From Streptomyces sp. NBC_00659 (GTDB lineage Bacteria; Actinomycetota; Actinomycetes; Streptomycetales; Streptomycetaceae): DNA of 64,000 bases. Both the position numbers and the translations under genes were made by a program. Numbering within the stretch: the stretch's first letter is position 1; each line of letters starts with the position of its first letter. The notes below the pieces were generated by a model. The model made no database searches. It saw nothing but the letters and a program-made list of their open reading frames with translations, and was not told the DNA's origin. Positions 1 to 64,000 of the stretch are shown here, piece by piece. The stretch covers positions 8,990,001 to 9,054,000 of the forward strand of contig NZ_CP109031.1 in the NCBI RefSeq assembly GCF_036226925.1. The letters run 5' to 3'.

Positions 1-2
1 AG

Positions 3-314
3 TTCGTCAGCCCCCCGAAGGGGCTGGAGCTGATCGGCTACAAGGTGGTGAGCACCAAGGACTCCGACGGGTACGGGATCGGCGTGCTGGAGGTGAAGTC
101 ACCGGGTGACGACGTCACCGGCCTGCCGGAACGGACGGACACCTTCATCGTGAAATCCCACAAGCCGGCCGACTGGTATCACATGGTCCGGTTCAAGGTG
201 ACCGGACCGGTGACGGATGACACCTCGCTGTGCCGGTTCTGGTACCAGCAGGGTGCGGTGAAGTACCGGCAGGATCTGCGGTGCGTCAACCAGCTCCGCC
301 TCGCCGAGAAATAG
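3..314 (+). CDS. C-terminal part of an unidentified protein, cut by the left edge
   Basis: The open frame runs in from the window edge (…GLELIGYKVVSTKDSDG…) and stops at TAG 312-314. A GTG at 45 is only an internal codon, because the frame is open upstream with similar composition. The visible 103 residues are rich in charged and aromatic residues and contain two cysteines near the end (SLCRFWYQQG and LRCVNQ) that could pair in a secreted domain. I do not recognise the family. Downstream lies a decayed stretch with fragments of mobile and repeat genes. Confidence 0.6.
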   Translation, partial: FVSPPKGLELIGYKVVSTKDSDGYGIGVLEVKSPGDDVTGLPERTDTFIVKSHKPADWYHMVRFKVTGPVTDDTSLCRFWYQQGAVKYRQDLRCVNQLRLAEK

Positions 315-615
315 GACGCCCAGACAAAGCGGCCAGAAGCGCCCCCAGGGCATGCGGTTCTGGAGGCGTGGGTCAGCCCGGGCTTCATCGGCGGCCGCGC
401 CTCGTGGACCCCCAGCACCCGCGGTGTATGGTCCTGCGCCGTCGGCGCCGTCAACAGCCTGCCGATGTAAATGAGCGGACCGCATGCGCTGTCGATCAAC
501 GGCCCACCGGCCAAGGCGAGGTAGTTCCTCGTCCTCGGTGATGTCGCACACGAACATCGAGGCGAAACCATGTGGCGCACCTGCACGTCAGCTTGATGGC
601 AGTGGTGCGACAGCG

Positions 616-702
616 AGGGTCTGCCGCTCGCGCGGCGGGTTCACCGCCAAGGTCCACCTGGGGGTGGACAGTCGCTGCCGTCCGTTGTCCCTGATCTCAT
701 CT
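616..702 (+). pseudogene. IS5-family transposase fragment
   Basis: One frame reads RVCRSRGGFTAKVHLGVDS followed by RCRPLSLI. This matches the conserved block SRGG-T-K-HL--D-RCRPLSL of Streptomyces IS5-type DDE transposases. Only about 28 residues of the roughly 270 remain; flanking sequence in the same frame does not continue the family, so this is a remnant with no activity expected. Confidence 0.6.
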
Positions 703-835
703 GGGTTTCCCGCGTACCGAACCCCGCCCGCCCGTCCCCGCCGTCCTCGCAACGTTTCAGGCTGCCCGTTGGGAGGCGCTGTAGCTCTGGCCGGACTTCT
801 CGTCCATCCGTCCCCCGCGCAGCGGCTCCGATTCC

Positions 836-1012
836 GTGTCGGTGATCGATACAGCGACCAATGCGGTCCTCACCACGGCCCCGACGGACGGTGATCCCGT
901 GGCAGTCACGGTCGGCACCGTGATCAAGTCCGCGTCGGCCACGACCTTGGCGTCGTCGCCGAAACCGTCCACCGTCGGCGGTGCCGTTGCGTTCACCGCC
1001 ATGGTCGGGAGT
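836..1012 (+). pseudogene. Fragment of a YVTN beta-propeller / Ig-like repeat protein
   Basis: The frame reads VSVIDTATNAVLTT…, the signature of a YVTN-type propeller blade, then SATTLASSPKPSTVGGAVAFTA, the start of a bacterial Ig-like repeat (usual form: SSPNPS--G--VTFTA). The order propeller then Ig-like repeat is seen in large secreted actinomycete proteins. No start, signal peptide or continuing repeats are present, so it looks like a broken piece. The stretch 315-1054 otherwise holds no gene I can support. Confidence 0.5.
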
Positions 1013-1054
1013 GCTGTTCGCCGAACCCGTCCCTTCAGTGCCAGGTCAAGTGAC

Positions 1055-2707
1055 TCATCGCTTCAACCAGATCCGGTAGTGGCCGGTGTGCTCGACGAAA
1101 GGCACGGTTCGCAGCAGGTGGGGCCGGACGTCGTTACTGGCGCTGTGGAAAGGCAGGGCGGCGAGAAGACGGTAGTGCGGATTCCCTTTCAGCGCGTCCG
1201 TGATGACGCCGTTCACCCGTGGGTTGGTGAACCCGTCGAGGACGACCAGGTCGAATTCGCCGTTTCGCAGCGCCTTCCAGTAGGCATCGGTGCCGGTGTG
1301 GCGGACGCCGTGCCCGTCCGTGTACTCCATACCGAAGACGCTCTGCCACTGGCGGTGAGTCGTCCTGTCATGCAGGTAGTAGACGGGTACCTCGGGCGTT
1401 GAGCTGAGGTAGTGGCCCTTGCGGTTCACGTGGGAGGAGAGCGTTCCGATCATCGTCGAGGAGTCGGGCCAGCTTGCGAAGCGCCAGTCTGCCTGCGAGA
1501 TACCGATGCACAGCGTTGCCGACCACAGAGCAATGCCGAGGTGGGTGTGGCGAAAGTGCGCGCCCACCAGTCGCGTCAGGCCCACGCCCGCCATCGGGGC
1601 GGCGAAGAGGAGACCGAAGCCGACATGCTTGAACAGCGCCACGACCGTCCCCAGGTGCATTTGATACGCGGGCGCGAGCAGCGCTGTGGCGCACATCAGC
1701 GCCCCGAGCAACGACCGCTGTACGCGTCCCGGGCCGCTCGACCCAGGAGCGAGCGGTGACTCGTGCAAGCGATAGCGCCGGGCATACGAGATCCCGCCCG
1801 CGACTGCTGCGAGGAACAGTGGTCCGCCCCACGCGATCGACTGCTCAAGCAGGAACACGGCCCCGTCGGAACCATGTTCACGGTTGGTCGTGGTCTGACG
1901 CACTCCTGCCGACAGATCGGTGCTGTACATGCCGAGCACAAGCAGAGCACTCATACCGAGCACAAGCAGCAAAGCCCGAAGGAACGCGCTGCGGCGCCGA
2001 TGCGGCAGTGCGGTGAGCAGGGCCAGTGCGACGATGGTGGGCAGGTAGAGGCCGGCCGCATACTTCACACCGACAGCCAGGACGGCGACGGGCGCGGCGA
2101 GGAGCACACTCGGAGCGGACATCCCAGCGGTGCGCACGACGATCCAGGTGGCCGATGCCAGGAGGAACACGGCGGGTGCGTCGTAGGTGGCGAGGTGCCC
2201 CATGACGATGGTCGACTGCACCACGGAGAACAGGCCTGCGGCGGCCAGCCCCGCCCGCTCATTGAAGAGCCGCCGCGTGAACGAGTACAGCAGCGCAGTG
2301 GTGCCCAGCATGAAGAACAGGCTGAGCATGCGCGCGCCGGACAGTCCGAATCGGCTGTCCACGACGGCCGCGAGTACCGGGTACAGACGTGGCGAGCCGG
2401 AGAAGTACGCGGCGTAGTCGGTCTGCACCGCTGTCCCGTGGAGCAGGTGGCTCACTTCGGCACGACCGGCTGTGAGGTAGAGAGCCTCGTCCTGGAACGC
2501 CGTGTTCGACAGTCTCAGTGAGAGTGCCGCTTGGAAAGCCAGGATCGTCAGCAGGACGGTCCGGCTGATCCAGGTGCGCCGTCGGCATCCGGCCGAGCTC
2601 CATGCGACCGTGGGCGCCTTCGGCAGGTGGTGAGCCGGCGCGTGGTGGTCGTCGACCTGTGCGGGGGTGGGGGAGAAGGTTTGGGAACCGTGCTGCGTGG
2701 GTGTCAT
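1055..2707 (-). CDS. GT39/ArnT-like membrane glycosyltransferase
   Basis: 550-residue polytopic membrane protein. A cytoplasmic N-terminal tail of about 50 residues is followed by a first membrane helix and the loop motif FQDEALYLTAGR, where the acidic pair matches the catalytic acidic residues that PMT/ArnT-type (GT39/GT83) enzymes carry in their first outer loop. About nine to eleven further hydrophobic segments follow, then a C-terminal periplasm-side domain of about 150 residues. Such enzymes move a sugar from a polyprenyl-phosphate carrier to an acceptor outside the membrane. It is the last gene of a three-gene operon: its ATG overlaps the stop of the GH26 gene (ATGA), so translation is probably coupled. 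The acceptor is unknown. Confidence 0.75.
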   Translation of the reverse strand: MTPTQHGSQTFSPTPAQVDDHHAPAHHLPKAPTVAWSSAGCRRRTWISRTVLLTILAFQAALSLRLSNTAFQDEALYLTAGRAEVSHLLHGTAVQTDYAAYFSGSPRLYPVLAAVVDSRFGLSGARMLSLFFMLGTTALLYSFTRRLFNERAGLAAAGLFSVVQSTIVMGHLATYDAPAVFLLASATWIVVRTAGMSAPSVLLAAPVAVLAVGVKYAAGLYLPTIVALALLTALPHRRRSAFLRALLLVLGMSALLVLGMYSTDLSAGVRQTTTNREHGSDGAVFLLEQSIAWGGPLFLAAVAGGISYARRYRLHESPLAPGSSGPGRVQRSLLGALMCATALLAPAYQMHLGTVVALFKHVGFGLLFAAPMAGVGLTRLVGAHFRHTHLGIALWSATLCIGISQADWRFASWPDSSTMIGTLSSHVNRKGHYLSSTPEVPVYYLHDRTTHRQWQSVFGMEYTDGHGVRHTGTDAYWKALRNGEFDLVVLDGFTNPRVNGVITDALKGNPHYRLLAALPFHSASNDVRPHLLRTVPFVEHTGHYRIWLKR

Positions 2708-3684
2708 CGGACCCTCCGCACGTCGAAGCCGTAGAGGTCATCGGCGCTCAGACGCCGGAACTCTGCGGCGCCCTCCGGGCTCGCGTCCAGCCGCCAGTCG
2801 GCGCGCGCCTTGTGGTCGAACCAGGCGAACCCGACGAGGTCGGGGGAGGCGGTGACTCCGTGGAACAGGGCACGCACGTCTTGAGCGCGGTGTCGGCCAG
2901 GCATGGCGGCTGTCTCCAGGAGGAGCTGCGGCTTTCGGCTGAAGCGTGCGATCTCCGTCAGGGTCGTTCCGAACAGGCCGTCGAAGGAGCGAGGGTCCCA
3001 GTCGGTGAAGTAGCCGATCAGACCGACCCAGTCGACGTACCCGTCGCCGGGGTAAAGGGGGCTCAAATCCTTGTGTGTGCCTGGCTGAACGATGTTCGGT
3101 GACCAGGTCCAGATCACGTTGGTGGCCCCGGTGGCCTCGAAGACGTCGTGGACGTGACGCCAGGCCCTGACGTACTCCTGTGGCGTGGTCTCGGTGGTCC
3201 CCCACTGCTCCCAGTCGCCGTTCATCTCGTCCGCGAAGCTGATGGCGATCGGGATGTTCAGTCTCCGGACCGCCTTCGCGTATTCCCGGAGATAGCTGTC
3301 GGACGCACCGTCGGCAATGCGGGTGAGCGTCGTGCCGTGCGGCTCCCAGGAGGCGACTGTCATCGCCCCCGAGTTCCAGGCGTTGCGCGTGCCCGAGGCA
3401 TCGAAACTGTCGCCCCAGCCCGCGTAATAGACGATCAGGTTTGGCTGTTTGCCGACCTTCCGAGCCCAGTCGAGCACCGGCTCCATGGAATGTGGGGCTT
3501 TGGGCCGGGACACTCCGAAGTACTTCTTCGTCGGGTGCAACAGTGGGCCTACGTCGTAGGGCGAGGCATCGGCAGCCGCCACGGCACCGCCATGGCGGCC
3601 TGCTGCGGTTGGGGCGCAGGCGGACGCTGCGGGCAAGAAGGCTGTGAGAGACATCAGCGCGACGACGGCAAGGGCGCGTGTCAT
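2704..3684 (-). CDS. Secreted GH26-type glycoside hydrolase
   Basis: 326 residues beginning with a signal peptide (MTRALAVVALMSLTAFLPAA, then SAC, so a lipoprotein is possible). GH26 enzymes are retaining beta-mannanases and related endo-glycanases. The family acid/base motif appears as FADEMNGDWEQWG (Glu153) and the likely nucleophile as QLLLETAAMPG (Glu257); IWTWSPN lies between as expected. Start ATG at 3684 overlaps the stop of the upstream synthase gene (ATGA), and its stop overlaps the next gene. Position between a processive synthase and a membrane transferase suggests it trims or releases the polymer made by the operon rather than acting as a scavenging enzyme. Confidence 0.8.
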   Translation of the reverse strand: MTRALAVVALMSLTAFLPAASACAPTAAGRHGGAVAAADASPYDVGPLLHPTKKYFGVSRPKAPHSMEPVLDWARKVGKQPNLIVYYAGWGDSFDASGTRNAWNSGAMTVASWEPHGTTLTRIADGASDSYLREYAKAVRRLNIPIAISFADEMNGDWEQWGTTETTPQEYVRAWRHVHDVFEATGATNVIWTWSPNIVQPGTHKDLSPLYPGDGYVDWVGLIGYFTDWDPRSFDGLFGTTLTEIARFSRKPQLLLETAAMPGRHRAQDVRALFHGVTASPDLVGFAWFDHKARADWRLDASPEGAAEFRRLSADDLYGFDVRRVR

Positions 3685-5288
3685 GGGGTTCCCATCGCAC
3701 GAGGCTGCAGCAGGGCTCTCGCGACGACCACAGCGTAGAAGAGTCCGGACGAGAGGAGAACGACGAAATCGACGGGGTCGAGGGTGAGTGTGCGCCATGC
3801 GGCGGATCCGACCCACAGCAGGGCGGTCCCGCCGCCCCACGACCACATGCCGATCCGATGCCGCTCGGTGCCGCTGAGCTTCGCGCTGCAAGAACCGGTT
3901 GCCTGCCAGCCCACATGCCGCCCACGCAGGATGTCCCAGATCGCGAAGGTGTGCGCCCAGCCGTACATCATCCGCGCGGCCCAGGCCTCGAGGCGGTAGG
4001 GAACCTTGTGCCACAGAGGGAAAACAGTGGTCGTGTACAAGACGCTGGGCAAGACCAGCCACAGGGTCTCCGCGGTGGGTTTCTCCGGGAACGCCAGCAG
4101 GAGCAGAATCGGAATGAGGGGAGCGACGAATGTGAACAGGGCCGTGTGGATGTAGTAGAGGAAGCCGGACAGGTAGCAAAGCCTGCTTGAGATCCGCATC
4201 TTTGCCCGCCAGAACTTGGAGCTGCACAGCATGCTCATCGAGCCGGCACACCAGCGGTATTGCTGACGGAAGAAGGAATCCGCGTTATCGGGGCACACGC
4301 CTGCCGACAGTGCGATCGGGACGTAGCGCAGATCCCACCCGAGACTCCGCAGGTCGAAGCCTGTGTGGACATCCTCGGAGTGCTCGATGAGCGTAGTGCC
4401 GCCGTTTTCGTGCAGTGCCGCCCGTCGATAGACGGCGCAGCTTCCGACGCAGATAGCCCCGTCGTTGCTCTGCCGGGAGACTTGGACAGCCCGGTAGAAA
4501 AGCTCCTGGACGGCGCCGGCACCCCGTTCGATCCAGTTCTGGGCGTCCAGCACACGGAAGTACTGAGGGGACTGGACGATGGCGAGACGCTCGTCTTCCG
4601 CCAGATACGGAAGAAGTTCGTGGAGCAGATCCGTGCGCGGGGCGAAATCGGCGTCGAGAACAAGGATGTACGTGCCGTGGGTCTGCTCGAACCCGAAGTG
4701 CAGATTGCCGGCCTTCTTGAACCAACCCAGGTTGCTGCGGGTGGCATAGCGGAATCCGAACTCATCAGCCATGGACTGCAGTTCAGGACTGGCCGAGTCA
4801 TCCAGGACGAACGGCTCGCAGACCCCCGGGTAGTGGGCTGCCAGCGCACGGACATGGGTCCAGGTGTTGTGCAGGATCTCGACCGGCTCGCCGCACACCG
4901 GCAGGAAGACATCGACCGACGGGTAGACATCGGGGCGCCAGGCACCCACGAGCTTTTGGTGGCGTGAGAGGTCGAAATCACGGCTGAACAGGTTCACCCA
5001 AAGCGAGATCACGTAGTAGAGGACGGTGAATGCCAGAAGCGGATAGAAGAATCGCAGCAGTGGCGCCGAGGAGAAGAGCCGGAACTGACTCAAGGCGAGG
5101 CAGCTGATGCTCACCAGCGACGCAACTGTCAACACCCGTAGGCGGCGGCCGACATAGGAATACTTCTCGGAATCCGACGGCGGTACCGGCAACAGGTCCG
5201 AGTTGATCGATCCGCAGGGATGTCGCTCAAGGGCCTGTCGATTTTGTGCGGCCGACCGTACCGCACGGACGGCTTCAACTGAACTCAT
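3681..5288 (-). CDS. Cellulose-synthase-like processive glycosyltransferase (GT2)
   Basis: 535 residues. Two N-terminal membrane helices (about 50-72 and 80-100) precede the catalytic domain. The processive GT2 motifs are all present: first Asp in VLDDSA (163/164), DADF (212-215), SEDVHTG (305-306) and QQYRW (342-346, the QxxRW motif). Five or so C-terminal helices would form the export channel. No PilZ domain is seen. ATG 5288 is chosen over a TTG at 5306 because GGGAG sits 6-7 bases upstream. It heads an operon with the GH26 and GT39 genes. Cellulose, mannan or a mixed glucan are all possible products; sequence alone does not decide. Confidence 0.85.
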   Translation of the reverse strand: MSSVEAVRAVRSAAQNRQALERHPCGSINSDLLPVPPSDSEKYSYVGRRLRVLTVASLVSISCLALSQFRLFSSAPLLRFFYPLLAFTVLYYVISLWVNLFSRDFDLSRHQKLVGAWRPDVYPSVDVFLPVCGEPVEILHNTWTHVRALAAHYPGVCEPFVLDDSASPELQSMADEFGFRYATRSNLGWFKKAGNLHFGFEQTHGTYILVLDADFAPRTDLLHELLPYLAEDERLAIVQSPQYFRVLDAQNWIERGAGAVQELFYRAVQVSRQSNDGAICVGSCAVYRRAALHENGGTTLIEHSEDVHTGFDLRSLGWDLRYVPIALSAGVCPDNADSFFRQQYRWCAGSMSMLCSSKFWRAKMRISSRLCYLSGFLYYIHTALFTFVAPLIPILLLLAFPEKPTAETLWLVLPSVLYTTTVFPLWHKVPYRLEAWAARMMYGWAHTFAIWDILRGRHVGWQATGSCSAKLSGTERHRIGMWSWGGGTALLWVGSAAWRTLTLDPVDFVVLLSSGLFYAVVVARALLQPRAMGTP

Positions 5289-5645
5289 GCAAGTCTCCCG
5301 TACCAACCGCCTCGTAGGGGTCGAGGTCGATATGCCCGAACCATAGGATGAGACCTGCGGTCACCACGGATAACGCGGTCGAAGGTGGTGATGGTTAACT
5401 CGAAATAATGAGCGTCTTCAGCGTTGTCCCTCCAGGGTGAGGAGCAGGGCTTCGGCGTAGTCGGCGGGCGTCCGTTTCGTAATCACTTGAGATGAAGAGA
5501 GGGAGAGCGGGCGGTTTCTGGTCACGTCTGTTTCGCCCGGGAGCCCTTGCGTCTCCCCGATCCGTCAGGTGGAGCGAGCCGACTGCGCTAAGGGCTTGCA
5601 GGGAATCAAGGTGTTGCTTCCCGTTCTGAGGCTCGTTGGCGTGGT
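5289..5645. other. Intergenic region with a short unrecognised remnant
   Basis: This stretch should hold the promoter of the polysaccharide operon (minus strand), but no clear -35/-10 pair was found. On the minus strand, one frame ending at TGA 5418-5420 reads TPADYAEALLLTLEGQR, a protein-like C-terminus without a visible start. It may be the tail of a lost gene. Nothing else could be assigned. Confidence 0.3.
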
Positions 5646-6071
5646 ATGAGCATCCCGGATGAGACTCGTGACCAACTCGCCGTGAAGTTCGCGGTATTGC
5701 TCCCGCATCTGGACGAGCGGCAGCGGCGGTTGTTGATGGCTGCGGAGTCCCGGAGCCTGGGGCACGGCGGTGTCCGGGCCGTGGCACAGGCCGCTGCGGT
5801 TAGCGAGACTACGGTCCGCAAGGGCGTGTTCGAACTTGAGGCCGGTGAGGGGCCTCTGGGGCGGGTGCGGCGTCCGGGCGGGGGCCGCAAGAGGGTCGCG
5901 GATCTGAACCCGGGGCTGCGGTCGGCACTGTTGGCGCTGGTCGAGCCGGATGTGCGGGGTGACCCGATGTCGCCGCTGCGGTGGACGGTGAAGTCCACCC
6001 GCACACTTGCGCAGGAGCTGACTCGGGCCGGGCATCGTGTCAGTGCCGACACCGTCGCCGTCCTGCTGCGA
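5646..6071 (+). pseudogene. N-terminal part of an ISAzo13-type transposase
   Basis: About 142 residues starting MSIPDETRDQLAVKFAVLLP and continuing through HLDERQRRLLMAAESRSLG, AVSETTVRKGVFELE and WTVKSTRTLAQELTRAG to SADTVAVLLR. These blocks are the conserved head of ISAzo13-family transposases (helix-turn-helix and linker). The catalytic domain that should follow is absent: the sequence switches within a few bases (about 6066-6072) to an IS630-type tail in another frame. Inactive. Confidence 0.75.
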
Positions 6072-6243
6072 GGGCGTGTGGGCCCACGTCAAACGCAGCC
6101 TGGCCAACCTCACCGTCGTCGCACTCGACCGACTCGAAGTCCTCGTTCGCAACCGCCTCAAGCGCCTTCAGCACCGGTCCGACACCCTCAGCGGATTCAT
6201 AGCCGGAACCAGCCTGGACCTCGACACGCCAACATCACCCTAA
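6070..6243 (+). pseudogene. C-terminal part of an IS630-type transposase
   Basis: In the frame starting at 6070 the sequence reads EGVWAHVKRSLANLTVVALD, then LEVLVRNRLKRLQHR and a tail ending TPTSP before TAA. This matches the end of IS630/Tc1-type DDE transposases, where the final catalytic Glu lies in the NPVEGVW motif. The upstream NPV and the rest of the protein are missing, replaced by the ISAzo13-type head. The two pieces are out of frame with each other. Confidence 0.7.
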
Positions 6244-6740
6244 CCAGCCGAAGTCAGTAAAGAACAAGCTGAGAAGCTCTGTCAGAACCGCTGATCTGTG
6301 ACCTTCTGTGACTGGTACCGGTCGGTGGACCGAGTACCGCGGGTCGCAACATGAGCCGGAATCGGCCATGTCGGCTTGGGTTCTCCTTTCCGGACAGGGC
6401 CAGGGCACCCGCTTGCTCGCCGCCATCGCGGCAGAGAACGCGAACAGAGGTTTTCCCCGACCTGTGGGGCAGGGGCCCGGCGGGCATCTCAAGAGCAGGG
6501 CCGGATGGCGTCCCTTGTCGTGGTGTGGCCGATCACGGTTGAGGAGTGCGCCGGGGCGTGTGCTGACCTGATTTCCGCTCCCTGCCCGCAGGGCGGGCCA
6601 CCGTGCAACTCTCCGTTGTGAACGGCCAGTTCAACGCGGGAGGTGCGGGGTGGCCCTGTCTCGGCATGACCTACTCGTGTGGCTGTCTGTGATGTCAACG
6701 TGCACACTGACGGTTTCCCGTTCGACCGAAGGACTGAGCC
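6244..6740. other. Gene-free stretch after the transposase remnant
   Basis: About 500 bases with no supported gene on either strand. Short open frames on both strands lack ribosome binding sites and family features. The base composition is a little lower in GC than the neighbours, in line with decayed mobile DNA. An AAGGA at 6729-6733 belongs to the next gene. Confidence 0.4.
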
Positions 6741-7040
6741 GTGCCCGACCGACCTGAGGTTGTCTGCATCTGCGGCTCTACCCGGTTCGTGGACGAGATG
6801 CGTGCAGCGAACCGTGATCTGACCTTCGCAGGTGTCATCGTCGTCGCGCCAGGCGAAGCAGACGAGTTGATCACCAACGAGCAGAAGACCGCGCTGGACG
6901 CCCTCCACCTGCGCAAGATCGACCTGGCTGACCGGGTTCTGGTCGTCAACCCCGGCGGGTATATCGGCGAGTCCACGAGCAGGGAGATCGCATATGCCCA
7001 CGCCACCGGCAAGCCGATCTCGTTCACCGATCCCGTTTGA
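6741..7040 (+). CDS. Small nucleoside 2-deoxyribosyltransferase-like protein
   Basis: 99 residues, GTG start with AAGGA 7 bases upstream. The pattern VVCICGSTRF near the start, FAGVIVVAPGEAD, LHLRKIDLADRVLVVNPGGYIGEST and EIAYAHATGKPI is that of the Rossmann-like nucleoside 2-deoxyribosyltransferase/DUF4406-type family found in phages and actinomycetes. Known relatives cleave or transfer N-glycosidic bonds in nucleotides, but for this compact subgroup the reaction is not established. It stands alone between a transposase remnant and a broken integrase, which suggests it came in with mobile DNA. Confidence 0.65.
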   Translation: MPDRPEVVCICGSTRFVDEMRAANRDLTFAGVIVVAPGEADELITNEQKTALDALHLRKIDLADRVLVVNPGGYIGESTSREIAYAHATGKPISFTDPV

Positions 7041-7221
7041 CCAGTAGACGCTTCGTGGTGCGCGCGGGCAACGAGTCTCGGTCAGCCTCGGAGCGTGTTG
7101 CTAGTGTGATGCGCCAGAAATTCTGAGGATTAGTTCTCCTCTGTTTTCTGGGTGTCGGTCCCGACCGGGGTGAAGTGGATGATTCGAAGCCTTCCGCGGA
7201 TAACGCCCTATTGTCTGCGGG

Positions 7222-8143
7222 ATGGTTGATCGCGACCTGCGGGAACGGCCGTCAGGGCCGGCCGCCGGCGTCGTCGCGGACGGCGAGATCGGCGAGGCCC
7301 TGGAACCGCTGTGGGGCAGCTCCGTCGTGAACACCTGGAATGCCCGGCGTGCGTCGGTGTTCTCATGGCTGGGCTGGTGCGATGAGCGCGGGTACGACGG
7401 CCGGCGGTCCCGGCCTGGGCGAAGCGGCTCACCCCACCGGAGTCCGAGACCCCGGCACGCTCGAAGACGGCGATCGACCGGCTGATCGCGCGGCGCGAGG
7501 TGCACCTGCGGGAGAAAACGCTGTGGCGGATGCTCTACGAGACGACCGCCCGCGCCGAGGAGATCCTGGGCGTCAACATCGAGGAGCTGGATCTCGCCGG
7601 GCGCCGGGCACCCGTGAAGGCCAAGGGGGTCCGTCCTCGCACCCGTCGCCGCGGCGCTGTCCGCGAGGACCTCATCCTGGAGAGGTCTACTGGGACGCTG
7701 GTACTGCCCGGCTGTTGCCCCGACTGATCAAGGGGCGTACGCGCGGCCCGGTGTTCGTCACCCACCGCAAACCCGGCCCGGGCAAGGTCGTCAGCCCGCG
7801 CGACAACTGCCCGGACTCCGGGCTTGCCCGGCTTTCGTACGGGCAGGCCCGGATGCTGCTCGACGAGCGCACGGCCCTCGGCGGTGAGCCGGGTACGGGC
7901 TGGGATCTGCATGAGTGGCGGCACTCCAGCCTGACCCGCCTCGGCGAAGGTGGGGCGAGCCTGCTGATGCTGATGGCGAAGTCCCGGCACAAGAAGGCGG
8001 AAAAAGTACGGAAGTACTTCCATCCATCCCCGGAGACGATCCCTGAAGTCGCCGGCCTGCTCGCGCCGGGCGATCGCCGACGCCGACCGCGGGCGGGGTG
8101 CATCCCCGGAATCGGGGGCCGGCGGGATAGCCGTTGTCGCTGA
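7222..8143 (+). pseudogene. Tyrosine recombinase (integrase), frameshifted
   Basis: Three consecutive frames together give a phage/plasmid-type tyrosine recombinase. Frame one (7222 to about 7410) reads [20 protein letters not shown]; frame two (about 7410-7685) reads [20 protein letters not shown] and [20 protein letters not shown], the catalytic Arg region; frame three (about 7685-8143) reads [20 protein letters not shown] and [15 protein letters not shown], then [13 protein letters not shown] with the second His and the nucleophilic Tyr. Two frameshifts (near 7410 and 7685) break it. The N-terminal arm-binding domain also looks short. Sequencing error could mimic this, but the surroundings are full of decayed elements. 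Confidence 0.75.
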
Positions 8144-8171
8144 GTGTTCGATCACGAGCCTCGATTTATCG

Positions 8172-8193
8172 CAGCGCTGTTATATTAGCGCTG
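8172..8193 (+). promoter_or_regulatory. MarR-type operator over a -10 box and a leaderless start
   Basis: A perfect inverted repeat CAGCGCT-N8-AGCGCTG spans 8172-8193. Its spacer holds TATATT (8181-8186), a good -10 box placed so that transcription would begin about 8193, the first base of the GTG start. No Shine-Dalgarno sequence is present. The regulator would therefore block its own leaderless promoter. A further half-site-like ACAGCGCT lies just inside the gene near 8211. Confidence 0.65.
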
Positions 8194-8681
8194 TGACATC
8201 TTTAGATCCCACAGCGCTACCCGATCCCTGGCACTCCTTGCACGAGCTTCTGGCAGCCATGGACGCCGAGATCGAGCAGGTCTACGTCGAGCGGGGCATC
8301 GAGGGGGTGCGGCCTCGGTTCGCCTATCCGCTGATCCGGCTCGCCCACACCGGACCACTGACCATTCGTGAGCTTGCGAAGTCCCTGGACCGCTCGCACT
8401 CCGCGATCAGCCAGACCATCGCCGCCATGCGCAAGGAGGAACTGGTCACTTCCGAGCCGGGGCCTGACGCCCGCACCCGGCGGATCGACCTGACCGAGCG
8501 CGGCCGGTCGCTGGTGCCGTTCCTGGAGGCGGAGTGGCGCGCTACCCATGAGACGGTCGCCGAGCTGGACAGCGAGATCCCGTACGCGATGACCACCGTT
8601 GTCGAGGAGGTGCGGCGGGCGCTGGAACGCCGGTCGATGCGGCAGCGGATCCTCCACCACCTTGTCGAGCCACCAAGATGA
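8193..8681 (+). CDS. MarR-family transcriptional regulator
   Basis: 162 residues. A winged helix-turn-helix is visible at about 50-110 (PLTIRELAKSLDRSHSAISQ recognition region, then the wing with DARTRRIDLTERG). MarR proteins are dimers that usually repress neighbouring efflux genes and release DNA on binding a small ligand. The GTG start has no ribosome binding site and coincides with the predicted transcription start, so the mRNA is probably leaderless. Its TGA overlaps the ATG of the MFS transporter gene (ATGA), so both are expressed together under autoregulation by the palindrome at 8172-8193. Confidence 0.85.
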   Translation: MTSLDPTALPDPWHSLHELLAAMDAEIEQVYVERGIEGVRPRFAYPLIRLAHTGPLTIRELAKSLDRSHSAISQTIAAMRKEELVTSEPGPDARTRRIDLTERGRSLVPFLEAEWRATHETVAELDSEIPYAMTTVVEEVRRALERRSMRQRILHHLVEPPR

Positions 8682-9979
8682 GGGGGCGTGTCCGTGTCCG
8701 GTTCCTCGACACCCGCCCGCTGCGCAGCAGTCAGTCGTTTCGCGACCTGTGGCTCGGCACCTCGGTCTCTCAAGTCGGTGGACAGATAGCCAACGTGGCG
8801 GTGCTGGCCCAGGTCTGGGACCTGACCGGCAGCCCAGTGGGCACCGGTGCCATCGGGCTCGCCACCGGCCTGCCGATGGTGCTGTTCGGGCTGCTCGGCG
8901 GCACGTTGGCCGATACCGTCGACCGCCGTGCGGTGGTGCGGGCCACCACCGCAGGCCAACTGCTGGCCGCCGCAGGGCTGTGTGCCCAGGCCCTGGCGGA
9001 CAACCGCAACGTGCTGCTGCTGCTCGCCCTGGTAGCCATGGGGACGAGCTGCAGCGCTCTCGGAGCTCCTGCCCGGCGCACTTTCCCGGTCCGGCTGTTG
9101 CCGGGCGACCAGGTCGCGGCCGGTCTTGCGCTGACCAACGTCTCGTTCCAGGCAGCGATGCTGGCAGGTCCTGCGATGGCCGGGCTGATCATCGCCCGCT
9201 GGGATCTCCCTGCCGCATACGCAACCCAGGCCGTGGCCATGGTCGTCTCGATGCTCGCGGTGATCCGCCTGCCCGCCATGCGGCCCGAAGGCACCGACGC
9301 GGCAGGCGGCAGACGTCGGCCGGAGCGTGGCGGTTGGCGGATCGTCCTGCGCCGCCCGACACTGTGGGGTTCGATGGCCACCGACCTGTCCGCAACGCTG
9401 CTCGCCATGCCCATCGCGCTCTTCCCGCTGGTCAACGAGATCCGCTTCGGGGGAAACCCGCAGACTCTCGGCCTGTTCCTCTCGGCCGTCGCGGTCGGGG
9501 GGATCACGGCCGGTCTGCTCTCCGGTACGGTGACGCGCTGGCGTCGTGGCGGCCTGGTCCAGCTGTCCGCAGCCGGTGTCTGGGGCCTGGCGCTGGCCTG
9601 TTTCGGTCTGGCAGGGCCGCTGTGGCTGGCGCTCGGATGCCTGGCCGTGGCGGGCGCTGCCGACACCGTTTCTGTCGTCACCCGCAGTGCCCTGGTCCAA
9701 TTGGAGACCCCGGACGCGTACCGGGGGCGGGTCTCCTCGGTAGAACACGTCATCGGTGTCGCGGGTCCCGAACTCGGCAACTTCCGTGGTGGCCTGTTGG
9801 CGTCGGCCACCTCCGCCTCCTTCTCCCTGGTCTTCGGCGGCCTGTCCGCCACCCTGGCGATCGCCGCCGTGGCCGCGACCAACGCGCCCCTTCGCGCCTA
9901 CCGCACGCCGCCTGCTGCCGCGAAGCCGACGGTCCCTGGGGTCGCCGACGCGGCGGCGACCGCTGGTCAGGTTTCCTGA
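8678..9979 (+). CDS. MFS efflux transporter
   Basis: 433 residues, about twelve membrane segments. The EntS/enterobactin-exporter-like pattern is seen: SFRDLWLGTSVSQVGGQIAN at the start, GLLGGTLADTVDRR (MFS motif A between helices 2 and 3) and a matching late motif LETPDAYRGRVSSVE. It likely exports a small hydrophobic compound by proton antiport. Start ATG overlaps the stop of the MarR gene, so it is the regulated partner. The stop is followed directly by a Tn3 transposase remnant on the other strand. Confidence 0.85.
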   Translation: MRGRVRVRFLDTRPLRSSQSFRDLWLGTSVSQVGGQIANVAVLAQVWDLTGSPVGTGAIGLATGLPMVLFGLLGGTLADTVDRRAVVRATTAGQLLAAAGLCAQALADNRNVLLLLALVAMGTSCSALGAPARRTFPVRLLPGDQVAAGLALTNVSFQAAMLAGPAMAGLIIARWDLPAAYATQAVAMVVSMLAVIRLPAMRPEGTDAAGGRRRPERGGWRIVLRRPTLWGSMATDLSATLLAMPIALFPLVNEIRFGGNPQTLGLFLSAVAVGGITAGLLSGTVTRWRRGGLVQLSAAGVWGLALACFGLAGPLWLALGCLAVAGAADTVSVVTRSALVQLETPDAYRGRVSSVEHVIGVAGPELGNFRGGLLASATSASFSLVFGGLSATLAIAAVAATNAPLRAYRTPPAAAKPTVPGVADAAATAGQVS

Positions 9980-9989
9980 TTCGCCTTCC

Positions 9990-10340
9990 GCCTTGAGCCC
10001 GGTGAGAGGGGTCGTCAGCGTCCGGATCGCGCAGAGGACGCAGGCCCCCGGGCAGCTCGGGGAGTCGGAAGGAATACCGGCCGAGCATGTTGATGTGATG
10101 GGGGGCGAACGGGGAGAGGCGGGCCACGTCCTCGTCGCGGACATCGAACCGGTCCTCGCGCAGCTGAGTGACGGCGGCGTCCATGTACCTCGTGTTGAAG
10201 AGCACGAGGGCGTTGAGGACCAGGCCGAGGACCCGTTCGCGCCGGGCTGTGAGGTCGACGTGCTGAGATCCCAGGTGTGAGGCTGCGCGGGCCCGGCTGC
10301 TGCGAGCGCGTTCTGACGCATCGAGCGCCTCCCACAGGCC
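9990..10340 (-). pseudogene. C-terminal remnant of a Tn3-family transposase
   Basis: The minus strand reads RERVLGLVLNALVLFNTRYMDAAV, VRDEDVARLSPFAPHHINML and GRYSFRLPELPGGLRPLRDPD. This is the well conserved end of actinomycete Tn3-type transposases (usual: LGLVLNA--LWNTRY-DAA, HIN-LGRY-F, GLRPLRDP). Only about 100 residues of the roughly 1000 remain, without the catalytic residues. The upstream part (10260-10340) is less certain. Limits are approximate. Confidence 0.7.
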
Positions 10341-10507
10341 CCGTAGCGTCCCCTCGAAGAGGTCAACTCTTGAATGCGCGGTTCAACGCGAGCCGGGCGC
10401 GTCGTCGGGGTTCGAACGCGTCGGGGCGCCGGACGCGGTTCAAGCGGTGACAGATGGCGGTTTGCTGGGCCCGCGCACGCGAACTCCCTTCATTTCGGCT
10501 TCAGTTG

Positions 10508-10553
10508 TTGACGTCCGGAACATGCGGGGATACAACCCGGAGAGAGCGCTCTC
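10508..10553 (+). promoter_or_regulatory. Promoter with LacI-type operator for the GH64 gene
   Basis: TTGACG (10508-10513), a 17-base spacer and TACAAC (10531-10536) form a plausible vegetative promoter. Directly downstream, GAGAGCGCTCTC (10542-10553) is a perfect 12-base palindrome of the GAGCGCTC type bound by LacI-family sugar repressors in Streptomyces (CebR-like sites have the same core). It would cover the transcription start, so the glucanase gene is probably repressed until a sugar inducer is present. Confidence 0.55.
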
Positions 10554-10607
10554 CGTCTGCTGTTGCTCCGCCCCCACACACGCCGACCCGGCATGAGGAG
10601 ATCCCGC

Positions 10608-11963
10608 ATGCAGTTCTTAGCCAGCGCCCTTCCCCACCGGCCGTCGAGCAGAACCGCACGGGCCCGTACGGCTCTCGGTCTCGTCGTCGTCCTGCTCGCC
10701 GCCTGCGTCGCCTTCCTGAGCCCGTCCTCCGCGCACGCCGCCGACCAACTGCTGTCCCAGGGGCGGCCCGCCGCGGCCTCCTCGGTCGAGAACGGGTCCT
10801 TCTCCGCCGGAGCCGCGGTCGACGGGAACACCGGCACCCGGTGGTCCTCGGCCTTCTCCGACCCCCAGTGGCTGCGTGTCGATCTCGGGTCGGTCCAGCA
10901 GATCACCCGCGTCACCCTGAACTGGGAGGCCGCCTACGGCACGTCGTTCCAGATCCAGACCTCCGCGGACGCGAACACCTGGGCCACCGTGTACTCCACG
11001 GCGACCGGCACCGGCGGCGTGCAGAACATCAACGTCACCGGCAGCGGCAGATACGTGCGCGTCCTCGGAACGGCGCGAGCCACCCCGTACGGCTACTCCC
11101 TGTGGGAGTTCCAGGTGTACGGGCCCGGAAGCACCACCCCGCCGGACGACTTCTGGGGCAGCACCGGCGACATACCCGCCGCGAACAACGCCGTCGAGGT
11201 GAAAGTCCTCAACCGCACCAACGGCAAGTACCCCGACAGCCAGGTGTACTGGAGCTTCAACGGCCAGGTCCACTCCATCGCCGAGCAGCCCTACCTCGAC
11301 ATGCCGGCGAACTCCGCAGGCCGCATGTACTTCTACCTCGGTTCGCCGAACGGTCCGTACTACGACTTCATCGAGTTCACCGTCGGCAACAACGTCTTCA
11401 ACGGCAACACCACCAGGGTCGACGCCTTCGGCCTCAAACTGGCCATGCGCCTGCACTCCAAGGACGGGTACGACGTCGAGGTCGGTGAGAACCGGGGGAC
11501 CTTCGCCGAGGACCGCGCGACGACGTTCCAGCGGTTCACGGCCGCCGTCCCCGATCAATTCAAGGTGCTGGCCCAGACCCAGGCCCCGTACCGGATCATC
11601 GCGCCCGGCAGCGACCCGAGCTTCCGGGCGGGCGGCGCCAACGCCGGCTACTTCACCTCCTACGCCCAGTCCGTGGGCGTGAGTGCCGCCACCTCCGACA
11701 TCTTCGGCTGTGCCGCGGCTCTCGCGAGCAACCCCGACATGTGCGCCGCCCTCAACCGCCATGTGGCGACCCTGCCGGCCTCGCAACAGGGCGATCCCGC
11801 CCAGTACTACAAGGCGGCGCCGGCGAACTACTACGCCAGGTTCTGGCACGACAACGCCATCAACAACCTCGCCTACGGCTTCCCCTACGACGACGTGGCG
11901 GGTCAGTCCTCCTTCGTCTCCCACGGCAGCCCGCAGTGGCTGCTGGTCGCCGTCGGCTGGTAG
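10608..11963 (+). CDS. Secreted GH64 beta-1,3-glucanase with CBM32/F5-8C domain
   Basis: 451 residues. ATG 10608 is chosen because GAGGAG lies 7 bases upstream; an ATG at 10593 lacks this. Residues 1 to about 45 form a long Sec/Tat-like signal with a hydrophobic core ending SAHAA. Residues about 45-160 are a discoidin/F5-8C carbohydrate-binding module (AVDGNTGTRWSS, WLRVDLGSVQQITRVTL, SLWEFQVYG). Residues about 170-451 match GH64, an inverting glucanase releasing laminaripentaose from beta-1,3-glucan, with a thaumatin-like part (NAVEVKVLNRTNGKYPDSQV, FARFWHDNAIN-like end). Likely attacks fungal walls. Regulated by the operator just upstream. Confidence 0.85.
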   Translation: MQFLASALPHRPSSRTARARTALGLVVVLLAACVAFLSPSSAHAADQLLSQGRPAAASSVENGSFSAGAAVDGNTGTRWSSAFSDPQWLRVDLGSVQQITRVTLNWEAAYGTSFQIQTSADANTWATVYSTATGTGGVQNINVTGSGRYVRVLGTARATPYGYSLWEFQVYGPGSTTPPDDFWGSTGDIPAANNAVEVKVLNRTNGKYPDSQVYWSFNGQVHSIAEQPYLDMPANSAGRMYFYLGSPNGPYYDFIEFTVGNNVFNGNTTRVDAFGLKLAMRLHSKDGYDVEVGENRGTFAEDRATTFQRFTAAVPDQFKVLAQTQAPYRIIAPGSDPSFRAGGANAGYFTSYAQSVGVSAATSDIFGCAAALASNPDMCAALNRHVATLPASQQGDPAQYYKAAPANYYARFWHDNAINNLAYGFPYDDVAGQSSFVSHGSPQWLLVAVGW

Positions 11964-12436
11964 TCGGGTCCGCTACCAAGGGGCGGGCCGTGCCGGCTCG
12001 ACGCCGTCGTGTCGGCGAAGGGGTCGATCACGACGCCGGGATCGAGGATCCCGGACGGGGCCGGCACGGCCTTGCCCGCCCACGGGGCGGCGGCGAAGAG
12101 GCCGGGACCACCGGTCGTACCACGACCGGTGGTCCCGGCCCTGCTCGGTATCAACGCCGCCGCCCACCTCCAGGAGCAGACCGAACGCGCCCGATCTCAC
12201 CTTCGGTGAGCTCCACCTCGTCGGGCCGTAGCTTGGACGCGTCGCGGATCTCGTGGGCCGCGCCGGGAACAGGCGGTGCCGCCTGCACGGTTGCACCGAC
12301 CGGGGGACCGACGCCGCGCGGGCGGGGAACACGGAGACCAGGAGGTCGTCCGCCCCGCCAGGATCCGGGCCCCGGGATCGCGGTACGCCCGCCGCGCATT
12401 CGGACCAAGACGTATTTTCTGCAGGAGGACTGTTTC
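11964..12436. other. Non-coding, strongly structured spacer
   Basis: No gene is supported here. The DNA folds well: GGGCGGG and CCGTGCCGG at 11981-11996 pair with CCGGCACGG (12061-12069) and CCCGCCC (12075-12081) with one 5-base bulge; inside lies CCGGGATC-GAG-GATCCCGG (12036-12054); and a 19-bp hairpin follows at 12100-12140. The last is a likely terminator. AGGAGGA at 12423-12429 is the ribosome binding site of the next gene. A short minus-strand frame reads AHEIRDASKLRPDEVELTEG, possibly a remnant. Confidence 0.5.
12100..12140 (+). terminator. 19-bp hairpin terminator after the GH64 gene
   Basis: Perfect stem beginning GGCCGGGACCACCGG on the left arm with a 3-base loop (ACC, 12119-12121). 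There is no T tract, as is usual for Streptomyces terminators. Confidence 0.65.
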
Positions 12437-13270
12437 ATGACTGACCGGCCCTTGACGCTCATGGCAGTGCACGCCCACCCCGACGACGAGGCCACCGGAA
12501 CCGGAGGGGTCCTCGCGCGGTACGCGGCGGAAGGCATCCGCACGGTTCTCGTGACGTGTACCGACGGCCGTTGCGGTGACGGACCGGGGGGTGTCAAGCC
12601 GGGCGATCCCGGGCACGATCCGGCGGCCGTCGCCTTGATGCGTCGCGAAGAACTCGAGGCGAGCTGTGACGTCCTGAAGATCAGCGATCTGGAGACGCTG
12701 GACTACGCCGACTCCGGGATGATGGGCTGGGCGAGCAACGACGCCTCCGGATCCTTCTGGGGCACCCCCGTGCAGGAAGGCGCCGCCCGACTCGCCGAAC
12801 TCATGCGGCACTACCAGCCCGATGTGGTCGTCACCTATGACGAGAACGGCTTCTACGGCCACCCCGACCACATCCAGGCCCACCGCATCACGATGGCGGC
12901 GCTGGAGATGACCGAGCTGACGCCGAAGGTGTACTGGACCACGATGCCCCGCTCGATGATGCAGCGGTTCGGCGAGATCATGCGCGAGTTCCATGAGGAC
13001 ATGCCCGAGCCGGATCCCGCCGAGGCCGCCGCGTTGGCCGAGATCGGCCTCCCCGACGACGAGATCACCACGTGGGTGGACGCCACCGCGTTCAGCGGTC
13101 AGAAGTTCGACGCGCTGGCCGCGCACGCCAGCCAGGGCGAGAACATCTTCTTCCTCAAGATGGGCAAGGAGAGGTTCGGCGAGTTGATGGGCACGGAGAC
13201 CTTCGTACGTGTCCAGGACACCACCGGCGCGGCCGTACCCGAGAACGATCTCTTCGCCGGACTGCGCTGA
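12437..13270 (+). CDS. PIG-L (LmbE/MshB/Mca-type) deacetylase
   Basis: 277 residues; ATG preceded by AGGAGGA at 7 bases. The zinc-binding motif AHPDDEATGTGG lies at about residues 12-23 and the second metal ligand in YGHPDHIQAH. This is the family of GlcNAc-inositol deacetylase (MshB) and mycothiol conjugate amidase (Mca). The C-terminal GQKFDALAAHASQGENIFF resembles Mca, where it follows the metal site, so an amidase role in mycothiol-dependent detoxification is possible, but a stand-alone deacetylase cannot be excluded. It is flanked by terminators on both sides, so it is probably a single-gene unit. Confidence 0.8.
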   Translation: MTDRPLTLMAVHAHPDDEATGTGGVLARYAAEGIRTVLVTCTDGRCGDGPGGVKPGDPGHDPAAVALMRREELEASCDVLKISDLETLDYADSGMMGWASNDASGSFWGTPVQEGAARLAELMRHYQPDVVVTYDENGFYGHPDHIQAHRITMAALEMTELTPKVYWTTMPRSMMQRFGEIMREFHEDMPEPDPAEAAALAEIGLPDDEITTWVDATAFSGQKFDALAAHASQGENIFFLKMGKERFGELMGTETFVRVQDTTGAAVPENDLFAGLR

Positions 13271-13285
13271 TCCGCACGTCACAAA

Positions 13286-13321
13286 CCCGGCGGTCTGCTC
13301 CGATCGGGGCAGACCGCCGGG
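13286..13321 (+). terminator. Hairpin terminator after the PIG-L gene
   Basis: CCCGGCGGTCTGC (13286-13298) pairs perfectly with GCAGACCGCCGGG (13309-13321) around a 10-base loop. Confidence 0.75.
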
Positions 13322-13341
13322 GTGGTGTTGAATGTGGCTCC

Positions 13342-14211
13342 ATGAGTGCGCGTGGACGTGCGGCGAGCCGGACGGCGGTGCTGGTCTGTCAGGGGCGGGC
13401 GGCCGCGGACGGGCTTGCCGCTCCAGGCCGGTTCGCTGATCCGGTGGCGGTGCGGCTGCTGCGCGTCGCGGAACGTACGCCCGTGGACGAGGTGCGCTCG
13501 AACACTCCGCCGAGGGGCTGGCGGGAGCGCACCGTGTACGAGAGTGTGCGGGCGTGCGCCGAGGTGGTCGTGCCGCGGACAGTGGCGATCGACCAGGCAC
13601 TGCGCGCTCGTGCGACCGGGCAGCTGGTGATTCTCGGCGCCGGTCTTGATACGCGAGCGTGGCGTCTGCCCGAGCTCGCGCGGACCGATGTATGGGAGGT
13701 CGACCATCCGGCCTCCCAGAAGGACAAGCGCGCCCGTCTCGCCGCCGGGCTGTCGGCCACCGCCCGTTCCGTGCGGTTCACACCGGTCGATTTCGCCGTC
13801 GATGATCTCGGTGCGGCGTTGGACGCCGCGGGTCACGATCCATCCGCGCCGACGACATGGCTCTGGGAGGGCGTCGTCCCTTACCTCACGCGGAACGAGG
13901 TGCGTGCCACAGTGGCCGCCCTCGCCGCCCGGACGGTCCCGGGCAGTGCACTCGTGGTCAACTACCAGGCACCGTCGGCGAGGGCGGCCGTAGGCCGACT
14001 GCTGACACGCCTGCTCGGCAGTTCGATCACCGCGGGCGAGCCGTGGCGCTCGCTGTGGCGACCGCAGCAGATGGCCGAACTGCTCGCGGAATTCGGCCTG
14101 CGGGTGGCGTCGGACGACAACCTCCTCGCCCTCGCGGACACCCTCGGCGTCCCGACACGTGGGCGGACATCCTTGCGGTCGGGTCGCGTAGCCGTCGCGG
14201 AGAGCCGATGA
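13342..14211 (+). CDS. SAM-dependent methyltransferase (leucine carboxyl methyltransferase-like)
   Basis: 289 residues. Family pattern of the actinomycete putative methyltransferases (TIGR00027/LCM type): an N-terminal helical part with RTVYESVRACAEVVVPRT, then QLVILGAGLDTRAWRLPEL (SAM-binding glycine motif), VWEVDHPASQKDK and TTWLWEGVVPYLTRNEV. These enzymes methylate carboxylates or small molecules; most members have no known substrate. ATG at 13342 has only a weak ribosome binding site. It stands between a terminator and the secreted esterase gene on the same strand, with 226 bases in between, so a shared operon is unlikely. Confidence 0.75.
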   Translation: MSARGRAASRTAVLVCQGRAAADGLAAPGRFADPVAVRLLRVAERTPVDEVRSNTPPRGWRERTVYESVRACAEVVVPRTVAIDQALRARATGQLVILGAGLDTRAWRLPELARTDVWEVDHPASQKDKRARLAAGLSATARSVRFTPVDFAVDDLGAALDAAGHDPSAPTTWLWEGVVPYLTRNEVRATVAALAARTVPGSALVVNYQAPSARAAVGRLLTRLLGSSITAGEPWRSLWRPQQMAELLAEFGLRVASDDNLLALADTLGVPTRGRTSLRSGRVAVAESR

Positions 14212-14437
14212 CCTGAGGAATCGACCGGGGGCATGCCCTGGTCGGGCAGCCCCCATCGCGATGACGGGGCCTTGCGCATCCCGCCGCCGGAGCACGCCCG
14301 CGCCCGCGGATCGCGCCATGGTGGCTGACGCCTCTCCCGCGGCCGTCATCATGGCGGGCCGGCACATGTCCCCGACGGTCCCCCTGTCACTAGCCTCCGG
14401 CGCGTCCACCCCATCCCACTCGGATTCGAGGTCCCGG

Positions 14438-15883
14438 ATGCGCCACCCCAGTACGGACGTCACCCCACCCGGCGGACGGCGGCCCCGATGGCGGGCCGCG
14501 CTCTGCGCGCTGTTGCTCGCGACCGCCGTTCCGGGCGTCGTCGCGTCGGCCACGCCGTCACCCGCCGCCGACCAGGGCGCACCCGCCGGGCTCTGTTCCG
14601 CGGGCGATCCGCCGCGGGTAACCGGCGCCGCCTTCCAACAGGCCGTCTGTCTCGACGAGTTGACCACGGCCGGGACCGTGGCCTCCGGACACACCGACCC
14701 GGCCGACTACGCGGGCCTGACGCCCAAGGACCTGCCGACGCCCAGCGGAGTGCCCGGGACCCAGATCGACGGCTACTTCCCCGACACGTCCACCACCAAC
14801 ACCAACCACGGCTGGACGCACGACGCGCAGTTCGTCATCCGGCTGCCCGACCACTGGAACGGCGGACTCGTCGTCGCCGGAACACCGGGCAACCGGGAGC
14901 AGTACGCCAACGACCGCGCGATCTCCGACTGGGTACTCTCGCGCGGCTACGCCTACGCCGCCACCGACAAGGGCAACACCGGTCTCGCCTTCTACCGGGA
15001 CGGCGACCGCCCCGGCGACGCCATCGCCGAGTGGAACACCAGGCTCACCCAGCTCACCCGGGCCGCCCGCGCCGTCGTCAGGCAGCGCTACGGGAAGTCC
15101 CCCTCCCGCACCGTCGCCACGGGCATCTCCAACGGTGGCTACCTGGTCCGCTGGCAACTGGAGCACCACCCCGAGCTCTACGACGGGGGAGTCGACTGGG
15201 AGGGCACGCTCTGGACCTCCGACGGACCCGGCCTGCTCACCTTCCTGCCGCCCGCGCTGCGCGCGTACCCGGCCTACGCGGCCGGCGGACCCGGCGCCGA
15301 GGCGGCTCGGGAGGCGCTGCACGCGGCAGGCTATCCGGCCGGATCGGAGTTCCTCTGGCCCTATCACCACAAGACCTACTGGGATCTGACCCAGCGCCTC
15401 TACCGTGAGGAACTGGACCCCGGCTACGACGGGACGACCGAGGCGGGAACCCCGTTCTGCGCCTCCGGAACCCCCGACTGCGACGCCGACTACGACTACG
15501 GCGCGAGGCCGCGGGCGGTGCACCGCGCCGTCGACCGCATCGCGCTGACCGGGCGCATCGGCAAGCCGCTCATCACCCTCCAGGGCACGCTCGACGTGCT
15601 GCTGCCGATCAGCCGCGACGCGGACGTCTACGCCCGCATGGTGCGCGATGCCGGGCGGGGACCGTTGCTGCGGTACTACCGCATCGCGGACGGGACGCAC
15701 ACCGACTCGCTCGTCGACGCCTTCCCGGACCGACTCCGTCCGATGACCCCCTGCCACCGTTCGGCCTTCACGGCGCTGGAACGCTGGCTGGCCGGCGACG
15801 GACGCCCTCCGGCCGGCCACACCGTGCCGCGCCCGGCGGACGCGGACGCTTCGACACTGCTGACGGAATGCCCCTTGGAATAG
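14438..15883 (+). CDS. Secreted alpha/beta hydrolase (3-hydroxybutyrate oligomer hydrolase/tannase-like)
   Basis: 481 residues. ATG 14438 is preceded by GAGG at 6 bases. A signal peptide covers about 1-45 (RAALCALLLATAVPGVVASA). The nucleophile elbow is GISNGGYL; RLPDHWNGGLVVAGTPGNRE and GYAYAATDKGNTGL are typical of the large tannase/feruloyl esterase and 3-hydroxybutyrate oligomer hydrolase relatives. DVLLPISRDADVY and DGTHTDSL likely carry the acid and the catalytic His. Cysteines in FCASGTPDCDAD could form a disulfide. The enzyme probably cleaves ester bonds outside the cell. Substrate not determined. Confidence 0.7.
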   Translation: MRHPSTDVTPPGGRRPRWRAALCALLLATAVPGVVASATPSPAADQGAPAGLCSAGDPPRVTGAAFQQAVCLDELTTAGTVASGHTDPADYAGLTPKDLPTPSGVPGTQIDGYFPDTSTTNTNHGWTHDAQFVIRLPDHWNGGLVVAGTPGNREQYANDRAISDWVLSRGYAYAATDKGNTGLAFYRDGDRPGDAIAEWNTRLTQLTRAARAVVRQRYGKSPSRTVATGISNGGYLVRWQLEHHPELYDGGVDWEGTLWTSDGPGLLTFLPPALRAYPAYAAGGPGAEAAREALHAAGYPAGSEFLWPYHHKTYWDLTQRLYREELDPGYDGTTEAGTPFCASGTPDCDADYDYGARPRAVHRAVDRIALTGRIGKPLITLQGTLDVLLPISRDADVYARMVRDAGRGPLLRYYRIADGTHTDSLVDAFPDRLRPMTPCHRSAFTALERWLAGDGRPPAGHTVPRPADADASTLLTECPLE

Positions 15884-15897
15884 CGCCCTGACAGCTG

Positions 15898-15930
15898 CCC
15901 GCCCGGCCGCGTCCGCAGCGGCCCGGCGGG
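15898..15930 (+). terminator. Hairpin terminator after the esterase gene
   Basis: CCCGCCCGGCCGC (15898-15910) pairs with GCGGCCCGGCGGG (15918-15930) with one C-C mismatch and a 7-base loop. Confidence 0.6.
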
Positions 15931-16068
15931 AGACGCCGGCCGCGTGGGGCGCGGTGGTGCGGTACCGCCTCATGGCGAGCCTCGGCACCGGCACCCCCAC
16001 ACGCTGTCGGTCGTACCGGTGACGGCAACCGTGTCCCGGCCTTCGGCTCCTGCCTTAATCTGACGCGT

Positions 16069-17547
16069 ATGAACGCACCGGGGGACATGATCGACGGACG
16101 CTTCGAGTTGATCGATCGGCTGGGCAGCGGGGGTATGGGCACGGTGTGGCGGGCTCGCGACACCGTGCTGGACCGGGACGTCGCCCTCAAAGCCGTACAC
16201 CCCGAGGCGGAGGCGTCCCAGGCAGTCCGCGAACGGGTCATGCGCGAGGCGAAGGCCCTGGCACGGCTCAACAATCCGCACGTGGTGACCGTCCACCAGA
16301 TCGTCGACACACACCCCCACCCGTGGATCGTGATGGAGCTGGTGCCCGGCCAGTCATTGCAACAACGCTTGTCCGAAGGAGTGTTGAGCCCGGCGGAGAC
16401 CGCGCGCATCGGCCGTCAGGTGCTCGCCGCCCTGCGAGTCGCCCACGCGGCAGGTATTCAGCACCGGGACGTCAAGCCGGCCAACGTCCTGCTCCGTCCC
16501 GACGGCCAGGCCGTGCTCACGGACTTCGGTATCGCCGCTCTCCAGGGCGCGACCGCACTCACGGTCACCGGCGAACTCGTCGGCTCTCCCGAGTACATGG
16601 CCCCTGAGCGCATTCGCGGTCACGGCGACGACCCGGCCTCCGACCTGTGGTCCCTCGGACTGCTCCTGTACGTGTGCGTGGAGGGTGTGAGCCCGCTCCG
16701 CCGTGTGACCACGCTCGCCACCCTGGCCGCTGTCCTCGACGACCCGGTTCCACCGCCCGTGCGCTCCGGCCTCCTCTCCGAGGTCCTGCGGTCCCTCCTC
16801 GTACGCGACCCCGCCGCCCGCCCCGATGGCGTGCGACTGGACGCGTTGCTGGCCCAGGTCGAGTCGGGCGCCTCACCGCGGTGGGACCCGCCGACGCTGA
16901 CGGCGGCGTCGATCCCGGCACCGCCCGTCCCGGCACCGTCCTTCCCGGCACCGCCCACCCGGCCGGATTCCCCGGTCCCTGGACATCCGCACCGGCACCG
17001 CGGAGCCGTCCTCGCTGTTGCGCTCACCCTGACCGTCATCGCGGTCACCACACTGGTTCTCACCCTGGCCCCGTTCGGCGACGACAAGCCGTCCGCCCGG
17101 GCAGGAGGTGCCGCGCCGAGCACATCCGCCTTACCCGCCACCACGGCTCGGAGTTCGCCGCCGCAGCGGAGTGCGAGTCCCGCCGCCGTGCCCAGTGATC
17201 CGGTGGTGTCCAGTCCCGCCCGTAGTGATGCGGTGGTGTCCACCCCCGCCCGTTCCGAGTCGTCGCCCGCTCCGGCGGAATCCGGTCGCTGGATCGCCCA
17301 GCTGTCCTCCGAACCCGTCTCCGCGGGTACCGCAGCCCGCGACCGGCATCTCGCGGACATTCGTCTCTCTGTGCCGGAAGCGCTCGTGCTGCGCAGCGAC
17401 GACTACGCGCCCCTGCGCCCCGGCTACTGGGTGATCTACGCGCCCGGTCCGTTCGCCGACAACCGCGCGGCCCTCGCGTTCTGCGCAGAACGCGGCCGCA
17501 CGACCAGCAACAGCTGCATCGGCCGCTACATCAAGGGGCGTGGCTGA
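16069..17547 (+). CDS. Membrane Ser/Thr protein kinase (Pkn type)
   Basis: 492 residues. Kinase domain at about 10-270: GSGGMGTVW glycine loop (19-27), Lys41 in DVALKAV, HRDVKPANVLL with Asp134, DFGIA with Asp152, and GSPEYMAPE. A Pro-rich linker leads to one membrane helix (about 313-338), then a Ser/Pro/Thr-rich outer segment containing near-repeats (PVVSSPARSDAVV / STPARSES) and a folded C-terminal domain of about 80 residues (GYWVIYAPGPFADNRAALAF) that resembles SPOR-like modules. It likely senses something outside and phosphorylates cell proteins. The gene is convergent with the MFS gene, only 13 bases apart. Confidence 0.9.
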   Translation: MNAPGDMIDGRFELIDRLGSGGMGTVWRARDTVLDRDVALKAVHPEAEASQAVRERVMREAKALARLNNPHVVTVHQIVDTHPHPWIVMELVPGQSLQQRLSEGVLSPAETARIGRQVLAALRVAHAAGIQHRDVKPANVLLRPDGQAVLTDFGIAALQGATALTVTGELVGSPEYMAPERIRGHGDDPASDLWSLGLLLYVCVEGVSPLRRVTTLATLAAVLDDPVPPPVRSGLLSEVLRSLLVRDPAARPDGVRLDALLAQVESGASPRWDPPTLTAASIPAPPVPAPSFPAPPTRPDSPVPGHPHRHRGAVLAVALTLTVIAVTTLVLTLAPFGDDKPSARAGGAAPSTSALPATTARSSPPQRSASPAAVPSDPVVSSPARSDAVVSTPARSESSPAPAESGRWIAQLSSEPVSAGTAARDRHLADIRLSVPEALVLRSDDYAPLRPGYWVIYAPGPFADNRAALAFCAERGRTTSNSCIGRYIKGRG

Positions 17548-17560
17548 GCCGACACCCGCC

Positions 17561-18805
17561 TCAGACGTGCCCCGGTGCCGCCTCCGCTCCGGTGGCGGGC
17601 GCCCCGGCTCGCCGGGGGAGAAGCAGCGGGGTCGCCAGCAGGAGCACGCCGGCCAGGGCGATGGCCGTACGCGGGCCGAGCAGGGTGCCCAGTACGCCCC
17701 ACAGTGCCGTCAGGAGTGCGGTCGAGCCCTTGGTCGTCACCGCCCAGGCCGTCAGCGTGCGGGCGACCCGGTCGTTCGCGGTGCGTTCGAGACGGTAGGT
17801 GGAGTAGACGGGGTTGAAGACCCCGCAGCAGAAGATGAGCCCGAGCTCGACGCCCATCACCAGCACCAGCCCTCCGGTGCCCGGCCCCAGGAAGGCGAGG
17901 CCGAGCGGCCAGAGAGCGCGCAGCGCCCCGGACCCGACCAGGACCCGATGCTGCCCGAACCGGGTGACCAGCGGTCGGGCCAGCCGTGAACCGAGCAGCC
18001 CGCCGATCGAGGGCGCGGCGAAGGCCAGGCCGTACTGCCACGGCGTGAACCCGAGCCTGCCGAGCATCAGGACGGCCAGCAGCGGTTGGGCGGCCATCAC
18101 CAGGCCGTTGAACAAGGCTGTGTTGAAGAACAGCGGACGCAGGGTGCGGTCGGCGAGGATGTACCGCCAGCCGTCGAGCAGGTCCGAGGCCCGCATGCGC
18201 GCGGCCTCCCGGTGTTCGGGCGGCGGTTCGTGCCCACCCGTCGCGCGGATGCCCAGGGCGGAGAGCAGATAGCTGACCCCGTCCGCCACCACCGTCGCCA
18301 CCGGACCCAGAAGCCCGATCGCCGCGCCGCCCAGCGGCGGTCCGATGATCGTGGTGGTCCAGGCCGTCGACTCGAACCGGGCGCCCGCGACGAGCAGGTG
18401 CTCGGCCGGCACGAGCGTCTTCAGGTACGCGCCGGAGGCGGCGCGGAAGGTGATGTCGGCCGCCGCGACGACCACCGAGGCGAGCAGGAGATGAACGAAG
18501 GTGAGCGCGCCGAGCGCGAAGGCGGCGGGGATCGTCAGCAGCGCGGCGAACCGCACCAGGTCCATCGTCACGAGCACCGGCCGCTTGCGGCGGAACTCCA
18601 CCCACGGGCCCAGCGGAACCGCCACGGCCGCGCCCACCGCGGCCCCCACGGAGGCGAGCACGGCGACCTCGGCCGGTCCGGAGTGCAGCACCCGGATGGC
18701 GATCAGTTCGAACGAGCCGAAGGCGAGCCAGGTGCCGAGCGCGCTCGCCCCGTACGCCCCCCAGAGCCACCCGAACCGCCGCCCCAGCCGGTGCCCGCTC
18801 CTCAT
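17561..18805 (-). CDS. MFS transporter
   Basis: 414 residues when started at ATG 18805 (weak GAGGG upstream); longer versions add unconvincing Arg-rich sequence. About twelve membrane helices with the EntS-like features FGWLWGAYGASALGTWLAFG, WVEFRRKRPVLV after helix 2, and an insertion between halves (ATGGHEPPPEHREAAR). Predicted small-molecule exporter. It is divergent from the LysR gene, with a 25-base palindrome between them, so it is probably controlled by that regulator. Confidence 0.8.
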   Translation of the reverse strand: MRSGHRLGRRFGWLWGAYGASALGTWLAFGSFELIAIRVLHSGPAEVAVLASVGAAVGAAVAVPLGPWVEFRRKRPVLVTMDLVRFAALLTIPAAFALGALTFVHLLLASVVVAAADITFRAASGAYLKTLVPAEHLLVAGARFESTAWTTTIIGPPLGGAAIGLLGPVATVVADGVSYLLSALGIRATGGHEPPPEHREAARMRASDLLDGWRYILADRTLRPLFFNTALFNGLVMAAQPLLAVLMLGRLGFTPWQYGLAFAAPSIGGLLGSRLARPLVTRFGQHRVLVGSGALRALWPLGLAFLGPGTGGLVLVMGVELGLIFCCGVFNPVYSTYRLERTANDRVARTLTAWAVTTKGSTALLTALWGVLGTLLGPRTAIALAGVLLLATPLLLPRRAGAPATGAEAAPGHV

Positions 18806-18905
18806 GCCCGACACCCTCGCCCCTAGCCCCTCAGCCACACCCGGTCCGCGTCCGAAGACATCAAAGCGAGCACCGCGACCGGGGATCAAACAACCGCGGG
18901 ACCGC

Positions 18906-18930
18906 ACGCCACAACCATCGGTTGTGGCGT
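18906..18930. promoter_or_regulatory. LysR-type operator between divergent genes
   Basis: Perfect inverted repeat ACGCCACAACC-ATC-GGTTGTGGCGT, 11 bp per arm with a 3-base centre. It lies 12 bases before the LysR start and 100 bases before the divergent MFS start. This is the place expected for an autoregulatory LysR site, though the symmetry is stronger and the centre shorter than in the usual T-N11-A box. Confidence 0.65.
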
Positions 18931-18942
18931 TAGGGTGGTTCT

Positions 18943-19905
18943 GTGGACCTCGACACTGTCCGGACGTTCGTCGCCGTCGCCGACGCGGGGCAGTTCCAGG
19001 AGGCCGCCGCCGAGCTGGCGGTCACCCAGCAGGCCGTCTCCAAACGCGTCGCGGTGCTGGAGCGCACCCTCGGTGTGCGACTGTTCACCCGCACACCGCG
19101 AGGCGCCGAGCTCACCATCGACGGCCAGGCGTTCCTGCCCCACGCGCGTGAGCTGCTGCGCGTGTCCGAACGCGCGGTCGCGTCCGTGCGCACCGGCCGC
19201 CGTCCGCTGCGCGTCGACATCATCGCCTCGCGCGGTGCGGCGTCGGGCCTGATGCGCGGCTTCCACCGTACGTACCCCGAGGTCGACCTCGACGTGGTGA
19301 TGCTGTTCGACATCGAGACGGCCGTCGCCGCCGTCCGGTCCGGTGCGATCGACGCGACCTTCCGTGCGGTCGCCGTGCCGGACCGGCCCCTCCCCGAGGA
19401 CATCGAGGCCGTACGGGTGCTCGACGAGCCGCTCCAGCTCCTCACCGGCGCCGCCCACGCGCTGGCGGAAGCCCGGTCGGTGACCGTCGCCGAGCTCGTC
19501 GGTCACCGGATCTGGATGCCGGGCATCGTCCCCGGGACCGAGTGGGCCGTGTACTACGACGACCTGGTCGCCGAGTTCGGTCTGACCATCGAGGCGACCG
19601 GCCCGAACTTCGGCTCCGACGCGCTCCTCGACACCGTCGCCGACACCCCGGCACTCGCCACGTTCATGGGAGCGCAGACCCTTCCCCAGCTCTCGCCGGG
19701 AGGTGCCCCCAACGGCTGGCCCGCCGGCCACGGCCTGCGCCTGATCCCGGTGACCGACCCGACCCCCGTCTACCCGCACTCGCTCCTGTGGCACCGCGAC
19801 AATCCCCACCCGGCGCTGGCCACGCTCCGCGCCTACCTCGCCGCCGCGGCGGCCGGTCACGACACGGCCGGGACCTGGACCCCGGGCTGGGTGATCCCAC
19901 GCTGA
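18943..19905 (+). CDS. LysR-family transcriptional regulator
   Basis: 320 residues, GTG start. Helix-turn-helix at about 1-60 (MDLDTVRTFVAVADAGQFQE, AVTQQAVSKRVAVLE, GVRLFTRTPRGAELT), then a two-lobed ligand-binding domain (RVDIIASRGAASGL, SGAIDATFRAV). It likely controls the divergent MFS exporter and itself through the palindrome at 18906-18930. The inducer is unknown. A strong hairpin after the stop separates it from the convergent reductase gene. Confidence 0.85.
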   Translation: MDLDTVRTFVAVADAGQFQEAAAELAVTQQAVSKRVAVLERTLGVRLFTRTPRGAELTIDGQAFLPHARELLRVSERAVASVRTGRRPLRVDIIASRGAASGLMRGFHRTYPEVDLDVVMLFDIETAVAAVRSGAIDATFRAVAVPDRPLPEDIEAVRVLDEPLQLLTGAAHALAEARSVTVAELVGHRIWMPGIVPGTEWAVYYDDLVAEFGLTIEATGPNFGSDALLDTVADTPALATFMGAQTLPQLSPGGAPNGWPAGHGLRLIPVTDPTPVYPHSLLWHRDNPHPALATLRAYLAAAAAGHDTAGTWTPGWVIPR

Positions 19906-19953
19906 CCGCGGCGGATCGATCGCCTTGCCGTCGCAGGGCTGGACAGGCGTCAC

Positions 19954-19987
19954 CTCGCGCCGCGCCCCCGCGCGGGGGCGGCGCGAG
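19954..19987. terminator. Bidirectional terminator between convergent genes
   Basis: CTCGCGCCGC… pairs with …GCGGCGCGAG; 16 base pairs with a 2-base bulge and almost no loop. It lies between the stops of the LysR gene and the minus-strand reductase gene. Confidence 0.6.
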
Positions 19988-20002
19988 CGGCATCCGCCGT
20001 CC

Positions 20003-20875
20003 TCACGGAGAAGAGGGCCGCCCTTCGGTCCCTGCCCGCACCACCTCGTCCAGTGAGGTCGCCCGGTGTCCGGTGAGGTCCTCGACGGCGGTGGTCACGG
20101 TGGCGAGAGATCCGTCGGCGATCGCCGCGTACGTGGACACCCATGCGTCGAGCTGCCAGTCGGGCGCCCCGTAGCGCGCGCGGGAGGCGTACGCCTCCTC
20201 GGTCGTCTCCGGGACGTAGGAGACCGGTGGGCCGCCGACGGCGGTGAGGATCCGGGCCACTTCGGTGAGGGTGAGGGACTGCGGTCCTGTGAGCTCGTAC
20301 GTGCGGCCGGTGTGCGGTTGAGGATCGAGCAGGACCGCCACCGCGGAGTCGGCGATGTCGTCCTGGGCGACCAATGCCGCTCTGCCGTCACCGGCCGGCC
20401 CGCGGATGGCGCCGTCGGCGCCCACGAGAGCGGGCATGAAGTCGGCGTAGAGGTTGTCACGCAGGAAGGTGAAGGGGATGCCGGCGGCACGGATGTGCTG
20501 TTCGGTGTGCCAGTGGTCCCGGGCCAGGGTGAACGTCGCGTCGGGCGCGGCCCCGTAGAAGGAGATGTAGACGAGGTGAGCGACACCGGCCTGCGCCGCG
20601 GCATCGACGAAGGTGCGGTGGTCCCGGAGCCGGTCGGGGGACTCCGAGGCCGAGACCATCAGGACGCGGTCGGTGCCGCGCAGGGCACGCACGAGGGCTT
20701 CGTGGTCGTTGTACGCGCCGGACACCGCGATCGCGCCGGTCAGCTGCGGAGCGCGGGAGGGGGTGCGGGCCAGGAGAGTCTGCGCGATTCCGGCGGCGGC
20801 CAGCCTGCGCGCGATACGCCCGCCCAGGCGGCCGGAGGCTCCGGTGATCGCGTAGGTGGCATCGGTGGGAGCCAA
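20003..20875 (-). CDS. NAD(P)-binding reductase, NmrA/QOR2-like
   Basis: 290 residues. TYAITGASGRLGGRIARRLA is the Rossmann dinucleotide motif; VLMVSASESPDRLRDHRTFV, HLVYISFYGAAPDATFTLAR and FTFLRDNLYADF are typical of atypical SDRs of the NAD(P)H:quinone oxidoreductase 2 (QorB) type, which lack a standard YxxxK pair. Likely reduces quinones or acts as an NADPH sensor. The TTG start is set by an excellent ribosome binding site, AAGGAGGA, 5 bases upstream; no ATG or GTG fits. Single gene. Confidence 0.75.
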   Translation of the reverse strand: MAPTDATYAITGASGRLGGRIARRLAAAGIAQTLLARTPSRAPQLTGAIAVSGAYNDHEALVRALRGTDRVLMVSASESPDRLRDHRTFVDAAAQAGVAHLVYISFYGAAPDATFTLARDHWHTEQHIRAAGIPFTFLRDNLYADFMPALVGADGAIRGPAGDGRAALVAQDDIADSAVAVLLDPQPHTGRTYELTGPQSLTLTEVARILTAVGGPPVSYVPETTEEAYASRARYGAPDWQLDAWVSTYAAIADGSLATVTTAVEDLTGHRATSLDEVVRAGTEGRPSSP

Positions 20876-20880
20876 CGTTC

Positions 20881-20888
20881 TCCTCCTT
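20881..20888 (-). promoter_or_regulatory. Ribosome binding site that fixes a TTG start
   Basis: AAGGAGGA on the minus strand, 5 bases before TTG 20875. Its strength and spacing support TTG as the true start of the reductase gene. Confidence 0.75.
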
Positions 20889-21030
20889 GAGCGGGTGCCG
20901 GGCGCCGGGCGCCGCTTCCGCCACGGTGGCCGTGGCGGCGGCAGCGGGCCGGTGGTCGGCCGGTCCGCGGGGTGACGGATGCGGGTGAAGGCGTAACCGG
21001 ACGGATGTGCCGGTGCCGGTTCTCAACAGC

Positions 21031-21498
21031 TCAGCGCCGCCACACGTAGACGCCGAGCGAGGTCTCCACAACCTCCTGGGGCCAAGCAGCACGGACACGC
21101 TGCAGTCGTTCGTGGTGCTCATCGGCCCATCCGGCGGCCAGGCGGACGGGGACACTGACGGATGTCCCCGATGCGGCCATGTCCGCCACCACGATCACGG
21201 CAGTCCCGTTCCGACCGGACAGCTCGAACCGGATCTCGGGGGCGCGCCCGTCATCCATCCAGACGGCATCCCGCCCGGCAGCGAGCTCTCTCAGGACCTG
21301 TGACCAGCTGTCCAAGTCGTCCGGAGTCAGACACACATCGAGATGTCCTCGGGCGAACCCGCTGGTGACGACGATCTCCGCATCGAGGTAATCATGCATG
21401 GTCAACACCCCGGGCATGGTCCGGCCGAGAACCCTGACCTCAAGACCGCTCTCCCCGTCGACCAGACGGATGAGATCCACCATGCTGTCCTCGGCCAT
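21031..21498 (-). CDS. DUF5959-family protein
   Basis: 155 residues. MVDLIRLVDGESGLEVRVLG, TSGFARGHLDVCLTPDDLDS and ISFELSGRNGTAV-like beta-rich sequence match small actinomycete proteins of the DUF5959 type, whose function is unknown. Two starts are possible: ATG 21498 (GGGGA upstream) and ATG 21483 (GAGGA upstream, and the family usually begins here with M-DLIRL-DG). No membrane or signal segment. Neighbours give no functional hint. Confidence 0.6.
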   Translation of the reverse strand: MAEDSMVDLIRLVDGESGLEVRVLGRTMPGVLTMHDYLDAEIVVTSGFARGHLDVCLTPDDLDSWSQVLRELAAGRDAVWMDDGRAPEIRFELSGRNGTAVIVVADMAASGTSVSVPVRLAAGWADEHHERLQRVRAAWPQEVVETSLGVYVWRR

Positions 21499-21715
21499 GC
21501 CCGTTCCCCACTCTCGCGTCGACTCTCGTCATCATGCACGTGCGTCAGCGGATGGGGTGCCGCTGGTCGAAACACTCCGCAGGACCGGCCTGGATCGGGC
21601 GATAAATGTCATGACCTCGTCCCGCGAGGTGGTCTCCGACGTGCTGGTGCCCCGCCCGGACGCGTGGGCGGGCGCGAGCTGACAACAGACAGTGCCACCG
21701 CTTCCTACGACCTTT

Positions 21716-22120
21716 TCAGGAGCGAGGTTGGGCCATCACCGGCGTGGCCGCGCGGAAGAGGTGCAGGAGGGCCTGGGCCGGCGGGGTGTCCGGGTCGAAG
21801 AACTGCCTGGCCAGCGCGGTCGGCACCGCCGGCCCCTGCATGCGGACCTCGTGGCACCGGAAACAGAACGCCGCCTCGAACAACGCCAGGTCGAGAGAGT
21901 CCTCGTACGACCGGACGCTCCAGCCGGGTGAGAAGCCGCAGCGGTGCTGTTCGCTGCCGGGCAGGTCCTCGATCAAGGTCAGGGCTTTCGCGGCCTCGTT
22001 CCCGGTCCAGTGGGCGACCGCCCTGCCGGGGTAAGGGGCACCCTTCTCGGCCGGCAGGGCGGAGATCCTCACGACCTCGATCAGCGCGGTGGACGCAACG
22101 GCTTCGGCGGGGAGCTGCAT
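21716..22120 (-). CDS. Conserved hypothetical protein
   Basis: 134 residues starting MQLPAEAVASTALIEVVRIS. No membrane helix or signal. A CxxC-like pair (FCFRCHE, about residues 87-93) could bind a metal. I do not recognise the family. It is isolated, with the 22202-22732 gene upstream on the same strand and 81 bases between. Confidence 0.5.
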   Translation of the reverse strand: MQLPAEAVASTALIEVVRISALPAEKGAPYPGRAVAHWTGNEAAKALTLIEDLPGSEQHRCGFSPGWSVRSYEDSLDLALFEAAFCFRCHEVRMQGPAVPTALARQFFDPDTPPAQALLHLFRAATPVMAQPRS

Positions 22121-22201
22121 GTGCCCAGTCTGCTCTTCCTGCCGACGGCCGACTGAGGCGGGCCGAGACCTGGGCCGAGTGGCCCGGGTTTCGTGTCTGT
22201 G

Positions 22202-22732
22202 TCACGTCTCCGGGGTCGTCAGCCATCGGCCCGGGTGACCGGGAGGGAGTTGGAGATCTTCGCGTACGGCCGCGTAGTAGCCTTCGCGGCCCAGGCGTTG
22301 GCGTTCCAGGAGTGCCTGCCATGCCCCTGGATCGCGGGTGCCCGCGCGTTGGAAGCCCTCCATCTCCATCACCACCGTCACCCATTCCCGGGCCCGGTCC
22401 ACCACTTCGCGGCTGCCCAGCATGAGCAGGGCCTCCCCTGGAGGATCGCGGTCGTCGGTGGCCCGGGCCATGAGCGGTTCGGCCTCGGCCAGGGGCAGCG
22501 GGTGCGGATGCGGGTCGTTGCCTATGTGGGCGGCGACACGGTAGGTGAGGGTCACCGACTTCTTCAGCGACCGCGCGTACTCGGAGTACACGGCGAGGCG
22601 CCGTTCTTCCCACCGCTCCGCCCGATCCCGTTTGAAGCGCTCGCGGTCGCTGCGGACGAGAGCCAGATACGACCCCAGGGCGCCGATCACGACGCCTACG
22701 AGCGCGGGGAGTTGCTGAAGGAAAGCGGACAT
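22202..22732 (-). CDS. Small single-pass membrane protein
   Basis: 176 residues. One N-terminal membrane helix (QQLPALVGVVIGALGSYLAL, about 6-25) followed by a charged helical region (VRSDRERFKRDRAERWEERR) that probably forms a coiled coil, then a mostly helical cytoplasmic part. Such proteins are common and uncharacterised in Streptomyces. ATG 22732 has a poor ribosome binding site. It follows rph on the same strand, but a 23-bp terminator stem lies between, so it should be transcribed separately. Confidence 0.55.
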   Translation of the reverse strand: MSAFLQQLPALVGVVIGALGSYLALVRSDRERFKRDRAERWEERRLAVYSEYARSLKKSVTLTYRVAAHIGNDPHPHPLPLAEAEPLMARATDDRDPPGEALLMLGSREVVDRAREWVTVVMEMEGFQRAGTRDPGAWQALLERQRLGREGYYAAVREDLQLPPGHPGRWLTTPET

Positions 22733-22797
22733 GATCGCACCGTACCGACCGCAGTGTCCGGGGCGGGCGACTTCGCGACCGCGTGGACCGTCGAGCA

Positions 22798-22845
22798 CCG
22801 ACGAGTGGGCCGCAGCCGCGTCCGCGGCTGCGGCCCACTCGTCGG
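22798..22845 (-). terminator. 23-bp perfect hairpin after rph
   Basis: CCGACGAGTGGGCCGC… (22798-22820) pairs without mismatch with 22823-22845 around a 2-base loop, 10 bases beyond the rph stop. Among the strongest stems in the window. Confidence 0.8.
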
Positions 22846-22854
22846 CTCGGTCGG

Positions 22855-25452
22855 TCAGGACAGGATCTCGACATACCCGTCGGTGCCGTGCACACGGATC
22901 CGCTGCCCGTCCCGGATCAGCCGGGTGGCCCGCTCCACGCCCACGACGGCCGGCAGACCGTACTCCCGGGCGATCACCGCGCCATGCGTCATCAGACCGC
23001 CCACCTCCGTCACCAGGCCCGCCACCGCGACGAACAGCGGGGACCAACTGGGGTCCGTGAACGGTGTGACCAGGATGTCGCCCGGCTCGAGATCGGCGTC
23101 CGCCATGTCGAGGATGACGCGGGCCCTTCCCTCGATCGTCCCGGCGGAGACGGGCAGCCCGACCAGAGCGCCGTCCGGCACGTCGTCGCGCCGGTAGGAC
23201 CCGGTGACGGCCTCACCGTCCGAGGTGAGCACCCGGGGCGGTGTGAGCGCCTGGTACGAGCGGAACGCGTCCTTGCGCCGCTGGATGAGCCGGTCGTCCA
23301 CCCGGTTCGTGCGTACGACGTCGTGGAACTCCTGGAACGTGAGGTAGAAGACGTCCTCCTTCTCGTGAAGCACGCCGGCCCGCACGAGGCGCCCGGCCTC
23401 CTCCAGCAGGGCCCGCTTGTAGACGAAGGAGCGGCTGACGATGCCGTACTTCGGGTACTCCCGGTATCCGGCGAAGGCCCTGACCTGGTCGATCATCCGC
23501 TTGGTCTCGTCGGCTCCGCGTTCACCGTCCGGCAGGGCCCGCAAGCGTGACAGAACGTCCTGTTCCTTCTCCCACGCTCTCAACCGCCCCTGCTCGAAGC
23601 GCCGTTCGGCGGCGCCCGGCTCGAAGTTCCTGACGTTGTCGAGGATCACGGGCACCAGGGTGCTGGGCCGCTCACGCCACCGTGGCCGCGTGATGTCGAT
23701 CTCGCCGACGCAGCGCATGCCGTACCGGTCGAGGTAGGCCTCGATGGCGTCGCGGGCTTCGGTCCCGCCCGGGAGCTTCGCCAGTTCGTCCAGGAAGTCG
23801 TCGTCCTCGACGTCCTGAAGGAACGCCACCACCTCCGGTCGAGAGCGGATCACGTCGGCGACGTCGAGCAGCTCCAGGCCCATCTCCGACGTGATGTTGT
23901 CGGGAGCGGACAGCGTCAGCGTGTCGGCCGCGTTCTTCTCGCCCAGCCACTCCCCGAGCTTGTCGTTCAGCCACCAGGTGGCTTCCATCCCCGCCATGAT
24001 CGCCCGCATGTTCAGCGGATCACCGAGGACCCGCTTGTGCTCCTCGAACGCCTCCAGGAGAAAGTCGAACAGCGCCGGTCCGGTCTTCGTCCGGATGCCG
24101 CTCTCCAGGGCGGTGACGGACGCCCGGCTGCGCTCGATCAGCTCGGTGACGATGGCGGGATCGGCCTCGGTCGGGATGGACGCACCGCCCGCAGACGGCC
24201 CGCCGGGACCCGTGTCCGGGAGCGAGGGGACGAAGCCGTCGCGGTCGAGGACGGTCTCCAGAGCATTTCTGACCAGCGGATCTCCCTTTCCCATGAGGTC
24301 CAGAAGGGCGGCGCGGCTCGCGGGGGAGGCCAGGCGCGGGGTGACGTCGACGAACAGCCTCCCGCCGGCCTCGTGCATCGGCACCATCGCCGTCAGCTGC
24401 CACATGGAGTAGCCCAGCGGCTTCATGGCGTCGGTCATCATCTGCTGATGGCCGACGGAGACGTAGACGTGGTTCTCCCGGTCGCCGGCCTCGGGAACGG
24501 GAAACAGCGTGGTGATCGGACGGCTCTGCACGATCCGGAAGCCGTCGTCGGCCAGGCACCACTCGATGTCCTGAGGACGCCCGAAATGCGCTTCGATCCG
24601 CCGGCCCAGCCGCACGAGCCGCAGGACCTGTTCATCCGTCAGCGACGGCTGCTCCTGCCGCCCCGCGTCGATCGCCACCTCCCGGGTACCACCGGCCGGC
24701 AGGGCCTGAACGGCACGCTGTTTGGCGGCGATCGTCCTGGCGACGATGTCGTCGTCCCGCACGGTGAAGACGTCGGGGTTCACCAGTCCGGAGACCAGGG
24801 CCTCGCCGAGACCGAAGCCGGCGTCGACTGTGGACACCTTCCGGTTGCCCGTGACGGGGTCGGCCGTGAACAGGATGCCGGACGCGTGCGGGAAGACCAT
24901 CCGCTGTACGACGACCGCCATGTGGACCGTACGGTGGTCGATGCCGTTGCGCCGGCGGTAGGTCACGGCCCGCTCGGTGAACAGCGACGCCCAGCACCGG
25001 CTGATGTGCCGGAGGATCTCCGTCGGCCCCACGATGTTCAGATACGTGTCCTGCTGGCCGGCGAAGGAGGCCGTCGGCAGGTCCTCCGCCGTCGCGCTGG
25101 ACCGGACGGCGTACGCGGCTCCCTCGCCGAGCCGGGCGAGCGCGCGCGTGACCGCCGCCGCGAGACCGTCCGGGACGGTGATCTCTTCGATGGTCCGGCG
25201 GATCCGCGCGCTGAGCGTGCGGAGCGCGTCCCGGTCGTCCGGGTTCACGTGAGACAGCTCGTCGATCAGGCCGTCGACCGACGGCACCTCCGCCATGATC
25301 CGCCGGAAGGCGTCCGTCGTCACACAGAAGCCGGCCGGTACCCGGACGCCTTCGATCCGCGACAGCCCGCCCAGATGCGCGCCCTTGCCGCCGACGACCG
25401 CGACCTGCGTCCGATCGACCTCTTGAAGATCCAGTACGTACTGCTCAGTCAT
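22855..25452 (-). CDS. rph: Rifampicin phosphotransferase
   Basis: 865 residues, the length of known Rph enzymes. It inactivates rifamycins by transferring the beta-phosphate of ATP to the drug's ansa-chain hydroxyl (C21), giving AMP and phosphate. N-terminal ATP-grasp/PPDK-like domain (VVGGKGAHLGGLSRIEGVRV, YAVRSSATAEDLPTASFAGQ), a large drug-binding domain in the middle, and a C-terminal swivelling His domain (GGLMTHGAVIAREYGLPAVV, phosphocarrier His823; Listeria uses His825 as I recall). ATG 25452 has GGAGG 7 bases upstream. Upstream lies a rifamycin-associated element at 25660-25678, so induction by rifamycins is expected. Confidence 0.92.
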   Translation of the reverse strand: MTEQYVLDLQEVDRTQVAVVGGKGAHLGGLSRIEGVRVPAGFCVTTDAFRRIMAEVPSVDGLIDELSHVNPDDRDALRTLSARIRRTIEEITVPDGLAAAVTRALARLGEGAAYAVRSSATAEDLPTASFAGQQDTYLNIVGPTEILRHISRCWASLFTERAVTYRRRNGIDHRTVHMAVVVQRMVFPHASGILFTADPVTGNRKVSTVDAGFGLGEALVSGLVNPDVFTVRDDDIVARTIAAKQRAVQALPAGGTREVAIDAGRQEQPSLTDEQVLRLVRLGRRIEAHFGRPQDIEWCLADDGFRIVQSRPITTLFPVPEAGDRENHVYVSVGHQQMMTDAMKPLGYSMWQLTAMVPMHEAGGRLFVDVTPRLASPASRAALLDLMGKGDPLVRNALETVLDRDGFVPSLPDTGPGGPSAGGASIPTEADPAIVTELIERSRASVTALESGIRTKTGPALFDFLLEAFEEHKRVLGDPLNMRAIMAGMEATWWLNDKLGEWLGEKNAADTLTLSAPDNITSEMGLELLDVADVIRSRPEVVAFLQDVEDDDFLDELAKLPGGTEARDAIEAYLDRYGMRCVGEIDITRPRWRERPSTLVPVILDNVRNFEPGAAERRFEQGRLRAWEKEQDVLSRLRALPDGERGADETKRMIDQVRAFAGYREYPKYGIVSRSFVYKRALLEEAGRLVRAGVLHEKEDVFYLTFQEFHDVVRTNRVDDRLIQRRKDAFRSYQALTPPRVLTSDGEAVTGSYRRDDVPDGALVGLPVSAGTIEGRARVILDMADADLEPGDILVTPFTDPSWSPLFVAVAGLVTEVGGLMTHGAVIAREYGLPAVVGVERATRLIRDGQRIRVHGTDGYVEILS

Positions 25453-25659
25453 TGCGATGCCTCCGAGGCGGCCGTGTTCCGTCGTACTGCGATGTCCCGT
25501 CACCGGCGCCTCCCACTCTGTCGAACCTCTTGTCGAGCACGTCCTCGTCCCTGGTCGCCTTCCCGCTGACGCGTCGTCCGGCCGCTCCACCGATCGGGCG
25601 GCGCGCACCCAGTACTGCCGCGGGTCGGGGCACAGACCGACGATTGTGCGCCGTGACCG

Positions 25660-25678
25660 GGGCCTTGCGGCAAGCCCC
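25660..25678 (-). promoter_or_regulatory. Rifamycin-associated element (RAE)
   Basis: GGGCCTTGCGGCAAGCCCC on the + strand, a near-perfect palindrome. It matches, apart from the central base, the 19-bp RAE described upstream of rifamycin-inactivating genes in actinomycetes (remembered as GGGGCTTGCGGCAAGGCCC). It lies 208 bases before the rph start, in the only gene-free stretch between rph and the next gene (25453-25753). Confidence 0.75.
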
Positions 25679-25701
25679 CTGGTGCGCTATAAGTTGAGAG
25701 A

Positions 25702-25725
25702 GGCAAGGAGAGGACTCTCCTTGCC
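25702..25725. terminator. Hairpin terminator after the MerR-methyltransferase gene
   Basis: GGCAAGGAGAG (25702-25712) pairs perfectly with CTCTCCTTGCC (25715-25725), loop GA. It separates the minus-strand fusion gene from rph. Confidence 0.75.
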
Positions 25726-25753
25726 CTTCGTGTTTTCAGGCCACGAGTGATTC

Positions 25754-26881
25754 TCAGGCCACGAGCAGGCGGAGTCCGAGTTCCGCCGCGTCGAGGGCGA
25801 CGAGGTCGCGGTTGCGCTCGGCCCACCGGCCTGAGGAAAGGTCGTCGCGGAGTCTGTCCACTGCCCGCTGCTCGGCCTCCGGCCCGACTCTGGTCCATAC
25901 CGACACCGCGCGGCGCACATGTTCCTCCAGGTACGCCTCGGGCCGGCGCCAGTGGGCCTCGAAGAAGCCGTCGGCGCAGTCCCACGGGACAAGTACCGGC
26001 TCCGCGCGACCCCCGATCGCGTGGGTCAGGTCGGCCAGTGAAGGCCAGTCGACGAGAAGGCCGGCGAACTCGGGCAGGTAGTCGCGGGTGAGCCAGAACC
26101 TCTGAAGCCAGCCGGGGGCACTGGCGTCGTACGTGAACACCACCACGCGCCGGGCCACGCGCCGCATCTCGCGCAGGCCCGCGATCGGGTCCTGCCAGTG
26201 ATGAACGGTGCTGAAGGCCATCGCCGCGTCGAAGGACTGATCCTCGAACGGAAGGCTCTCCGCAGCGGCGGCCACGCACGGCGCCGCGCCCGCGGGACGC
26301 TGTGCCCGCATGACGGCCGACGGTTCCACCGCGGTCACGTCGCGGTCCGGGGGCTCGTAGGAGCCGGTGCCCGCGCCGACGTTGAGGACCGTGCGGGCGT
26401 CCCCGAGCGCATCCCAGACCCGCGCGGCGATCCGTGGCTCGGTCCGCCGTGTCGCCGGGTAGGCGGACCCGATGGCGTCGTACAACTTCGCTCCGAACAT
26501 GGTCAGTTGCTCCTCGGGTGTCGTTCTGATCCCCATGGCCCGTGCCTCCAGTTCCCTGTCTATCGCCGTCACCATGGCCGCCGCGCGGTCGCGCTGTTCC
26601 AGCAGCAGGCCGCGCAACCGGTGCAGGTGCGCGACCGCGTCGGTGGCCGGGTCGTCGACCAGACGCGCGATCTCCCGTAATCCGAAGCCCAGCCGCCGGT
26701 AGGCGAGGACCCTCCGCAGCCGCTCCACGTCGCCGGCCGAGTAGGCCCGGTATCCGGCCCTGGTCCGCGCGGACGGCCGTACGAGGCCGATCTCGTCGTA
26801 GTGATGCAGCGTGCGGACGCTCACGCCGGCCAGCTCTGCCACGCGTCCCACGGTCAGGTGTTCCTCCACGCCACCGACCAT
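25754..26881 (-). CDS. MerR-type regulator fused to a SAM methyltransferase
   Basis: 375 residues. Residues about 8-75 form a MerR winged helix (LTVGRVAELAGVSVRTLHHY, DEIGLVRPSARTRAGYRAYS), followed by a dimerisation coil (about 80-120). The linker MGIRTTPEEQLTMFG resembles the start of the TipAS region. From about 165 a class I methyltransferase fold follows (RTVLNVGAGTGSYEP SAM motif, VTAVEPSAVM, FDAAMAFSTVHHWQDP). The fusion could couple DNA binding to SAM or substrate sensing. The first ATG is used; the exact start is uncertain. Single gene, ended by the hairpin at 25702-25725. Confidence 0.8.
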   Translation of the reverse strand: MVGGVEEHLTVGRVAELAGVSVRTLHHYDEIGLVRPSARTRAGYRAYSAGDVERLRRVLAYRRLGFGLREIARLVDDPATDAVAHLHRLRGLLLEQRDRAAAMVTAIDRELEARAMGIRTTPEEQLTMFGAKLYDAIGSAYPATRRTEPRIAARVWDALGDARTVLNVGAGTGSYEPPDRDVTAVEPSAVMRAQRPAGAAPCVAAAAESLPFEDQSFDAAMAFSTVHHWQDPIAGLREMRRVARRVVVFTYDASAPGWLQRFWLTRDYLPEFAGLLVDWPSLADLTHAIGGRAEPVLVPWDCADGFFEAHWRRPEAYLEEHVRRAVSVWTRVGPEAEQRAVDRLRDDLSSGRWAERNRDLVALDAAELGLRLLVA

Positions 26882-26969
26882 GCCGCATGACGCCGCGTGA
26901 GGGTCAAGGCGCCCGTCACGGCCGTGGCCTTGTCAACGCGCAAGGGGCCCTTGATAGTTGATCCGTTCG

Positions 26970-27500
26970 ATGGGGCCGATGACTTGGGGGACAGCGGTGC
27001 GGCGTACGGGGAGTGAGGCGGAGCTCGGTGAGAGACGCGGGAGTTACCCGATAGCGGGCGCCATGGGTGGTGTTCTTCAGATGTTCCGGCGCTTCGTCGT
27101 GTTCTTCTGTCTCGTCCTGTTGGGATTCATGATCATCAAGAGGCCCCATGGCGCGCTCTTCAAGTGCCTGGTCTCGGTGGCCGTGATCCTCGGCCTGGTC
27201 GGGCTGCGGGCCGCGTGGGGCTGGGTTTCCGTGCGGGTCGGGGCGCGCCTGTGTCACATCCACACCGGCGGTCTCGCCGTCACCGGACTGTTCGGCCAGG
27301 TGAAGCACTCCATTCCGTGGGACACGATCACCGAACTGAGGCACGTGTCGAACCTGTCGCCCCTGCTCACCTTCCACCGGTTCGAGCTGGTGCGGCGCGA
27401 CGCCAGGACCTTGGCGATCTTTGTCCTGAAGGCGAAATCGGAGTTCGTGCCGGCCTTGCAGAGGGCGTCGGAGCTGGCCGGGCTGCGCCCGGAGGGATGA
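26970..27500 (+). CDS. Membrane protein with PH-like C-terminal domain
   Basis: About 176 residues. Two hydrophobic segments (RRFVVFFCLVLLGFMII and LFKCLVSVAVILGLVGLRAA) are followed by a soluble beta-rich part (HIHTGGLAVTGLFGQVKHSI, PWDTITELRHVS) reminiscent of bacterial PH domains (DUF-type). Function unknown. The start is uncertain: ATG 26970, ATG 26979 or ATG 27063 just before the first helix. It is divergent from the MerR fusion gene and convergent with the toxin gene. Confidence 0.55.
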   Translation: MGPMTWGTAVRRTGSEAELGERRGSYPIAGAMGGVLQMFRRFVVFFCLVLLGFMIIKRPHGALFKCLVSVAVILGLVGLRAAWGWVSVRVGARLCHIHTGGLAVTGLFGQVKHSIPWDTITELRHVSNLSPLLTFHRFELVRRDARTLAIFVLKAKSEFVPALQRASELAGLRPEG

Positions 27501-27567
27501 GCCCGTCGTCCGCGTGTCGGCGCCCGTTCCTCTTCCCGTCCTGAGGTCCGTCAGATGCGCGCGTTCG

Positions 27568-27945
27568 TCAGACGCGCCGGGCCCGGATCACGTCGGCGGC
27601 GCCGAACACGTCGTTCTTGCCCGCGATGAGGTCCTTGCACAGCTCGACGAGTTCCCCGTACGGGCTGTCGAGTCCTTCGCCGCTGGCGTGCATGTAGGCG
27701 ATGGCCACGGCGCACGCGAAGCGGACGTTCAGCGAGGGAAGCGGCCGCAGCAGGAGCAGCGTGTGCAGCAGGGCCGCCGCGCGCCATGACGCGTCGGGGT
27801 CGATGCCCAGGCGAGGCGGATCCACGCGGTGCCGCGCCACCGCCGCGACCAGCGCGGAGAAGTCGCTGATGTGGGGCTGGTCGGGGAGTGCCGCTTCGTG
27901 CTGCCGCAGGAGCCAGCGCACGTCGATGTGCACGACGGGAGCCAT
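27568..27945 (-). CDS. Fic/Doc-type toxin of a toxin-antitoxin pair
   Basis: 125 residues, all-helical. HIDVRWLLRQHEAALPDQPH, FSALVAAVARHRV and the core LNVRFACAVAIAYMHASGEG fit the Doc-like toxins of actinomycetes. The classic Fic motif HPFxxGN is degenerate (LPSLNVRFACAV): the catalytic His is not visible. Phage P1 Doc phosphorylates EF-Tu; here the loss of the motif leaves activity open. It follows the antitoxin gene after 5 bases, in the usual antitoxin-toxin order, and would be co-transcribed. Confidence 0.65.
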   Translation of the reverse strand: MAPVVHIDVRWLLRQHEAALPDQPHISDFSALVAAVARHRVDPPRLGIDPDASWRAAALLHTLLLLRPLPSLNVRFACAVAIAYMHASGEGLDSPYGELVELCKDLIAGKNDVFGAADVIRARRV

Positions 27946-27950
27946 GGGTT

Positions 27951-28202
27951 TCAGGCAGCCCTGCCCGTCGTGCGGGTCACCGGACCGTCGTCGATGCCCG
28001 CGGCGGCGATGGCATCGGCCAGCGCGGGATCGTGGAAGACGCTCTGGAAGACCGCCGCGCCCTCCTGGAGCGCCCGGTGGCGGGCGATCGCGTTGGCGGT
28101 GGACGCCCTCACGAAGGCTTTCATCGGCATGTTCTGCTCCTGCGCGATCGCCCGCAGGTCCGCGAGCTCCGCGTCGGAGAATTCCACGTTGAGTGCTGCC
28201 AT
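27951..28202 (-). CDS. Ribbon-helix-helix antitoxin
   Basis: 83 residues from ATG 28202: MAALNVEFSDAELADLRAIA gives the beta-strand and first helix of a CopG/Arc-type fold, NMPMKAFVRASTANAIARHR the second; the C-terminal tail (about 50-83) would bind the toxin. Antitoxins of this type repress their own operon by binding paired short repeats, which exist just upstream (28211-28282). Confidence 0.7.
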   Translation of the reverse strand: MAALNVEFSDAELADLRAIAQEQNMPMKAFVRASTANAIARHRALQEGAAVFQSVFHDPALADAIAAAGIDDGPVTRTTGRAA

Positions 28203-28210
28203 GACGGCAG

Positions 28211-28282
28211 GGTACCGCTGAGGTACCCCGAGCTCAATCATCCCAGGTCAGGGTCTGTGTGTTCGGTACCTTCAGAGGTACC
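28211..28282 (-). promoter_or_regulatory. Paired GGTACC operator sites of the toxin-antitoxin operon
   Basis: Four GGTACC palindromes occur at 28211, 28222, 28265 and 28277, forming two pairs with start-to-start distances of 11 and 12 bases. This is one helical turn, the arrangement bound by tandem ribbon-helix-helix dimers. The nearer pair lies 9 bases before the antitoxin start. Confidence 0.65.
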
Positions 28283-28325
28283 CGGCCGGGACCTGCCCGG
28301 CCGGGACCTGCCCGGCCGGGACCTG
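28281..28325. repeat. Three perfect 15-bp tandem repeats
   Basis: CCCGGCCGGGACCTG is repeated three times without a mismatch, directly behind the distal GGTACC operator. Each unit contains the palindrome CCCGGCCGGG. No gene covers it (28203-28485 is free of genes). Confidence 0.9.
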
Positions 28326-28485
28326 TTCGGGTGGGCCCGTGACCGGCTTCGGAGGGCCGGTCACGCCGACGCCGACCTCATCGCCCTCGAGGTCGGCCGG
28401 TACCCGGTTCGACGGGGCGTCCGCGTCGTTCACCGGACGGCCCGGGCACTCCGGGGCGGGAGTCGTGCCGGTGCCGGGCCGCAGG

Positions 28486-29010
28486 TCACTCTTCGCCGGT
28501 GGCGCGCGGATGTTCCATGTGGGAGAGCCAGGTGGCCAGCAGCGTCTCCAGTGACGCGGCCTCGGCCGGCGGAAGCAGATCCAGCAGGTGGCGTTCGTTG
28601 CGCATGTGGTCGGTGAACGCCCGGTCGATCAGTTCGCGTCCGGGCCCCGTGAGCGCGACGATCCGGCCGCGTTGGTCGTCGTCGGAACGGCGGCGGGTGA
28701 CGAGCCCGGCCCGCTCCAGGCGGTCGATCCTCTTCGTCATCGCGCCGGTGGTGACCATGGTGTGGGCGGCGAGTTCGCCGGGAGCCCGTTCGTAGGGGTC
28801 ACCGGCGCGGCGCAGTGCGCACAGGACGTCGAACTCGCCCTCGCTCAGGCCGTAGCGGTCGTAGACGAGGCACAGTTCCTCGCTGAGCCGGTCGGCCAGG
28901 CGGTGCAGTCGGCCGATCACTCCTTGCGGGCTCGTGTCGACGTCGGGGCGCTCGCGGCGCCACTCCGCCTGGATGCGGGCCACGCGGTCCAGGGATTCAT
29001 CGTGCTCCAT
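28486..29010 (-). CDS. MarR-family regulator
   Basis: 174 residues. After a helical N-terminus, the winged helix is at about 60-125 (RYGLSEGEFDVLCALRRAGD, TMVTTGAMTKRIDRLERAGL, wing SDDDQRGRIVALTGPG). ATG 29010 follows TATTAT (29022-29017 on the minus strand) by only 6 bases, so its mRNA probably has no leader or almost none. It is divergent from the EamA transporter gene, with two palindromes of the same type between, so it most likely represses both genes. Confidence 0.85.
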   Translation of the reverse strand: MEHDESLDRVARIQAEWRRERPDVDTSPQGVIGRLHRLADRLSEELCLVYDRYGLSEGEFDVLCALRRAGDPYERAPGELAAHTMVTTGAMTKRIDRLERAGLVTRRRSDDDQRGRIVALTGPGRELIDRAFTDHMRNERHLLDLLPPAEAASLETLLATWLSHMEHPRATGEE

Positions 29011-29020
29011 GACTCCATAA

Positions 29021-29059
29021 TAACTTCCCGGGAAGCTATAGTAGCTTCCATGGAAGCTA
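29021..29059. promoter_or_regulatory. Two MarR operators overlapping divergent leaderless promoters
   Basis: Site 1: TAACTTCCCGGGAAGCTA (29021-29038), core CTTCCCGGGAAG. Site 2: TAGCTTCCATGGAAGCTA (29042-29059), a perfect 18-bp palindrome containing the ATG of the transporter gene. TATAGT (29037-29042) is a -10 box for the transporter and would start transcription at about 29049-29050, the ATG itself. TATTAT on the other strand does the same for marR. Site centres are 21 bases apart, two helical turns. Confidence 0.75.
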
Positions 29060-29958
29060 ATTTGCGCTGGGTGGCCCTGACCGCGGTCGCGCCGGTGGCC
29101 TGGGGCACCAACTACTTCGTGACCCACGAGTTCCTGCCGGCCGACCGGCCGCTCTACGGGGCCGCCCTGCGGGCACTGCCCGCAGGCCTTGTCCTGCTCG
29201 CCCTGTGCAGACAGCTGCCGCGCGGCGCGTGGTGGTGGCGGTCCGCGGTGCTCGGGCTGCTCAACATGAGCGTGTTCTTCGTCCTCGTCTACGCCGCTTC
29301 CCAGCTGCTTCCGACGAGCGTGGCCTCGACCGTGATGGCGGTGGCGCCGCTGACGATGATGCTCATCGCCTGGCCCCTGGTGTCCGAGCGGCCCCGTCCC
29401 GCCCATCTGTCCGGCGCCGCGATCGGACTCGGCGGGGTCTGCCTCATGCTGCTCTCCGGAGTGGGAACGGTGAGCGTCCTGGGAATCCTCGCCTCGGCCG
29501 CGGCGATGCTGGTGTCGTCCTTCGGGTACATCCTGGCCAAACGGTGGAACGCCGGTGCCGACGTGCTCGCCTCGACCGCCTGGCAGCTCACCGCCGGAGG
29601 CCTGTTCCTGCTTCCGGTCGCCGCGGCCGTGGAAGGCCGTCCGCCCGCGTTCTCCGGGCAGACGCTCCTCGCGTTCGGCTTCGTCAGCCTGATCGCCACC
29701 GCGCTGGCCTTCGTCGCCTGGTTCACCGGGCTGCGGCATCTACCCACGGGGACCGTCGGACTGATCGGACTGCTCAATCCCGTGACCGGCGTACTGCTCG
29801 GCACCGTGGTCGCGAAAGAGGTGCTGACCCTTCAGCAACTGGGCGGCCTGGTCCTGGTCCTGGCCGGCGTCGTCCTCGGCCGGCCCAGGCGCGCGGGCCG
29901 GCGCGACACAGGTCGGACAGTCCACCGCAGATATCCGGCGAGTGTCCGTAACGAGTGA
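29050..29958 (+). CDS. EamA/DMT-family exporter
   Basis: 302 residues, ten membrane helices in two EamA repeats (first: RWVALTAVAPVAWGTNYFVT; second from about 145: ILASAAAMLVSSFGYILAKR). The family exports amino acids, metabolites or toxic compounds. The start ATG lies within an 18-bp operator and at the predicted transcription start, with no ribosome binding site, so it is translated from a leaderless mRNA under MarR control. Convergent with the VOC gene. Confidence 0.85.
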   Translation: MEANLRWVALTAVAPVAWGTNYFVTHEFLPADRPLYGAALRALPAGLVLLALCRQLPRGAWWWRSAVLGLLNMSVFFVLVYAASQLLPTSVASTVMAVAPLTMMLIAWPLVSERPRPAHLSGAAIGLGGVCLMLLSGVGTVSVLGILASAAAMLVSSFGYILAKRWNAGADVLASTAWQLTAGGLFLLPVAAAVEGRPPAFSGQTLLAFGFVSLIATALAFVAWFTGLRHLPTGTVGLIGLLNPVTGVLLGTVVAKEVLTLQQLGGLVLVLAGVVLGRPRRAGRRDTGRTVHRRYPASVRNE

Positions 29959-30000
29959 TCTTCGCGGGGGCCGGTGTGTGCGGACGCCGGGGCTGCGCCG

Positions 30001-30723
30001 CTATGGATGCTGCTGTACGGAGAACTCGTTGCCGTCGGGGTCGAGCAGCAGGACGCGGTCGCTTCGGTCCTCGCCGGTGGACGTACGCGTCGCGCCGAGC
30101 GAGACCAGGCGGTCCACCTCCACCTCCCGGTCGGCGCCGACGGGGAGTGCCAGCTCCAGATACAGCCTGTTCGTTCCTGTCTTCGGCGCCACCGGGGGAC
30201 CGCCCCAGGTGATCTTCGTGCCGCCGTTCGGCGACTGGATCGCGGTCTCCTGGTCCTGGTCCCAGACCAGCGGCCACCCCAGCGCCTTGCTCCAGAAGTA
30301 GCCGACCTCCTGCGTACCGTCGCAGGCCAGTGCTCCGATGACTCCGGTGTCGGCGAGGAACTTGTTGCCCGCCTCGATGACGCAGAACTCGTTGCCGTCC
30401 GGATCGGCGAGCACCACATGTCCCTCTTCCGGGAGCTGGCCCACGTCGATGTGCTCGCCGCCGAGCTCCAGGGCCCTGGCGACCGTCTCCCGTTGATCCT
30501 CCGGGGAGGCGCTCGTCAGATCGAAGTGCGCCCGGTTCCGGCCGGTCCTCGGTTCCTGGCTCGGCAGGAAACGGATGCGGAACCCGGCCGTGTCCCGGGG
30601 CAGGATCGCGACGTCGTCGTTCGGGCCCTCGGCCCGTTCCCAGCCCAGGACACCGGACCAGAACCGCGCCAGGTCCGACGGCCGGGTGGCATTGAAGCAG
30701 ATAGCGAACAGTCGACTGGTCAT
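30001..30723 (-). CDS. Two-domain VOC (glyoxalase-like) protein
   Basis: 240 residues made of two vicinal-oxygen-chelate modules: residues about 5-120 (SRLFAICFNATRPSDLARFW, GHVVLADPDGNEFCVIE) and about 125-240 (EVGYFWSKALGWPLVWDQDQ, RVLLLDPDGNEFSVQ). VOC proteins bind a metal and act as lyases, dioxygenases or drug-binding resistance proteins. The DPDGNEF motif in both halves carries the usual Glu ligand. This fold in one chain forms a full active site pair. Single gene; substrate unknown. Confidence 0.75.
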   Translation of the reverse strand: MTSRLFAICFNATRPSDLARFWSGVLGWERAEGPNDDVAILPRDTAGFRIRFLPSQEPRTGRNRAHFDLTSASPEDQRETVARALELGGEHIDVGQLPEEGHVVLADPDGNEFCVIEAGNKFLADTGVIGALACDGTQEVGYFWSKALGWPLVWDQDQETAIQSPNGGTKITWGGPPVAPKTGTNRLYLELALPVGADREVEVDRLVSLGATRTSTGEDRSDRVLLLDPDGNEFSVQQHP

Positions 30724-30957
30724 ACCCGGTGCAGCTCCGATCCACTGACGGTCGCTTCGGCGTCGTGCCTTCCGCGCGCGTGCAGCCTAGGGAGGAATGT
30801 GCGGGAACCGCATCCGGGTTTTCGCCGTGAGGGAGGCCTGAACGCCTTCGCCAGGACGCACGCCCCCACCCGGTGCAACCCGGCCCCGCGCGCGGCCGAT
30901 CCCCGACCTGCCCTGGTCGAAGCGAGCCGGCCGGAGCGGTGTGACACCATCCCCACC

Positions 30958-31905
30958 GTGGCCGATCGCAGGAAAGACGTGGACTGGTCCAGGTTGTTCC
31001 ATGCCGAAGGGCCGGCCTCCGACACCCCGCGCCGTCTGGCGGCGCTCCTCGGCGACGACGCGGACGCCTTCGTCGACGGGTACACGCACCTGTGGTCGAC
31101 GCTTCGTCGGGAGGGCAAGGCCTGGCCCGCGACGGCGCCCACCGCGTTGCTGGTCGCCGAGCTCCTGAACGATCCGCTGCTGGGGCCCGACGATCCCTCA
31201 CTTCCGGACGCGATGCTCGTCTATCTGTACGCGGTCGGCGTCGCCGCCGACCTCGGCGAAGGGGCCGCGGAGGTCCGTTCCCGGGTCGAGGTCCACGCAG
31301 GGGAGCTGAGAGCCTGGACCGACGCCTATCTGTCGGCCGATGCCGGCGACCGGGTCCGCATGTGGCAGGACGGTACGGGGCTGGGCGAACTCGTCCTCGA
31401 TCAGGCGGCGCTCGCCTGCTTCGACCTGGTGCCGGCTCTCCTGCCGCGCGTGCTGCCGCACCTCGCGTCGGAACGTGCCCGGCGCAGGACGTGTGCCGCC
31501 GCGGCCGTCGGGTCGCTCGCCCGGCATCCCTCGACGTCGGCGCAACGGCCAGTGCTGCTGGAACGGTTGACGTCGATGGCCCGGGCCGCCGAGTCGTCGT
31601 ACGACCTGGCGACGACCCTGATCGCCATCGACCACCTCGGCGGCGACACCCGCCCCTGGCTCACCCACCCGCATGCGGGTGTACGGGGCTGCGCCGCCCT
31701 CGCTCCCGGCCTCACCGGCGACGACGTTGCGGAGCGGGTGCTGCGGGGACTGGCGGGTTCGCCGCGCGCGTTCGGCGAGTCCTTCGGTGACGTGGCTCCG
31801 CCGCTTCAGTTCCAGTTCAGGCCGTACCGGGACCTGCTGACGCCGGAGGGGTTCCTGCGGGTCGATGAAGTCGGGAGGCCCACGCCCGGCAGTGCCGCAA
31901 CGTAG
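30958..31905 (+). CDS. HEAT-like repeat protein
   Basis: 315 residues from GTG 30958 (chosen because it sits at the start of the similar-composition frame; upstream codons are antisense to the VOC gene). The protein is all-helical, with Ala/Leu/Arg-rich repeats (FDLVPALLPRVLPHLASERA, AAAVGSLARHP, HPHAGVRGCAALAPGL) typical of HEAT/armadillo proteins in Streptomyces. Such proteins are scaffolds; no catalytic motif is visible. Related to the two larger repeat proteins at 34.9-38.7 kb in style but not clearly in sequence. Confidence 0.6.
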   Translation: MADRRKDVDWSRLFHAEGPASDTPRRLAALLGDDADAFVDGYTHLWSTLRREGKAWPATAPTALLVAELLNDPLLGPDDPSLPDAMLVYLYAVGVAADLGEGAAEVRSRVEVHAGELRAWTDAYLSADAGDRVRMWQDGTGLGELVLDQAALACFDLVPALLPRVLPHLASERARRRTCAAAAVGSLARHPSTSAQRPVLLERLTSMARAAESSYDLATTLIAIDHLGGDTRPWLTHPHAGVRGCAALAPGLTGDDVAERVLRGLAGSPRAFGESFGDVAPPLQFQFRPYRDLLTPEGFLRVDEVGRPTPGSAAT

Positions 31906-31957
31906 ATCGGCCGTCGCTCAAGCCCGGAGGCCGAGAGGGTTCTCACGTGAGGTTTGA

Positions 31958-32875
31958 TCACTGGTCGGCTGATGCGGTGAGGCGGTGCAGTGAGGCTCGG
32001 GCGGGTGGGCCCCAACTGGGCTTGCCTCCGGGGCGGCCGTGAACGCCGGCGTCCGCGATGCGGAGGCAGCTCAGAGCTCGCAGCACCGCCCAGCCGCGGG
32101 CTCGCCGAAGCGTCGCGGAGTCCGGGCTCGGCCGGTAGGCCTCGTGGAAGCGGTCGACGGCGCCGTCCGGCAGCAGGATCCACGCGGCGGCGAGATCGAA
32201 GGCCGGATCGCCGGCGAAGAGGTCGCCGAAGTCGATCACGCCGGAGAAGGTGCCGTTCGTGGTCAGGATGTTGGCAGGATGCAGGTCGCCGTGGAGCCAG
32301 AGCCGCGGGCCGGCCCAGTGGGGTGCGGCGGCCGCGTCCTCCCAGACCGCGCGAATCGCGGCCGGGTCGTGAATCAGCCCCAGATCGGTGGCCGAGGCGA
32401 GTGCCCTGGTGAAGGCTTCGGCGTTATCGGCCAGCAGGCCCCCGCGGTCTCGGCCCGTCGGTGCCCCGTCAGGGGCCGGTCGGTGAAGGGCGGTCAGGAA
32501 GGCGGCCAGCGTGTCGGCCGCGTCCGCGGGGCGTGTCGCGGGGGCGCGGTCGGCGGGCTCGCCCGGCACCCAGGTGGTGACGAGCCAGGGTCGAGGGAAG
32601 CGCTCGCAGGGCTCACCGAGGCGCTGCGGGACGGGAACCGGCAGCGGGAGGTGCGGGGCGAGAGGGGGCACCCAGGTGTGTTCTTTGCGCAGCAGCGCGT
32701 CCGCGGACCGGGTGGCCCAGGGCAAGCGGACGGCGAGGTCGGGGCCGAGCCGCCACACCTGATTGTCCCAGCCGAGCGCTCCGAGCCTCAGGGGGAGGCC
32801 CGCCAGGTCGGGGCACTGCTCGCGCAGCAGGTCCCGGATCAAGTCCTCCGTGATGTCCGACTCGGTGATGGTCAT
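31958..32875 (-). CDS. Aminoglycoside phosphotransferase-family kinase
   Basis: 305 residues from ATG 32875. APH fold: N-lobe with DNQVWRLGPDLAVRLPWATR (Lys replaced by Arg in the phosphate-binding strand), catalytic loop LWLHGDLHPANIL (Asp in HGD) and metal site SGVIDFGDLFAGDPAFDLA. Members phosphorylate antibiotics, sugars or choline-like compounds. The acceptor cannot be read from sequence; intrinsic antibiotic resistance is only one option. Convergent with the HEAT gene, and unrelated to the next gene. Confidence 0.8.
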   Translation of the reverse strand: MTITESDITEDLIRDLLREQCPDLAGLPLRLGALGWDNQVWRLGPDLAVRLPWATRSADALLRKEHTWVPPLAPHLPLPVPVPQRLGEPCERFPRPWLVTTWVPGEPADRAPATRPADAADTLAAFLTALHRPAPDGAPTGRDRGGLLADNAEAFTRALASATDLGLIHDPAAIRAVWEDAAAAPHWAGPRLWLHGDLHPANILTTNGTFSGVIDFGDLFAGDPAFDLAAAWILLPDGAVDRFHEAYRPSPDSATLRRARGWAVLRALSCLRIADAGVHGRPGGKPSWGPPARASLHRLTASADQ

Positions 32876-33016
32876 GTGGAACAACGGTAGTTGGGCCGTA
32901 GGCCGCGAGGGGTTCCGATCTGATTCCGTCGGACCGTGTCGGGGCCGACGGCGTCGACGGGACGGCATCTCGAACGTGACAGGCGGGCTCACTTCACGGC
33001 CGACGTACCTGACGGC

Positions 33017-33832
33017 TCACCGGGGCCAGTACTGGGCGAGGGCTCCTTCTCTGTACGGGGCGGGGCTGACGCTGAGTTCGCCGGCGAACGGGCGGTCCAG
33101 GACGAAGACCAGGAGCAGGCTGAAGCCGACGAGCCCGGCGACCGAGGCGACGAAGAGGATCTGGACCCTCAGTTTGCGCATGCCGTAGAGGAACGTGAGA
33201 GGGATGAGGACGAGTGCGCCGCCGAAGGCCAACACCTGCAGCAGTGGGGGGAGTTCCTGGCGTGCCATGGTGATGCGGGCGCGGCGCTGGGTGGCCACGT
33301 CGTCGAGATGGGTGACGGCCTCCTCGTAGAAGACCTGCTCGCTCTGGCTTTTCGGGTTGTACTCCTGGAGGGTCTGGAACGCGTCTCGGAGGTGGGATTC
33401 CGTGGCCCCGTAGCTGGGGTTTCCCGCACGCATCCGGGGCCACTGGTCCTCGACGACCGCGTGGACGTAGCCGCTCATCGAGGCGTCGAGACGTGCGCGT
33501 ACCGGCTCCGGGAACGCGGCGGCGTCCCGGGTGATGAGCGCCGCGTCGGTGGCCTCGGAAGCGACGATGGTCTGGGTGTCCTCCAGTTGGGTCCAGAGGG
33601 TGACGATGACGAAGGCGAGGATGATGCCGTAGATCGCGCCGAACATACCGAGGGTCACCCCCACCATCTCGTTGTGTTCACCGCGGGCCACCGAGGGATA
33701 CCGGCGGCGCAGCAGGACACTGCCGCCGACAGCGAGGAGGACGGTTCCTCCGACGATGACGACGGCCAGGGTCGACGTGCTGAAGTGGTTGAGCAGCCAG
33801 AGCGAGAGATGTGCGGAATCGAGGGGGGACAC
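33017..33832 (-). CDS. DUF4239 (bestrophin-like) membrane protein
   Basis: 271 residues, GTG start. Two N-terminal helices (STLAVVIVGGTVLLAVGGSV and GAIYGIILAFVIVTLWTQLE), a long helical outer or inner loop (about 90-195), then two C-terminal helices (VLAFGGALVLIPLTFLYGMR and ILFVASVAGLVGFSLLLVFV). This layout is that of DUF4239, a bestrophin-related family of unknown role, perhaps ion conduction. Terminates at 33017; no operon partner is clear. Confidence 0.75.
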   Translation of the reverse strand: MSPLDSAHLSLWLLNHFSTSTLAVVIVGGTVLLAVGGSVLLRRRYPSVARGEHNEMVGVTLGMFGAIYGIILAFVIVTLWTQLEDTQTIVASEATDAALITRDAAAFPEPVRARLDASMSGYVHAVVEDQWPRMRAGNPSYGATESHLRDAFQTLQEYNPKSQSEQVFYEEAVTHLDDVATQRRARITMARQELPPLLQVLAFGGALVLIPLTFLYGMRKLRVQILFVASVAGLVGFSLLLVFVLDRPFAGELSVSPAPYREGALAQYWPR

Positions 33833-33942
33833 GACTGCCCAAACGCACGGTGTTCATGAGCCGCTACGGGTGGGGCCGGCAGTTCACACCACCGAGTGAG
33901 GGATACCGGTGGCCCGGCGGGGCGAGGGGCCGGCCGTCGGCC

Positions 33943-34701
33943 TTAAGCAGAGGGCAGTTGGTCGTACATCCGGAACGTGTAGGTCGCGTCGTAGGTCATG
34001 AGATTTCCGCTTGGTGCGGGCAGTCCCAGTCGCCGGTTGAGCGGTCCTGTCAGGGGCCCGCAGTGCTCGGCCGCGGGGGCGGTGAAGGTGTCGTCGTAGG
34101 CCGAGAACTCGATGACCGGTGGATCCTGTGACACCCACTTCGAGGGGCCCGACCGCTTCACCTGGAAATCGACCGGCGCGCTCGCTCCGATGGTGCATCC
34201 GTGCGGCAGCAGCGGGCTCGACAGCCGGAAGCGCAGGCTGAGCCGCCCGGTGTAGAAGTCGGATCGGCCACCGTACTCCGGCTTGATCGCCAGTCGAAGG
34301 TGCCATGTGCGCTCACCCGCCGCGGTGCCGGTGAGTCCGCCGGGAACGGTGGTGGGCGTGCTGTGCATCGCACCCCATACCTGCCCCAGGGTGCCGTCGG
34401 GCATCCGCCCCTCGGCGTGCGTCATGATGATCGGCGCGAGAGCCACATCGACCTTCCCTAACGTCAACAGGGGTGCCGCTGTGTGGACTTCACAGCGCCA
34501 GCGGGCCGGGTCGGCCCCGGCCGGAAGAGCGGGGCAGTCGCTGAAGTCGCTCGAGTACTGCGGGGTGGAACTCGGTTCCGCGTGCGCGAGGCTCGGCGTG
34601 TACGCCCCCACCAGCCCTGTCAGGGCGGCGGCTCCGGCGAGCGCGAGCGCGGCGCGGCGGGCGAGTGACGGGCGGCGGTCAACGGGAGTCGTGTTCAACA
34701 T
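33943..34701 (-). CDS. Secreted protein of unknown function
   Basis: 252 residues from ATG 34701; a longer form from 34731 is possible. Signal peptide about 1-41 (RRAALALAGAAALTGLVGAY… SLAHA). The mature part is beta-rich with four cysteines in two possible pairs (SDCPALP/RWRCEVH and HGCTIG/EHCGPL). No catalytic motif known to me. It resembles secreted actinomycete proteins without assigned function. Confidence 0.6.
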   Translation of the reverse strand: MLNTTPVDRRPSLARRAALALAGAAALTGLVGAYTPSLAHAEPSSTPQYSSDFSDCPALPAGADPARWRCEVHTAAPLLTLGKVDVALAPIIMTHAEGRMPDGTLGQVWGAMHSTPTTVPGGLTGTAAGERTWHLRLAIKPEYGGRSDFYTGRLSLRFRLSSPLLPHGCTIGASAPVDFQVKRSGPSKWVSQDPPVIEFSAYDDTFTAPAAEHCGPLTGPLNRRLGLPAPSGNLMTYDATYTFRMYDQLPSA

Positions 34702-34877
34702 GACCACAGCGTGCGGGTCGTGACCGGGCAACGGCTATCCGTGACGTCCCCGCCTCGACCCTGAGCCGACCCTGATGATTTGTCAGGGGTGGTGTGGTGT
34801 CCTGTCTGCGGGGTTCCCGAGGGCACTTGTAGGGGGCACGGCACCCTCACCGGCACGTCTGGAACACTTGCAATCCT

Positions 34878-34929
34878 TGGCACGCCTGGCACGCCTGGCA
34901 CGTCTGCCACGCCTGGCACGATGGCACGG
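34878..34929. repeat. 9-bp tandem repeats (TGGCACGCC) before a start codon
   Basis: Five units of TGGCACG(C/T)C with one or two changes and a sixth shifted by one base run straight into the GTG start at 34929. They replace the usual ribosome binding site region. Confidence 0.8.
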
Positions 34930-36386
34930 TGTCCCCTTCCACCGAACCTCCCGCCGCCGCACAACCGGACCTTGACGTGCTGCTGCCCGGCCTGGCCGGC
35001 AACCCCTCCGCACCGCCGGAGGTGCTGATCCGCCTGACTGCCTCGAGCATCGACCGGTCCGGTCTGGCCCGGCGCCGGGACCTGCCCCCGGAAGCCGCGA
35101 CGGTGCTCGCCATCGACCCTGACGCGGCGGTGCGATCGGACCTCGCCGCCCATCCGCATCTCCCACCGGCGGTTCAGCTCGCTCTCGTCGGCGACGCCGA
35201 CCCGGGGGTGCGGGGCCGACTGGCCGAAGGTGCGGAGTACTTCACCACAGTCGGTGTACACGGGCGCCTCCTCCCGGACCCGCTGGCGCGCGAGGTCTAC
35301 GAGAGACTGACGTGCGACCCGGAACCGAAAGTCCGTCGCGCGCTGGCCTTCAACCGCCGGCTGCCGGAGGATCTGCGGGTCAGGATGCTCGATGACCCGG
35401 ACGCGCGGACGGCCGCGATCGCAGCCTCCGAATGGCCCTCGGCGCCGACCGGACGGATCCAGGAACTCCTGTCACGGGTGACCGGTTCCTTCGGCCGGCA
35501 GATGCTTCTGCTCCGCCTGGACGGCCCGCTTCCCGTCGAGGCGGCATACGTCCTGGTCGCCGAGATCGACTCCGCGGTGGACGGGACTTCGCGCAGCGAA
35601 GGTCTGCTGCGGCAGGTCGCCGAAGTCGCCGACCTGGACACCGGTCTGACCGACCGGTTCCTGGCGAGTCCGGACCTGCGCGCGGCGGTCGCGGCCAACC
35701 CGACCCTGCCGCCCGAGCACATCGCGGACCTGGCCCGCGACCCGGACAACCAGGTCCGCGCGGCTGTCGCCGCCCGGCGCGGCCTCGATCCGGTGCTGCG
35801 CGAGTCGATCCCGGTGGACTACGACGACCGGAGCAGCAGCGTCGTCGGCTGGCTGCTGACCGAGGACCTGTCCGCGGCGGATCGGATGGCATTCGCCCGA
35901 AGCCGTCACCAGATATTCCGCAAGACCCTGGCGGCGCGCCCCGATCTGCCGGACGACGTCGTCGGGATCCTCGCCGACGACGAGAGCTTCGCGGTACGAC
36001 TCTTCGTGTGCGAGCGACAGCCGAACGCCCCCGGCCGGCTGCTGGCGCGGATCGCCGAGAAGTGGACCAGCTACAGCCGGTGGGACATGCTCGGCCACAA
36101 GAACTTCCCCGCCGATGCCGCCACTCGTCTGGCCCGCTCCGACGATGCCCAGGACCGCGCGGTCTCCGCGGCGCATCCTGGATTGCCGGCCGATACGATC
36201 GAGGCTCTGCTCACCGACGAGAACGACGCCGTACGGCGTCGGGCCGCGACCAACCCCGCCGTTCCGGCCCACCGGCTGACCGAACTGCTCGGGGCCGCGG
36301 ACCGTTCGGTCGCGGCTGGAGCCGCCGCGAACCGGTCGCTTCCCGTGACCGCGATGCACCGGATCCTCGACCGGGCAGGACTGTGA
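34929..36386 (+). CDS. Leucine-rich-repeat-variant-like protein
   Basis: 485 residues, GTG start. The protein consists of many short helical repeats of about 24-26 residues of the form LP-E---LA-DPD--VR--VA-NP (examples: LPPEHIADLARDPDNQVRAA and LPADTIEALLTDENDAVRRR). This is the pattern of LRV/HEAT-like solenoids common in Streptomyces. Probably a binding scaffold; no enzyme motif. The initiation region contains 9-bp tandem repeats rather than a clear Shine-Dalgarno. Followed at 72 bases by another repeat protein on the same strand, possibly an operon. Confidence 0.7.
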   Translation: MSPSTEPPAAAQPDLDVLLPGLAGNPSAPPEVLIRLTASSIDRSGLARRRDLPPEAATVLAIDPDAAVRSDLAAHPHLPPAVQLALVGDADPGVRGRLAEGAEYFTTVGVHGRLLPDPLAREVYERLTCDPEPKVRRALAFNRRLPEDLRVRMLDDPDARTAAIAASEWPSAPTGRIQELLSRVTGSFGRQMLLLRLDGPLPVEAAYVLVAEIDSAVDGTSRSEGLLRQVAEVADLDTGLTDRFLASPDLRAAVAANPTLPPEHIADLARDPDNQVRAAVAARRGLDPVLRESIPVDYDDRSSSVVGWLLTEDLSAADRMAFARSRHQIFRKTLAARPDLPDDVVGILADDESFAVRLFVCERQPNAPGRLLARIAEKWTSYSRWDMLGHKNFPADAATRLARSDDAQDRAVSAAHPGLPADTIEALLTDENDAVRRRAATNPAVPAHRLTELLGAADRSVAAGAAANRSLPVTAMHRILDRAGL

Positions 36387-36458
36387 CGACGCGGCGCCGT
36401 CGGTCGCACATCCGGCGGGCGTGCAGCGTTGTCAGACCCGTCTGACAGGATCCGGCGC

Positions 36459-38687
36459 ATGGATCTTGCCGACGTGTTCGCGGACCTCGACCGGGTCGCC
36501 TGGCCGAAGGTGCACCATGCCTACGGCCCCGCCGATGACGTCCCCGGTCTGCTGCGCGCGCTGACCGGCGAGGACCAGGAGACCGTGGCGGAGGCCGAGC
36601 AGGAGCTGTGGAGCAGCATCGTGCACCAGGGTTCGGTGTACGAGGCCACGGTGGTGGCTGTTCCCTTTCTGGCGCGTCTCGCGGCTGCGGGCGTCCGTCG
36701 TGCGGAGTTGCTCGGCATGCTGGGTGCCATCGCGGAGAGCACGGACGAACGTGGTCCGGGCCGGCCCGGCGAGGCGCGCGCGGCTGTCGTGGCGCAGCTG
36801 CCGCTGATGGTGCCTCTGCTGGCCGATGCCGTTCCCGCAGTTCGCCAGTGGGGGGCCTGGGCGGTGGCCAGATGCGGGCAGGCGGCGGGCCCGGCCGCCT
36901 CCGCGGCCTTGCGTCGGCGCTGGGAGACGGAAGCCGATCCGGTGGTGCGGGCCGACGTGGTGAGCGCGTACGTCCGGATCGACCCGGCCGCGGCGGAACA
37001 CCTGTGCGCGGCCGCTCTGGCCGCGTCGGAGCCTTCGCCGGTGCGCGTGGCGGGGCTCCTGGCCGCCGTGGACACGGGCCGTCCCTGGGACAGCGAACTG
37101 GCGTCGGTCGTGGCGGCGTTGGCGCCGCTGCAACCGCACACCGCGGGCAGCATCTCGGAACGGGCGCCGTTGTGGGCTCTGGTCGCCGGGCTGTACGAGC
37201 GCGGCAGCGTGGACGAAGCGATCGAGGTCGTCGTCGCCGCGCTGGAACGTGCGGTGGAGGCCACGCGCGTCGGCGCGGATCCCCGGCCGGCCGTCGCCGA
37301 GGCGACCTGGGCGGCCGAGTCGCTCGCCCTGCGTTCCAGAAGCGCGCCGAGCCGGCTGCTGCCGGCGATGCTGCCCCTGTTGGACACCACGGCCACGGCC
37401 GGAGACGTCCTCGAGGCGGTGAGCCAGTGGGGCGAGCCCGCTCCGCGCGCGGTTCCGGCACTGGTCGCCCTCGCCGAAGGGACGAGCGAGGTGGCCGACT
37501 TTGCCCTGGCGGTACTGGTGTCGCTGGGCGCGCCCGAGGCGTCTGATCTCCTCGCCCGTCATCTGGCACAGCGGCCACTCGCCCTGGAAGCCGCCTGGGC
37601 GCGCACGACCACGCGCCGTCCACCGGCTCCGCTGCCGTGCACCACGCCGTTGCTCGACGCGGTCCGCGTGCGCCTGGCCGCGGTGACGGCCGACGGCACG
37701 AGAGGGGGCAGGCGCGGGTCGCTGCTGACGGACGGGCTCGCGGCCGTGAACGAACCGGTCTACCTGACAGGACTGCTGACCGGTTGGGGGCGCTCCGCTC
37801 GCGCCGCGATACCCGAATTGCTGGACGCGCTGCCGCATCGCCCCTCCCTGGCCGGCCGGGCGCTCGCCGCCGTCGCCGACGCGCGGCTCGACCCCCACGT
37901 GATCACCGCCCTGCGGTCCTGCGCCGAGGCAGGCCCCCGGCAGGGCCGTGTGGCGTCCGCGACCGCGCTCCACGCGCTGACGGGCGACGCCAGTGCCTTG
38001 GTCGCCGTCCTTGGACCGGCGCTCGGTGAGCGGAGCGAACCGCGCGACCAGTGGGTCCGGGCCGCCGTCTCGCTCGGCGGACAGGCCCGCTCGCTGCTGC
38101 CCCAGCTCTCGGCCATGGTGGCCGAGCCGGCGGAGACCCGGACGAGCGTCGCCGCCCTCCGGGCGGGACTGGCGGCGGCCCGAGCGGTGTGGGAGCTGAC
38201 CGGGGATCAGGAGAGCGTGCTGCCCATGGTCCTGGAGGGCCTGACCTGGTCCTCCGGTCCCTGGGCCCACCAGGCGGCGAACAGCGCGGCCGAGGTCGCC
38301 GCCCTCCTCGGCCCCGACGCGAGGCCCACCGTTCCCCACCTGCTGGCGATGCTGGACCGCCCGGACACGGCAGCGGCGGCCGCGCGAGCACTGGTGGCCG
38401 TACACCCGGGCACCGACCGACCCGCCGGTGTCCCGCTCACCGACCTCGTCGATCGGGTCCTCACGGCAGTCGTGCCCGGCGGGCATCTACGCTCCGCGCT
38501 GGCCGCGCTCCACGCCCTCGCCGCCATCGGCCCCGCGGCGTTCACCCCGGCCCAACTCGACCGTGCCCGGCTGCTCGCCGAGGGGGATCGTCGCATCGTG
38601 GGGTCGGGCAGCCATACCGAGCTCATTCACGACGACACGGAACTGCGCGCTGTCGCTCGACGTGTGCTCGGGGACCTGGTGCCTTGA
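36459..38687 (+). CDS. Large HEAT-repeat protein
   Basis: 742 residues from ATG 36459 with AGGA 8 bases upstream. Composed of helical repeats throughout (MVPLLADAVPAVRQWGAWAV, PRAVPALVALAEGTSEVADF, TVPHLLAMLDRPDTAAAAAR). The N-terminal VAWPKVHHAYGPADDVPGLL region is shared by a set of Streptomyces HEAT proteins of unknown role. No signal peptide or membrane helix, so cytoplasmic. Possibly co-transcribed with the upstream repeat protein. Confidence 0.7.
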   Translation: MDLADVFADLDRVAWPKVHHAYGPADDVPGLLRALTGEDQETVAEAEQELWSSIVHQGSVYEATVVAVPFLARLAAAGVRRAELLGMLGAIAESTDERGPGRPGEARAAVVAQLPLMVPLLADAVPAVRQWGAWAVARCGQAAGPAASAALRRRWETEADPVVRADVVSAYVRIDPAAAEHLCAAALAASEPSPVRVAGLLAAVDTGRPWDSELASVVAALAPLQPHTAGSISERAPLWALVAGLYERGSVDEAIEVVVAALERAVEATRVGADPRPAVAEATWAAESLALRSRSAPSRLLPAMLPLLDTTATAGDVLEAVSQWGEPAPRAVPALVALAEGTSEVADFALAVLVSLGAPEASDLLARHLAQRPLALEAAWARTTTRRPPAPLPCTTPLLDAVRVRLAAVTADGTRGGRRGSLLTDGLAAVNEPVYLTGLLTGWGRSARAAIPELLDALPHRPSLAGRALAAVADARLDPHVITALRSCAEAGPRQGRVASATALHALTGDASALVAVLGPALGERSEPRDQWVRAAVSLGGQARSLLPQLSAMVAEPAETRTSVAALRAGLAAARAVWELTGDQESVLPMVLEGLTWSSGPWAHQAANSAAEVAALLGPDARPTVPHLLAMLDRPDTAAAAARALVAVHPGTDRPAGVPLTDLVDRVLTAVVPGGHLRSALAALHALAAIGPAAFTPAQLDRARLLAEGDRRIVGSGSHTELIHDDTELRAVARRVLGDLVP

Positions 38688-38807
38688 ACGGAGCAGACAC
38701 GTGAGAAGCGCCCGGATCCAGGGCCGAGCCGGCTGCTGCCGGGTCGCGCGGCGGTTCACGATGCGCCGATGGTGCCGCCGGTGCCGGCCGGGCGGGATAA
38801 TCCGGGC

Positions 38808-39950
38808 GTGACCCTCACCGCGCGGCAGCTCACCCTGGCGACCCTGGACCGTCAGCTCCTCCTGGAGCGCCGGCGCCTCGACGTGGCGGAGGCGGTCCGC
38901 CAGGTCTGCGCCGTCCAGGCACAGGCACCAGCGTCGCCGTACGTGGCCCTGTGGAACCGCGTGGAGGGCTTCGTGCCCGAGGATCTCGACGCGGCGTTCG
39001 CGGAGCGCCGGATCGTGAAGGCGACCCTCATGCGGATCACCCTGCACGCCGTCCACGCCGACGACTACGCGCCGTACCACGCCGCCATGGCCCGGAGCCT
39101 GCGGGCATCACGCCTGTACGACCGCCGCTTCACCTCGACCGAACTGACCGACGACGACGCCGACGCGCTGCTCCCGCGGCTCGCCGAGTTCCTGGCGCAC
39201 CCTCACACCGGAGCCGACGTGGAGGGGGAGGTCACCGCGCACTTCGGCGAACACGCACACCACTTGTGGTGGGCCTTGAGGACGTACGCGCCGATCCATC
39301 ACGCGCCGACCGGGGGTCCGTGGTCGTTCAGACTGCCGAACACCTACCTCGCCTCGCCCGTCGCCCCGGAGGCCGCGACGCAGGACGCGGCGGCGGGAGT
39401 GCGACGGCTCCTGCTCGCCTACCTCCGGGCGTTCGGACCGGCGTCGGCCCAGGACTTCGCGCGGTTCACCCGGCTGGGCCGCCCCGTGATCACCCAGGCG
39501 CTGAGCGAGCTCGGTGACCAGGTGGTGCGGGTTCCCGGACCGGCCCGCGCCGCCCTGTACGACCTGCCGGGTGCCACCGTGCCCGCGGAGGACACCCCCG
39601 CGCCGCCGAGGCTGCTGCCGATGTGGGACAGCACGCTGCTCGCCCACGTCCTCCCCGGGCGGGTCATGCCCCAGGACCACCGGCCGCTCGTCGTCCGGCG
39701 CAACGGCGACATCCTGCCCACCCTGCTCGTCGACGGCCAGGTCGCCGGGGTGTGGCGCACGACGAACGCGGGCCTGGAACTCACCACGTTCCGCAAGCTC
39801 GACAAGGCGGCTTGGCGCGGGCTGACCGAGGAGGCGGAGAAGCTGGCGGCGCTGCTCGCCGACCGGGACCCGGCCCCGTACCGCCGCTACAACCACTGGT
39901 GGGACAAGGGAATCCCGGCAGTCGAGACCAGGACGGTCAAGGGCTGCTGA
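38808..39950 (+). CDS. AlkZ-like winged-helix DNA glycosylase family protein
   Basis: 380 residues, GTG start. LTARQLTLATLDRQLLLERR at the front, VCAVQAQAPASPYVALWNRV containing a QxQ motif (QAQ), and LLPMWDSTLLAH followed by a late RWTTNAGLELTTF-type segment are the marks of the HTH_42 family to which AlkZ belongs. AlkZ of Streptomyces unhooks azinomycin-type DNA crosslinks using its QxQ motif; relatives (YcaQ) act on alkylated bases. So base excision of bulky or crosslinked adducts is likely. It is not next to a biosynthetic cluster, so a housekeeping repair role is plausible. Confidence 0.75.
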   Translation: MTLTARQLTLATLDRQLLLERRRLDVAEAVRQVCAVQAQAPASPYVALWNRVEGFVPEDLDAAFAERRIVKATLMRITLHAVHADDYAPYHAAMARSLRASRLYDRRFTSTELTDDDADALLPRLAEFLAHPHTGADVEGEVTAHFGEHAHHLWWALRTYAPIHHAPTGGPWSFRLPNTYLASPVAPEAATQDAAAGVRRLLLAYLRAFGPASAQDFARFTRLGRPVITQALSELGDQVVRVPGPARAALYDLPGATVPAEDTPAPPRLLPMWDSTLLAHVLPGRVMPQDHRPLVVRRNGDILPTLLVDGQVAGVWRTTNAGLELTTFRKLDKAAWRGLTEEAEKLAALLADRDPAPYRRYNHWWDKGIPAVETRTVKGC

Positions 39951-40465
39951 ACAGGTCCCCGAGGGAGAGCGGGCGTGGCGCAAGTGGGGCCGAAGCGAGG
40001 GGCGTTGCTCAACCGGGGTGAGATGGCGGGTGTTGCCTGTGACCGAACCAAGTACGACGTTGTCCCAGGTCAGGAACGCATCCGCACCAAGACGCGCCGC
40101 AAGCGGCAGCCGCATGAGGCCATCGAGGCCCACCGTGCGCCTTTGTCGCGCGGCGACGGTCGACCCGTTCCGGCGAGGAGTACCGCAGGCCGACCGACGC
40201 CGAGTGGACGAGTTCCTGGGGTACTTCGAGCTCCGCAAGGTCTCGATGGGAACCCGTGGGCGAGCCTTCGGAACGTCATGCATTCACGAGCACGCCCCGC
40301 GACCTGAGTACCGAGTGGACCGGTCTGCCTCTGTCCGTCGAAGCTTCTCCCGGCGCTGGTCCCCGGCCACGGTCCTGGTCCCCGGCCCGGTTTCGGCCCG
40401 GTCCCGGCCTCCGGTTCCCGACGTCGGCCTCCGGTCCCCAGGTCCCCGCCCCCGGCCGTAGCACG
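39951..40465. other. Gene-free stretch
   Basis: About 515 bases without a supported gene. Open frames on both strands lack family features. The last 100 bases (about 40355-40455) are a low-complexity run of CCGG/GGTCCC units. Confidence 0.4.
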
Positions 40466-41179
40466 TCAGCCGGTGTCGGGCGGGCCTTGTGGGGAGATCA
40501 GACCGCTCTCGTAGGCAAGGACCACGGCCTGTACCCGGTCCCTCAGATCGAGCTTCGACAGGATGCGTCCCACATGCGTCTTGACCGTGGTCGGGCTGAG
40601 GAACAGGCGGTCCGCGAGTTCGGCGTTGCTGAGGCCGGTCGCCAGCAGGCGGAGCACCTCCAGTTCGCGCGGGGTCAGCCCGGACAGATCACGGTGGAGA
40701 CCGGTCCGCGGGGACTCCTGGCGGTGCGCGAAGCGCTCGATCAGCCGACGGGTGATCGTGGGTGCGAGCAGCGCGTCGCCGGAGCGCACGAGGCGCACGG
40801 CTGCCACGAGGTGCTCGGGGGTGACGTCCTTGAGCAGGAACCCGCTCGCTCCGGCGGTGAGCGCCGCGTAGACGTAGTGGTCGAGGTCGTACGTCGTGAG
40901 GATGATGACCCGGGTGCCCTGGTAGCCCTCGGCGCCGTCGGCGCCTTCGAGGCTGCTGCCGAGGATGCGCCGGGTGGCCTCGATGCCGTCCATCCGCGGC
41001 ATCCGGATGTCCATGAGGACGACGTCGGGCCGGGTGCGTCTGACGGCGTCGACGGCTTCGGCGCCGTCCGCCGCCTCGGCCGTCACCTCGATGCCGTCGG
41101 CGGCGAGGATCATCCCGAAGCCGGTACGCACCAGGGCCTGGTCGTCCGCGATGACGGCGCGCAGAGCGGGCCCGTTCAC
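40466..41179 (-). CDS. NarL/FixJ-type response regulator
   Basis: 237 residues. Receiver domain about 1-125 with the acidic pair ADDQ (11-13), phospho-acceptor Asp57 in VVLMDIRMPRMDG, Thr in ILTTYDLDHYV and Lys in FLLKDVTPEHL. LuxR-type helix-turn-helix at about 165-230 (LTPRELEVLRLLATGLSNAE, FLSPTTVKTHVGRIL). GTG 41179 overlaps the kinase stop (GTGA), with GGAGG upstream. It forms a two-component pair with the kinase and most likely controls the divergent ABC exporter. Confidence 0.9.
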   Translation of the reverse strand: MNGPALRAVIADDQALVRTGFGMILAADGIEVTAEAADGAEAVDAVRRTRPDVVLMDIRMPRMDGIEATRRILGSSLEGADGAEGYQGTRVIILTTYDLDHYVYAALTAGASGFLLKDVTPEHLVAAVRLVRSGDALLAPTITRRLIERFAHRQESPRTGLHRDLSGLTPRELEVLRLLATGLSNAELADRLFLSPTTVKTHVGRILSKLDLRDRVQAVVLAYESGLISPQGPPDTG

Positions 41180-42687
41180 ACCGCCTCCCACGGGACCCGG
41201 GCCGTGACCCGGTATCCGCCGGTGAGCGTGGGCCCGGCGGTGAGCCTGCCGCCGTAGACCGCGAGCCGTTCGCGCAGCCCGATCAGCCCGCGACCGTTGC
41301 CGTCCACCGGGGGCGAGTCGCGGACGGCTCCCGTGTCGGTGACCGCTATCTCCAGCCAGGATCCGGAGAAGCCGATCTCCACCGTCGCACCGGCGCCCGC
41401 CGCGTGTTTGATGGTGTTGGTGAGCGCCTCCTGGACGACGCGGTACGCCGTGAGCTCCACCCCGGGCGGCAGCGGTCCGGGAGGCAGCGAGACGGTCAGG
41501 TCCACCGATGTCCCGGCGGCCCGCACCCTTTCGGTGAGGGCGTCGAGCTGTCCGAGTCCGGGCTGCGGTTCCAGGCCGTCGGCGGGGGTGTCGGCGCTCG
41601 CGTCCGGGCCCGCCAACAGGCCCATCACATGGCGGAGTTCGGCCATGGCGGCGCGGCCCCCGGCCTCCACCGCCAGCAGTGCTTCCTTGGACCGCTCCGG
41701 GGCGGCGTCCATCACCTTGCGCGCAGCGCCCGCCTGAATGACCATCACGCTCACATTGTGGGTGACGACGTCGTGGAGCTCGGCGGCTATCCGGGCGCGT
41801 TCCTCCTCGACGGCCCGGCGCGTGGCCTTCTCCTGAGTCTGCTGGAGATCCGTGAACCGCTTGCGGCTCGCTTCCAGCCGCAGGCGCCCGAACCGGACGA
41901 GGCTCGCCAGCACCCCGACGATCAGGAGTACTACTGCGGGACTGGACCAGCCGGGAAGCATGGGGTCCGCATCCCGGAACGCGACACCTGCCAGCACGGC
42001 GGCGGCGATCAGCGCGACCATGGCCCGGGCGCGGTAGCGGCTGTGCGCGACAGCTCCGTAGGCGCCGATGCTGCAGGTCAGCACATTGATCCAGGAGACG
42101 CGATCCGCTATGGCCAGCGCCGCGGCGGCGACCACCCCGAACGCGAGCAGCGGATACCTGCGCCGGGCCGCGAGCGGCAGCGCCGAGAGCAACACCAGGA
42201 CCCAGGGCGCGGAGGACTCCGACGGGTACTCGGCCCCGGGGGCCGGGGCCGGGGCCGGAGGCGGTACCGGGTACGGGAATTCGGGCCGGTTCGCGGTCAC
42301 GGCCCGGGAGCTGATCCGTACCGGCCCGTCCCCGGGGTAGCGCGCCGCCACGACGAGCGCGACGACGGTCAGTACGACCGCCAGCACCACGTCCAGGCGC
42401 ACCGCCCGCCGGGACAGCGGGGTGGGCTCACCCTCCGGCCGCATCGCCTCGCGGAGGTGCGCCCACCACGTCCCGGGCCGCAGCACGTCGCCGGTCCGCT
42501 CCCGCCAGTTGCTTGCCTGCTCCCGCCTGTCACCGGTCCGCTCCGGCCCCTCGCTTGCCTGCTCCCGCTGGTCGCGGGTGCGCTCGCGCCGGTCGCCGGC
42601 CCGTTCCCGCGCAGGGCCGGGCTGTTCTCGCTCTGTGCCTGACCACGACGCGTCGTGCGGCCGCCCGTACGGGTCCTCCCTCTCCAT
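41176..42687 (-). CDS. Sensor histidine kinase (HisKA_3 type) with a repeat-rich N-terminus
   Basis: 503 residues from ATG 42687. Residues about 15-60 are a charged segment of three 14-residue near-repeats (REQASEGPERTGDR type), encoded by 42-bp DNA repeats. Four to five membrane helices follow (about 95-265) with a Pro-rich outer loop (PYPVPPPAPAPAPG). The dimerisation domain has the phospho-His in EERARIAAELHDVVTHNVSV, and the ATPase domain contains VQEALTNTIKHA and GRGLIGLRERLAVYGG. Its stop overlaps the regulator start. Likely senses cell-envelope stress or a peptide. Confidence 0.9.
   Translation of the reverse strand: MEREDPYGRPHDASWSGTEREQPGPARERAGDRRERTRDQREQASEGPERTGDRREQASNWRERTGDVLRPGTWWAHLREAMRPEGEPTPLSRRAVRLDVVLAVVLTVVALVVAARYPGDGPVRISSRAVTANRPEFPYPVPPPAPAPAPGAEYPSESSAPWVLVLLSALPLAARRRYPLLAFGVVAAAALAIADRVSWINVLTCSIGAYGAVAHSRYRARAMVALIAAAVLAGVAFRDADPMLPGWSSPAVVLLIVGVLASLVRFGRLRLEASRKRFTDLQQTQEKATRRAVEEERARIAAELHDVVTHNVSVMVIQAGAARKVMDAAPERSKEALLAVEAGGRAAMAELRHVMGLLAGPDASADTPADGLEPQPGLGQLDALTERVRAAGTSVDLTVSLPPGPLPPGVELTAYRVVQEALTNTIKHAAGAGATVEIGFSGSWLEIAVTDTGAVRDSPPVDGNGRGLIGLRERLAVYGGRLTAGPTLTGGYRVTARVPWEAV
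42492..42617. repeat. Three 42-bp imperfect tandem repeats inside the kinase gene
   Basis: Units at 42492-42533, 42534-42575 and 42576-42617; the first two share CGGTCCGCTCC and GCTTGCCTGCTCCCGC. In frame, each gives 14 residues. Confidence 0.75.
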
Positions 42688-42908
42688 CCGCACATTGTGC
42701 GGCCCGGCGGCACGGGTCCACGTCCGCCTGCGTGACCGGCACACCTGTCCGCCAGGAGTACTCCTCGAGGATGACCCCGCCGCCGGGTCCTCCGCGGGGA
42801 GGGCCGTATGTCGGTGCCCCGGCGGACGCGCCGCCGCCGCCTCCGCCCGTACGTTCACCGGACTTGCGCAGGACATCGGCTCATCGACCATGAAGGACGG
42901 ACACACCC

Positions 42909-43601
42909 ATGAATCACGTGATCGAACTGGAGGGCGTCGCCAAGCGGTACGGCGGCGCCGACGCCCCGGCGCTCGGACCGGTCGATCTCGGCGTGGCCCA
43001 GGGCGAGGCCCTGGCCGTGACGGGGCCGTCCGGCAGCGGAAAGTCCACGCTGCTCAATCTCATCGCCGGTCTGGACCGGCCCAGCGAGGGCACCGTGACC
43101 GTGGCCGGGCAGCGCATCGACCGGCTGAGCGAGCACGCGCTGGCCCGGTTCCGCCGCGAACGGATCGGCATGGTCTTCCAGTTCTTCAACCTGCTCGACG
43201 ACCTCACCGTCGCCGACAACATCCAGCTCCCCGCCCAGCTGACCGGGACCGCCCGGCGGGCGGCGGCGACCCGTGCCGGGGAGCTGATGGAGGTGCTGGG
43301 AATCCAGAAGCACGCCCGCGCCTACCCCGGGCGGTTGTCCGGCGGCGAACGCCAACGGGTCGCGGTGGCACGGGCCTTGGTGAACAAGCCCGCGCTGCTG
43401 CTCGCCGACGAGCCGACCGGCGCGCTGGACACCGCGTCGGGGCAGGAGGTCCGCGAGCTGCTCGTGGATCTGCACCGCGGCGGGCAGACCGTCGTCCTGG
43501 TCACGCACGACCTGGAACTGGCCCGGGCCTGCGCACAGCGCACGATCCATCTGGTCGACGGCAAGGTCGCCGTCGACACGCGCGCGGAGGCCGTCCGATG
43601 A
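42909..43601 (+). CDS. ABC transporter ATP-binding protein (MacB/LolD-like)
   Basis: 230 residues. Walker A GPSGSGKST (about 38-46), Q-loop MVFQFFNLLDDLTV, signature LSGGERQRV, Walker B LLLADEPTGALD and switch VTHD. This is the type that pairs with FtsX/MacB-fold permeases for lipoprotein, antimicrobial peptide or toxin handling. Its TGA overlaps the permease ATG (ATGA). Divergent from the two-component operon, with 221 bases between, which suggests control by it. Confidence 0.92.
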   Translation: MNHVIELEGVAKRYGGADAPALGPVDLGVAQGEALAVTGPSGSGKSTLLNLIAGLDRPSEGTVTVAGQRIDRLSEHALARFRRERIGMVFQFFNLLDDLTVADNIQLPAQLTGTARRAAATRAGELMEVLGIQKHARAYPGRLSGGERQRVAVARALVNKPALLLADEPTGALDTASGQEVRELLVDLHRGGQTVVLVTHDLELARACAQRTIHLVDGKVAVDTRAEAVR

Positions 43602-46015
43602 TCCGGTTCGGCGGCGGTGCCCTCGGCCGGGTCGTTCGCTCCGGGGTCGGCAGACGGCGCGTCCAGACGCTGGTGATCGCCGTGGCCACCATGATGGCCG
43701 TGGCCTCGGCCGTGGTCGCCGGGTCCCTCATGGTCGCCACGAACGCGCCCTTCGACCATGCCTTCGCGCGGCAGCACGGGGCGCACCTCATCGCGCAGCT
43801 CGACCCGCACCGGGCGAGCGCGGCCCAACTGGCGAGCACCCGCGGCCTGGAGGGCGTCACGGCGAGCGCGGGGCCGTTCCCGTCCACGACGATCAGTCCG
43901 ATCGGCCAGGACGGCGGACACCTGCCCGCGCTGACGCTGGTCGGACGGTCCGGGCCGGGAAAGGACGTGGACGCACTGGACCTGAAGTCGGGCCGGTGGC
44001 CGCGCACTTCGGGTGAGATCGTGCTGTCCGCCTCGTTCCAGGGCCCGGATCTCGTGCTCGGCGCGACCCTGAAGAGTTCCGAGGCCGCGGACGCGCAGAC
44101 GCTGACTGTCGTCGGCTTCGCGCTGTCCACGAGCGGGAGCGCCGACGTCTGGGCGACCCCGGCCCAGGTCCGGTCGCTCGCGACCGGAGACAGCGGCCTC
44201 GCGAGCCAGATGCTCTACCGCTTCGACTCGGCGGCGACGAAGTCGCAGATCGCTGCCGACCGGAAGAAGCTCGCCGCCGCCCTGCCTTCCGGGGCGCTCG
44301 TCGGCACCCAGTCGTGGCTGGACACCAAGCACGCCGCCGACCAGGGCGCGGCGGCCACGATCCCGTTCCTGTTCGCGTTCGGCGTGCTCGGCATCGTCAT
44401 GTCGGTGATCATCGTCGGCAGCGTGATCAGCGGCGCCGTCGGCACGGGGCTGCGCCGGATCGGCATCCTCAAGGCCATCGGATTCACTCCGCGCGAGGTC
44501 GTACGGGCCTATGTGGCCCAGGCGTTGATCCCCGCGGCGGCCGGCATCGCGCTCGGGGTCGTCCTGGGGAATCTGCTGGCGGTGCCGCTGCTGGCGGACA
44601 CCGAGTCCGTGTACGGCACCGTGTCCCTCTCGGTGGCCTGGTGGGTGGACGTCGTGGTGCCGGCCGGTGCGCTGCTCGTGGTCACGATCGCGGCGCTGGT
44701 GCCCGCGCTCCGGGCCGGCAGGCTGCGTACGGTCGAGGCCATCGCCGTCGGCAGGGCGCCGCGCACCACACGCGGTCAGTGGGCGCACCGCGCGGCGGGG
44801 CGGCTGCCGCTGCCGCGTCCGGTGACCTACGGCCTCGCGAGTCCCTTCGCGCACCCGGTGCGGGCGATCGCGATGGTGCTGGCGGTGACCTTCGGGACGG
44901 TCGCCGCGACGTTCGCGGTGGGACTGACGCAGTCCCTCAACGCGGTGGCGAGCGCGCAGGATCCCGAGAACAGCGCCGATGTCACCGCCGTCAGTGGTGG
45001 GCCGGGCGGCTCCGGGCCCGGCGTGGCGGAGAGGAAGGAGGAGCCGCCCACGGCCGGCTCCCGGCAGGCGCCCGGGGGCTCGGGGCCGAACGGGCAGGAG
45101 TCGGCGGATCCGGACGCGGTGCGGGCCGCGATCGCGGCGCAGTCCGGCACCGCCTCGTACTACGGCACGGCGATGGGCGACGCCACGGTGTCCGGGATCT
45201 CCCGCACCCTCCGGGCCACCCTCTACCAGGGTGATTCGCGTCCCGGCAGCTACGAGATGATCGCGGGGCACTGGATCTCCGGGCGGGGCCAGGTCGTGGT
45301 GCCCACCGGCTTCCTGGAGCGGACGGGAACCAGGATCGGCGATTCCGTGCGGGTGACGTTCCAGAAGGAGACGGTGAGCCTGCGCATCGTCGGCGAGGCC
45401 TTCGACACGTCGGACGACGGCATGCGGGTCCACGCGGATCTCGACAGCTTCGCCAAGGCGGAGCCGGAGGCCTTCCACATCGAGGTCAAGTCGGGGGTTT
45501 CCCCGGCCGATTACGCGCAGAAGCTCGGTGCGGTGCTCAAGCCGCTGGGCGGAGACGCCTTCGCCGAATCCGCTCCGGAGGGCGAGAACATGATCGTCCT
45601 GCTGGAGGCGATGGCGGCGCTTCTCACCCTGATGCTGGTCTCCGTGGCGGGCCTCGGCGTCCTCAACTCCGTCGTCCTCGACACCCGCGAGCGCGTTCAC
45701 GACCTGGGGGTGTGCAAGGCGCTCGGCATGTCCCCGCGGCAGACCGTGAGTCTCGTACTCGCCTCGGTGGCCGGGATCGGCGTGTTCGGCGGGCTGATCG
45801 GGGTCCCGGCCGGGTTCGCGCTGCACGGCTATGTCCTGCCGGTCATGGGAGAGGCCGCGGGCACCCGCCTTCCGCCCTCGGTCCTCGACGTGTACGACGG
45901 CTCGCAACTGGTGCTGCTGGGCCTGGCCGGGGTGCTCGTCGCCCTGTCCGGCGCGATGGTCCCCGCGGTATGGGCGGCCAAGGTCCGTACGGCCACGGCG
46001 CTGCGCACCGAGTGA
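43598..46015 (+). CDS. ABC transporter permease with two FtsX domains
   Basis: 805 residues. An N-terminal helix (TLVIAVATMMAVASAVVAGS) and an outer domain of about 200 residues precede three helices of the first FtsX module (FLFAFGVLGIVMSVIIVGSV). A second helix (IAMVLAVTFGTVAATFAVGL), another outer domain with a Gly/Pro/Ser-rich insertion (PGGSGPGVAERKEEPPTAGS), and a second FtsX module (LLEAMAALLTLMLVSVAGLG) follow. The layout is that of the actinomycete exporters paired with MacB-type ATPases. Ends with a perfect palindrome at 46014-46033. Confidence 0.88.
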   Translation: MIRFGGGALGRVVRSGVGRRRVQTLVIAVATMMAVASAVVAGSLMVATNAPFDHAFARQHGAHLIAQLDPHRASAAQLASTRGLEGVTASAGPFPSTTISPIGQDGGHLPALTLVGRSGPGKDVDALDLKSGRWPRTSGEIVLSASFQGPDLVLGATLKSSEAADAQTLTVVGFALSTSGSADVWATPAQVRSLATGDSGLASQMLYRFDSAATKSQIAADRKKLAAALPSGALVGTQSWLDTKHAADQGAAATIPFLFAFGVLGIVMSVIIVGSVISGAVGTGLRRIGILKAIGFTPREVVRAYVAQALIPAAAGIALGVVLGNLLAVPLLADTESVYGTVSLSVAWWVDVVVPAGALLVVTIAALVPALRAGRLRTVEAIAVGRAPRTTRGQWAHRAAGRLPLPRPVTYGLASPFAHPVRAIAMVLAVTFGTVAATFAVGLTQSLNAVASAQDPENSADVTAVSGGPGGSGPGVAERKEEPPTAGSRQAPGGSGPNGQESADPDAVRAAIAAQSGTASYYGTAMGDATVSGISRTLRATLYQGDSRPGSYEMIAGHWISGRGQVVVPTGFLERTGTRIGDSVRVTFQKETVSLRIVGEAFDTSDDGMRVHADLDSFAKAEPEAFHIEVKSGVSPADYAQKLGAVLKPLGGDAFAESAPEGENMIVLLEAMAALLTLMLVSVAGLGVLNSVVLDTRERVHDLGVCKALGMSPRQTVSLVLASVAGIGVFGGLIGVPAGFALHGYVLPVMGEAAGTRLPPSVLDVYDGSQLVLLGLAGVLVALSGAMVPAVWAAKVRTATALRTE

Positions 46016-46033
46016 CCCGCCGCGCGGCGGGTC
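46014..46033 (+). terminator. Palindrome at the end of the ABC permease gene
   Basis: GACCCGCCGCGCGGCGGGTC, a 20-base perfect palindrome starting in the stop codon. It may serve as a terminator for the ABC operon. Confidence 0.5.
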
Positions 46034-46203
46034 GGCGTCACCGCGATGTCGTCACTCCAGGAGTGGGCCTCCAGCCACGAGAGGTAGCCGTCCTGGGTTG
46101 AACACCAGCACCTCCGCGGGACACTCCCCGGCCGTCGAACCTGGCGGCCGGGGACCCGCGGACTGATGCCGGGTCTGCCGTGCTCGGCCTCGGTGCGACC
46201 CCG

Positions 46204-47418
46204 TCAGCTGCAGGAGAGGAGGCCTGCCTTCTGCTTGGCGTCCAGGACGCGATGGACGCTCTGGCTCACCTGCGTGCGGAAGGCCGCGCTCTGCGCCATC
46301 CGGCTCTGCACCGCCTTGGTCATGGCCGGGATCAGATTCGGTTCGACGGTCAGGACCAAGTCGCCGCCGGCCGCGAGGAACTTGACCGCACGGTCTCCCG
46401 GGGCCACGGACTTCACCGCCACCGCGTTCCCGAGGTCGTCCGAGATGACCACGCCCTTGAACCCCATGTTCTTGCGGAGCATGGTCTGGATCACCGTCGG
46501 GGAGAACGCGGCCCGGTTGTTCGGGTCGATCTTGCTGTACGTCGCGGAGGAGATCATGACGAACGGCGCCCCGGCGTCGATGCCGGACTTGAAGGTGGCG
46601 ACGCTCGGGCTCGTGCTCGTCGTCACGGTGTCCACGACGTTGGCCGTGGTGTCCGTGTTGCCGCGGACGTAGCCGAGTCCGGGGAAGTGCTTGAGCGTGG
46701 CCAGCACGCCGGACTGGGTGGAGCCCGCGAGGAACGCGTTGCTGTGCGGGGCCACCGTCGCGGCCGTATGCCCGAACTCGCGGTCGTACCGGCCGATCGG
46801 AGCGTTGGCCGTGCCGAGGCTCGCCGGTACGACATCCGCGACGGGCGCGAGGTTCAGGTTCACACCGGCCGTCCTGAGCTCCTTGGCCCACACGGCCGAT
46901 TCGCTCTGCAGTCTCGTCGTCGTCCACGTTCCCTGGGTCAGCGCGCTCGGGATGGTCGAGAAGCCGGGGCCCCTCAGCACCTGCACCTGTCCGCCCTCCT
47001 GGTCGGTCGAGACCAGGAGGCCCACACGATGCCCGGCCACCGTGTCCGCCTTCGCCTGAAGACCGTCGACGAGGGACTTGATCGCCGCCGTCCCGGCGTT
47101 GCTGCGCCCGGCGAGGAACACCGAGCCGACGTGGTACTGACGCATGACATCTATGCGCTTGCTGTCAGGAGCGGACGGCGTGACCGATCCCATGAAGAGC
47201 TGGCCGACCCGCTGCGAAGCCGTCATCGCCGAATAGGTCCTGTCGGCGCAGATGGACGCCGAGAGCTTCGAGGTTCCCGCGGGCGGGTCGATCGTGGCGG
47301 CCCGGGAGACCTGGACACCTCCCACACCCGCCGCCGCGAGGGACACCGCCAGCGCTGAGGCGAGCAGGACGCGTCGGCTGACGGTGGAGCGATGGGTGGG
47401 CGACTGGTGTGATGCCAT
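46204..47418 (-). CDS. Secreted GH3 beta-N-acetylhexosaminidase (NagZ-like)
   Basis: 404 residues. Twin-Arg-like signal peptide (STVSRRVLLASALAVSLAAA). The barrel has the NagZ pattern: STDQEGGQVQVLRGPGFSTI, LNLAPVADVVPASLG, LATLKHFPGLGYVRGNTDTT and VVISDDLGNAVA with the nucleophile Asp. These enzymes release GlcNAc from chitin oligomers or wall fragments; being secreted, this one probably acts on chitin or cell-wall debris. ATG 47418 lies just before the signal. Single gene, convergent with the ABC operon. Confidence 0.85.
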   Translation of the reverse strand: MASHQSPTHRSTVSRRVLLASALAVSLAAAGVGGVQVSRAATIDPPAGTSKLSASICADRTYSAMTASQRVGQLFMGSVTPSAPDSKRIDVMRQYHVGSVFLAGRSNAGTAAIKSLVDGLQAKADTVAGHRVGLLVSTDQEGGQVQVLRGPGFSTIPSALTQGTWTTTRLQSESAVWAKELRTAGVNLNLAPVADVVPASLGTANAPIGRYDREFGHTAATVAPHSNAFLAGSTQSGVLATLKHFPGLGYVRGNTDTTANVVDTVTTSTSPSVATFKSGIDAGAPFVMISSATYSKIDPNNRAAFSPTVIQTMLRKNMGFKGVVISDDLGNAVAVKSVAPGDRAVKFLAAGGDLVLTVEPNLIPAMTKAVQSRMAQSAAFRTQVSQSVHRVLDAKQKAGLLSCS

Positions 47419-48009
47419 GAAGATACTCCGAGGGTGCCTGCCGGGGCCCGCTTGTATCTTGAGCGGGAAGTCAGTTGCCGTGTCCAGCGTACCTCCGAGC
47501 CCTTGGGCCGGGTCCGAGCGTGTGGCGCTGCCTTTCCGAGGGTCTCGGCGCCTGCTCGCGCGTCTGGGCGAAGCCCGGTCGGTCCTCGTCCGGACCGCCA
47601 CTGCGGCATGGCCCCGGGGCGCCTGCATGTGTACGCGTCGACGCACAGCAGCCGCACGGCTCGGGCGGCAGCGCCGGCACCTCTCCGTCCGAGATGGCGG
47701 TGGTGAGCCGCTCGAAGGCCGACAGGAGCGAGCTGCCGATACCCGGGGCGTCGCCGAGGACGGCGAGTGTCTCCTCATAAGCGTAGTAGGGGCGGTGAGG
47801 GACTTCCACCCGCCGACGCCGTGCACGAACACCGGACGCAGCCGCATACCCCTCGTCCCCGGGAAGGCGCGGTTGTTCCGGGGGAGTTGAGCCGGAGACC
47901 TTGGACCGGGCGGTGATCCGCTTGCTTGCCCGCAAGGCCTGCGCACCGGCCGAGGGATCCGGCCGTCGGTTCATGGCGGGGATCCGTTCGAAGTCGTGGG
48001 CTTCCCCTG
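47419..48009. other. Stretch without a confident gene
   Basis: Open frames exist on both strands, but none has a clear ribosome binding site. One minus-strand frame carries a protein-like piece RRVEVPHRPYYAYEETLAVL followed by SLLSAFERLTTAISDGEVP and PPEPCGCC; I do not recognise it. It could be a short real gene or a decayed one. The GH3 gene's promoter should also lie here. Confidence 0.35.
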
Positions 48010-48063
48010 TTGACGGTGGCGAGGGACGGTCAGTTTACTGGTGTCGATGTGAAACGAAGTTTC
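48010..48063 (+). promoter_or_regulatory. Promoter and palindrome before the secreted hydrolase gene
   Basis: TTGACG (48010-48015), an 18-base spacer and TTTACT (48034-48039) form a plausible promoter. Just behind the expected transcription start lies GAAACGAAGTTTC (48051-48063), a 5-bp inverted repeat around GAA that could bind a regulator. Confidence 0.45.
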
Positions 48064-48168
48064 TCTCATGGAAACCATGCGCGTCGTCTCCGAGTCAGGG
48101 CGCGAGGTCTGTGAGGGGCTGCTCCTCGTACGTCGTCCGCAATGACCTGGCGAAGAACCGGAGTCCTC

Positions 48169-49134
48169 ATGGTGCGTCCCACACATTCCCTCGGATCAGG
48201 CGTGAGACGGGCGGTGACCGCCTTCCTCCTGGGGCTCGCCCTCCTGGCGGGGTCCGGCGGTCTGACTCGGGCGGAAGCCGCGGAAAGTCCGACGGTCTAC
48301 CCGACGGCCGCCTACGCCACCACGGTCGGCCAGGACCCGGCCGACATCTACTACCCCGCGACCACCACCCGCCGACTGCCGGTGGCGCTGTTGCTCCAGG
48401 GCGCGAACGTCGACAAGTCGGCCTACGAGGGGTACGCCCGTACGGTCGCGGCATTCGGCTTCGTCGTGGTGGTGCCCAACCACACCAGGACCCTGTACGG
48501 CGTGCCCGGACTGTGGGCCTCCTCCGACGAGGGGCTCGCCGCGGTGACATGGGCCGCTGCCGAGAACGCCGACGCCGACAGCCCGCTGGCAGGACGCATC
48601 GACGCCGACACCCTGGTTCTGCTCGGCCATTCCTTCGGTGGCGCCGCGGGGCTCGGCACCGTGCAGGGGCAGTGCGTCCCGCCGTTCTGCTTCGGCCTGC
48701 CCGCCGGCGCCGTCAAGCCCGTCCAACTGAAAGCCGCCGCGTTTTTCGGCACGAACAACGTGCCCCCCGGCGGTGGGGCGGCCCCGGCCGTCGACAACAC
48801 CGGAGTGCCCCTGGCGCTCGTCCAGGGGAGCGTCGACGGCGTTGCCGCACCCGCCGCGGCCCAGGCGACCTACGAGGCACTGACCGCCACGCCGAAGGCG
48901 CTGGTCACGGTCACCGGGGCCAATCATTACGGCATCACCGATGCGCAGAACCCGCCCGGGGCGCTCCCGGACGCGTCGGTCCAGACGCTCGATCAGACCG
49001 AGAGCATCCGTACCTCGGCCCGTTGGTCCGCGCTGTTCCTGAGGGCGAGCCTGGGTGACGCACTGGCCGCCGCGTACGTACGTCAGTGGGGGGACGGCGT
49101 CGACAACGCGGTGACCGTCCAGCAGGCCTACTGA
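48169..49134 (+). CDS. Secreted alpha/beta hydrolase, chlorophyllase/PAF-acetylhydrolase-like
   Basis: 321 residues. ATG 48169 is preferred to 48142 because GGAG lies 5 bases upstream. Signal peptide about 1-40. Oxyanion region LPVALLLQGANVDKSAYEGY, nucleophile LLGHSFGGAAG, likely Asp in LVQGSVDGVAAP and His in VTVTGANHYG. It shares PVALLL-G-NV---AY, GHS-GG and TGANH with the hydrolase inside the nearby operon (55404-56390), so the two are probably related. Cysteines in QGQCVPPFCFG may pair. Ester hydrolysis outside the cell is the safest call; chlorophyll or lipid esters are candidates. Confidence 0.7.
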   Translation: MVRPTHSLGSGVRRAVTAFLLGLALLAGSGGLTRAEAAESPTVYPTAAYATTVGQDPADIYYPATTTRRLPVALLLQGANVDKSAYEGYARTVAAFGFVVVVPNHTRTLYGVPGLWASSDEGLAAVTWAAAENADADSPLAGRIDADTLVLLGHSFGGAAGLGTVQGQCVPPFCFGLPAGAVKPVQLKAAAFFGTNNVPPGGGAAPAVDNTGVPLALVQGSVDGVAAPAAAQATYEALTATPKALVTVTGANHYGITDAQNPPGALPDASVQTLDQTESIRTSARWSALFLRASLGDALAAAYVRQWGDGVDNAVTVQQAY

Positions 49135-49199
49135 CCGACCGCTCCGGTCCGGCGCGGCGATCGCGTGCACAGGCAGGGTTTCTCAACTGGAGGAGTGTC

Positions 49200-49844
49200 A
49201 TGGTCTCGGCGGCCCTGTTCCTGACAGGAGTTCTCCAACTCCTGCTCGCCTTCGCCGCGTTCCGCAAAGGCCGTGCGCCCGGGCTGTGGATCGGTGTCCT
49301 CGGGTGTGCGCTGGCGTACGACTCGCTCGTCGTCGCGGCCGGGGCGATGGTGGGGGCGGGCGCACCGCTGGAGTGGCTCAACACCGGCCGTTTCGTGGTG
49401 CACGCCGTACTGACGCCGCTCTCCGTGGTGTGCGGCGCCCTGTTGCTCGACCGAGGGCGGCGCACGGTCCGGTGGGCCTGGGCGTGCGCCGCGGCCCTGT
49501 CCGTGCTCGGTGTGGCCACCACGCTGCCGGGCCTCGAACTGGAGCCCCGCTCCTGGGCCGGAACCCTGCGCTACACGGACGCCGGTGGCGCGGGTGCGCC
49601 CTTCGCGGCGGTCCTCTCCGTCCTGGCGCTGTTGGCGATCGGCGTCGTGGCGTGGAAGCGGCGATCCGTGCCCTGGATCGCGCTGGGCGCGTTCGCCGTC
49701 TTCGCCGCCTCGGCCCTCGCTTTCAAGGTGCCACCGGTGGGCAACGCCGGCGAAGGACTCATGCTGGCCGGTCTGCTTGCCGCCCTGTGCGACCGGCGTA
49801 TCGACACGCGCCAGGAAACCACGCCCGCACCGGCCGCGCCGTGA
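49200..49844 (+). CDS. Integral membrane protein
   Basis: 214 residues with GGAGGAG just upstream of ATG 49200. Six or so hydrophobic helices (MVSAALFLTGVLQLLLAFAA, FVVHAVLTPLSVVCGALLLD, GAGAPFAAVLSVLALLAIGV). Family not recognised. It follows the secreted hydrolase by 65 bases on the same strand and is convergent with the large operon; overall layout is like the membrane protein at 50707-51405. Confidence 0.6.
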   Translation: MVSAALFLTGVLQLLLAFAAFRKGRAPGLWIGVLGCALAYDSLVVAAGAMVGAGAPLEWLNTGRFVVHAVLTPLSVVCGALLLDRGRRTVRWAWACAAALSVLGVATTLPGLELEPRSWAGTLRYTDAGGAGAPFAAVLSVLALLAIGVVAWKRRSVPWIALGAFAVFAASALAFKVPPVGNAGEGLMLAGLLAALCDRRIDTRQETTPAPAAP

Positions 49845-49846
49845 CC

Positions 49847-49872
49847 GGGCCGGGCTCCCACGAGCCCGGTCC
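49847..49872. terminator. Hairpin between the convergent operons
   Basis: GGGCCGGGCTC (49847-49857) pairs with GAGCCCGGTCC (49862-49872), 11 pairs including one G-T, loop CCAC. It lies between the plus-strand membrane gene and the end of the minus-strand operon. Confidence 0.6.
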
Positions 49873-49963
49873 CTTCGGCCTGGCCGGACTCTGCTCCGCC
49901 CATTCGGCCTTGCCCGACCCTGCTCCGCCCGGCCTGGCCCCGTCCGGTTCGCGCCGGCGGTCC

Positions 49964-50710
49964 TCAGTGCTCGCGCAACAGTGAACCCACCCCCTGCACC
50001 TGGTCGTCGACCCCGTTGTCGCGCAGTGCCATCCACCAGGTGGCGGCGTTGATGGCGATCACCGGGAGCCCGAGCCAGCGCTCCGCCTCGTCGGCCAGGG
50101 CGACCATGGACAGGTTGGTCCCGCACTGCACGATCGCCTCGACCCCTTCCAGGAGGGCGAGTTCCGTCAGGGCCTCGCGCAGCCGCCGCTCCTCGACGTG
50201 GGCGATGGACACGGCCGTCGGACAGCGCAGTCCGGTGACACCGGCGACCTCGAAGCCCAACTCGGTGAAGAACTGCCGCACGTTGGCATCGCCGACGGGC
50301 TGATAAGGGGTCAGTACGCCGATGCGCCGCGCGTCGAACAGGCGCAGCGCCCGGTCGCAGGCCTCGGCGCCGGTGGCGACCCGCAGACCGGTGGCCTCGT
50401 GGATCTGGCGGATGAAGGCGCGGTTGCCCTCGACACCGCCCCAGAACGTCTCGGCCGACATGCCCATCACCATGTAGTCGGGTTCGCACGTGAGCACCCG
50501 CTCGCAGGCCGCTCCGATCTCGTCGCGGATCTGCTCCAGCAGCCGCTCCATCCCGGCGTCGCCGGACATGTCCTGGTCCCGGATGTGGATGCGCGAGAAG
50601 TGCGAGGTCACTCCGGGCACGGTCATCCGGTGGAAGTCCGGTTCCACGATGGTGTTGGTACTGGGGGCGATGACGCCGAACTTGTGGCGCCAGCCGAGGG
50701 CGTCGGTCAT
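49964..50710 (-). CDS. Arylmalonate decarboxylase/maleate isomerase-family protein
   Basis: 248 residues. FGVIAPSTNTIVEPDFHRM is the N-terminal substrate loop of the Asp/Glu racemase-superfamily subgroup holding maleate cis-trans isomerase and arylmalonate decarboxylase. One catalytic Cys is clear (Cys196 in IVQCGTNLS); the first Cys position is Ser85 (VMGMSAETFW). Maleate isomerase uses two Cys, arylmalonate decarboxylase only the second, so a decarboxylase-like reaction fits better, but the substrate is open. ATG overlaps the upstream stop (ATGA). Last gene of the operon, ahead of a terminator. Confidence 0.7.
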   Translation of the reverse strand: MTDALGWRHKFGVIAPSTNTIVEPDFHRMTVPGVTSHFSRIHIRDQDMSGDAGMERLLEQIRDEIGAACERVLTCEPDYMVMGMSAETFWGGVEGNRAFIRQIHEATGLRVATGAEACDRALRLFDARRIGVLTPYQPVGDANVRQFFTELGFEVAGVTGLRCPTAVSIAHVEERRLREALTELALLEGVEAIVQCGTNLSMVALADEAERWLGLPVIAINAATWWMALRDNGVDDQVQGVGSLLREH

Positions 50711-51405
50711 GGGTTCACCGTTCTGGACAGGCCGGCCGGGTGCGGCGCGGAGCGGGACAGTGAGCGGGCGAGCCTGAGGGCGGCGACCAGGAGGGCCGCC
50801 TGGGTGAGCGTGTTGCAGCCCTGCTCGGTCCACTGCAGGGCGACGCTCTGGTCGGGGCGGGCGGCCAGCGGCCCCAGCACGTACATGCCGAGCAGCCACA
50901 GGCCCGCCGCCGAGGCGGCGGGAGTGTCCCCGGCGGCCCGTGCGAGCAGGATGAGACGGACCCCGCACACGGTGACCGCGGCGATGGCCAGCACCATGAC
51001 GGGCAGGGTCGAGGCCAGGAGCAGGGACAGCGCGCCGAGCAGCGTCCAGGTCGCGGCGAACCCCCACAGCGGGGGGACCCGGCCCGTTCCCCGTGGCGAG
51101 GGGACCGGGGACGGCAGGGACAGCAGGGCGTGGGCCAGCAGCAGGAAGCCCGCGGCGAGCAGCGGGAACAGCGCCTTGTTCAGGGGCTGGACGTCCGGCC
51201 CGTCGAGGGACACGACGAGCTTCCACACCGCCTTGGACAGCCCGCCCGCCAGGATCAGCGCGGTCGCCGTGGCGGCCATGGTCCCGGCCCGGGGCACGGC
51301 CCGGCCGACCGGCCGGATCAGACAGGCCGCCCCGATACCGGTCAGGACGACCGGCACGAAGTCCTGGAGCGCGAGCGCGACGGGGTAGTCCACCGGCGCG
51401 CTCAC
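50707..51405 (-). CDS. Integral membrane protein in the tetrapyrrole-like operon
   Basis: 232 residues from GTG 51405, which overlaps the SDR stop (GTGA). Six helices (ALALQDFVPVVLTGIGAACL, AATATALILAGGLSKAVWKL, LNKALFPLLAAGFLLLAHAL, FAATWTLLGALSLLLASTLP). No known transport motif. A role in uptake of, or anchoring near, a hydrophobic substrate is only a guess. Confidence 0.6.
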   Translation of the reverse strand: MSAPVDYPVALALQDFVPVVLTGIGAACLIRPVGRAVPRAGTMAATATALILAGGLSKAVWKLVVSLDGPDVQPLNKALFPLLAAGFLLLAHALLSLPSPVPSPRGTGRVPPLWGFAATWTLLGALSLLLASTLPVMVLAIAAVTVCGVRLILLARAAGDTPAASAAGLWLLGMYVLGPLAARPDQSVALQWTEQGCNTLTQAALLVAALRLARSLSRSAPHPAGLSRTVNP

Positions 51406-52331
51406 AGAGCCGCCTCCCTGCCGTGCCCGGACCCGCGCTCCGGGTTCGGCGTGTCCGCAGGTCCTGCCGGTTCCGCAGACGCCGCAGACGCCGTCGGCGG
51501 TCCGGGCGGTCCGGGCGGTGCGGACGGCAGGATGTCGCGGGTGCGGAATCCGGCGGTCGCGAACCGTGCCGCCGCCCTGCGCCGGGTCAGCCGGGCGATC
51601 CGGCCGCCGTTGCGGGTCCGGTCCGCCAGGATCCGGCCGGCCAGCCAGGGCGCCACGGTCTCCACCCGGTCCGCCAGGATGTTCAGCACCTTGCGGACCT
51701 TCGCGTACTCCGCCGGGCCGTAGTCGTGCAGCAGGAGGTCGGTCACGACCATGCCCGGCGACAGGCGCAGCGCCCGTACGTCGTGCGGTGCGGTCACCGC
51801 CCGTTCGCGCAGGTCCGCGGCCAGGGCCTGGGTGAGGTAGGTGACGGCGCGCTTGGTGGTGCCGTACGCGCCGAGGCCCGGCAGGACGCGGCCGTCGGAG
51901 CCGAGGCCCTCCATGTTCCACAGGCGTCCGTGGCCTTGGGCGAGGAACCCGTTCAGCGCGACGGCCGAACCATGGGCGGTGCCCACCAGGTTCGTGGCGA
52001 CGACGGCTTCCAGGTCACCGTCCGGCAGCTCCCAGAGCGGCCGTCGGACGGTGGCCGCCCCGGCGTTGTTGATCCATACGTCGACGCCGCCGAAGGTGTC
52101 GAGGGCCGCGTCCCACAGGTCCTGCACCTGGCCCCGGTCGGTGACGTCCGCCGCCCGTCCGAGCAGCCGGTCCGCCGGGGCGTCCAGGACCGCGGCGGCC
52201 TCCTTCACGGTCCGTGGTCCGCGACCGGACACCACGACGCGGCAGCCCCGGTCGAGGAAGGAGCGGGCCAGTCCGTGGCCGATGCCGCGGGTGCTGCCCG
52301 TGACCACCACGACGGGCGCCCGCGTTCTCAT
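51402..52331 (-). CDS. Short-chain dehydrogenase resembling chlorophyll b reductase (NYC1/NOL)
   Basis: 309 residues. NAD(P) motif TGSTRGIG (11-18), NNAG (88-91), Tyr156 and Lys160 in YGTTK. Beyond the general SDR marks, it shares with plant NOL/NYC1 the strings DVWINNAG, RLWNMEGLGSDGRVLP (plant: FNMDGAGSGG), LSPGMVVTDLLL and LNILADRVETVAPWL (plant: FNIICELPETVARTL). These plant enzymes reduce the 7-formyl group of chlorophyll b. Compared from memory, so the call is of family, not of substrate. C-terminal Pro/Ala/Gly-rich tail of about 40 residues. Start overlaps the upstream stop (ATGA). Confidence 0.7.
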   Translation of the reverse strand: MRTRAPVVVVTGSTRGIGHGLARSFLDRGCRVVVSGRGPRTVKEAAAVLDAPADRLLGRAADVTDRGQVQDLWDAALDTFGGVDVWINNAGAATVRRPLWELPDGDLEAVVATNLVGTAHGSAVALNGFLAQGHGRLWNMEGLGSDGRVLPGLGAYGTTKRAVTYLTQALAADLRERAVTAPHDVRALRLSPGMVVTDLLLHDYGPAEYAKVRKVLNILADRVETVAPWLAGRILADRTRNGGRIARLTRRRAAARFATAGFRTRDILPSAPPGPPGPPTASAASAEPAGPADTPNPERGSGHGREAAL

Positions 52332-53293
52332 GTCTCCTCCCAGTCGAGGACGCCGTGCACGACGGCGGCCAGGACGTTGCCGTCGAACAGTTCCCAGGTG
52401 ACGGCCAGCCGTCCGCCCGCGGTCATGCCGGGGGTGGCGTCCAGGGCGAACTCGCGTCCCTTGACCTTGTGCACGTCCCCGTCGGTGAAGTGCCAGACCG
52501 GGTAGTTGGCCCGCCCGAACGCCTGGGCGTTGCCCCAGGCCCCCGGTCCTTCCCAGAACTCCCGGGTGCCGTCCCGGCGGCGTACGACGGTGAAGGCGCG
52601 GTCCACGCCGGCGCCCGTCCAGCGGACCCGGTGTTCGGTGCGCAGCAGGTCCAGCGGGGTGAGCCGGTCCTCCACCTCGACCGTTCCCAGCGGCTTCTGG
52701 TCGGCGCCCCACACCTCGCACGTTCCCCGGAAGGCGCCGGACCGCTTGGTGGGCAGGATCCATGGCACGGGACCGGACCGGGTCTCCGCGGCGAGATGGG
52801 CGTCGATCGCGGCGCGTGTCGCCGGATCGTCGGCCCCGGCGCCGACGGTGCGCCGGTAGAGGCCGTTGAAGCAGCCCACCACCGTCCATCCCTGGTAGAG
52901 GACGGACGAGTAGACCTGGGTCTCGCCGTCGGGCAGGACGTGGTTCCAGGTGTTGAGGTCGACCTGCCAGCCGGGCCCGTAGTAGTGGGCGTCCACGAAC
53001 GAGCCGTACGGCTGGCCCGTTCCGTGGAAGTCGGGACCGTGGTAGATCCGGTTGTCGTCGGCGTCGGTCACGGCGAAGGCGAAGGGCGCGGCGAGCCGGA
53101 ACCGGCCGGCCAGCGGGCCGCCGCCCTCGAGACCGCCGTCCATGCGGTAGACCGTGCCTCCGTCCTCGAACGCCGAGGAACGGCGGATGTCCTCGAATCC
53201 GCACCACGTGCCCGTCGCGTCGAACAGCGAGGGCCGGCCGTGCCATTCACCGGTGATGCGCCGCTGCCAGGCGCTGGGCTCCGGGGCGCTCAC
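52328..53293 (-). CDS. Beta-rich protein of unknown function, operon member
   Basis: 321 residues, GTG start overlapping the upstream RCCR-like gene (GTGA). Rich in Trp, Gly, Tyr and Asp, with many predicted short strands: WHGRPSLFDATGTWCGFEDI, DNRIYHGPDFHGTGQPYGSF, LYQGWTVVGCFNGLYRRT and TREFWEGPGAWGN. The composition suggests one or two beta-barrels of lipocalin/FABP type that could hold a hydrophobic ligand, but this is inference; I do not recognise the family. No signal peptide. Its position between an SDR and RCCR-like gene hints at binding or modifying the same tetrapyrrole. Confidence 0.6.
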   Translation of the reverse strand: MSAPEPSAWQRRITGEWHGRPSLFDATGTWCGFEDIRRSSAFEDGGTVYRMDGGLEGGGPLAGRFRLAAPFAFAVTDADDNRIYHGPDFHGTGQPYGSFVDAHYYGPGWQVDLNTWNHVLPDGETQVYSSVLYQGWTVVGCFNGLYRRTVGAGADDPATRAAIDAHLAAETRSGPVPWILPTKRSGAFRGTCEVWGADQKPLGTVEVEDRLTPLDLLRTEHRVRWTGAGVDRAFTVVRRRDGTREFWEGPGAWGNAQAFGRANYPVWHFTDGDVHKVKGREFALDATPGMTAGGRLAVTWELFDGNVLAAVVHGVLDWEET

Positions 53294-54105
53294 GAGGCGT
53301 CCCCTTCCGCGCCGCCCGGGCCGCCGGTGATCAGCAGGCCGCGCAGTGCGTCGGTCGTCGCCGGGCCGAGCAGCCGGTCGACCTGCGCCCACACCGGATC
53401 GATCTCCCGGCTGAACAGCGCGGCCCGCAGCCGCCGGTCGCGGTCGGCGAGGTCCGTGTCCTTCACCTCGTCGGCCGCTGCCGGAGGGAAGTCCCCGGCC
53501 AGGTTCAGCCAGTGCTCCAGGTAGTTTTCGGCGATCGGTCCTACGGCCCGCAGTGCCGCCTCGTCGGCACGGTGCACGAGCATCCACGGTGACATCAGGG
53601 CGCGCTGGCGCGGACCGATCGCCGCGGGGGCCAGCCCGGGGATCTCCGCCGCGCTGCCGTGCGCCGGGGTCAGGGAGCCGTACACGGCGTCGGTGTACGC
53701 GGGATGGGAGGCCAGGTCCGCCCGCTGCACCAGGTCGAGGTGAAAGGCGTAACCCTCCCCGGCGTGCACGGAGTCGAGGGTGAAGTGCGGCAGCGGGCCC
53801 TCGGCCGCGCCGAACGCGAACACCATGTGGCTGTCGAGGCCGATGGGCGGGACCACCAGCGAGATGTGCACGACGGACGCGACGGCGCCGCTCCCGGTGA
53901 AATACCGGACGGAGCCGACCTCACCGGGGAAGGCCTCACTCGTCAACCGCCCCCAGGGCGTGGGGGATTCGGCGACGTCCGTGACGGCTGTGAGGCGGTC
54001 GAGGACGCGCGCGGACAGCGCGGCGGGCGGGGACTGCGCCGCCGCGCGGGCCGGTGGGACGGACGGGGGACGGGCCGCTGTCTGATCCGGCATCTCGGGG
54101 TTCAC
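53290..54105 (-). CDS. RCCR-like protein 2 (divergent)
   Basis: 271 residues from GTG 54105, which overlaps the Rieske stop (GTGA); ATG 54093 is an alternative. By eye it follows the plant red chlorophyll catabolite reductase: PHFTLDSVHAGEGYAFHLDL and QRADLASHPAY parallel the plant PNFVVELI… LILDLPHRKDLV, and SREIDPVWAQVDRLLG parallels the C-terminal acidic region. The plant substrate-site Glu (VVELI) would be Asp here (TLDSV), so an acid is kept. RCCR reduces red chlorophyll catabolite with ferredoxin, without cofactor. TTDALRGLL near the end matches the other paralogue (TTDRLVRAL). Activity is unproven. Confidence 0.6.
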   Translation of the reverse strand: MNPEMPDQTAARPPSVPPARAAAQSPPAALSARVLDRLTAVTDVAESPTPWGRLTSEAFPGEVGSVRYFTGSGAVASVVHISLVVPPIGLDSHMVFAFGAAEGPLPHFTLDSVHAGEGYAFHLDLVQRADLASHPAYTDAVYGSLTPAHGSAAEIPGLAPAAIGPRQRALMSPWMLVHRADEAALRAVGPIAENYLEHWLNLAGDFPPAAADEVKDTDLADRDRRLRAALFSREIDPVWAQVDRLLGPATTDALRGLLITGGPGGAEGDAS

Positions 54106-55319
54106 TCTCCGGACGGACGCGGTTCGGGGGCGTCGTCCTTGTCGGGGCCGGACGCGGACTGGGCGCCGTCGACCGTGGGGTGGAGGCCGTGCGCCTTCTG
54201 CTCCCAGGCGCGGGCGAACTCGGGAATCTCGCGGCGGCCGGGGGAGGCGATCACCGTCGAGGTGCGCTCGGGCACGTCCCCCGTGACGCGGTCCCCGTCG
54301 CCCACCGTCCAGCCCTTGGCGGCGAGTTCCTGCCTCCTGCGCCGGTAGGCGACCGAGATCAGGTCGGAACGCAGGTGGAGTTCCGCGCCCAGGTCGGCGG
54401 GGAGCAGCTCCGGCCGGGTCCCGTCCACCACCGGGGCGTCCTGTCCGAAGATGCGGTACACCCGCTTGCGCGTGTTGGCGTCGGCCCAGGAACCGGTGAA
54501 GAAGTCGCGCAGAGCGATCCACTTGACGAGGGTGGTGGTCTCGTCGACCGGGATGTTCGTGTCGTAGATGATCATGTTGCCGAACGGCAGCCGCACATGC
54601 AGTTTGACGAGGTTCGGCAGCATCCAGCCCGCGGTGCTCACCACCGGTGGCCGGTCCCGGCCCTGCGAACGCCGGTCCTGGTAGAGCCTCGACCACAGTC
54701 CCTTCGCGGTCGGCGGGTGCATCGAGACGGTGGCGAACGCCGACCACTCGTCGGGCTGTTCGAGGGTGTACTCCTCGACCTCCGGGCGCTCCGGGTTGCC
54801 GAACGAACCCGCGTGCACGAACGGGGTGTGCGCGATGTCGCAGCCGTTCTCCAGCACCCGCTCGTAGTTGGAGTGCCAGAGGTACTCGCCGGTCACCGCC
54901 CTGAAGCGGCCGCCGTCCTCCAACAGCTCATCGAACTCGGGCCACTTGGGGATGGGCGGCCGTTCCTCCTCGGGCAGGTCGCCGAGGAACACCCAGACGA
55001 ACCCGTACCGTTCGCGCGCCGGGTACGCGTCGACCCGGGCCTTCCTGGGGATGCCACGGCCGGGCAGGTTGGCGGGGATCCTGGTGCACGCCCCGCCGGG
55101 CTCGAAGCGCCAGCCGTGGTAGGGGCACACCACGCAGTCCCCGGCGACGCTGCCGCCGGACAGGGCCGCGCCCCGGTGCGCGCAGAGGTCGGACAGGGCC
55201 ACCGGGCGCCCGTCCTCGGTGCGGTACAGCACCAGACTCTGGCCCAGACAGGTCACTTTCAGGGGCCGGCGTCCCACACGGTCGGCGAACTCGACCGCGT
55301 ACCAGAAGTTCTTGAGCAT
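54102..55319 (-). CDS. Rieske non-heme iron oxygenase, pheophorbide a oxygenase-like
   Basis: 405 residues. Rieske cluster ligands Cys46/His48 (LCAHRG) and Cys65/His68 (VCPYHGW); mononuclear iron site Asp161, His164, His169 in ENGCDIAHTPFVHAG. Sequence order and the FWYAVEFADRV start fit the one-chain VanA/PaO-type oxygenases. Plant PaO opens the chlorin ring; it also has a C-terminal membrane anchor and a CxxC motif, neither of which is present here, so this form should be soluble. An electron-transfer partner (ferredoxin) is not encoded nearby. GAGGAG is 9 bases before the ATG. Function assigned from family and the adjacent RCCR-like genes. Confidence 0.75.
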   Translation of the reverse strand: MLKNFWYAVEFADRVGRRPLKVTCLGQSLVLYRTEDGRPVALSDLCAHRGAALSGGSVAGDCVVCPYHGWRFEPGGACTRIPANLPGRGIPRKARVDAYPARERYGFVWVFLGDLPEEERPPIPKWPEFDELLEDGGRFRAVTGEYLWHSNYERVLENGCDIAHTPFVHAGSFGNPERPEVEEYTLEQPDEWSAFATVSMHPPTAKGLWSRLYQDRRSQGRDRPPVVSTAGWMLPNLVKLHVRLPFGNMIIYDTNIPVDETTTLVKWIALRDFFTGSWADANTRKRVYRIFGQDAPVVDGTRPELLPADLGAELHLRSDLISVAYRRRRQELAAKGWTVGDGDRVTGDVPERTSTVIASPGRREIPEFARAWEQKAHGLHPTVDGAQSASGPDKDDAPEPRPSGE

Positions 55320-55403
55320 CCGTGGCGCTCCTCGGCGTCGTTCTCCACTGGGGTGCGGGACTTGGGCCCGCGGAGCCGTGCGGGGCTTTCGTGCGCGGGG
55401 AGT

Positions 55404-56390
55404 TCAGCGGCGTCGAACCGCGATGAGCCCGGGGTGCGGGGGCGCCAGCAGTTCGTCGAGCCGGGACCGGGCGGCGTCGTCGCCGCGCAGGTGGGCGGTG
55501 CAGAACAGGGTGATCAGGCGGGACAGCAGGTCTCTGGCGGCACCGTCGTCGTCCGGGACCGTCCGTTCCAGGAACCCGCGCGCACCGGTGGGGTCCGCGG
55601 GGTGGCAGGCGGTGAAGTGGTTCGCGCCCGTCAGGGTGGCCAGGACGTTGCCGCCCGCCGCGTCGGGGACGGCCTCGTCGAACGTACGGGCCACCGGATC
55701 CGGCGGCGCCCCGCCGGGCGGTCCGGTGTAGCGGTCCGCGCTCGCGGCGATCACACCGTCGTGTTCGCCGGACAGCAGCAGTGCCGGCGCGCCCCCGCCC
55801 GCCGGCAGGACGGTCCCCGGTGGCCAGCCGAGCAGGTCGGCGACGACGGTGTGGGCTCCGTAGGCGAACACCGCCCGGACCCCCGGGGTCAGACCGGCCG
55901 ACTGGAGCGCCACCGTGCCACCCGCCGAGTGCCCGCCGAGGGCGACCCGGTCGGTGTCGAGCAGCCCGGCCAGCGGCGGCCTGGTGCCGAGTTCCCGTAC
56001 GGCTGCCAGCAGCGCGCTGATGAGCGGACTGGTCGGACGGGTGCCGTACCCGGCCGGTGCCGCCGCTTCGAGGTCCACCGCCGGGGTGAGGCCGTGACTC
56101 CCGGCGAACAGCTCGCCCACCAGGTCCGCGGTCACGGTGACCACGCCCGCCGACGCGAGCGCGACGGCCAGCCAACGGTAGGCGTCCTGACCGACGTTGA
56201 TGCCCGGAAGGAGCAGCGCCACCGGGTACGGGGCTCCCTCGGGGTCGGTCGGGATCTCGCCGGAGAGCCGCTCGGCGTCGGAGCCGGTGGGCCGCGCCGG
56301 ATAGAACACCCGCAGGTGCGCGGTGTCGAACGGCTCCTTGAGGCCAGGTACCCGGCAGGCCCACCACAGGGCCCGTACGCCGGCCGTCAT
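55404..56390 (-). CDS. Chlorophyllase-like alpha/beta hydrolase
   Basis: 328 residues, ATG overlapping the stop of the RCCR-like gene 1 (ATGA). PYPVALLLPGINVGQDAYRW forms the oxyanion region, GGHSAGGTVALQ the nucleophile elbow (plant chlorophyllase has GHSRGG), LLLSGEHDGVIAA the Asp and LTGANHFTACHP the His. The chlorophyllase/PAF-acetylhydrolase family cleaves long-chain esters; removal of phytol from a chlorophyll derivative would fit the operon. No signal peptide, so intracellular, unlike the related hydrolase at 48169. The gap of 84 bases before the Rieske gene is the second largest in the series. Confidence 0.7.
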   Translation of the reverse strand: MTAGVRALWWACRVPGLKEPFDTAHLRVFYPARPTGSDAERLSGEIPTDPEGAPYPVALLLPGINVGQDAYRWLAVALASAGVVTVTADLVGELFAGSHGLTPAVDLEAAAPAGYGTRPTSPLISALLAAVRELGTRPPLAGLLDTDRVALGGHSAGGTVALQSAGLTPGVRAVFAYGAHTVVADLLGWPPGTVLPAGGGAPALLLSGEHDGVIAASADRYTGPPGGAPPDPVARTFDEAVPDAAGGNVLATLTGANHFTACHPADPTGARGFLERTVPDDDGAARDLLSRLITLFCTAHLRGDDAARSRLDELLAPPHPGLIAVRRR

Positions 56391-57193
56391 CTCGGCCTCG
56401 GCAGTTCCCGGTCCCCGCCCCACAGGGCCCGGACCAGGCGGTCGGTCGTCTCCTCGCCGAAGTAGCGCACCCCCATGACGTTGGCGGGGTCCCGCTCCGC
56501 GATGTTGCGCCGGGTGGCCAGGTCCGCGGCGGCCAGGATGTCCCGCTCGTCCGGGGGCACGGCCTCTGCCGCGTCCACCCATCCGAGCCAGCGGTCCACG
56601 TGCGCGTGGGTGAGCGAGCGGACCAGGCCGACGTGCTCCTGGTCGCGGGGCATCGAGTAGCAGTACGCGGTCGGGGACAGACTCGCCCGGATGAACCCCG
56701 CCCGGCTGGTGAACCAGTCCAGGGACGGGTGCTGTTCACGGGTGGCGAGCCACTCCTCGTCGAGCGGGGCGTAGTAGCGGTCGTAGTACGCGCCGTCGGC
56801 GACCAGGTTCGCGCGGGGCACCGAGTCGAGATAGAACCAGCCTCCCGGCCAGCACAGCAGGGCGATGCCCAGGTGCGGTACCCGGATGTGCGGGCCCAGC
56901 CACACCGTCAGGTGCAGGTTGGCGAAGCCGCGGGTCGGGTTGCCGAGCCAGGAGTGCACCATCCAGTCGACCTCGGGCCCGGTGTAGGCGGCCAGCGATC
57001 CTCCCGGGCTCTGCGGGGGCGCGCCGTAGGAGTCCAGGCCGAGCGTGGAGGGATCGCGGCGCAGTTCGAAGCGGGCGTCGATCTTGGACTTGAGTTCCGC
57101 GAGCAGTTCCCGCCACTGCTCGAAGGTCTCGGTCACGTCGGTGACGGGCGCGTCGTCCGTCATGTCCTGCACGGCCTTGAGGGTCTCGGCCAC
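56387..57193 (-). CDS. RCCR-like protein 1
   Basis: 268 residues, GTG 57193 with GAGGAG about 7 bases upstream. Its second half lines up by eye with plant red chlorophyll catabolite reductase: FYLDSVPRANLVADGAYYDR (plant LILDLPHRKDLVLNPDY), FIRASLSPTAYCYSM (plant FVRSAFSPTASML) and VRYFGEETTDRLVRAL (plant RMFGEEVSSRVVHA). An acidic residue near the end (AERDP) is kept, while the plant substrate-site Glu seems replaced by Ala (GIALL). RCCR and the bilin reductases share one fold and reduce linear tetrapyrroles with ferredoxin. The first 70 residues are not recognised. Two paralogues could form a heterodimer or use different substrates. Confidence 0.65.
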   Translation of the reverse strand: MAETLKAVQDMTDDAPVTDVTETFEQWRELLAELKSKIDARFELRRDPSTLGLDSYGAPPQSPGGSLAAYTGPEVDWMVHSWLGNPTRGFANLHLTVWLGPHIRVPHLGIALLCWPGGWFYLDSVPRANLVADGAYYDRYYAPLDEEWLATREQHPSLDWFTSRAGFIRASLSPTAYCYSMPRDQEHVGLVRSLTHAHVDRWLGWVDAAEAVPPDERDILAAADLATRRNIAERDPANVMGVRYFGEETTDRLVRALWGGDRELPRPR

Positions 57194-57259
57194 GGAGCAG
57201 CTCCTCGGGGTTCGCGGTGCCGGCGTCGAAGGGCCGGGCGGGGCAAGGGTCCGGAGCGG

Positions 57260-59014
57260 TCAGGCCGGACGGGGGGCCGGCGCGCCGGCCGGGGCGACCA
57301 GCGCGCCGGACAGCCGCCAGGGCCGTCCGTCGACCAGGTCGGTGGAGCGGGACAGCATCCGGCGCAGGGCCTGGGCGGGGTGGATCTCGGCCAGGGTGAG
57401 GGGGCCCCTCGCGGTGGTGGTACGGGGATGACTGATGCGGCCGGTGAAGCCGCCTCCGTGGTTCTGCCAGAGTCCGAAGTCGGACGGAAGCGCGTGCACC
57501 GCGCCCTGGCCGTGACCGGCCGCGACGAGGTTGAGCCGGTTCTCGGCGGAGCGCTCGGGCAGGCCCAGGGCGCTCTCCCAGGGCTCCAGGCCCGTGAAGC
57601 AGACCGCCACGGTGTCGGCGCCGGCCAGCGCGGCGAGCCGGAAGGTCTCCGGATGGACGCTGTCGTCCCCGGCGACCAGGGCGATCCGTCCCCACACGGC
57701 GTCATGGACCTCGGGCGGACCCGCCCGCCCGGTCGCCCACGAGGCATGGCGGGCACTCGGATGGAGTTGGGGGACGCGCAGCACCGGCCCGCCCGCTCCG
57801 GTCAGCACGCCCAGGTGTACGTCTCCCGCCGGCACGGTGCAGGCGAGCAGGGCGTCGGTGCCGCTCAGCGCGTCCGCCAGCGTTCGCAGCGCCCCGGCGG
57901 CCAGAGCGTCGGCCTCGGTCCCCGTCAGGTGCGCGGGGACGCGGCCTGAGGGAAAGAGGAACAGCTCGGGAAGGACCAGCAGGCAGGCGCCTCGCGCGGC
58001 GGCGTCGGCCGCCAGCCGGGCCGCGTCCTCGACGGCCGCCCGTCCGGTACCCGAGGGCCGCAGCACCGCGGCCGTGACACTCTCGGCGCGCCGTCCGCCG
58101 AAGGCGGGCACCGGGCGCGGCGAACGCGCTATCGGGCCGTACAGGTCGGGACGGCGGGCCGCGAACACGTCGGTGCCGTCGGGCCGGTGCTTGTCGAGCG
58201 CGCCGAGCGGATCGATGTCGGCCACGGCGAGAGCCTCGCCGGTGCGCGGAGCCTTGGCGGCCACCGTGCCGTCGGGCGCGACGATCTGACTTTCGCCGGC
58301 GCCGTGGAGCGCCTCGGGCGGAATGCCCAGCCCCTCCGCGACGGCGGCGAGCCGGGCTTCGGGGATGAGGGGACCGACCTTGTTCGCGGCCACCACCCAC
58401 ACCTTGTTCTCCGCGGCCCGGACGGGAATGTGCAGCGACGCCTCGTCCAGCGCGAAGGAGTTGAGGCTGTTGAGAAGCAACCGCGCCCCGCGCAGGGACA
58501 GAGAACGGCACACCTCGTTGATCACCCCTTCCATGCAGGAGTAGAGGCCGACCGGCCCGAGGCCGGTCTCCACCACCGGGCCCTCGGTGTCGGCCGGGTC
58601 GAGATGGTCGTTCTCGCTGCCCATCAGTGTCTGTTTGTCGGCCCGTCCCACGAGTGTTCCGTCCGGGGCGAAGAGCAGGCTCGTCGCGGTGATCCGCATA
58701 CCGTCGGCCCGGCCGGGGACCGGAGGCGTGGCGGGTGCGGCGAGGGTGACGTGCAGCTTGACGTACAGCCCGTGCCGCGCGGCAGTGGCCGCCACCTCGG
58801 TGAGGAAGGTGTCCCCGAGGACGCAGGCCTCGCGCAGCGCGTGCTCCCTGTCCTCGTACCAGGACAGGTGATTGCAGAACTCGGGCAGGACGACCAGGCC
58901 GGCCTTCCGGGCCGCCGCCGCCCCGACGGCGCGCAGTACCGCGGCGAGGTTGGCCGACCGGTCGATTCCCACGGCGAACTGGGCCGCCGCGACGCGCACG
59001 GAGACAGGGGGCAT
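57260..59014 (-). CDS. Nitrilase-superfamily protein with a second, degenerate domain
   Basis: 584 residues from ATG 59014 (GGGAG upstream). Domain 1 (about 1-290) has the full carbon-nitrogen hydrolase triad Glu45 (VVLPEFCNHL), Lys127 (RADKQTLM) and Cys160 (LYSCMEGVIN). Domain 2 (about 310-575) repeats the fold (LLVLPELFLFP) but the Lys and Cys positions are Gln and Gly (RVPQLHPS, ALVAGDDSVHP), so it should be inactive and perhaps structural. Members hydrolyse amides, nitriles or carbamoyl groups. In this operon an open-chain amide from a maleimide or lactam ring is a possible substrate. It lies 66 bases before RCCR-like gene 1. Confidence 0.75.
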   Translation of the reverse strand: MPPVSVRVAAAQFAVGIDRSANLAAVLRAVGAAAARKAGLVVLPEFCNHLSWYEDREHALREACVLGDTFLTEVAATAARHGLYVKLHVTLAAPATPPVPGRADGMRITATSLLFAPDGTLVGRADKQTLMGSENDHLDPADTEGPVVETGLGPVGLYSCMEGVINEVCRSLSLRGARLLLNSLNSFALDEASLHIPVRAAENKVWVVAANKVGPLIPEARLAAVAEGLGIPPEALHGAGESQIVAPDGTVAAKAPRTGEALAVADIDPLGALDKHRPDGTDVFAARRPDLYGPIARSPRPVPAFGGRRAESVTAAVLRPSGTGRAAVEDAARLAADAAARGACLLVLPELFLFPSGRVPAHLTGTEADALAAGALRTLADALSGTDALLACTVPAGDVHLGVLTGAGGPVLRVPQLHPSARHASWATGRAGPPEVHDAVWGRIALVAGDDSVHPETFRLAALAGADTVAVCFTGLEPWESALGLPERSAENRLNLVAAGHGQGAVHALPSDFGLWQNHGGGFTGRISHPRTTTARGPLTLAEIHPAQALRRMLSRSTDLVDGRPWRLSGALVAPAGAPAPRPA

Positions 59015-59121
59015 CACACTCTCCCTTGGTTCCCCTGGCGGAACACTGTTTCCTGAACATACACTCGCCGCCAGCCTCGCGACAGAGGGGAATTCCCTTG
59101 TCGCCCAGCGGAAGGACCCCT

Positions 59122-59433
59122 GTGCTCACTCATGTCGTGCTGATGAGGTTCAAGGATCCGTCCGACGCACCCGAGGCCCGCGACAGACTGGAACAACTGG
59201 CCCCGCTCGTAAGGGAGATACGTTCCATGACGCTCGGGCTCGACGTCCTGGACACGCCCGTCTCCTACCACCTGAGCATGATCACCAGGCATGCCGGGCC
59301 GGACGAACTCGCCGCCTATCAGCGGCATCCGGAGCACCTGCTGCTCGCGCGATGGCTGCGCCCCCGGCTCGCGGACCGGGTCGTCGTCGACAGCGTCGAC
59401 GACGACCCGCGCGAGGCAGCGGACGACGACTGA
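59122..59433 (+). CDS. Dabb (stress-responsive A/B barrel) domain protein
   Basis: 103 residues from GTG 59122 with AAGGA about 5 bases upstream. LTHVVLMRFKDPSDAPEARD, SMTLGLDVLDTPVSYHLSMI and LAAYQRHPEHLLLARWLRPR are the marks of the small Dabb ferredoxin-like fold, a dimeric barrel that includes heme- or polyketide-handling enzymes. It is the only plus-strand gene within the large minus-strand series, divergent from the nitrilase gene, and may share its control region. Role unknown; binding of a hydrophobic ring compound would fit. Confidence 0.7.
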   Translation: MLTHVVLMRFKDPSDAPEARDRLEQLAPLVREIRSMTLGLDVLDTPVSYHLSMITRHAGPDELAAYQRHPEHLLLARWLRPRLADRVVVDSVDDDPREAADDD

Positions 59434-59520
59434 TCAAGTGGGCTTCGCCCAGGGCCCGTTCTCGGCAAGGGCGCACCGGGCCGCGGGGCACGACCCCGAG
59501 CGGCCCGGCGGGGCGGAGGG

Positions 59521-61005
59521 TCACGGCGGCGACGGGGGACCGGGCGGGCCGACGGGGACCGGGTAGGCCCCGGGTGCCATCCTGGCACCACCCCCGCGGA
59601 ACGCGGCCGGCGCGTGCGTCACACACGGCTGTACGTACTCCAGCAGGCCCTCCGCGCCGTACTCGCGCCCGTGGCCGCTGCGCTTGACCCCGCCGAACGG
59701 CGCGCGCAGCGACATGCCCGTCCGGTTGTGGGTGTTGACGAAGCAGAAGCCCGCGTCGAGACGGCGCGCGACACCGAAGGCCCGCTCCTCGTCCGAGCTC
59801 CAGACCGAGGCGCCCAGGCCGAGTTCACCCGCGCCCGCCCGTGCGATCACCTCGTCCTCGGTGTCGTAGGCGAGCACCGGTACCAGCGGGCCGAACTGCT
59901 CCTCCCGCACCACCGGGGCCCGGTCGTCCAGGCCGAGCAGCGCCGTGGGCCTCACGAAGTGCCCTGCCGACGCGTCGGCCGACGGGCACAGCTCACCGAG
60001 CGGGACCGTCCGGCCGCCGCGGCGCAGGCCGTCGTCGACGAGGGCGCGCAGCCGCGTCGCCGACTCCGCCGAGATCACGGGCCCCACGCTCACCCCGGGG
60101 ACGAGGGGATCGCCGAGCCGTACGACGCGCGCGGCGGCGGCCGTGAAGGCCTCCACGAAGCGCTCGTACCGGGCCCGCGGCACGTAGATCCGTTTGACCG
60201 CCATGCACACCTGGCCGGCGGTGGACATCGCCGCGAGCACCAGACGGTCCATGGCGGAGTCGTCCAGCGGGGCGTCGTCGAGGAGGACGGCCGCGTCGTT
60301 CCCGCCGAGTTCCATCACCGTCGGGGTCAGCGCCGCGGCGGCGGCCGCCCCGATGGCGCGGGCGGCTGTCGCACCGCCCGTGAAGGCCACCTTGTAGACG
60401 CCGGGATGCCCGGCCAGGTGGGTGGCCACCGGGGCGTGCCCGTGCAGGACGTGCAGCAGTCCGGCCGGGAAATGTTCCGCCAGGCGCGTCAGGAGGGCGC
60501 TGACGGCCAGCGGGGCGAGCGGGGAGGGCTTGACCAGCAGCGCGTTGCCCGCGACCAGCGCGGGGGCGAGTTTCAGCGCGGTCAGCACCACCGGCGCGTT
60601 CCAGGGAGTGAGGGCGGCGACCGGTCCGTACGGTCGCTGACGGACCGTCAATCTTCCCTGTGCATCGTCGATATGGCGGTCCGCGAGCAGACCCGGGGCC
60701 GCGTCGGCGTACCAGCGCAGCACCGCGGCGGAGAAGAGGATCTCCCCGTGGCAGTCGGCCAGCGGCTTGCCCGACTCCCGTGCGAGCAGCGGCGCCTGCG
60801 TCGTCGCCGCCGCCTCCAGGCTCGCCGCGGCGGAGAGCAGCGCGGCCGCGCGGTCGGACACGGCCGTCCGCGCCCAGTCCGGGGCGGCCCGTCCGGCGGC
60901 GGCCACGGCACCGTCCACCCCGCGCGACGTCGCGGGTGCCACGTGGCCGACGATCTCGGCGCTCCTGGCAGGGTTGTGAATGCTGATCAGGTCGTCGACG
61001 GGCAT
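59521..61005 (-). CDS. NAD(P)-dependent aldehyde dehydrogenase 1
   Basis: 494 residues. ALDH motifs: NAPVVLTALKLAPALVAGNA with VKPSPLAPL, VAFTGGATAARAIG, general base Glu in TVMELGGNDA and nucleophile Cys in STAGQVCMAVKRIYV; late REEQFGPLVPVLAYD and GRE-type end. It resembles succinate-semialdehyde and benzaldehyde dehydrogenases. A Gly/Pro tail (PVPVGPPGPPSPP) is unusual. It follows the monooxygenase gene by 78 bases. Probably oxidises an aldehyde released in the pathway. Confidence 0.85.
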   Translation of the reverse strand: MPVDDLISIHNPARSAEIVGHVAPATSRGVDGAVAAAGRAAPDWARTAVSDRAAALLSAAASLEAAATTQAPLLARESGKPLADCHGEILFSAAVLRWYADAAPGLLADRHIDDAQGRLTVRQRPYGPVAALTPWNAPVVLTALKLAPALVAGNALLVKPSPLAPLAVSALLTRLAEHFPAGLLHVLHGHAPVATHLAGHPGVYKVAFTGGATAARAIGAAAAAALTPTVMELGGNDAAVLLDDAPLDDSAMDRLVLAAMSTAGQVCMAVKRIYVPRARYERFVEAFTAAAARVVRLGDPLVPGVSVGPVISAESATRLRALVDDGLRRGGRTVPLGELCPSADASAGHFVRPTALLGLDDRAPVVREEQFGPLVPVLAYDTEDEVIARAGAGELGLGASVWSSDEERAFGVARRLDAGFCFVNTHNRTGMSLRAPFGGVKRSGHGREYGAEGLLEYVQPCVTHAPAAFRGGGARMAPGAYPVPVGPPGPPSPP

Positions 61006-61083
61006 GGCCCTCCTCGGCCCCGGTCGTCGGTGAGGCTTGGTCTCGGCGGTGCCGCGGCCGTCGGCCGCCTCACCGCCGTGGTG

Positions 61084-62286
61084 TCACACGGACATCCGCA
61101 GGGACGCGATCATCGAACTGCGCAGCAGCGCCTGCCGGGCACGGGCCGGATCGGCAGCCGTGGCCCGCAGTTCGTCCGCGAGCGCGGAGCGCAGTGCCGG
61201 GTCGCGGACTCTGAGCCGTTCCCAGTTGCGGTGTGTCTGGGCTCCGACGTACGTCAGCGCGCAGTCCCGCCGGGCCGCGGCGATACGGTCCAGAGCCTCG
61301 TCCGCGCCGGACCGGCCGTCCACGACGGCATGGAGCGCGGCGCCCATCAGCACCGCGTCGTGGATGCCGCTGTTCATGCCCATGCCGCCCAGCGGGTTGT
61401 TGACGTGGGCCGCGTCCCCGCACAGGAGGATCCGGCCCAGCCGGAAGGTGTCGGCGACGCGCTGGTGCACGCGGTAGAGGCCGGCTTGGACGACCCGCCA
61501 CGGCGGACCGGTCCGACCTGCGGAGGCCGCGCGCAGGGCGCTCAACCGGCCCGGCAGTCGGGCGAGTTCGGCCGCGTCCGTGGTGTCGCCCGGGGTCGGC
61601 AGCAGGATGCGCCAGTGGTCGGGGGTGCGCAGCAGGACCAGCCATTCGTCGGGGTCCATGACGTAGGCGATGGGGGCGAGCCCGGGAAGTTCGGCCGTCA
61701 GGTCGGCCTCGACGGACGCGACGAGGAAGCGTTCCGGGTAGGTCATGCCGTGGAATCCGACCCCCAGTGAGCGGCGCACCGCCGAATGGGCACCGTCGGC
61801 GGCGACCAGGTGGGATCCGCGCGCCGTCGTCCCGTCGCTCAGGACGGCGTCCACCGCGTGCGGATCCTGGCGGACTGCGGTCACCCGGGCGCCGAAACGC
61901 ACCTCGCTTCCCGGCAGTCGGGACAGTGCGCGCAGGAGCAGAGGAGTGAGCTTGCCCTGTTCCAGCTGCACGCGGTAGGGGTGCCGGGTGTCCGGGGCGA
62001 GCACGGCCAGGTCGAGCTCCGCGACGGGACCCGTGCGCCGGTCGCGGTACTGGAAGGTGCGTACGGTCAGGCCCTGTTCGAGCACCGGGCCGAGCACACC
62101 GAGGTCCTCCAGCATCTCCAGGGTCGGCGGGTGGAAGGTCGAGGCCCTCGATTCGGAGGAGAGCCCGGGACCCGCCTCCAGTACGGTGACGGGCACCCCG
62201 CGCCGGGCGAGCACCAGCGCGGCCGTCAGTCCCACCGGGCCCGCCCCGGCGACCAGGACGCGACCCTCGGCCGGCGTGCCCGTCAC
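61084..62286 (-). CDS. FAD-dependent aromatic-type monooxygenase
   Basis: 400 residues, GTG start overlapping the stop of aldehyde dehydrogenase 2 (GTGA). Group A flavin hydroxylase features: VLVAGAGPVGLTAALVLARR (FAD-binding), DGAHSAVRRSLG (second motif) and LCGDAAHVNNPLGGMGMNSG (ribityl-binding). These enzymes add one oxygen to rings such as phenols, pyrroles or quinolines using NAD(P)H. In this operon a pyrrole- or maleimide-like piece, or a side-chain ring, could be the substrate. No ferredoxin or reductase needed. Confidence 0.85.
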   Translation of the reverse strand: MTGTPAEGRVLVAGAGPVGLTAALVLARRGVPVTVLEAGPGLSSESRASTFHPPTLEMLEDLGVLGPVLEQGLTVRTFQYRDRRTGPVAELDLAVLAPDTRHPYRVQLEQGKLTPLLLRALSRLPGSEVRFGARVTAVRQDPHAVDAVLSDGTTARGSHLVAADGAHSAVRRSLGVGFHGMTYPERFLVASVEADLTAELPGLAPIAYVMDPDEWLVLLRTPDHWRILLPTPGDTTDAAELARLPGRLSALRAASAGRTGPPWRVVQAGLYRVHQRVADTFRLGRILLCGDAAHVNNPLGGMGMNSGIHDAVLMGAALHAVVDGRSGADEALDRIAAARRDCALTYVGAQTHRNWERLRVRDPALRSALADELRATAADPARARQALLRSSMIASLRMSV

Positions 62287-63827
62287 CGGGATCTCTCCGT
62301 GGCGGGGCCGGGGCCCTGTCCGGTGTGCAGCGCGAAAGCCGCCTCGACGCCCGTGACCCGGCTGCCCGTGAAGTGCAGCAGCGTCTCGTCGGTACCCTCG
62401 TCGACCAGACCCGACAGCCCCCAGGCGGGGCGCGGGGTGTCCAGGTGCAGGCTCATCAACGACGAGCCGTTGACCTTCACCTCGCCCGCCCTGATCCGGC
62501 GTGCCACCGCGAGGGCGGCCTCCTCGTCCGTCCCGGCCACATAGCCCTCCAGCCCGTACCCGGTGCTGTTGGCCAGGGCGACAGCCTCGTCCTCGTCGTC
62601 GTAGGCATGGACGGTGGCCACCGGGCCGAACACCTCCTCGCGGGCGGCCTGTTCGGGGACGCCGGTCAGCAGGACCGGCGCGAGGAAGCTGCCCGTGCCG
62701 GGGATCTCGGTGAAGGTGTGCGGTGTACCGCCCGCCGCGACGAGCGTGTCGAGTGCCGCCGTGACACGCCGGTGATGGCTCGAATGGGCGAGGGGCCCGT
62801 ACCCGGTGGCGGCGTCGAACGGCGCGCCGGCCTTCACGTCGGCCAGAGCGGCGCCGATTTCCGTCAGCAGTCCGGACAGCATCGCGGAGGGCACGATCAG
62901 CCGGCCCAGGGCGCGGCACCACTGGCCGTTGAGGGTCGTCAGGAGTTCGGTGGCCAGCCGGGCCGCCACCGCCGGGTTCGCGTCCGGCATCACGACGAGC
63001 GGGTTGTTCCCGCCGAGTTCGAGCTGGACGGGCTTCAGCCCCTGGCCGCAGACGGCGCCGACCGCCCTGCCCGCCGCCGTGCCGCCGGTGAACGACACCA
63101 CGCGCACGCGGGCGTCGGCCACCAGCCGGGCGCCGATGCGCCCGTCGCCGTGCAGGAGTTGGAGCACGCTGGGGGGAGCCCCGGCGGCCGCCAGCCCCTC
63201 GGCGGCGGCACGGACGAGCAACTGTGTTCCGTACGGCGCCAGTTCCGGTGCCTTGATGATGACGGGACAGCCCGCCGCCAGCGCGCTCGCCGCCTTGTGC
63301 GCGGCCATCGGCGCGGGCGCGTTGTACGGCACGACGCACAGGGCGGGTCCCAGTGGTGCCCGGCGCACCTCGACGGCGCGCCCGTCCGGCCGCAGCACCT
63401 CGGAGCGCAGCACACCGGCTCTCAGCCGGGCCGCGGCGAGCCGGAACGCGCCGCCGACGATGACACCCAGGCCGGAGGTCTGGGCCAGCGGAACGCCGGT
63501 GGCGAACGACTCGGCCCGCACGATGGTTTCCACGCGTTCCTCGACGGCGGCCGCCGCCGACTCCAGGGCGTCGGCGCGTGCGGTGTCCGCGAGCGACGCC
63601 CAGGTGCCGGCGGAGTGCAGAGAGTCGGCCGCCGCCAGGGCCTGTTCGGCGCGCGCGGCCGAACTGCCCAGCGCGGGACGCACCGTCGCGCCGGTGGCGG
63701 GATTCTCCAGCAGCGGCCCGAGCCGGTCGTGGCAGGCCTTCCAGCGGCCGTCCACGAGGTCCGCGGTCGCCTCCAGTTCCACGTCCCCCGTGTTCTTCGG
63801 GGCGTCTTCCATTGAGGGTGTGTTCAC
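62283..63827 (-). CDS. Aldehyde dehydrogenase 2
   Basis: 514 residues, GTG overlapping the upstream stop (GTGA). LGPALCVVPYNAPAPMAAHK, VIIKAPELAPYGTQLL, VVSFTGGTAAGRAVG, base Glu in LELGGNNPLVV, nucleophile Cys in LNGQWCRALGRLIV, and REEVFGPVATVHAYDDEDEA are all present. The active-site context GQWC differs from the usual GQ-C of the other copy, so it belongs to a distinct subgroup. About 60 N-terminal residues are acidic and not conserved. With the other ALDH and the monooxygenase it forms a likely oxidation module. Confidence 0.82.
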   Translation of the reverse strand: MNTPSMEDAPKNTGDVELEATADLVDGRWKACHDRLGPLLENPATGATVRPALGSSAARAEQALAAADSLHSAGTWASLADTARADALESAAAAVEERVETIVRAESFATGVPLAQTSGLGVIVGGAFRLAAARLRAGVLRSEVLRPDGRAVEVRRAPLGPALCVVPYNAPAPMAAHKAASALAAGCPVIIKAPELAPYGTQLLVRAAAEGLAAAGAPPSVLQLLHGDGRIGARLVADARVRVVSFTGGTAAGRAVGAVCGQGLKPVQLELGGNNPLVVMPDANPAVAARLATELLTTLNGQWCRALGRLIVPSAMLSGLLTEIGAALADVKAGAPFDAATGYGPLAHSSHHRRVTAALDTLVAAGGTPHTFTEIPGTGSFLAPVLLTGVPEQAAREEVFGPVATVHAYDDEDEAVALANSTGYGLEGYVAGTDEEAALAVARRIRAGEVKVNGSSLMSLHLDTPRPAWGLSGLVDEGTDETLLHFTGSRVTGVEAAFALHTGQGPGPATERSR

Positions 63828-64000
63828 CGGCCTGCCTCCAGGTTGGCGAAGAGCGCGTTCTCCAGGGAGTCGGTCGCCATCTTCGCGGCCTCCAGTCGGC
63901 CCCGTTCCGCGGGGAAGGTCATCACCAGACCCATCGCGAGGTCGCGGACCGTGCGGCCGATCGTGCCGTCCATGGTGGCGCCGGACGTGCCGCAGGCCTT
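63824..64000 (-). CDS. C-terminal end of a gene running off the right edge
   Basis: 58 codons ending at TGA, which overlaps the next start (GTGA). The end reads KACGTSGATMDGTIGRTVRD, then LAMGLVMTFPAERGRLEAAK. A C-terminal helix with such an IGRTVRD segment is reminiscent of acyl-CoA dehydrogenase-like flavoproteins, but the stretch is too short to decide. It shows that the operon begins outside the window. Confidence 0.5.
   Translation of the reverse strand, partial: KACGTSGATMDGTIGRTVRDLAMGLVMTFPAERGRLEAAKMATDSLENALFANLEAGR

Follow-up and report, generated by a model that had tools for sequence, protein, structure and literature searches.

Twelve genes in the 64,000-nucleotide window, the whole stretch of Streptomyces DNA analysed here, form what is, judging from sequence, a single, tightly packed operon conserved among actinomycetes. 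We rate the chances as about even that the operon is catabolic, and that its products open the ring of a chlorophyll-type tetrapyrrole, reduce the open chain and degrade the pieces. Gene order and its conservation, the protein families, the match of one product (RCC1) to red chlorophyll catabolite reductase (RCCR) and the aspartates of another (RCC2) can be read directly from the DNA. Genes lie on the minus strand except where the plus strand is indicated.

The gene set is common to dozens of actinomycete genomes from many genera, and its order is the same in many related bacteria. The initial annotation had named conservation of this order in other actinomycetes as a check and had thought that a full set in an actinomycete would be new. 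Per-gene presence was counted over 80 loci. Relatives also encode a second esterase-type hydrolase, and part of them carry an alkylmalate-type lyase, an HMG-CoA-lyase-type enzyme or a CoA-transferase. In the public record, RCC1 relatives are named 'oxidoreductase', 'hypothetical protein' or 'Red chlorophyll catabolite reductase'.

Such breadth bears on a biosynthetic reading, according to which an oligopyrrole or bilin is tailored into a secondary metabolite. Streptomyces and Nocardia are rich in secondary-metabolite clusters, and the acyl-CoA-dehydrogenase (ACAD)-fold protein at the window edge gives low scores against the prodigiosin and prolyl-carrier-protein dehydrogenase models, well under the cut-offs of both. 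However, the set is kept over many actinomycete genera, even in genomes of 1.0-1.7 Mb, a small-genome lineage whose fuller members carry several RCC1- and RCC2-type genes each. One family has a central-metabolism-type lyase inside the cluster, and the genes scanned include none for a carrier protein, a synthetase or resistance. We regard this reading as very improbable.

RCC1 (56387..57193) matches the Pfam RCC_reductase family (PF06405) at 9.4e-13 and 48.4 bits, above the cut-off of 24.9, and its profile matches the Arabidopsis RCCR structure 3agb at 6.5e-15. Against the ferredoxin-dependent bilin reductase (FDBR) family PF05996 it reaches 14.4 bits, under the cut-off of 31. The acid pair of Arabidopsis RCCR, presumably catalytic, is Glu154 and Asp291, which correspond to chain positions 111 and 248 by the offset taken from the F218V difference. 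RCC1 lacks the full pair: its Asp235 is kept in 80 of 80 homologues, and the Glu154 position (Ala111) is alanine in 79 and threonine in one.

RCC2 (53290..54105) scores 18.3 bits against PF06405, under the same cut-off of 24.9, and its predicted fold is of the RCCR/bilin reductase type. Its Asp111 and Asp236 are present in all 78 homologues and correspond to the GtPEBB catalytic pair Asp-99/Asp-219. Both proteins had been described at the outset as RCCR-like, and the description holds: RCC1 has the Pfam score and the match to 3agb, and RCC2, though under the Pfam cut-off, has the predicted RCCR/FDBR fold, so that neither is left with no profile or structure match.

The aspartates of RCC2 suggest another possible substrate. 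Heme-derived bilins (biliverdin, bilirubin or phycobilins, acquired externally or made by the cell's own heme oxygenase) could take the place of chlorophyll, with RCC1 and RCC2 acting as ordinary bilin reductases and the Rieske protein RIE and the oxidases cutting the reduced bilin. The complete FDBR aspartate pair of RCC2 fits this, as does a structural comparison of its predicted fold in which bilin reductases are level with RCCR. Heme oxygenase (PF01126) occurs in nine of the 14 genomes tested among 17 that are RCC1-positive. On the other hand, it is absent from the other five (G297, G321, G364, G252 and G294; completeness 93, 100, 70, 97 and 96%) and was not found among the cluster genes scanned. 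In profile comparison RCC1 is closer to RCCR than to FDBRs. Heme and biliverdin contain no ester, yet 76 of 80 loci encode the esterase-type hydrolase ABH. A bilin substrate is judged unlikely, though to be taken seriously. Compared with the FDBRs PebA, PebB, PcyA and HY2, the operon differs in having no heme oxygenase, and RCC1 in having alanine at the Asp-99 position and a score under the PF05996 cut-off. Of the plant-type pathway, Mg-dechelatase (SGR, PF12638) gives no match in the 14 genomes, but equally none in the control set.

Ring opening would fall to RIE (54102..55319), which is present in 78 of 80 loci. It has a Rieske domain (4.3e-21) and a VanA_C domain (1.5e-27), both above cut-off, and the motifs for the Rieske [2Fe-2S] ligands and the catalytic iron site are found in 78/78 homologues. 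RIE has no match to the PaO C-terminal domain (PF08417) at E <= 10. PF08417 has no match in the whole genome; two of 14 control genomes have one, above cut-off in one of them. Assignment of RIE to PaO is therefore not supported, and the protein belongs to the VanA-type branch. The initial annotation had named nearest relatives in unrelated families as part of what would refute it, and for this protein they do lie there.

The hydrolase ABH (55404..56390) belongs to an esterase-type neighbourhood that includes PETase, dienelactone hydrolase and chlorophyllase. Its Pfam matches, PETase (5.9e-05) and Chlorophyllase (PF07224; 0.015, 14.5 bits against a cut-off of 26), are both under cut-off. At E <= 0.05, PETase and DLH match 18 of 18 members of its family and Chlorophyllase 17; the best Chlorophyllase score among the 18 is 1.1e-06, behind PETase, DLH and PAF-AH_p_II. 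Classification as a chlorophyllase is not supported.

With neither the PaO nor the chlorophyllase assignment supported, the operon is not a transplanted plant gene set. It is instead a bacterial pathway that may follow plant-like logic of ring opening and reduction with enzymes from other families. The initial annotation was right about an operon with two RCCR-type proteins, and its proposal that cyclic tetrapyrroles are opened and reduced and the fragments oxidised is partly supported by the RCCR types, the Rieske protein and the hydrolase in a conserved, catabolic-looking operon. Its observation, too, is confirmed in part, the PaO and chlorophyllase identities lacking support.

Three further genes lie downstream of RCC2. 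BAR (52328..53293) matches no Pfam family at E <= 10; its predicted fold is the double, calycin-type barrel of 2o62 (DUF3598), and it possibly binds pigment. SDR (51402..52331; 77/80 loci) is a short-chain dehydrogenase/reductase (adh_short, 3.5e-33 on the longer frame) that matches generic SDR models and structures only, with no model near cut-off among the 25 matches listed; the suggested kinship with the chlorophyll b reductases NYC1/NOL stays a conjecture. MEM (50707..51405; 49/80 loci) is a membrane protein with several hydrophobic segments and no Pfam family near cut-off.

AMD (49964..50710) belongs to the arylmalonate decarboxylase/maleate isomerase superfamily (Pfam Amdase, 2.2e-19, 70.4 bits, above the cut-off of 25.9). 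Its best match among solved structures is a putative maleate isomerase, 2xed (4.9e-12). Maleate cis-trans isomerase uses two catalytic cysteines; AMD has Cys196 in 77/77 homologues and Cys75 in 75/77. Cys75 faces a cysteine in the alignment with 2xed, and in the alignment with AMDase the nearby MGMS motif faces MGTS. NIT (57260..59014; 584 aa) is a carbon-nitrogen hydrolase of the nitrilase/amidase superfamily. Its first half matches CN_hydrolase (1.3e-37) and its second half is weakly similar, residues 408-468 matching a formamidase model at 4.9e-4.

Upstream of NIT, the plus-strand gene DABB (59026..59433; Dabb A/B barrel domain, 1.4e-13, above cut-off; 51/80 loci) occupies a 506-base gap. 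Two aldehyde dehydrogenases, ALD2 (59521..61005; Aldedh, 5.1e-122; 68/80 loci) and ALD1 (62283..63827; Aldedh, 2.4e-94; 65/80 loci), flank FMO (61084..62286; 64/80 loci), an FAD-dependent monooxygenase-type protein (FAD_binding_3, 3.4e-54 on the longer frame) whose start gives a 4-base overlap. The ACAD-fold gene FDMO enters the window with its 3' end (63827..64000) and continues beyond the edge; it shares 84% identity over 430 residues with L004:1273-2571. FDMO is probably a flavin monooxygenase, a role suggested because a flavin reductase adjoins it upstream (relative's copy, L083:1149-2519).

Such oxidative enzymes are also standard in the degradation of other plant or soil compounds, such as an alkaloid, a terpenoid or an aromatic ester, for which the RCCR fold might have been co-opted to act on a non-tetrapyrrole. 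The VanA-type Rieske protein, FAD monooxygenase, ACAD-fold protein with flavin reductase, aldehyde dehydrogenases and IclR-type regulator would all suit that role. The loss of one catalytic acid in RCC1 agrees with it, as does the presence of a motor-complex chain among the fold matches of RCC2. We consider it improbable.

Similarly improbable is a plant-like detoxification of phototoxic tetrapyrroles that are not used as food, with the downstream genes belonging to a separate neighbouring pathway, a reading that overlaps the others on substrate. The two most distant clusters do keep the four-gene core RCC1-RIE-RCC2-BAR as one stretch, while their other neighbours largely differ. However, NIT (76/80 loci) and AMD (77/80) are near-constant partners, and each of the two distant clusters has a NIT relative close to the core, as one of them has relatives of AMD and FMO.

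Under the catabolic, chlorophyll-type reading, ester groups would be cleaved off by ABH and, in relatives, by the second esterase-type hydrolase as well. The predicted task of RIE is to cleave the macrocycle at a methine bridge, the reaction of PaO performed by a member of a different Rieske branch. Reduction of the resulting chain would fall to RCC1 and to RCC2, which has both proton-donor residues, using electrons from a ferredoxin encoded elsewhere, and BAR would hold the pigment or pass it on. The later steps are less supported. Flavin monooxygenases and aldehyde dehydrogenases might cut up the chain, with oxidation of its formyl groups, as far as imides of a single ring (substituted maleimides). 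Opening of these imides to substituted maleates might be the work of NIT together with isochorismatase-type amidases. Conversion of the maleates to central metabolites might fall to AMD, joined in some of the relatives by lyases or a CoA-transferase. We hold only tentatively, as somewhat doubtful, the complete version: bacterial consumption of chlorophyll through non-PaO Rieske opening, paired RCC1/RCC2 reduction, maleimides and alkylmaleates or alkylmalates to central metabolism, including in the 1.0-1.7 Mb lineage.

The plant PaO/phyllobilin pathway likewise pairs a Rieske oxygenase with a protein of the RCCR family; in the operon the two are encoded close together, with an esterase-type hydrolase and an SDR nearby. 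The operon differs in its VanA-type Rieske protein, two RCCR types (one with FDBR residues), barrel protein, and genes for extra oxidation, amide hydrolysis and lyase steps, which to our knowledge the plant route lacks. Pre-PcyA clusters of heterotrophic bacteria likewise place bilin-reductase relatives in non-photosynthetic bacteria, but are described with heme oxygenase, Fe-S protein, V4R and globin genes (PMC10151467), none of which was seen among the genes scanned here. Nostoc and Anabaena have RCC_reductase family proteins, two of them adjoining each other in N. punctiforme, but the accessible part of that account describes no Rieske/BAR operon (PMC2716323). The Nocardioides lumichrome/riboflavin operon is another actinobacterial system that dismantles an N-heterocycle by Rieske chemistry and hydrolysis. 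It differs in using a P450, a xanthine-oxidase type enzyme, a thiamin-dependent decarboxylase and an extradiol dioxygenase, with no bilin enzyme mentioned in the accessible text (PMC12746152).

About a billion tons of chlorophyll are estimated to turn over each year (PMC12930011), and plants convert the pigment to linear phyllobilins (PMC4950323). No paper naming a bacterial operon for chlorophyll breakdown to phyllobilins or onward was found in the open-access literature searched. Conservation of the operon in culturable actinomycetes would open the question to direct test, through gene deletions, assays of growth and induction with pigments, and proteins that can be expressed. If true, it would give bilin-reductase-type enzymes a catabolic role and supply markers of pigment recycling in metagenomes. 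In the complete version, the operon would represent an entirely bacterial parallel to the plant route, extended to full mineralisation, and would possibly be related to whatever source gave plants their RCCR.

The series of minus-strand genes, in a window that spans positions 8,990,001-9,054,000 of one 9.66 Mb contig, runs from 63827 down to 49964. Its twelve members, in order, are ALD1 (aldehyde dehydrogenase), FMO (FAD-dependent monooxygenase-type), ALD2 (a second aldehyde dehydrogenase), NIT (carbon-nitrogen hydrolase), RCC1 (red chlorophyll catabolite reductase, or RCCR, family), ABH (alpha/beta hydrolase), RIE (VanA-type Rieske oxygenase), RCC2 (predicted RCCR/bilin-reductase fold), BAR (predicted double calycin-type barrel), SDR (short-chain dehydrogenase/reductase), MEM (membrane protein) and AMD (arylmalonate decarboxylase/maleate isomerase superfamily). 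At seven of the eleven junctions, neighbouring genes overlap by 4 bases, and at three they lie 66-84 bases apart. The ALD2-NIT junction is a 506-base gap, the only long one in the operon, and it contains a plus-strand Dabb-domain gene (59026-59433).

Past the window edge, the series is extended by a gene for an acyl-CoA-dehydrogenase-fold (ACAD-fold) protein and then by a flavin reductase gene. The former product, which is 84% identical across 430 residues to its counterpart in a related locus, is probably a flavin monooxygenase. Oriented away from these two genes, upstream of the operon and just outside the window, are an IclR-type regulator and an isochorismatase-family gene (L083:2679-3560 and L083:4655-5299 in the coordinates of one searched locus, both plus strand). 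The latter has 46% identity to an amidase-type gene of L112, a small-genome cluster. A plus-strand hydrolase gene convergent to the operon end (48142-49134) matches PETase at 50.9 bits, above the Pfam cut-off, and has a Chlorophyllase match near the cut-off (24.5 versus 26). Elsewhere, the window encodes an FtsX-type permease (42422-46015, plus), a glycoside hydrolase of family 3 (46204-47946, minus), a GH64 beta-1,3-glucanase with F5/8 domains (10563-11963, plus) and a PPDK_N/PEP-utiliser protein (22855-25608, minus).

In its main point, the initial annotation's observation holds, and the operon is conserved as a unit in many genomes. An RCC1-profile scan using one genome per species gave 114 qualifying stretches, and the best 80 were compared; RCC1 is present in all 80 by selection. 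These loci come from Streptomyces, Actinomadura and Thermomonospora, Micromonosporaceae, Nonomuraea, Streptosporangium and kin, and Nocardia. With order mostly kept, they carry relatives of NIT (76), ABH (76), RIE (78), RCC2 (78), BAR (77), SDR (77), AMD (77), ALD2 (68), ALD1 (65), FMO (64), the Dabb-domain gene (51) and MEM (49), where counts for outer genes are lower bounds because some loci stop short of them. RCC1, RIE, RCC2 and BAR occur jointly in 77 of the 80. Relatives of genes outside the window's own set also recur, namely the ACAD-fold protein (51 loci), a second esterase-type hydrolase (35) and flavin reductase (29). Among the exceptions, two loci (L049 and L066) have RCC1 relatives of 66-67% identity alone, with no other operon gene matched within 10 kb, and L051 is missing BAR. 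Local inversions place RIE and BAR (L016:16000-18500) or NIT and the Dabb gene (L040:7900-10000) on the opposite strand, with the set still together.

Distribution of the gene set over genomes is rare and patchy. For the phylum, 3 of 296 genomes have a match to the RCC_reductase family; for the class, 15 of 394 genomes match the RCC1 profile, and the window's own genome is the sole member of its genus among them. A draw of the same kind turned up BAR in 12 of 394 genomes, every one within the 15 (hypergeometric chance 1.8e-20, uncorrected for kinship). The other three RCC1-positive genomes have no BAR match: G341, with a completeness of 99%, and two that are incomplete, at 86% and 76%. RCC2 is present in 17/17 RCC1-positive genomes tested, versus 0/8 genomes of the window's genus that lack RCC1.

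The RCC1-RIE-RCC2-BAR core is also retained, at 40-48% identity, in two actinobacterial genomes that are much more distant. Both have a NIT relative close by, and one has AMD and FMO relatives. In a lineage with genomes of 1.0-1.7 Mb (G297, G321, G336, G351, G364 and G374), each genome has 1-4 RCC1-profile and 2-5 RCC2-profile matches, counts that include fragments and a third RCCR type. Three of these genomes (G297, G364 and G321; 1.4-1.7 Mb; loci L112-L115) have 3-4 and 5 matches each, respectively, on the same basis, and their RCC1- and RCC2-type genes are adjoined by a transporter and lyases. The single L112 cluster combines RIE, two RCC1, two RCC2, BAR, ABH, a major-facilitator transporter, an ACAD-fold protein, an HMGL-type lyase and an isochorismatase-type amidase, after which comes a Dabb gene on the same strand. 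The third type has Val and Asp at the two catalytic positions (L109, L110, L115 and L116); in several genomes of one family, it lies about 20 kb away from the operon, and in G321 it stands on a separate contig.

Among top-ranked matches in the open-access literature, with subscription papers mostly outside its scope, there was no recognisable description of this operon or a similar bacterial pathway. Bacterial RCCR homologues are known from Nostoc and Anabaena (PMC2716323), and a bilin reductase tree uses RCCRs 'and related sequences' as outgroup (PMC10151467). Public names of RCC1 relatives in actinobacteria and one Chloroflexota genome include 'red chlorophyll catabolite reductase'. The initial annotation had likened five of the encoded proteins to plant chlorophyll catabolism enzymes. 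Of these likenesses, that to RCCR alone is solid.

A catabolic role is suggested because, in some of the relatives, the operon contains or adjoins genes of enzyme families suited to the end phase of degradation. L114 has an additional methylisocitrate-lyase-type gene, which also matches 2,3-dimethylmalate lyase. Relatives occur in 19 of the 80 loci, between ALD1 and FMO in 15, just upstream of FMO in three and elsewhere in L066. Since all 15 are Micromonosporaceae, this arrangement may reflect one event, although L108, L111 and L114 also carry such a gene. The distant clusters encode HMGL-type lyases above the NCBIfam cut-off and CoA-transferases, relatives of which occur in just nine and five of the 80 loci, respectively. 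Upstream of one distant core (L086:692-7848, plus strand) are genes for a CoA-transferase, an MmgE/PrpD protein and hydantoinase/oxoprolinase B and A, possibly a lactam- or imide-opening set. Breakdown of tetrapyrrole pigments yields maleimides (PMC8669743). Judging from the enzyme families, opening of such imides would yield maleamates and maleates, and hydration of these would give alkylmalates, which could be cleaved by the lyases of these loci.

Two observations favour a chlorophyll-type substrate. Heme oxygenase is absent from five of the 14 genomes covered among the 17 that are RCC1-positive. In those five, the open chain must therefore be made by a different oxygenase or reach the cell from outside, and RIE is part of the cluster in every one of them. 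Esters are carried by chlorophyll derivatives and not by heme, and an esterase-type hydrolase is encoded in 76 of the 80 loci. On the other side, the remaining nine genomes have a heme oxygenase and RCC2 resembles a bilin reductase, so heme-derived bilins, though held to be unlikely, remain the main rival substrate. The readings do not fully exclude one another. The chlorophyll idea of the initial annotation is plausible, though not through plant-likeness of the parts, and we give about an even chance that the operon serves tetrapyrrole catabolism with a chlorophyll-type substrate.
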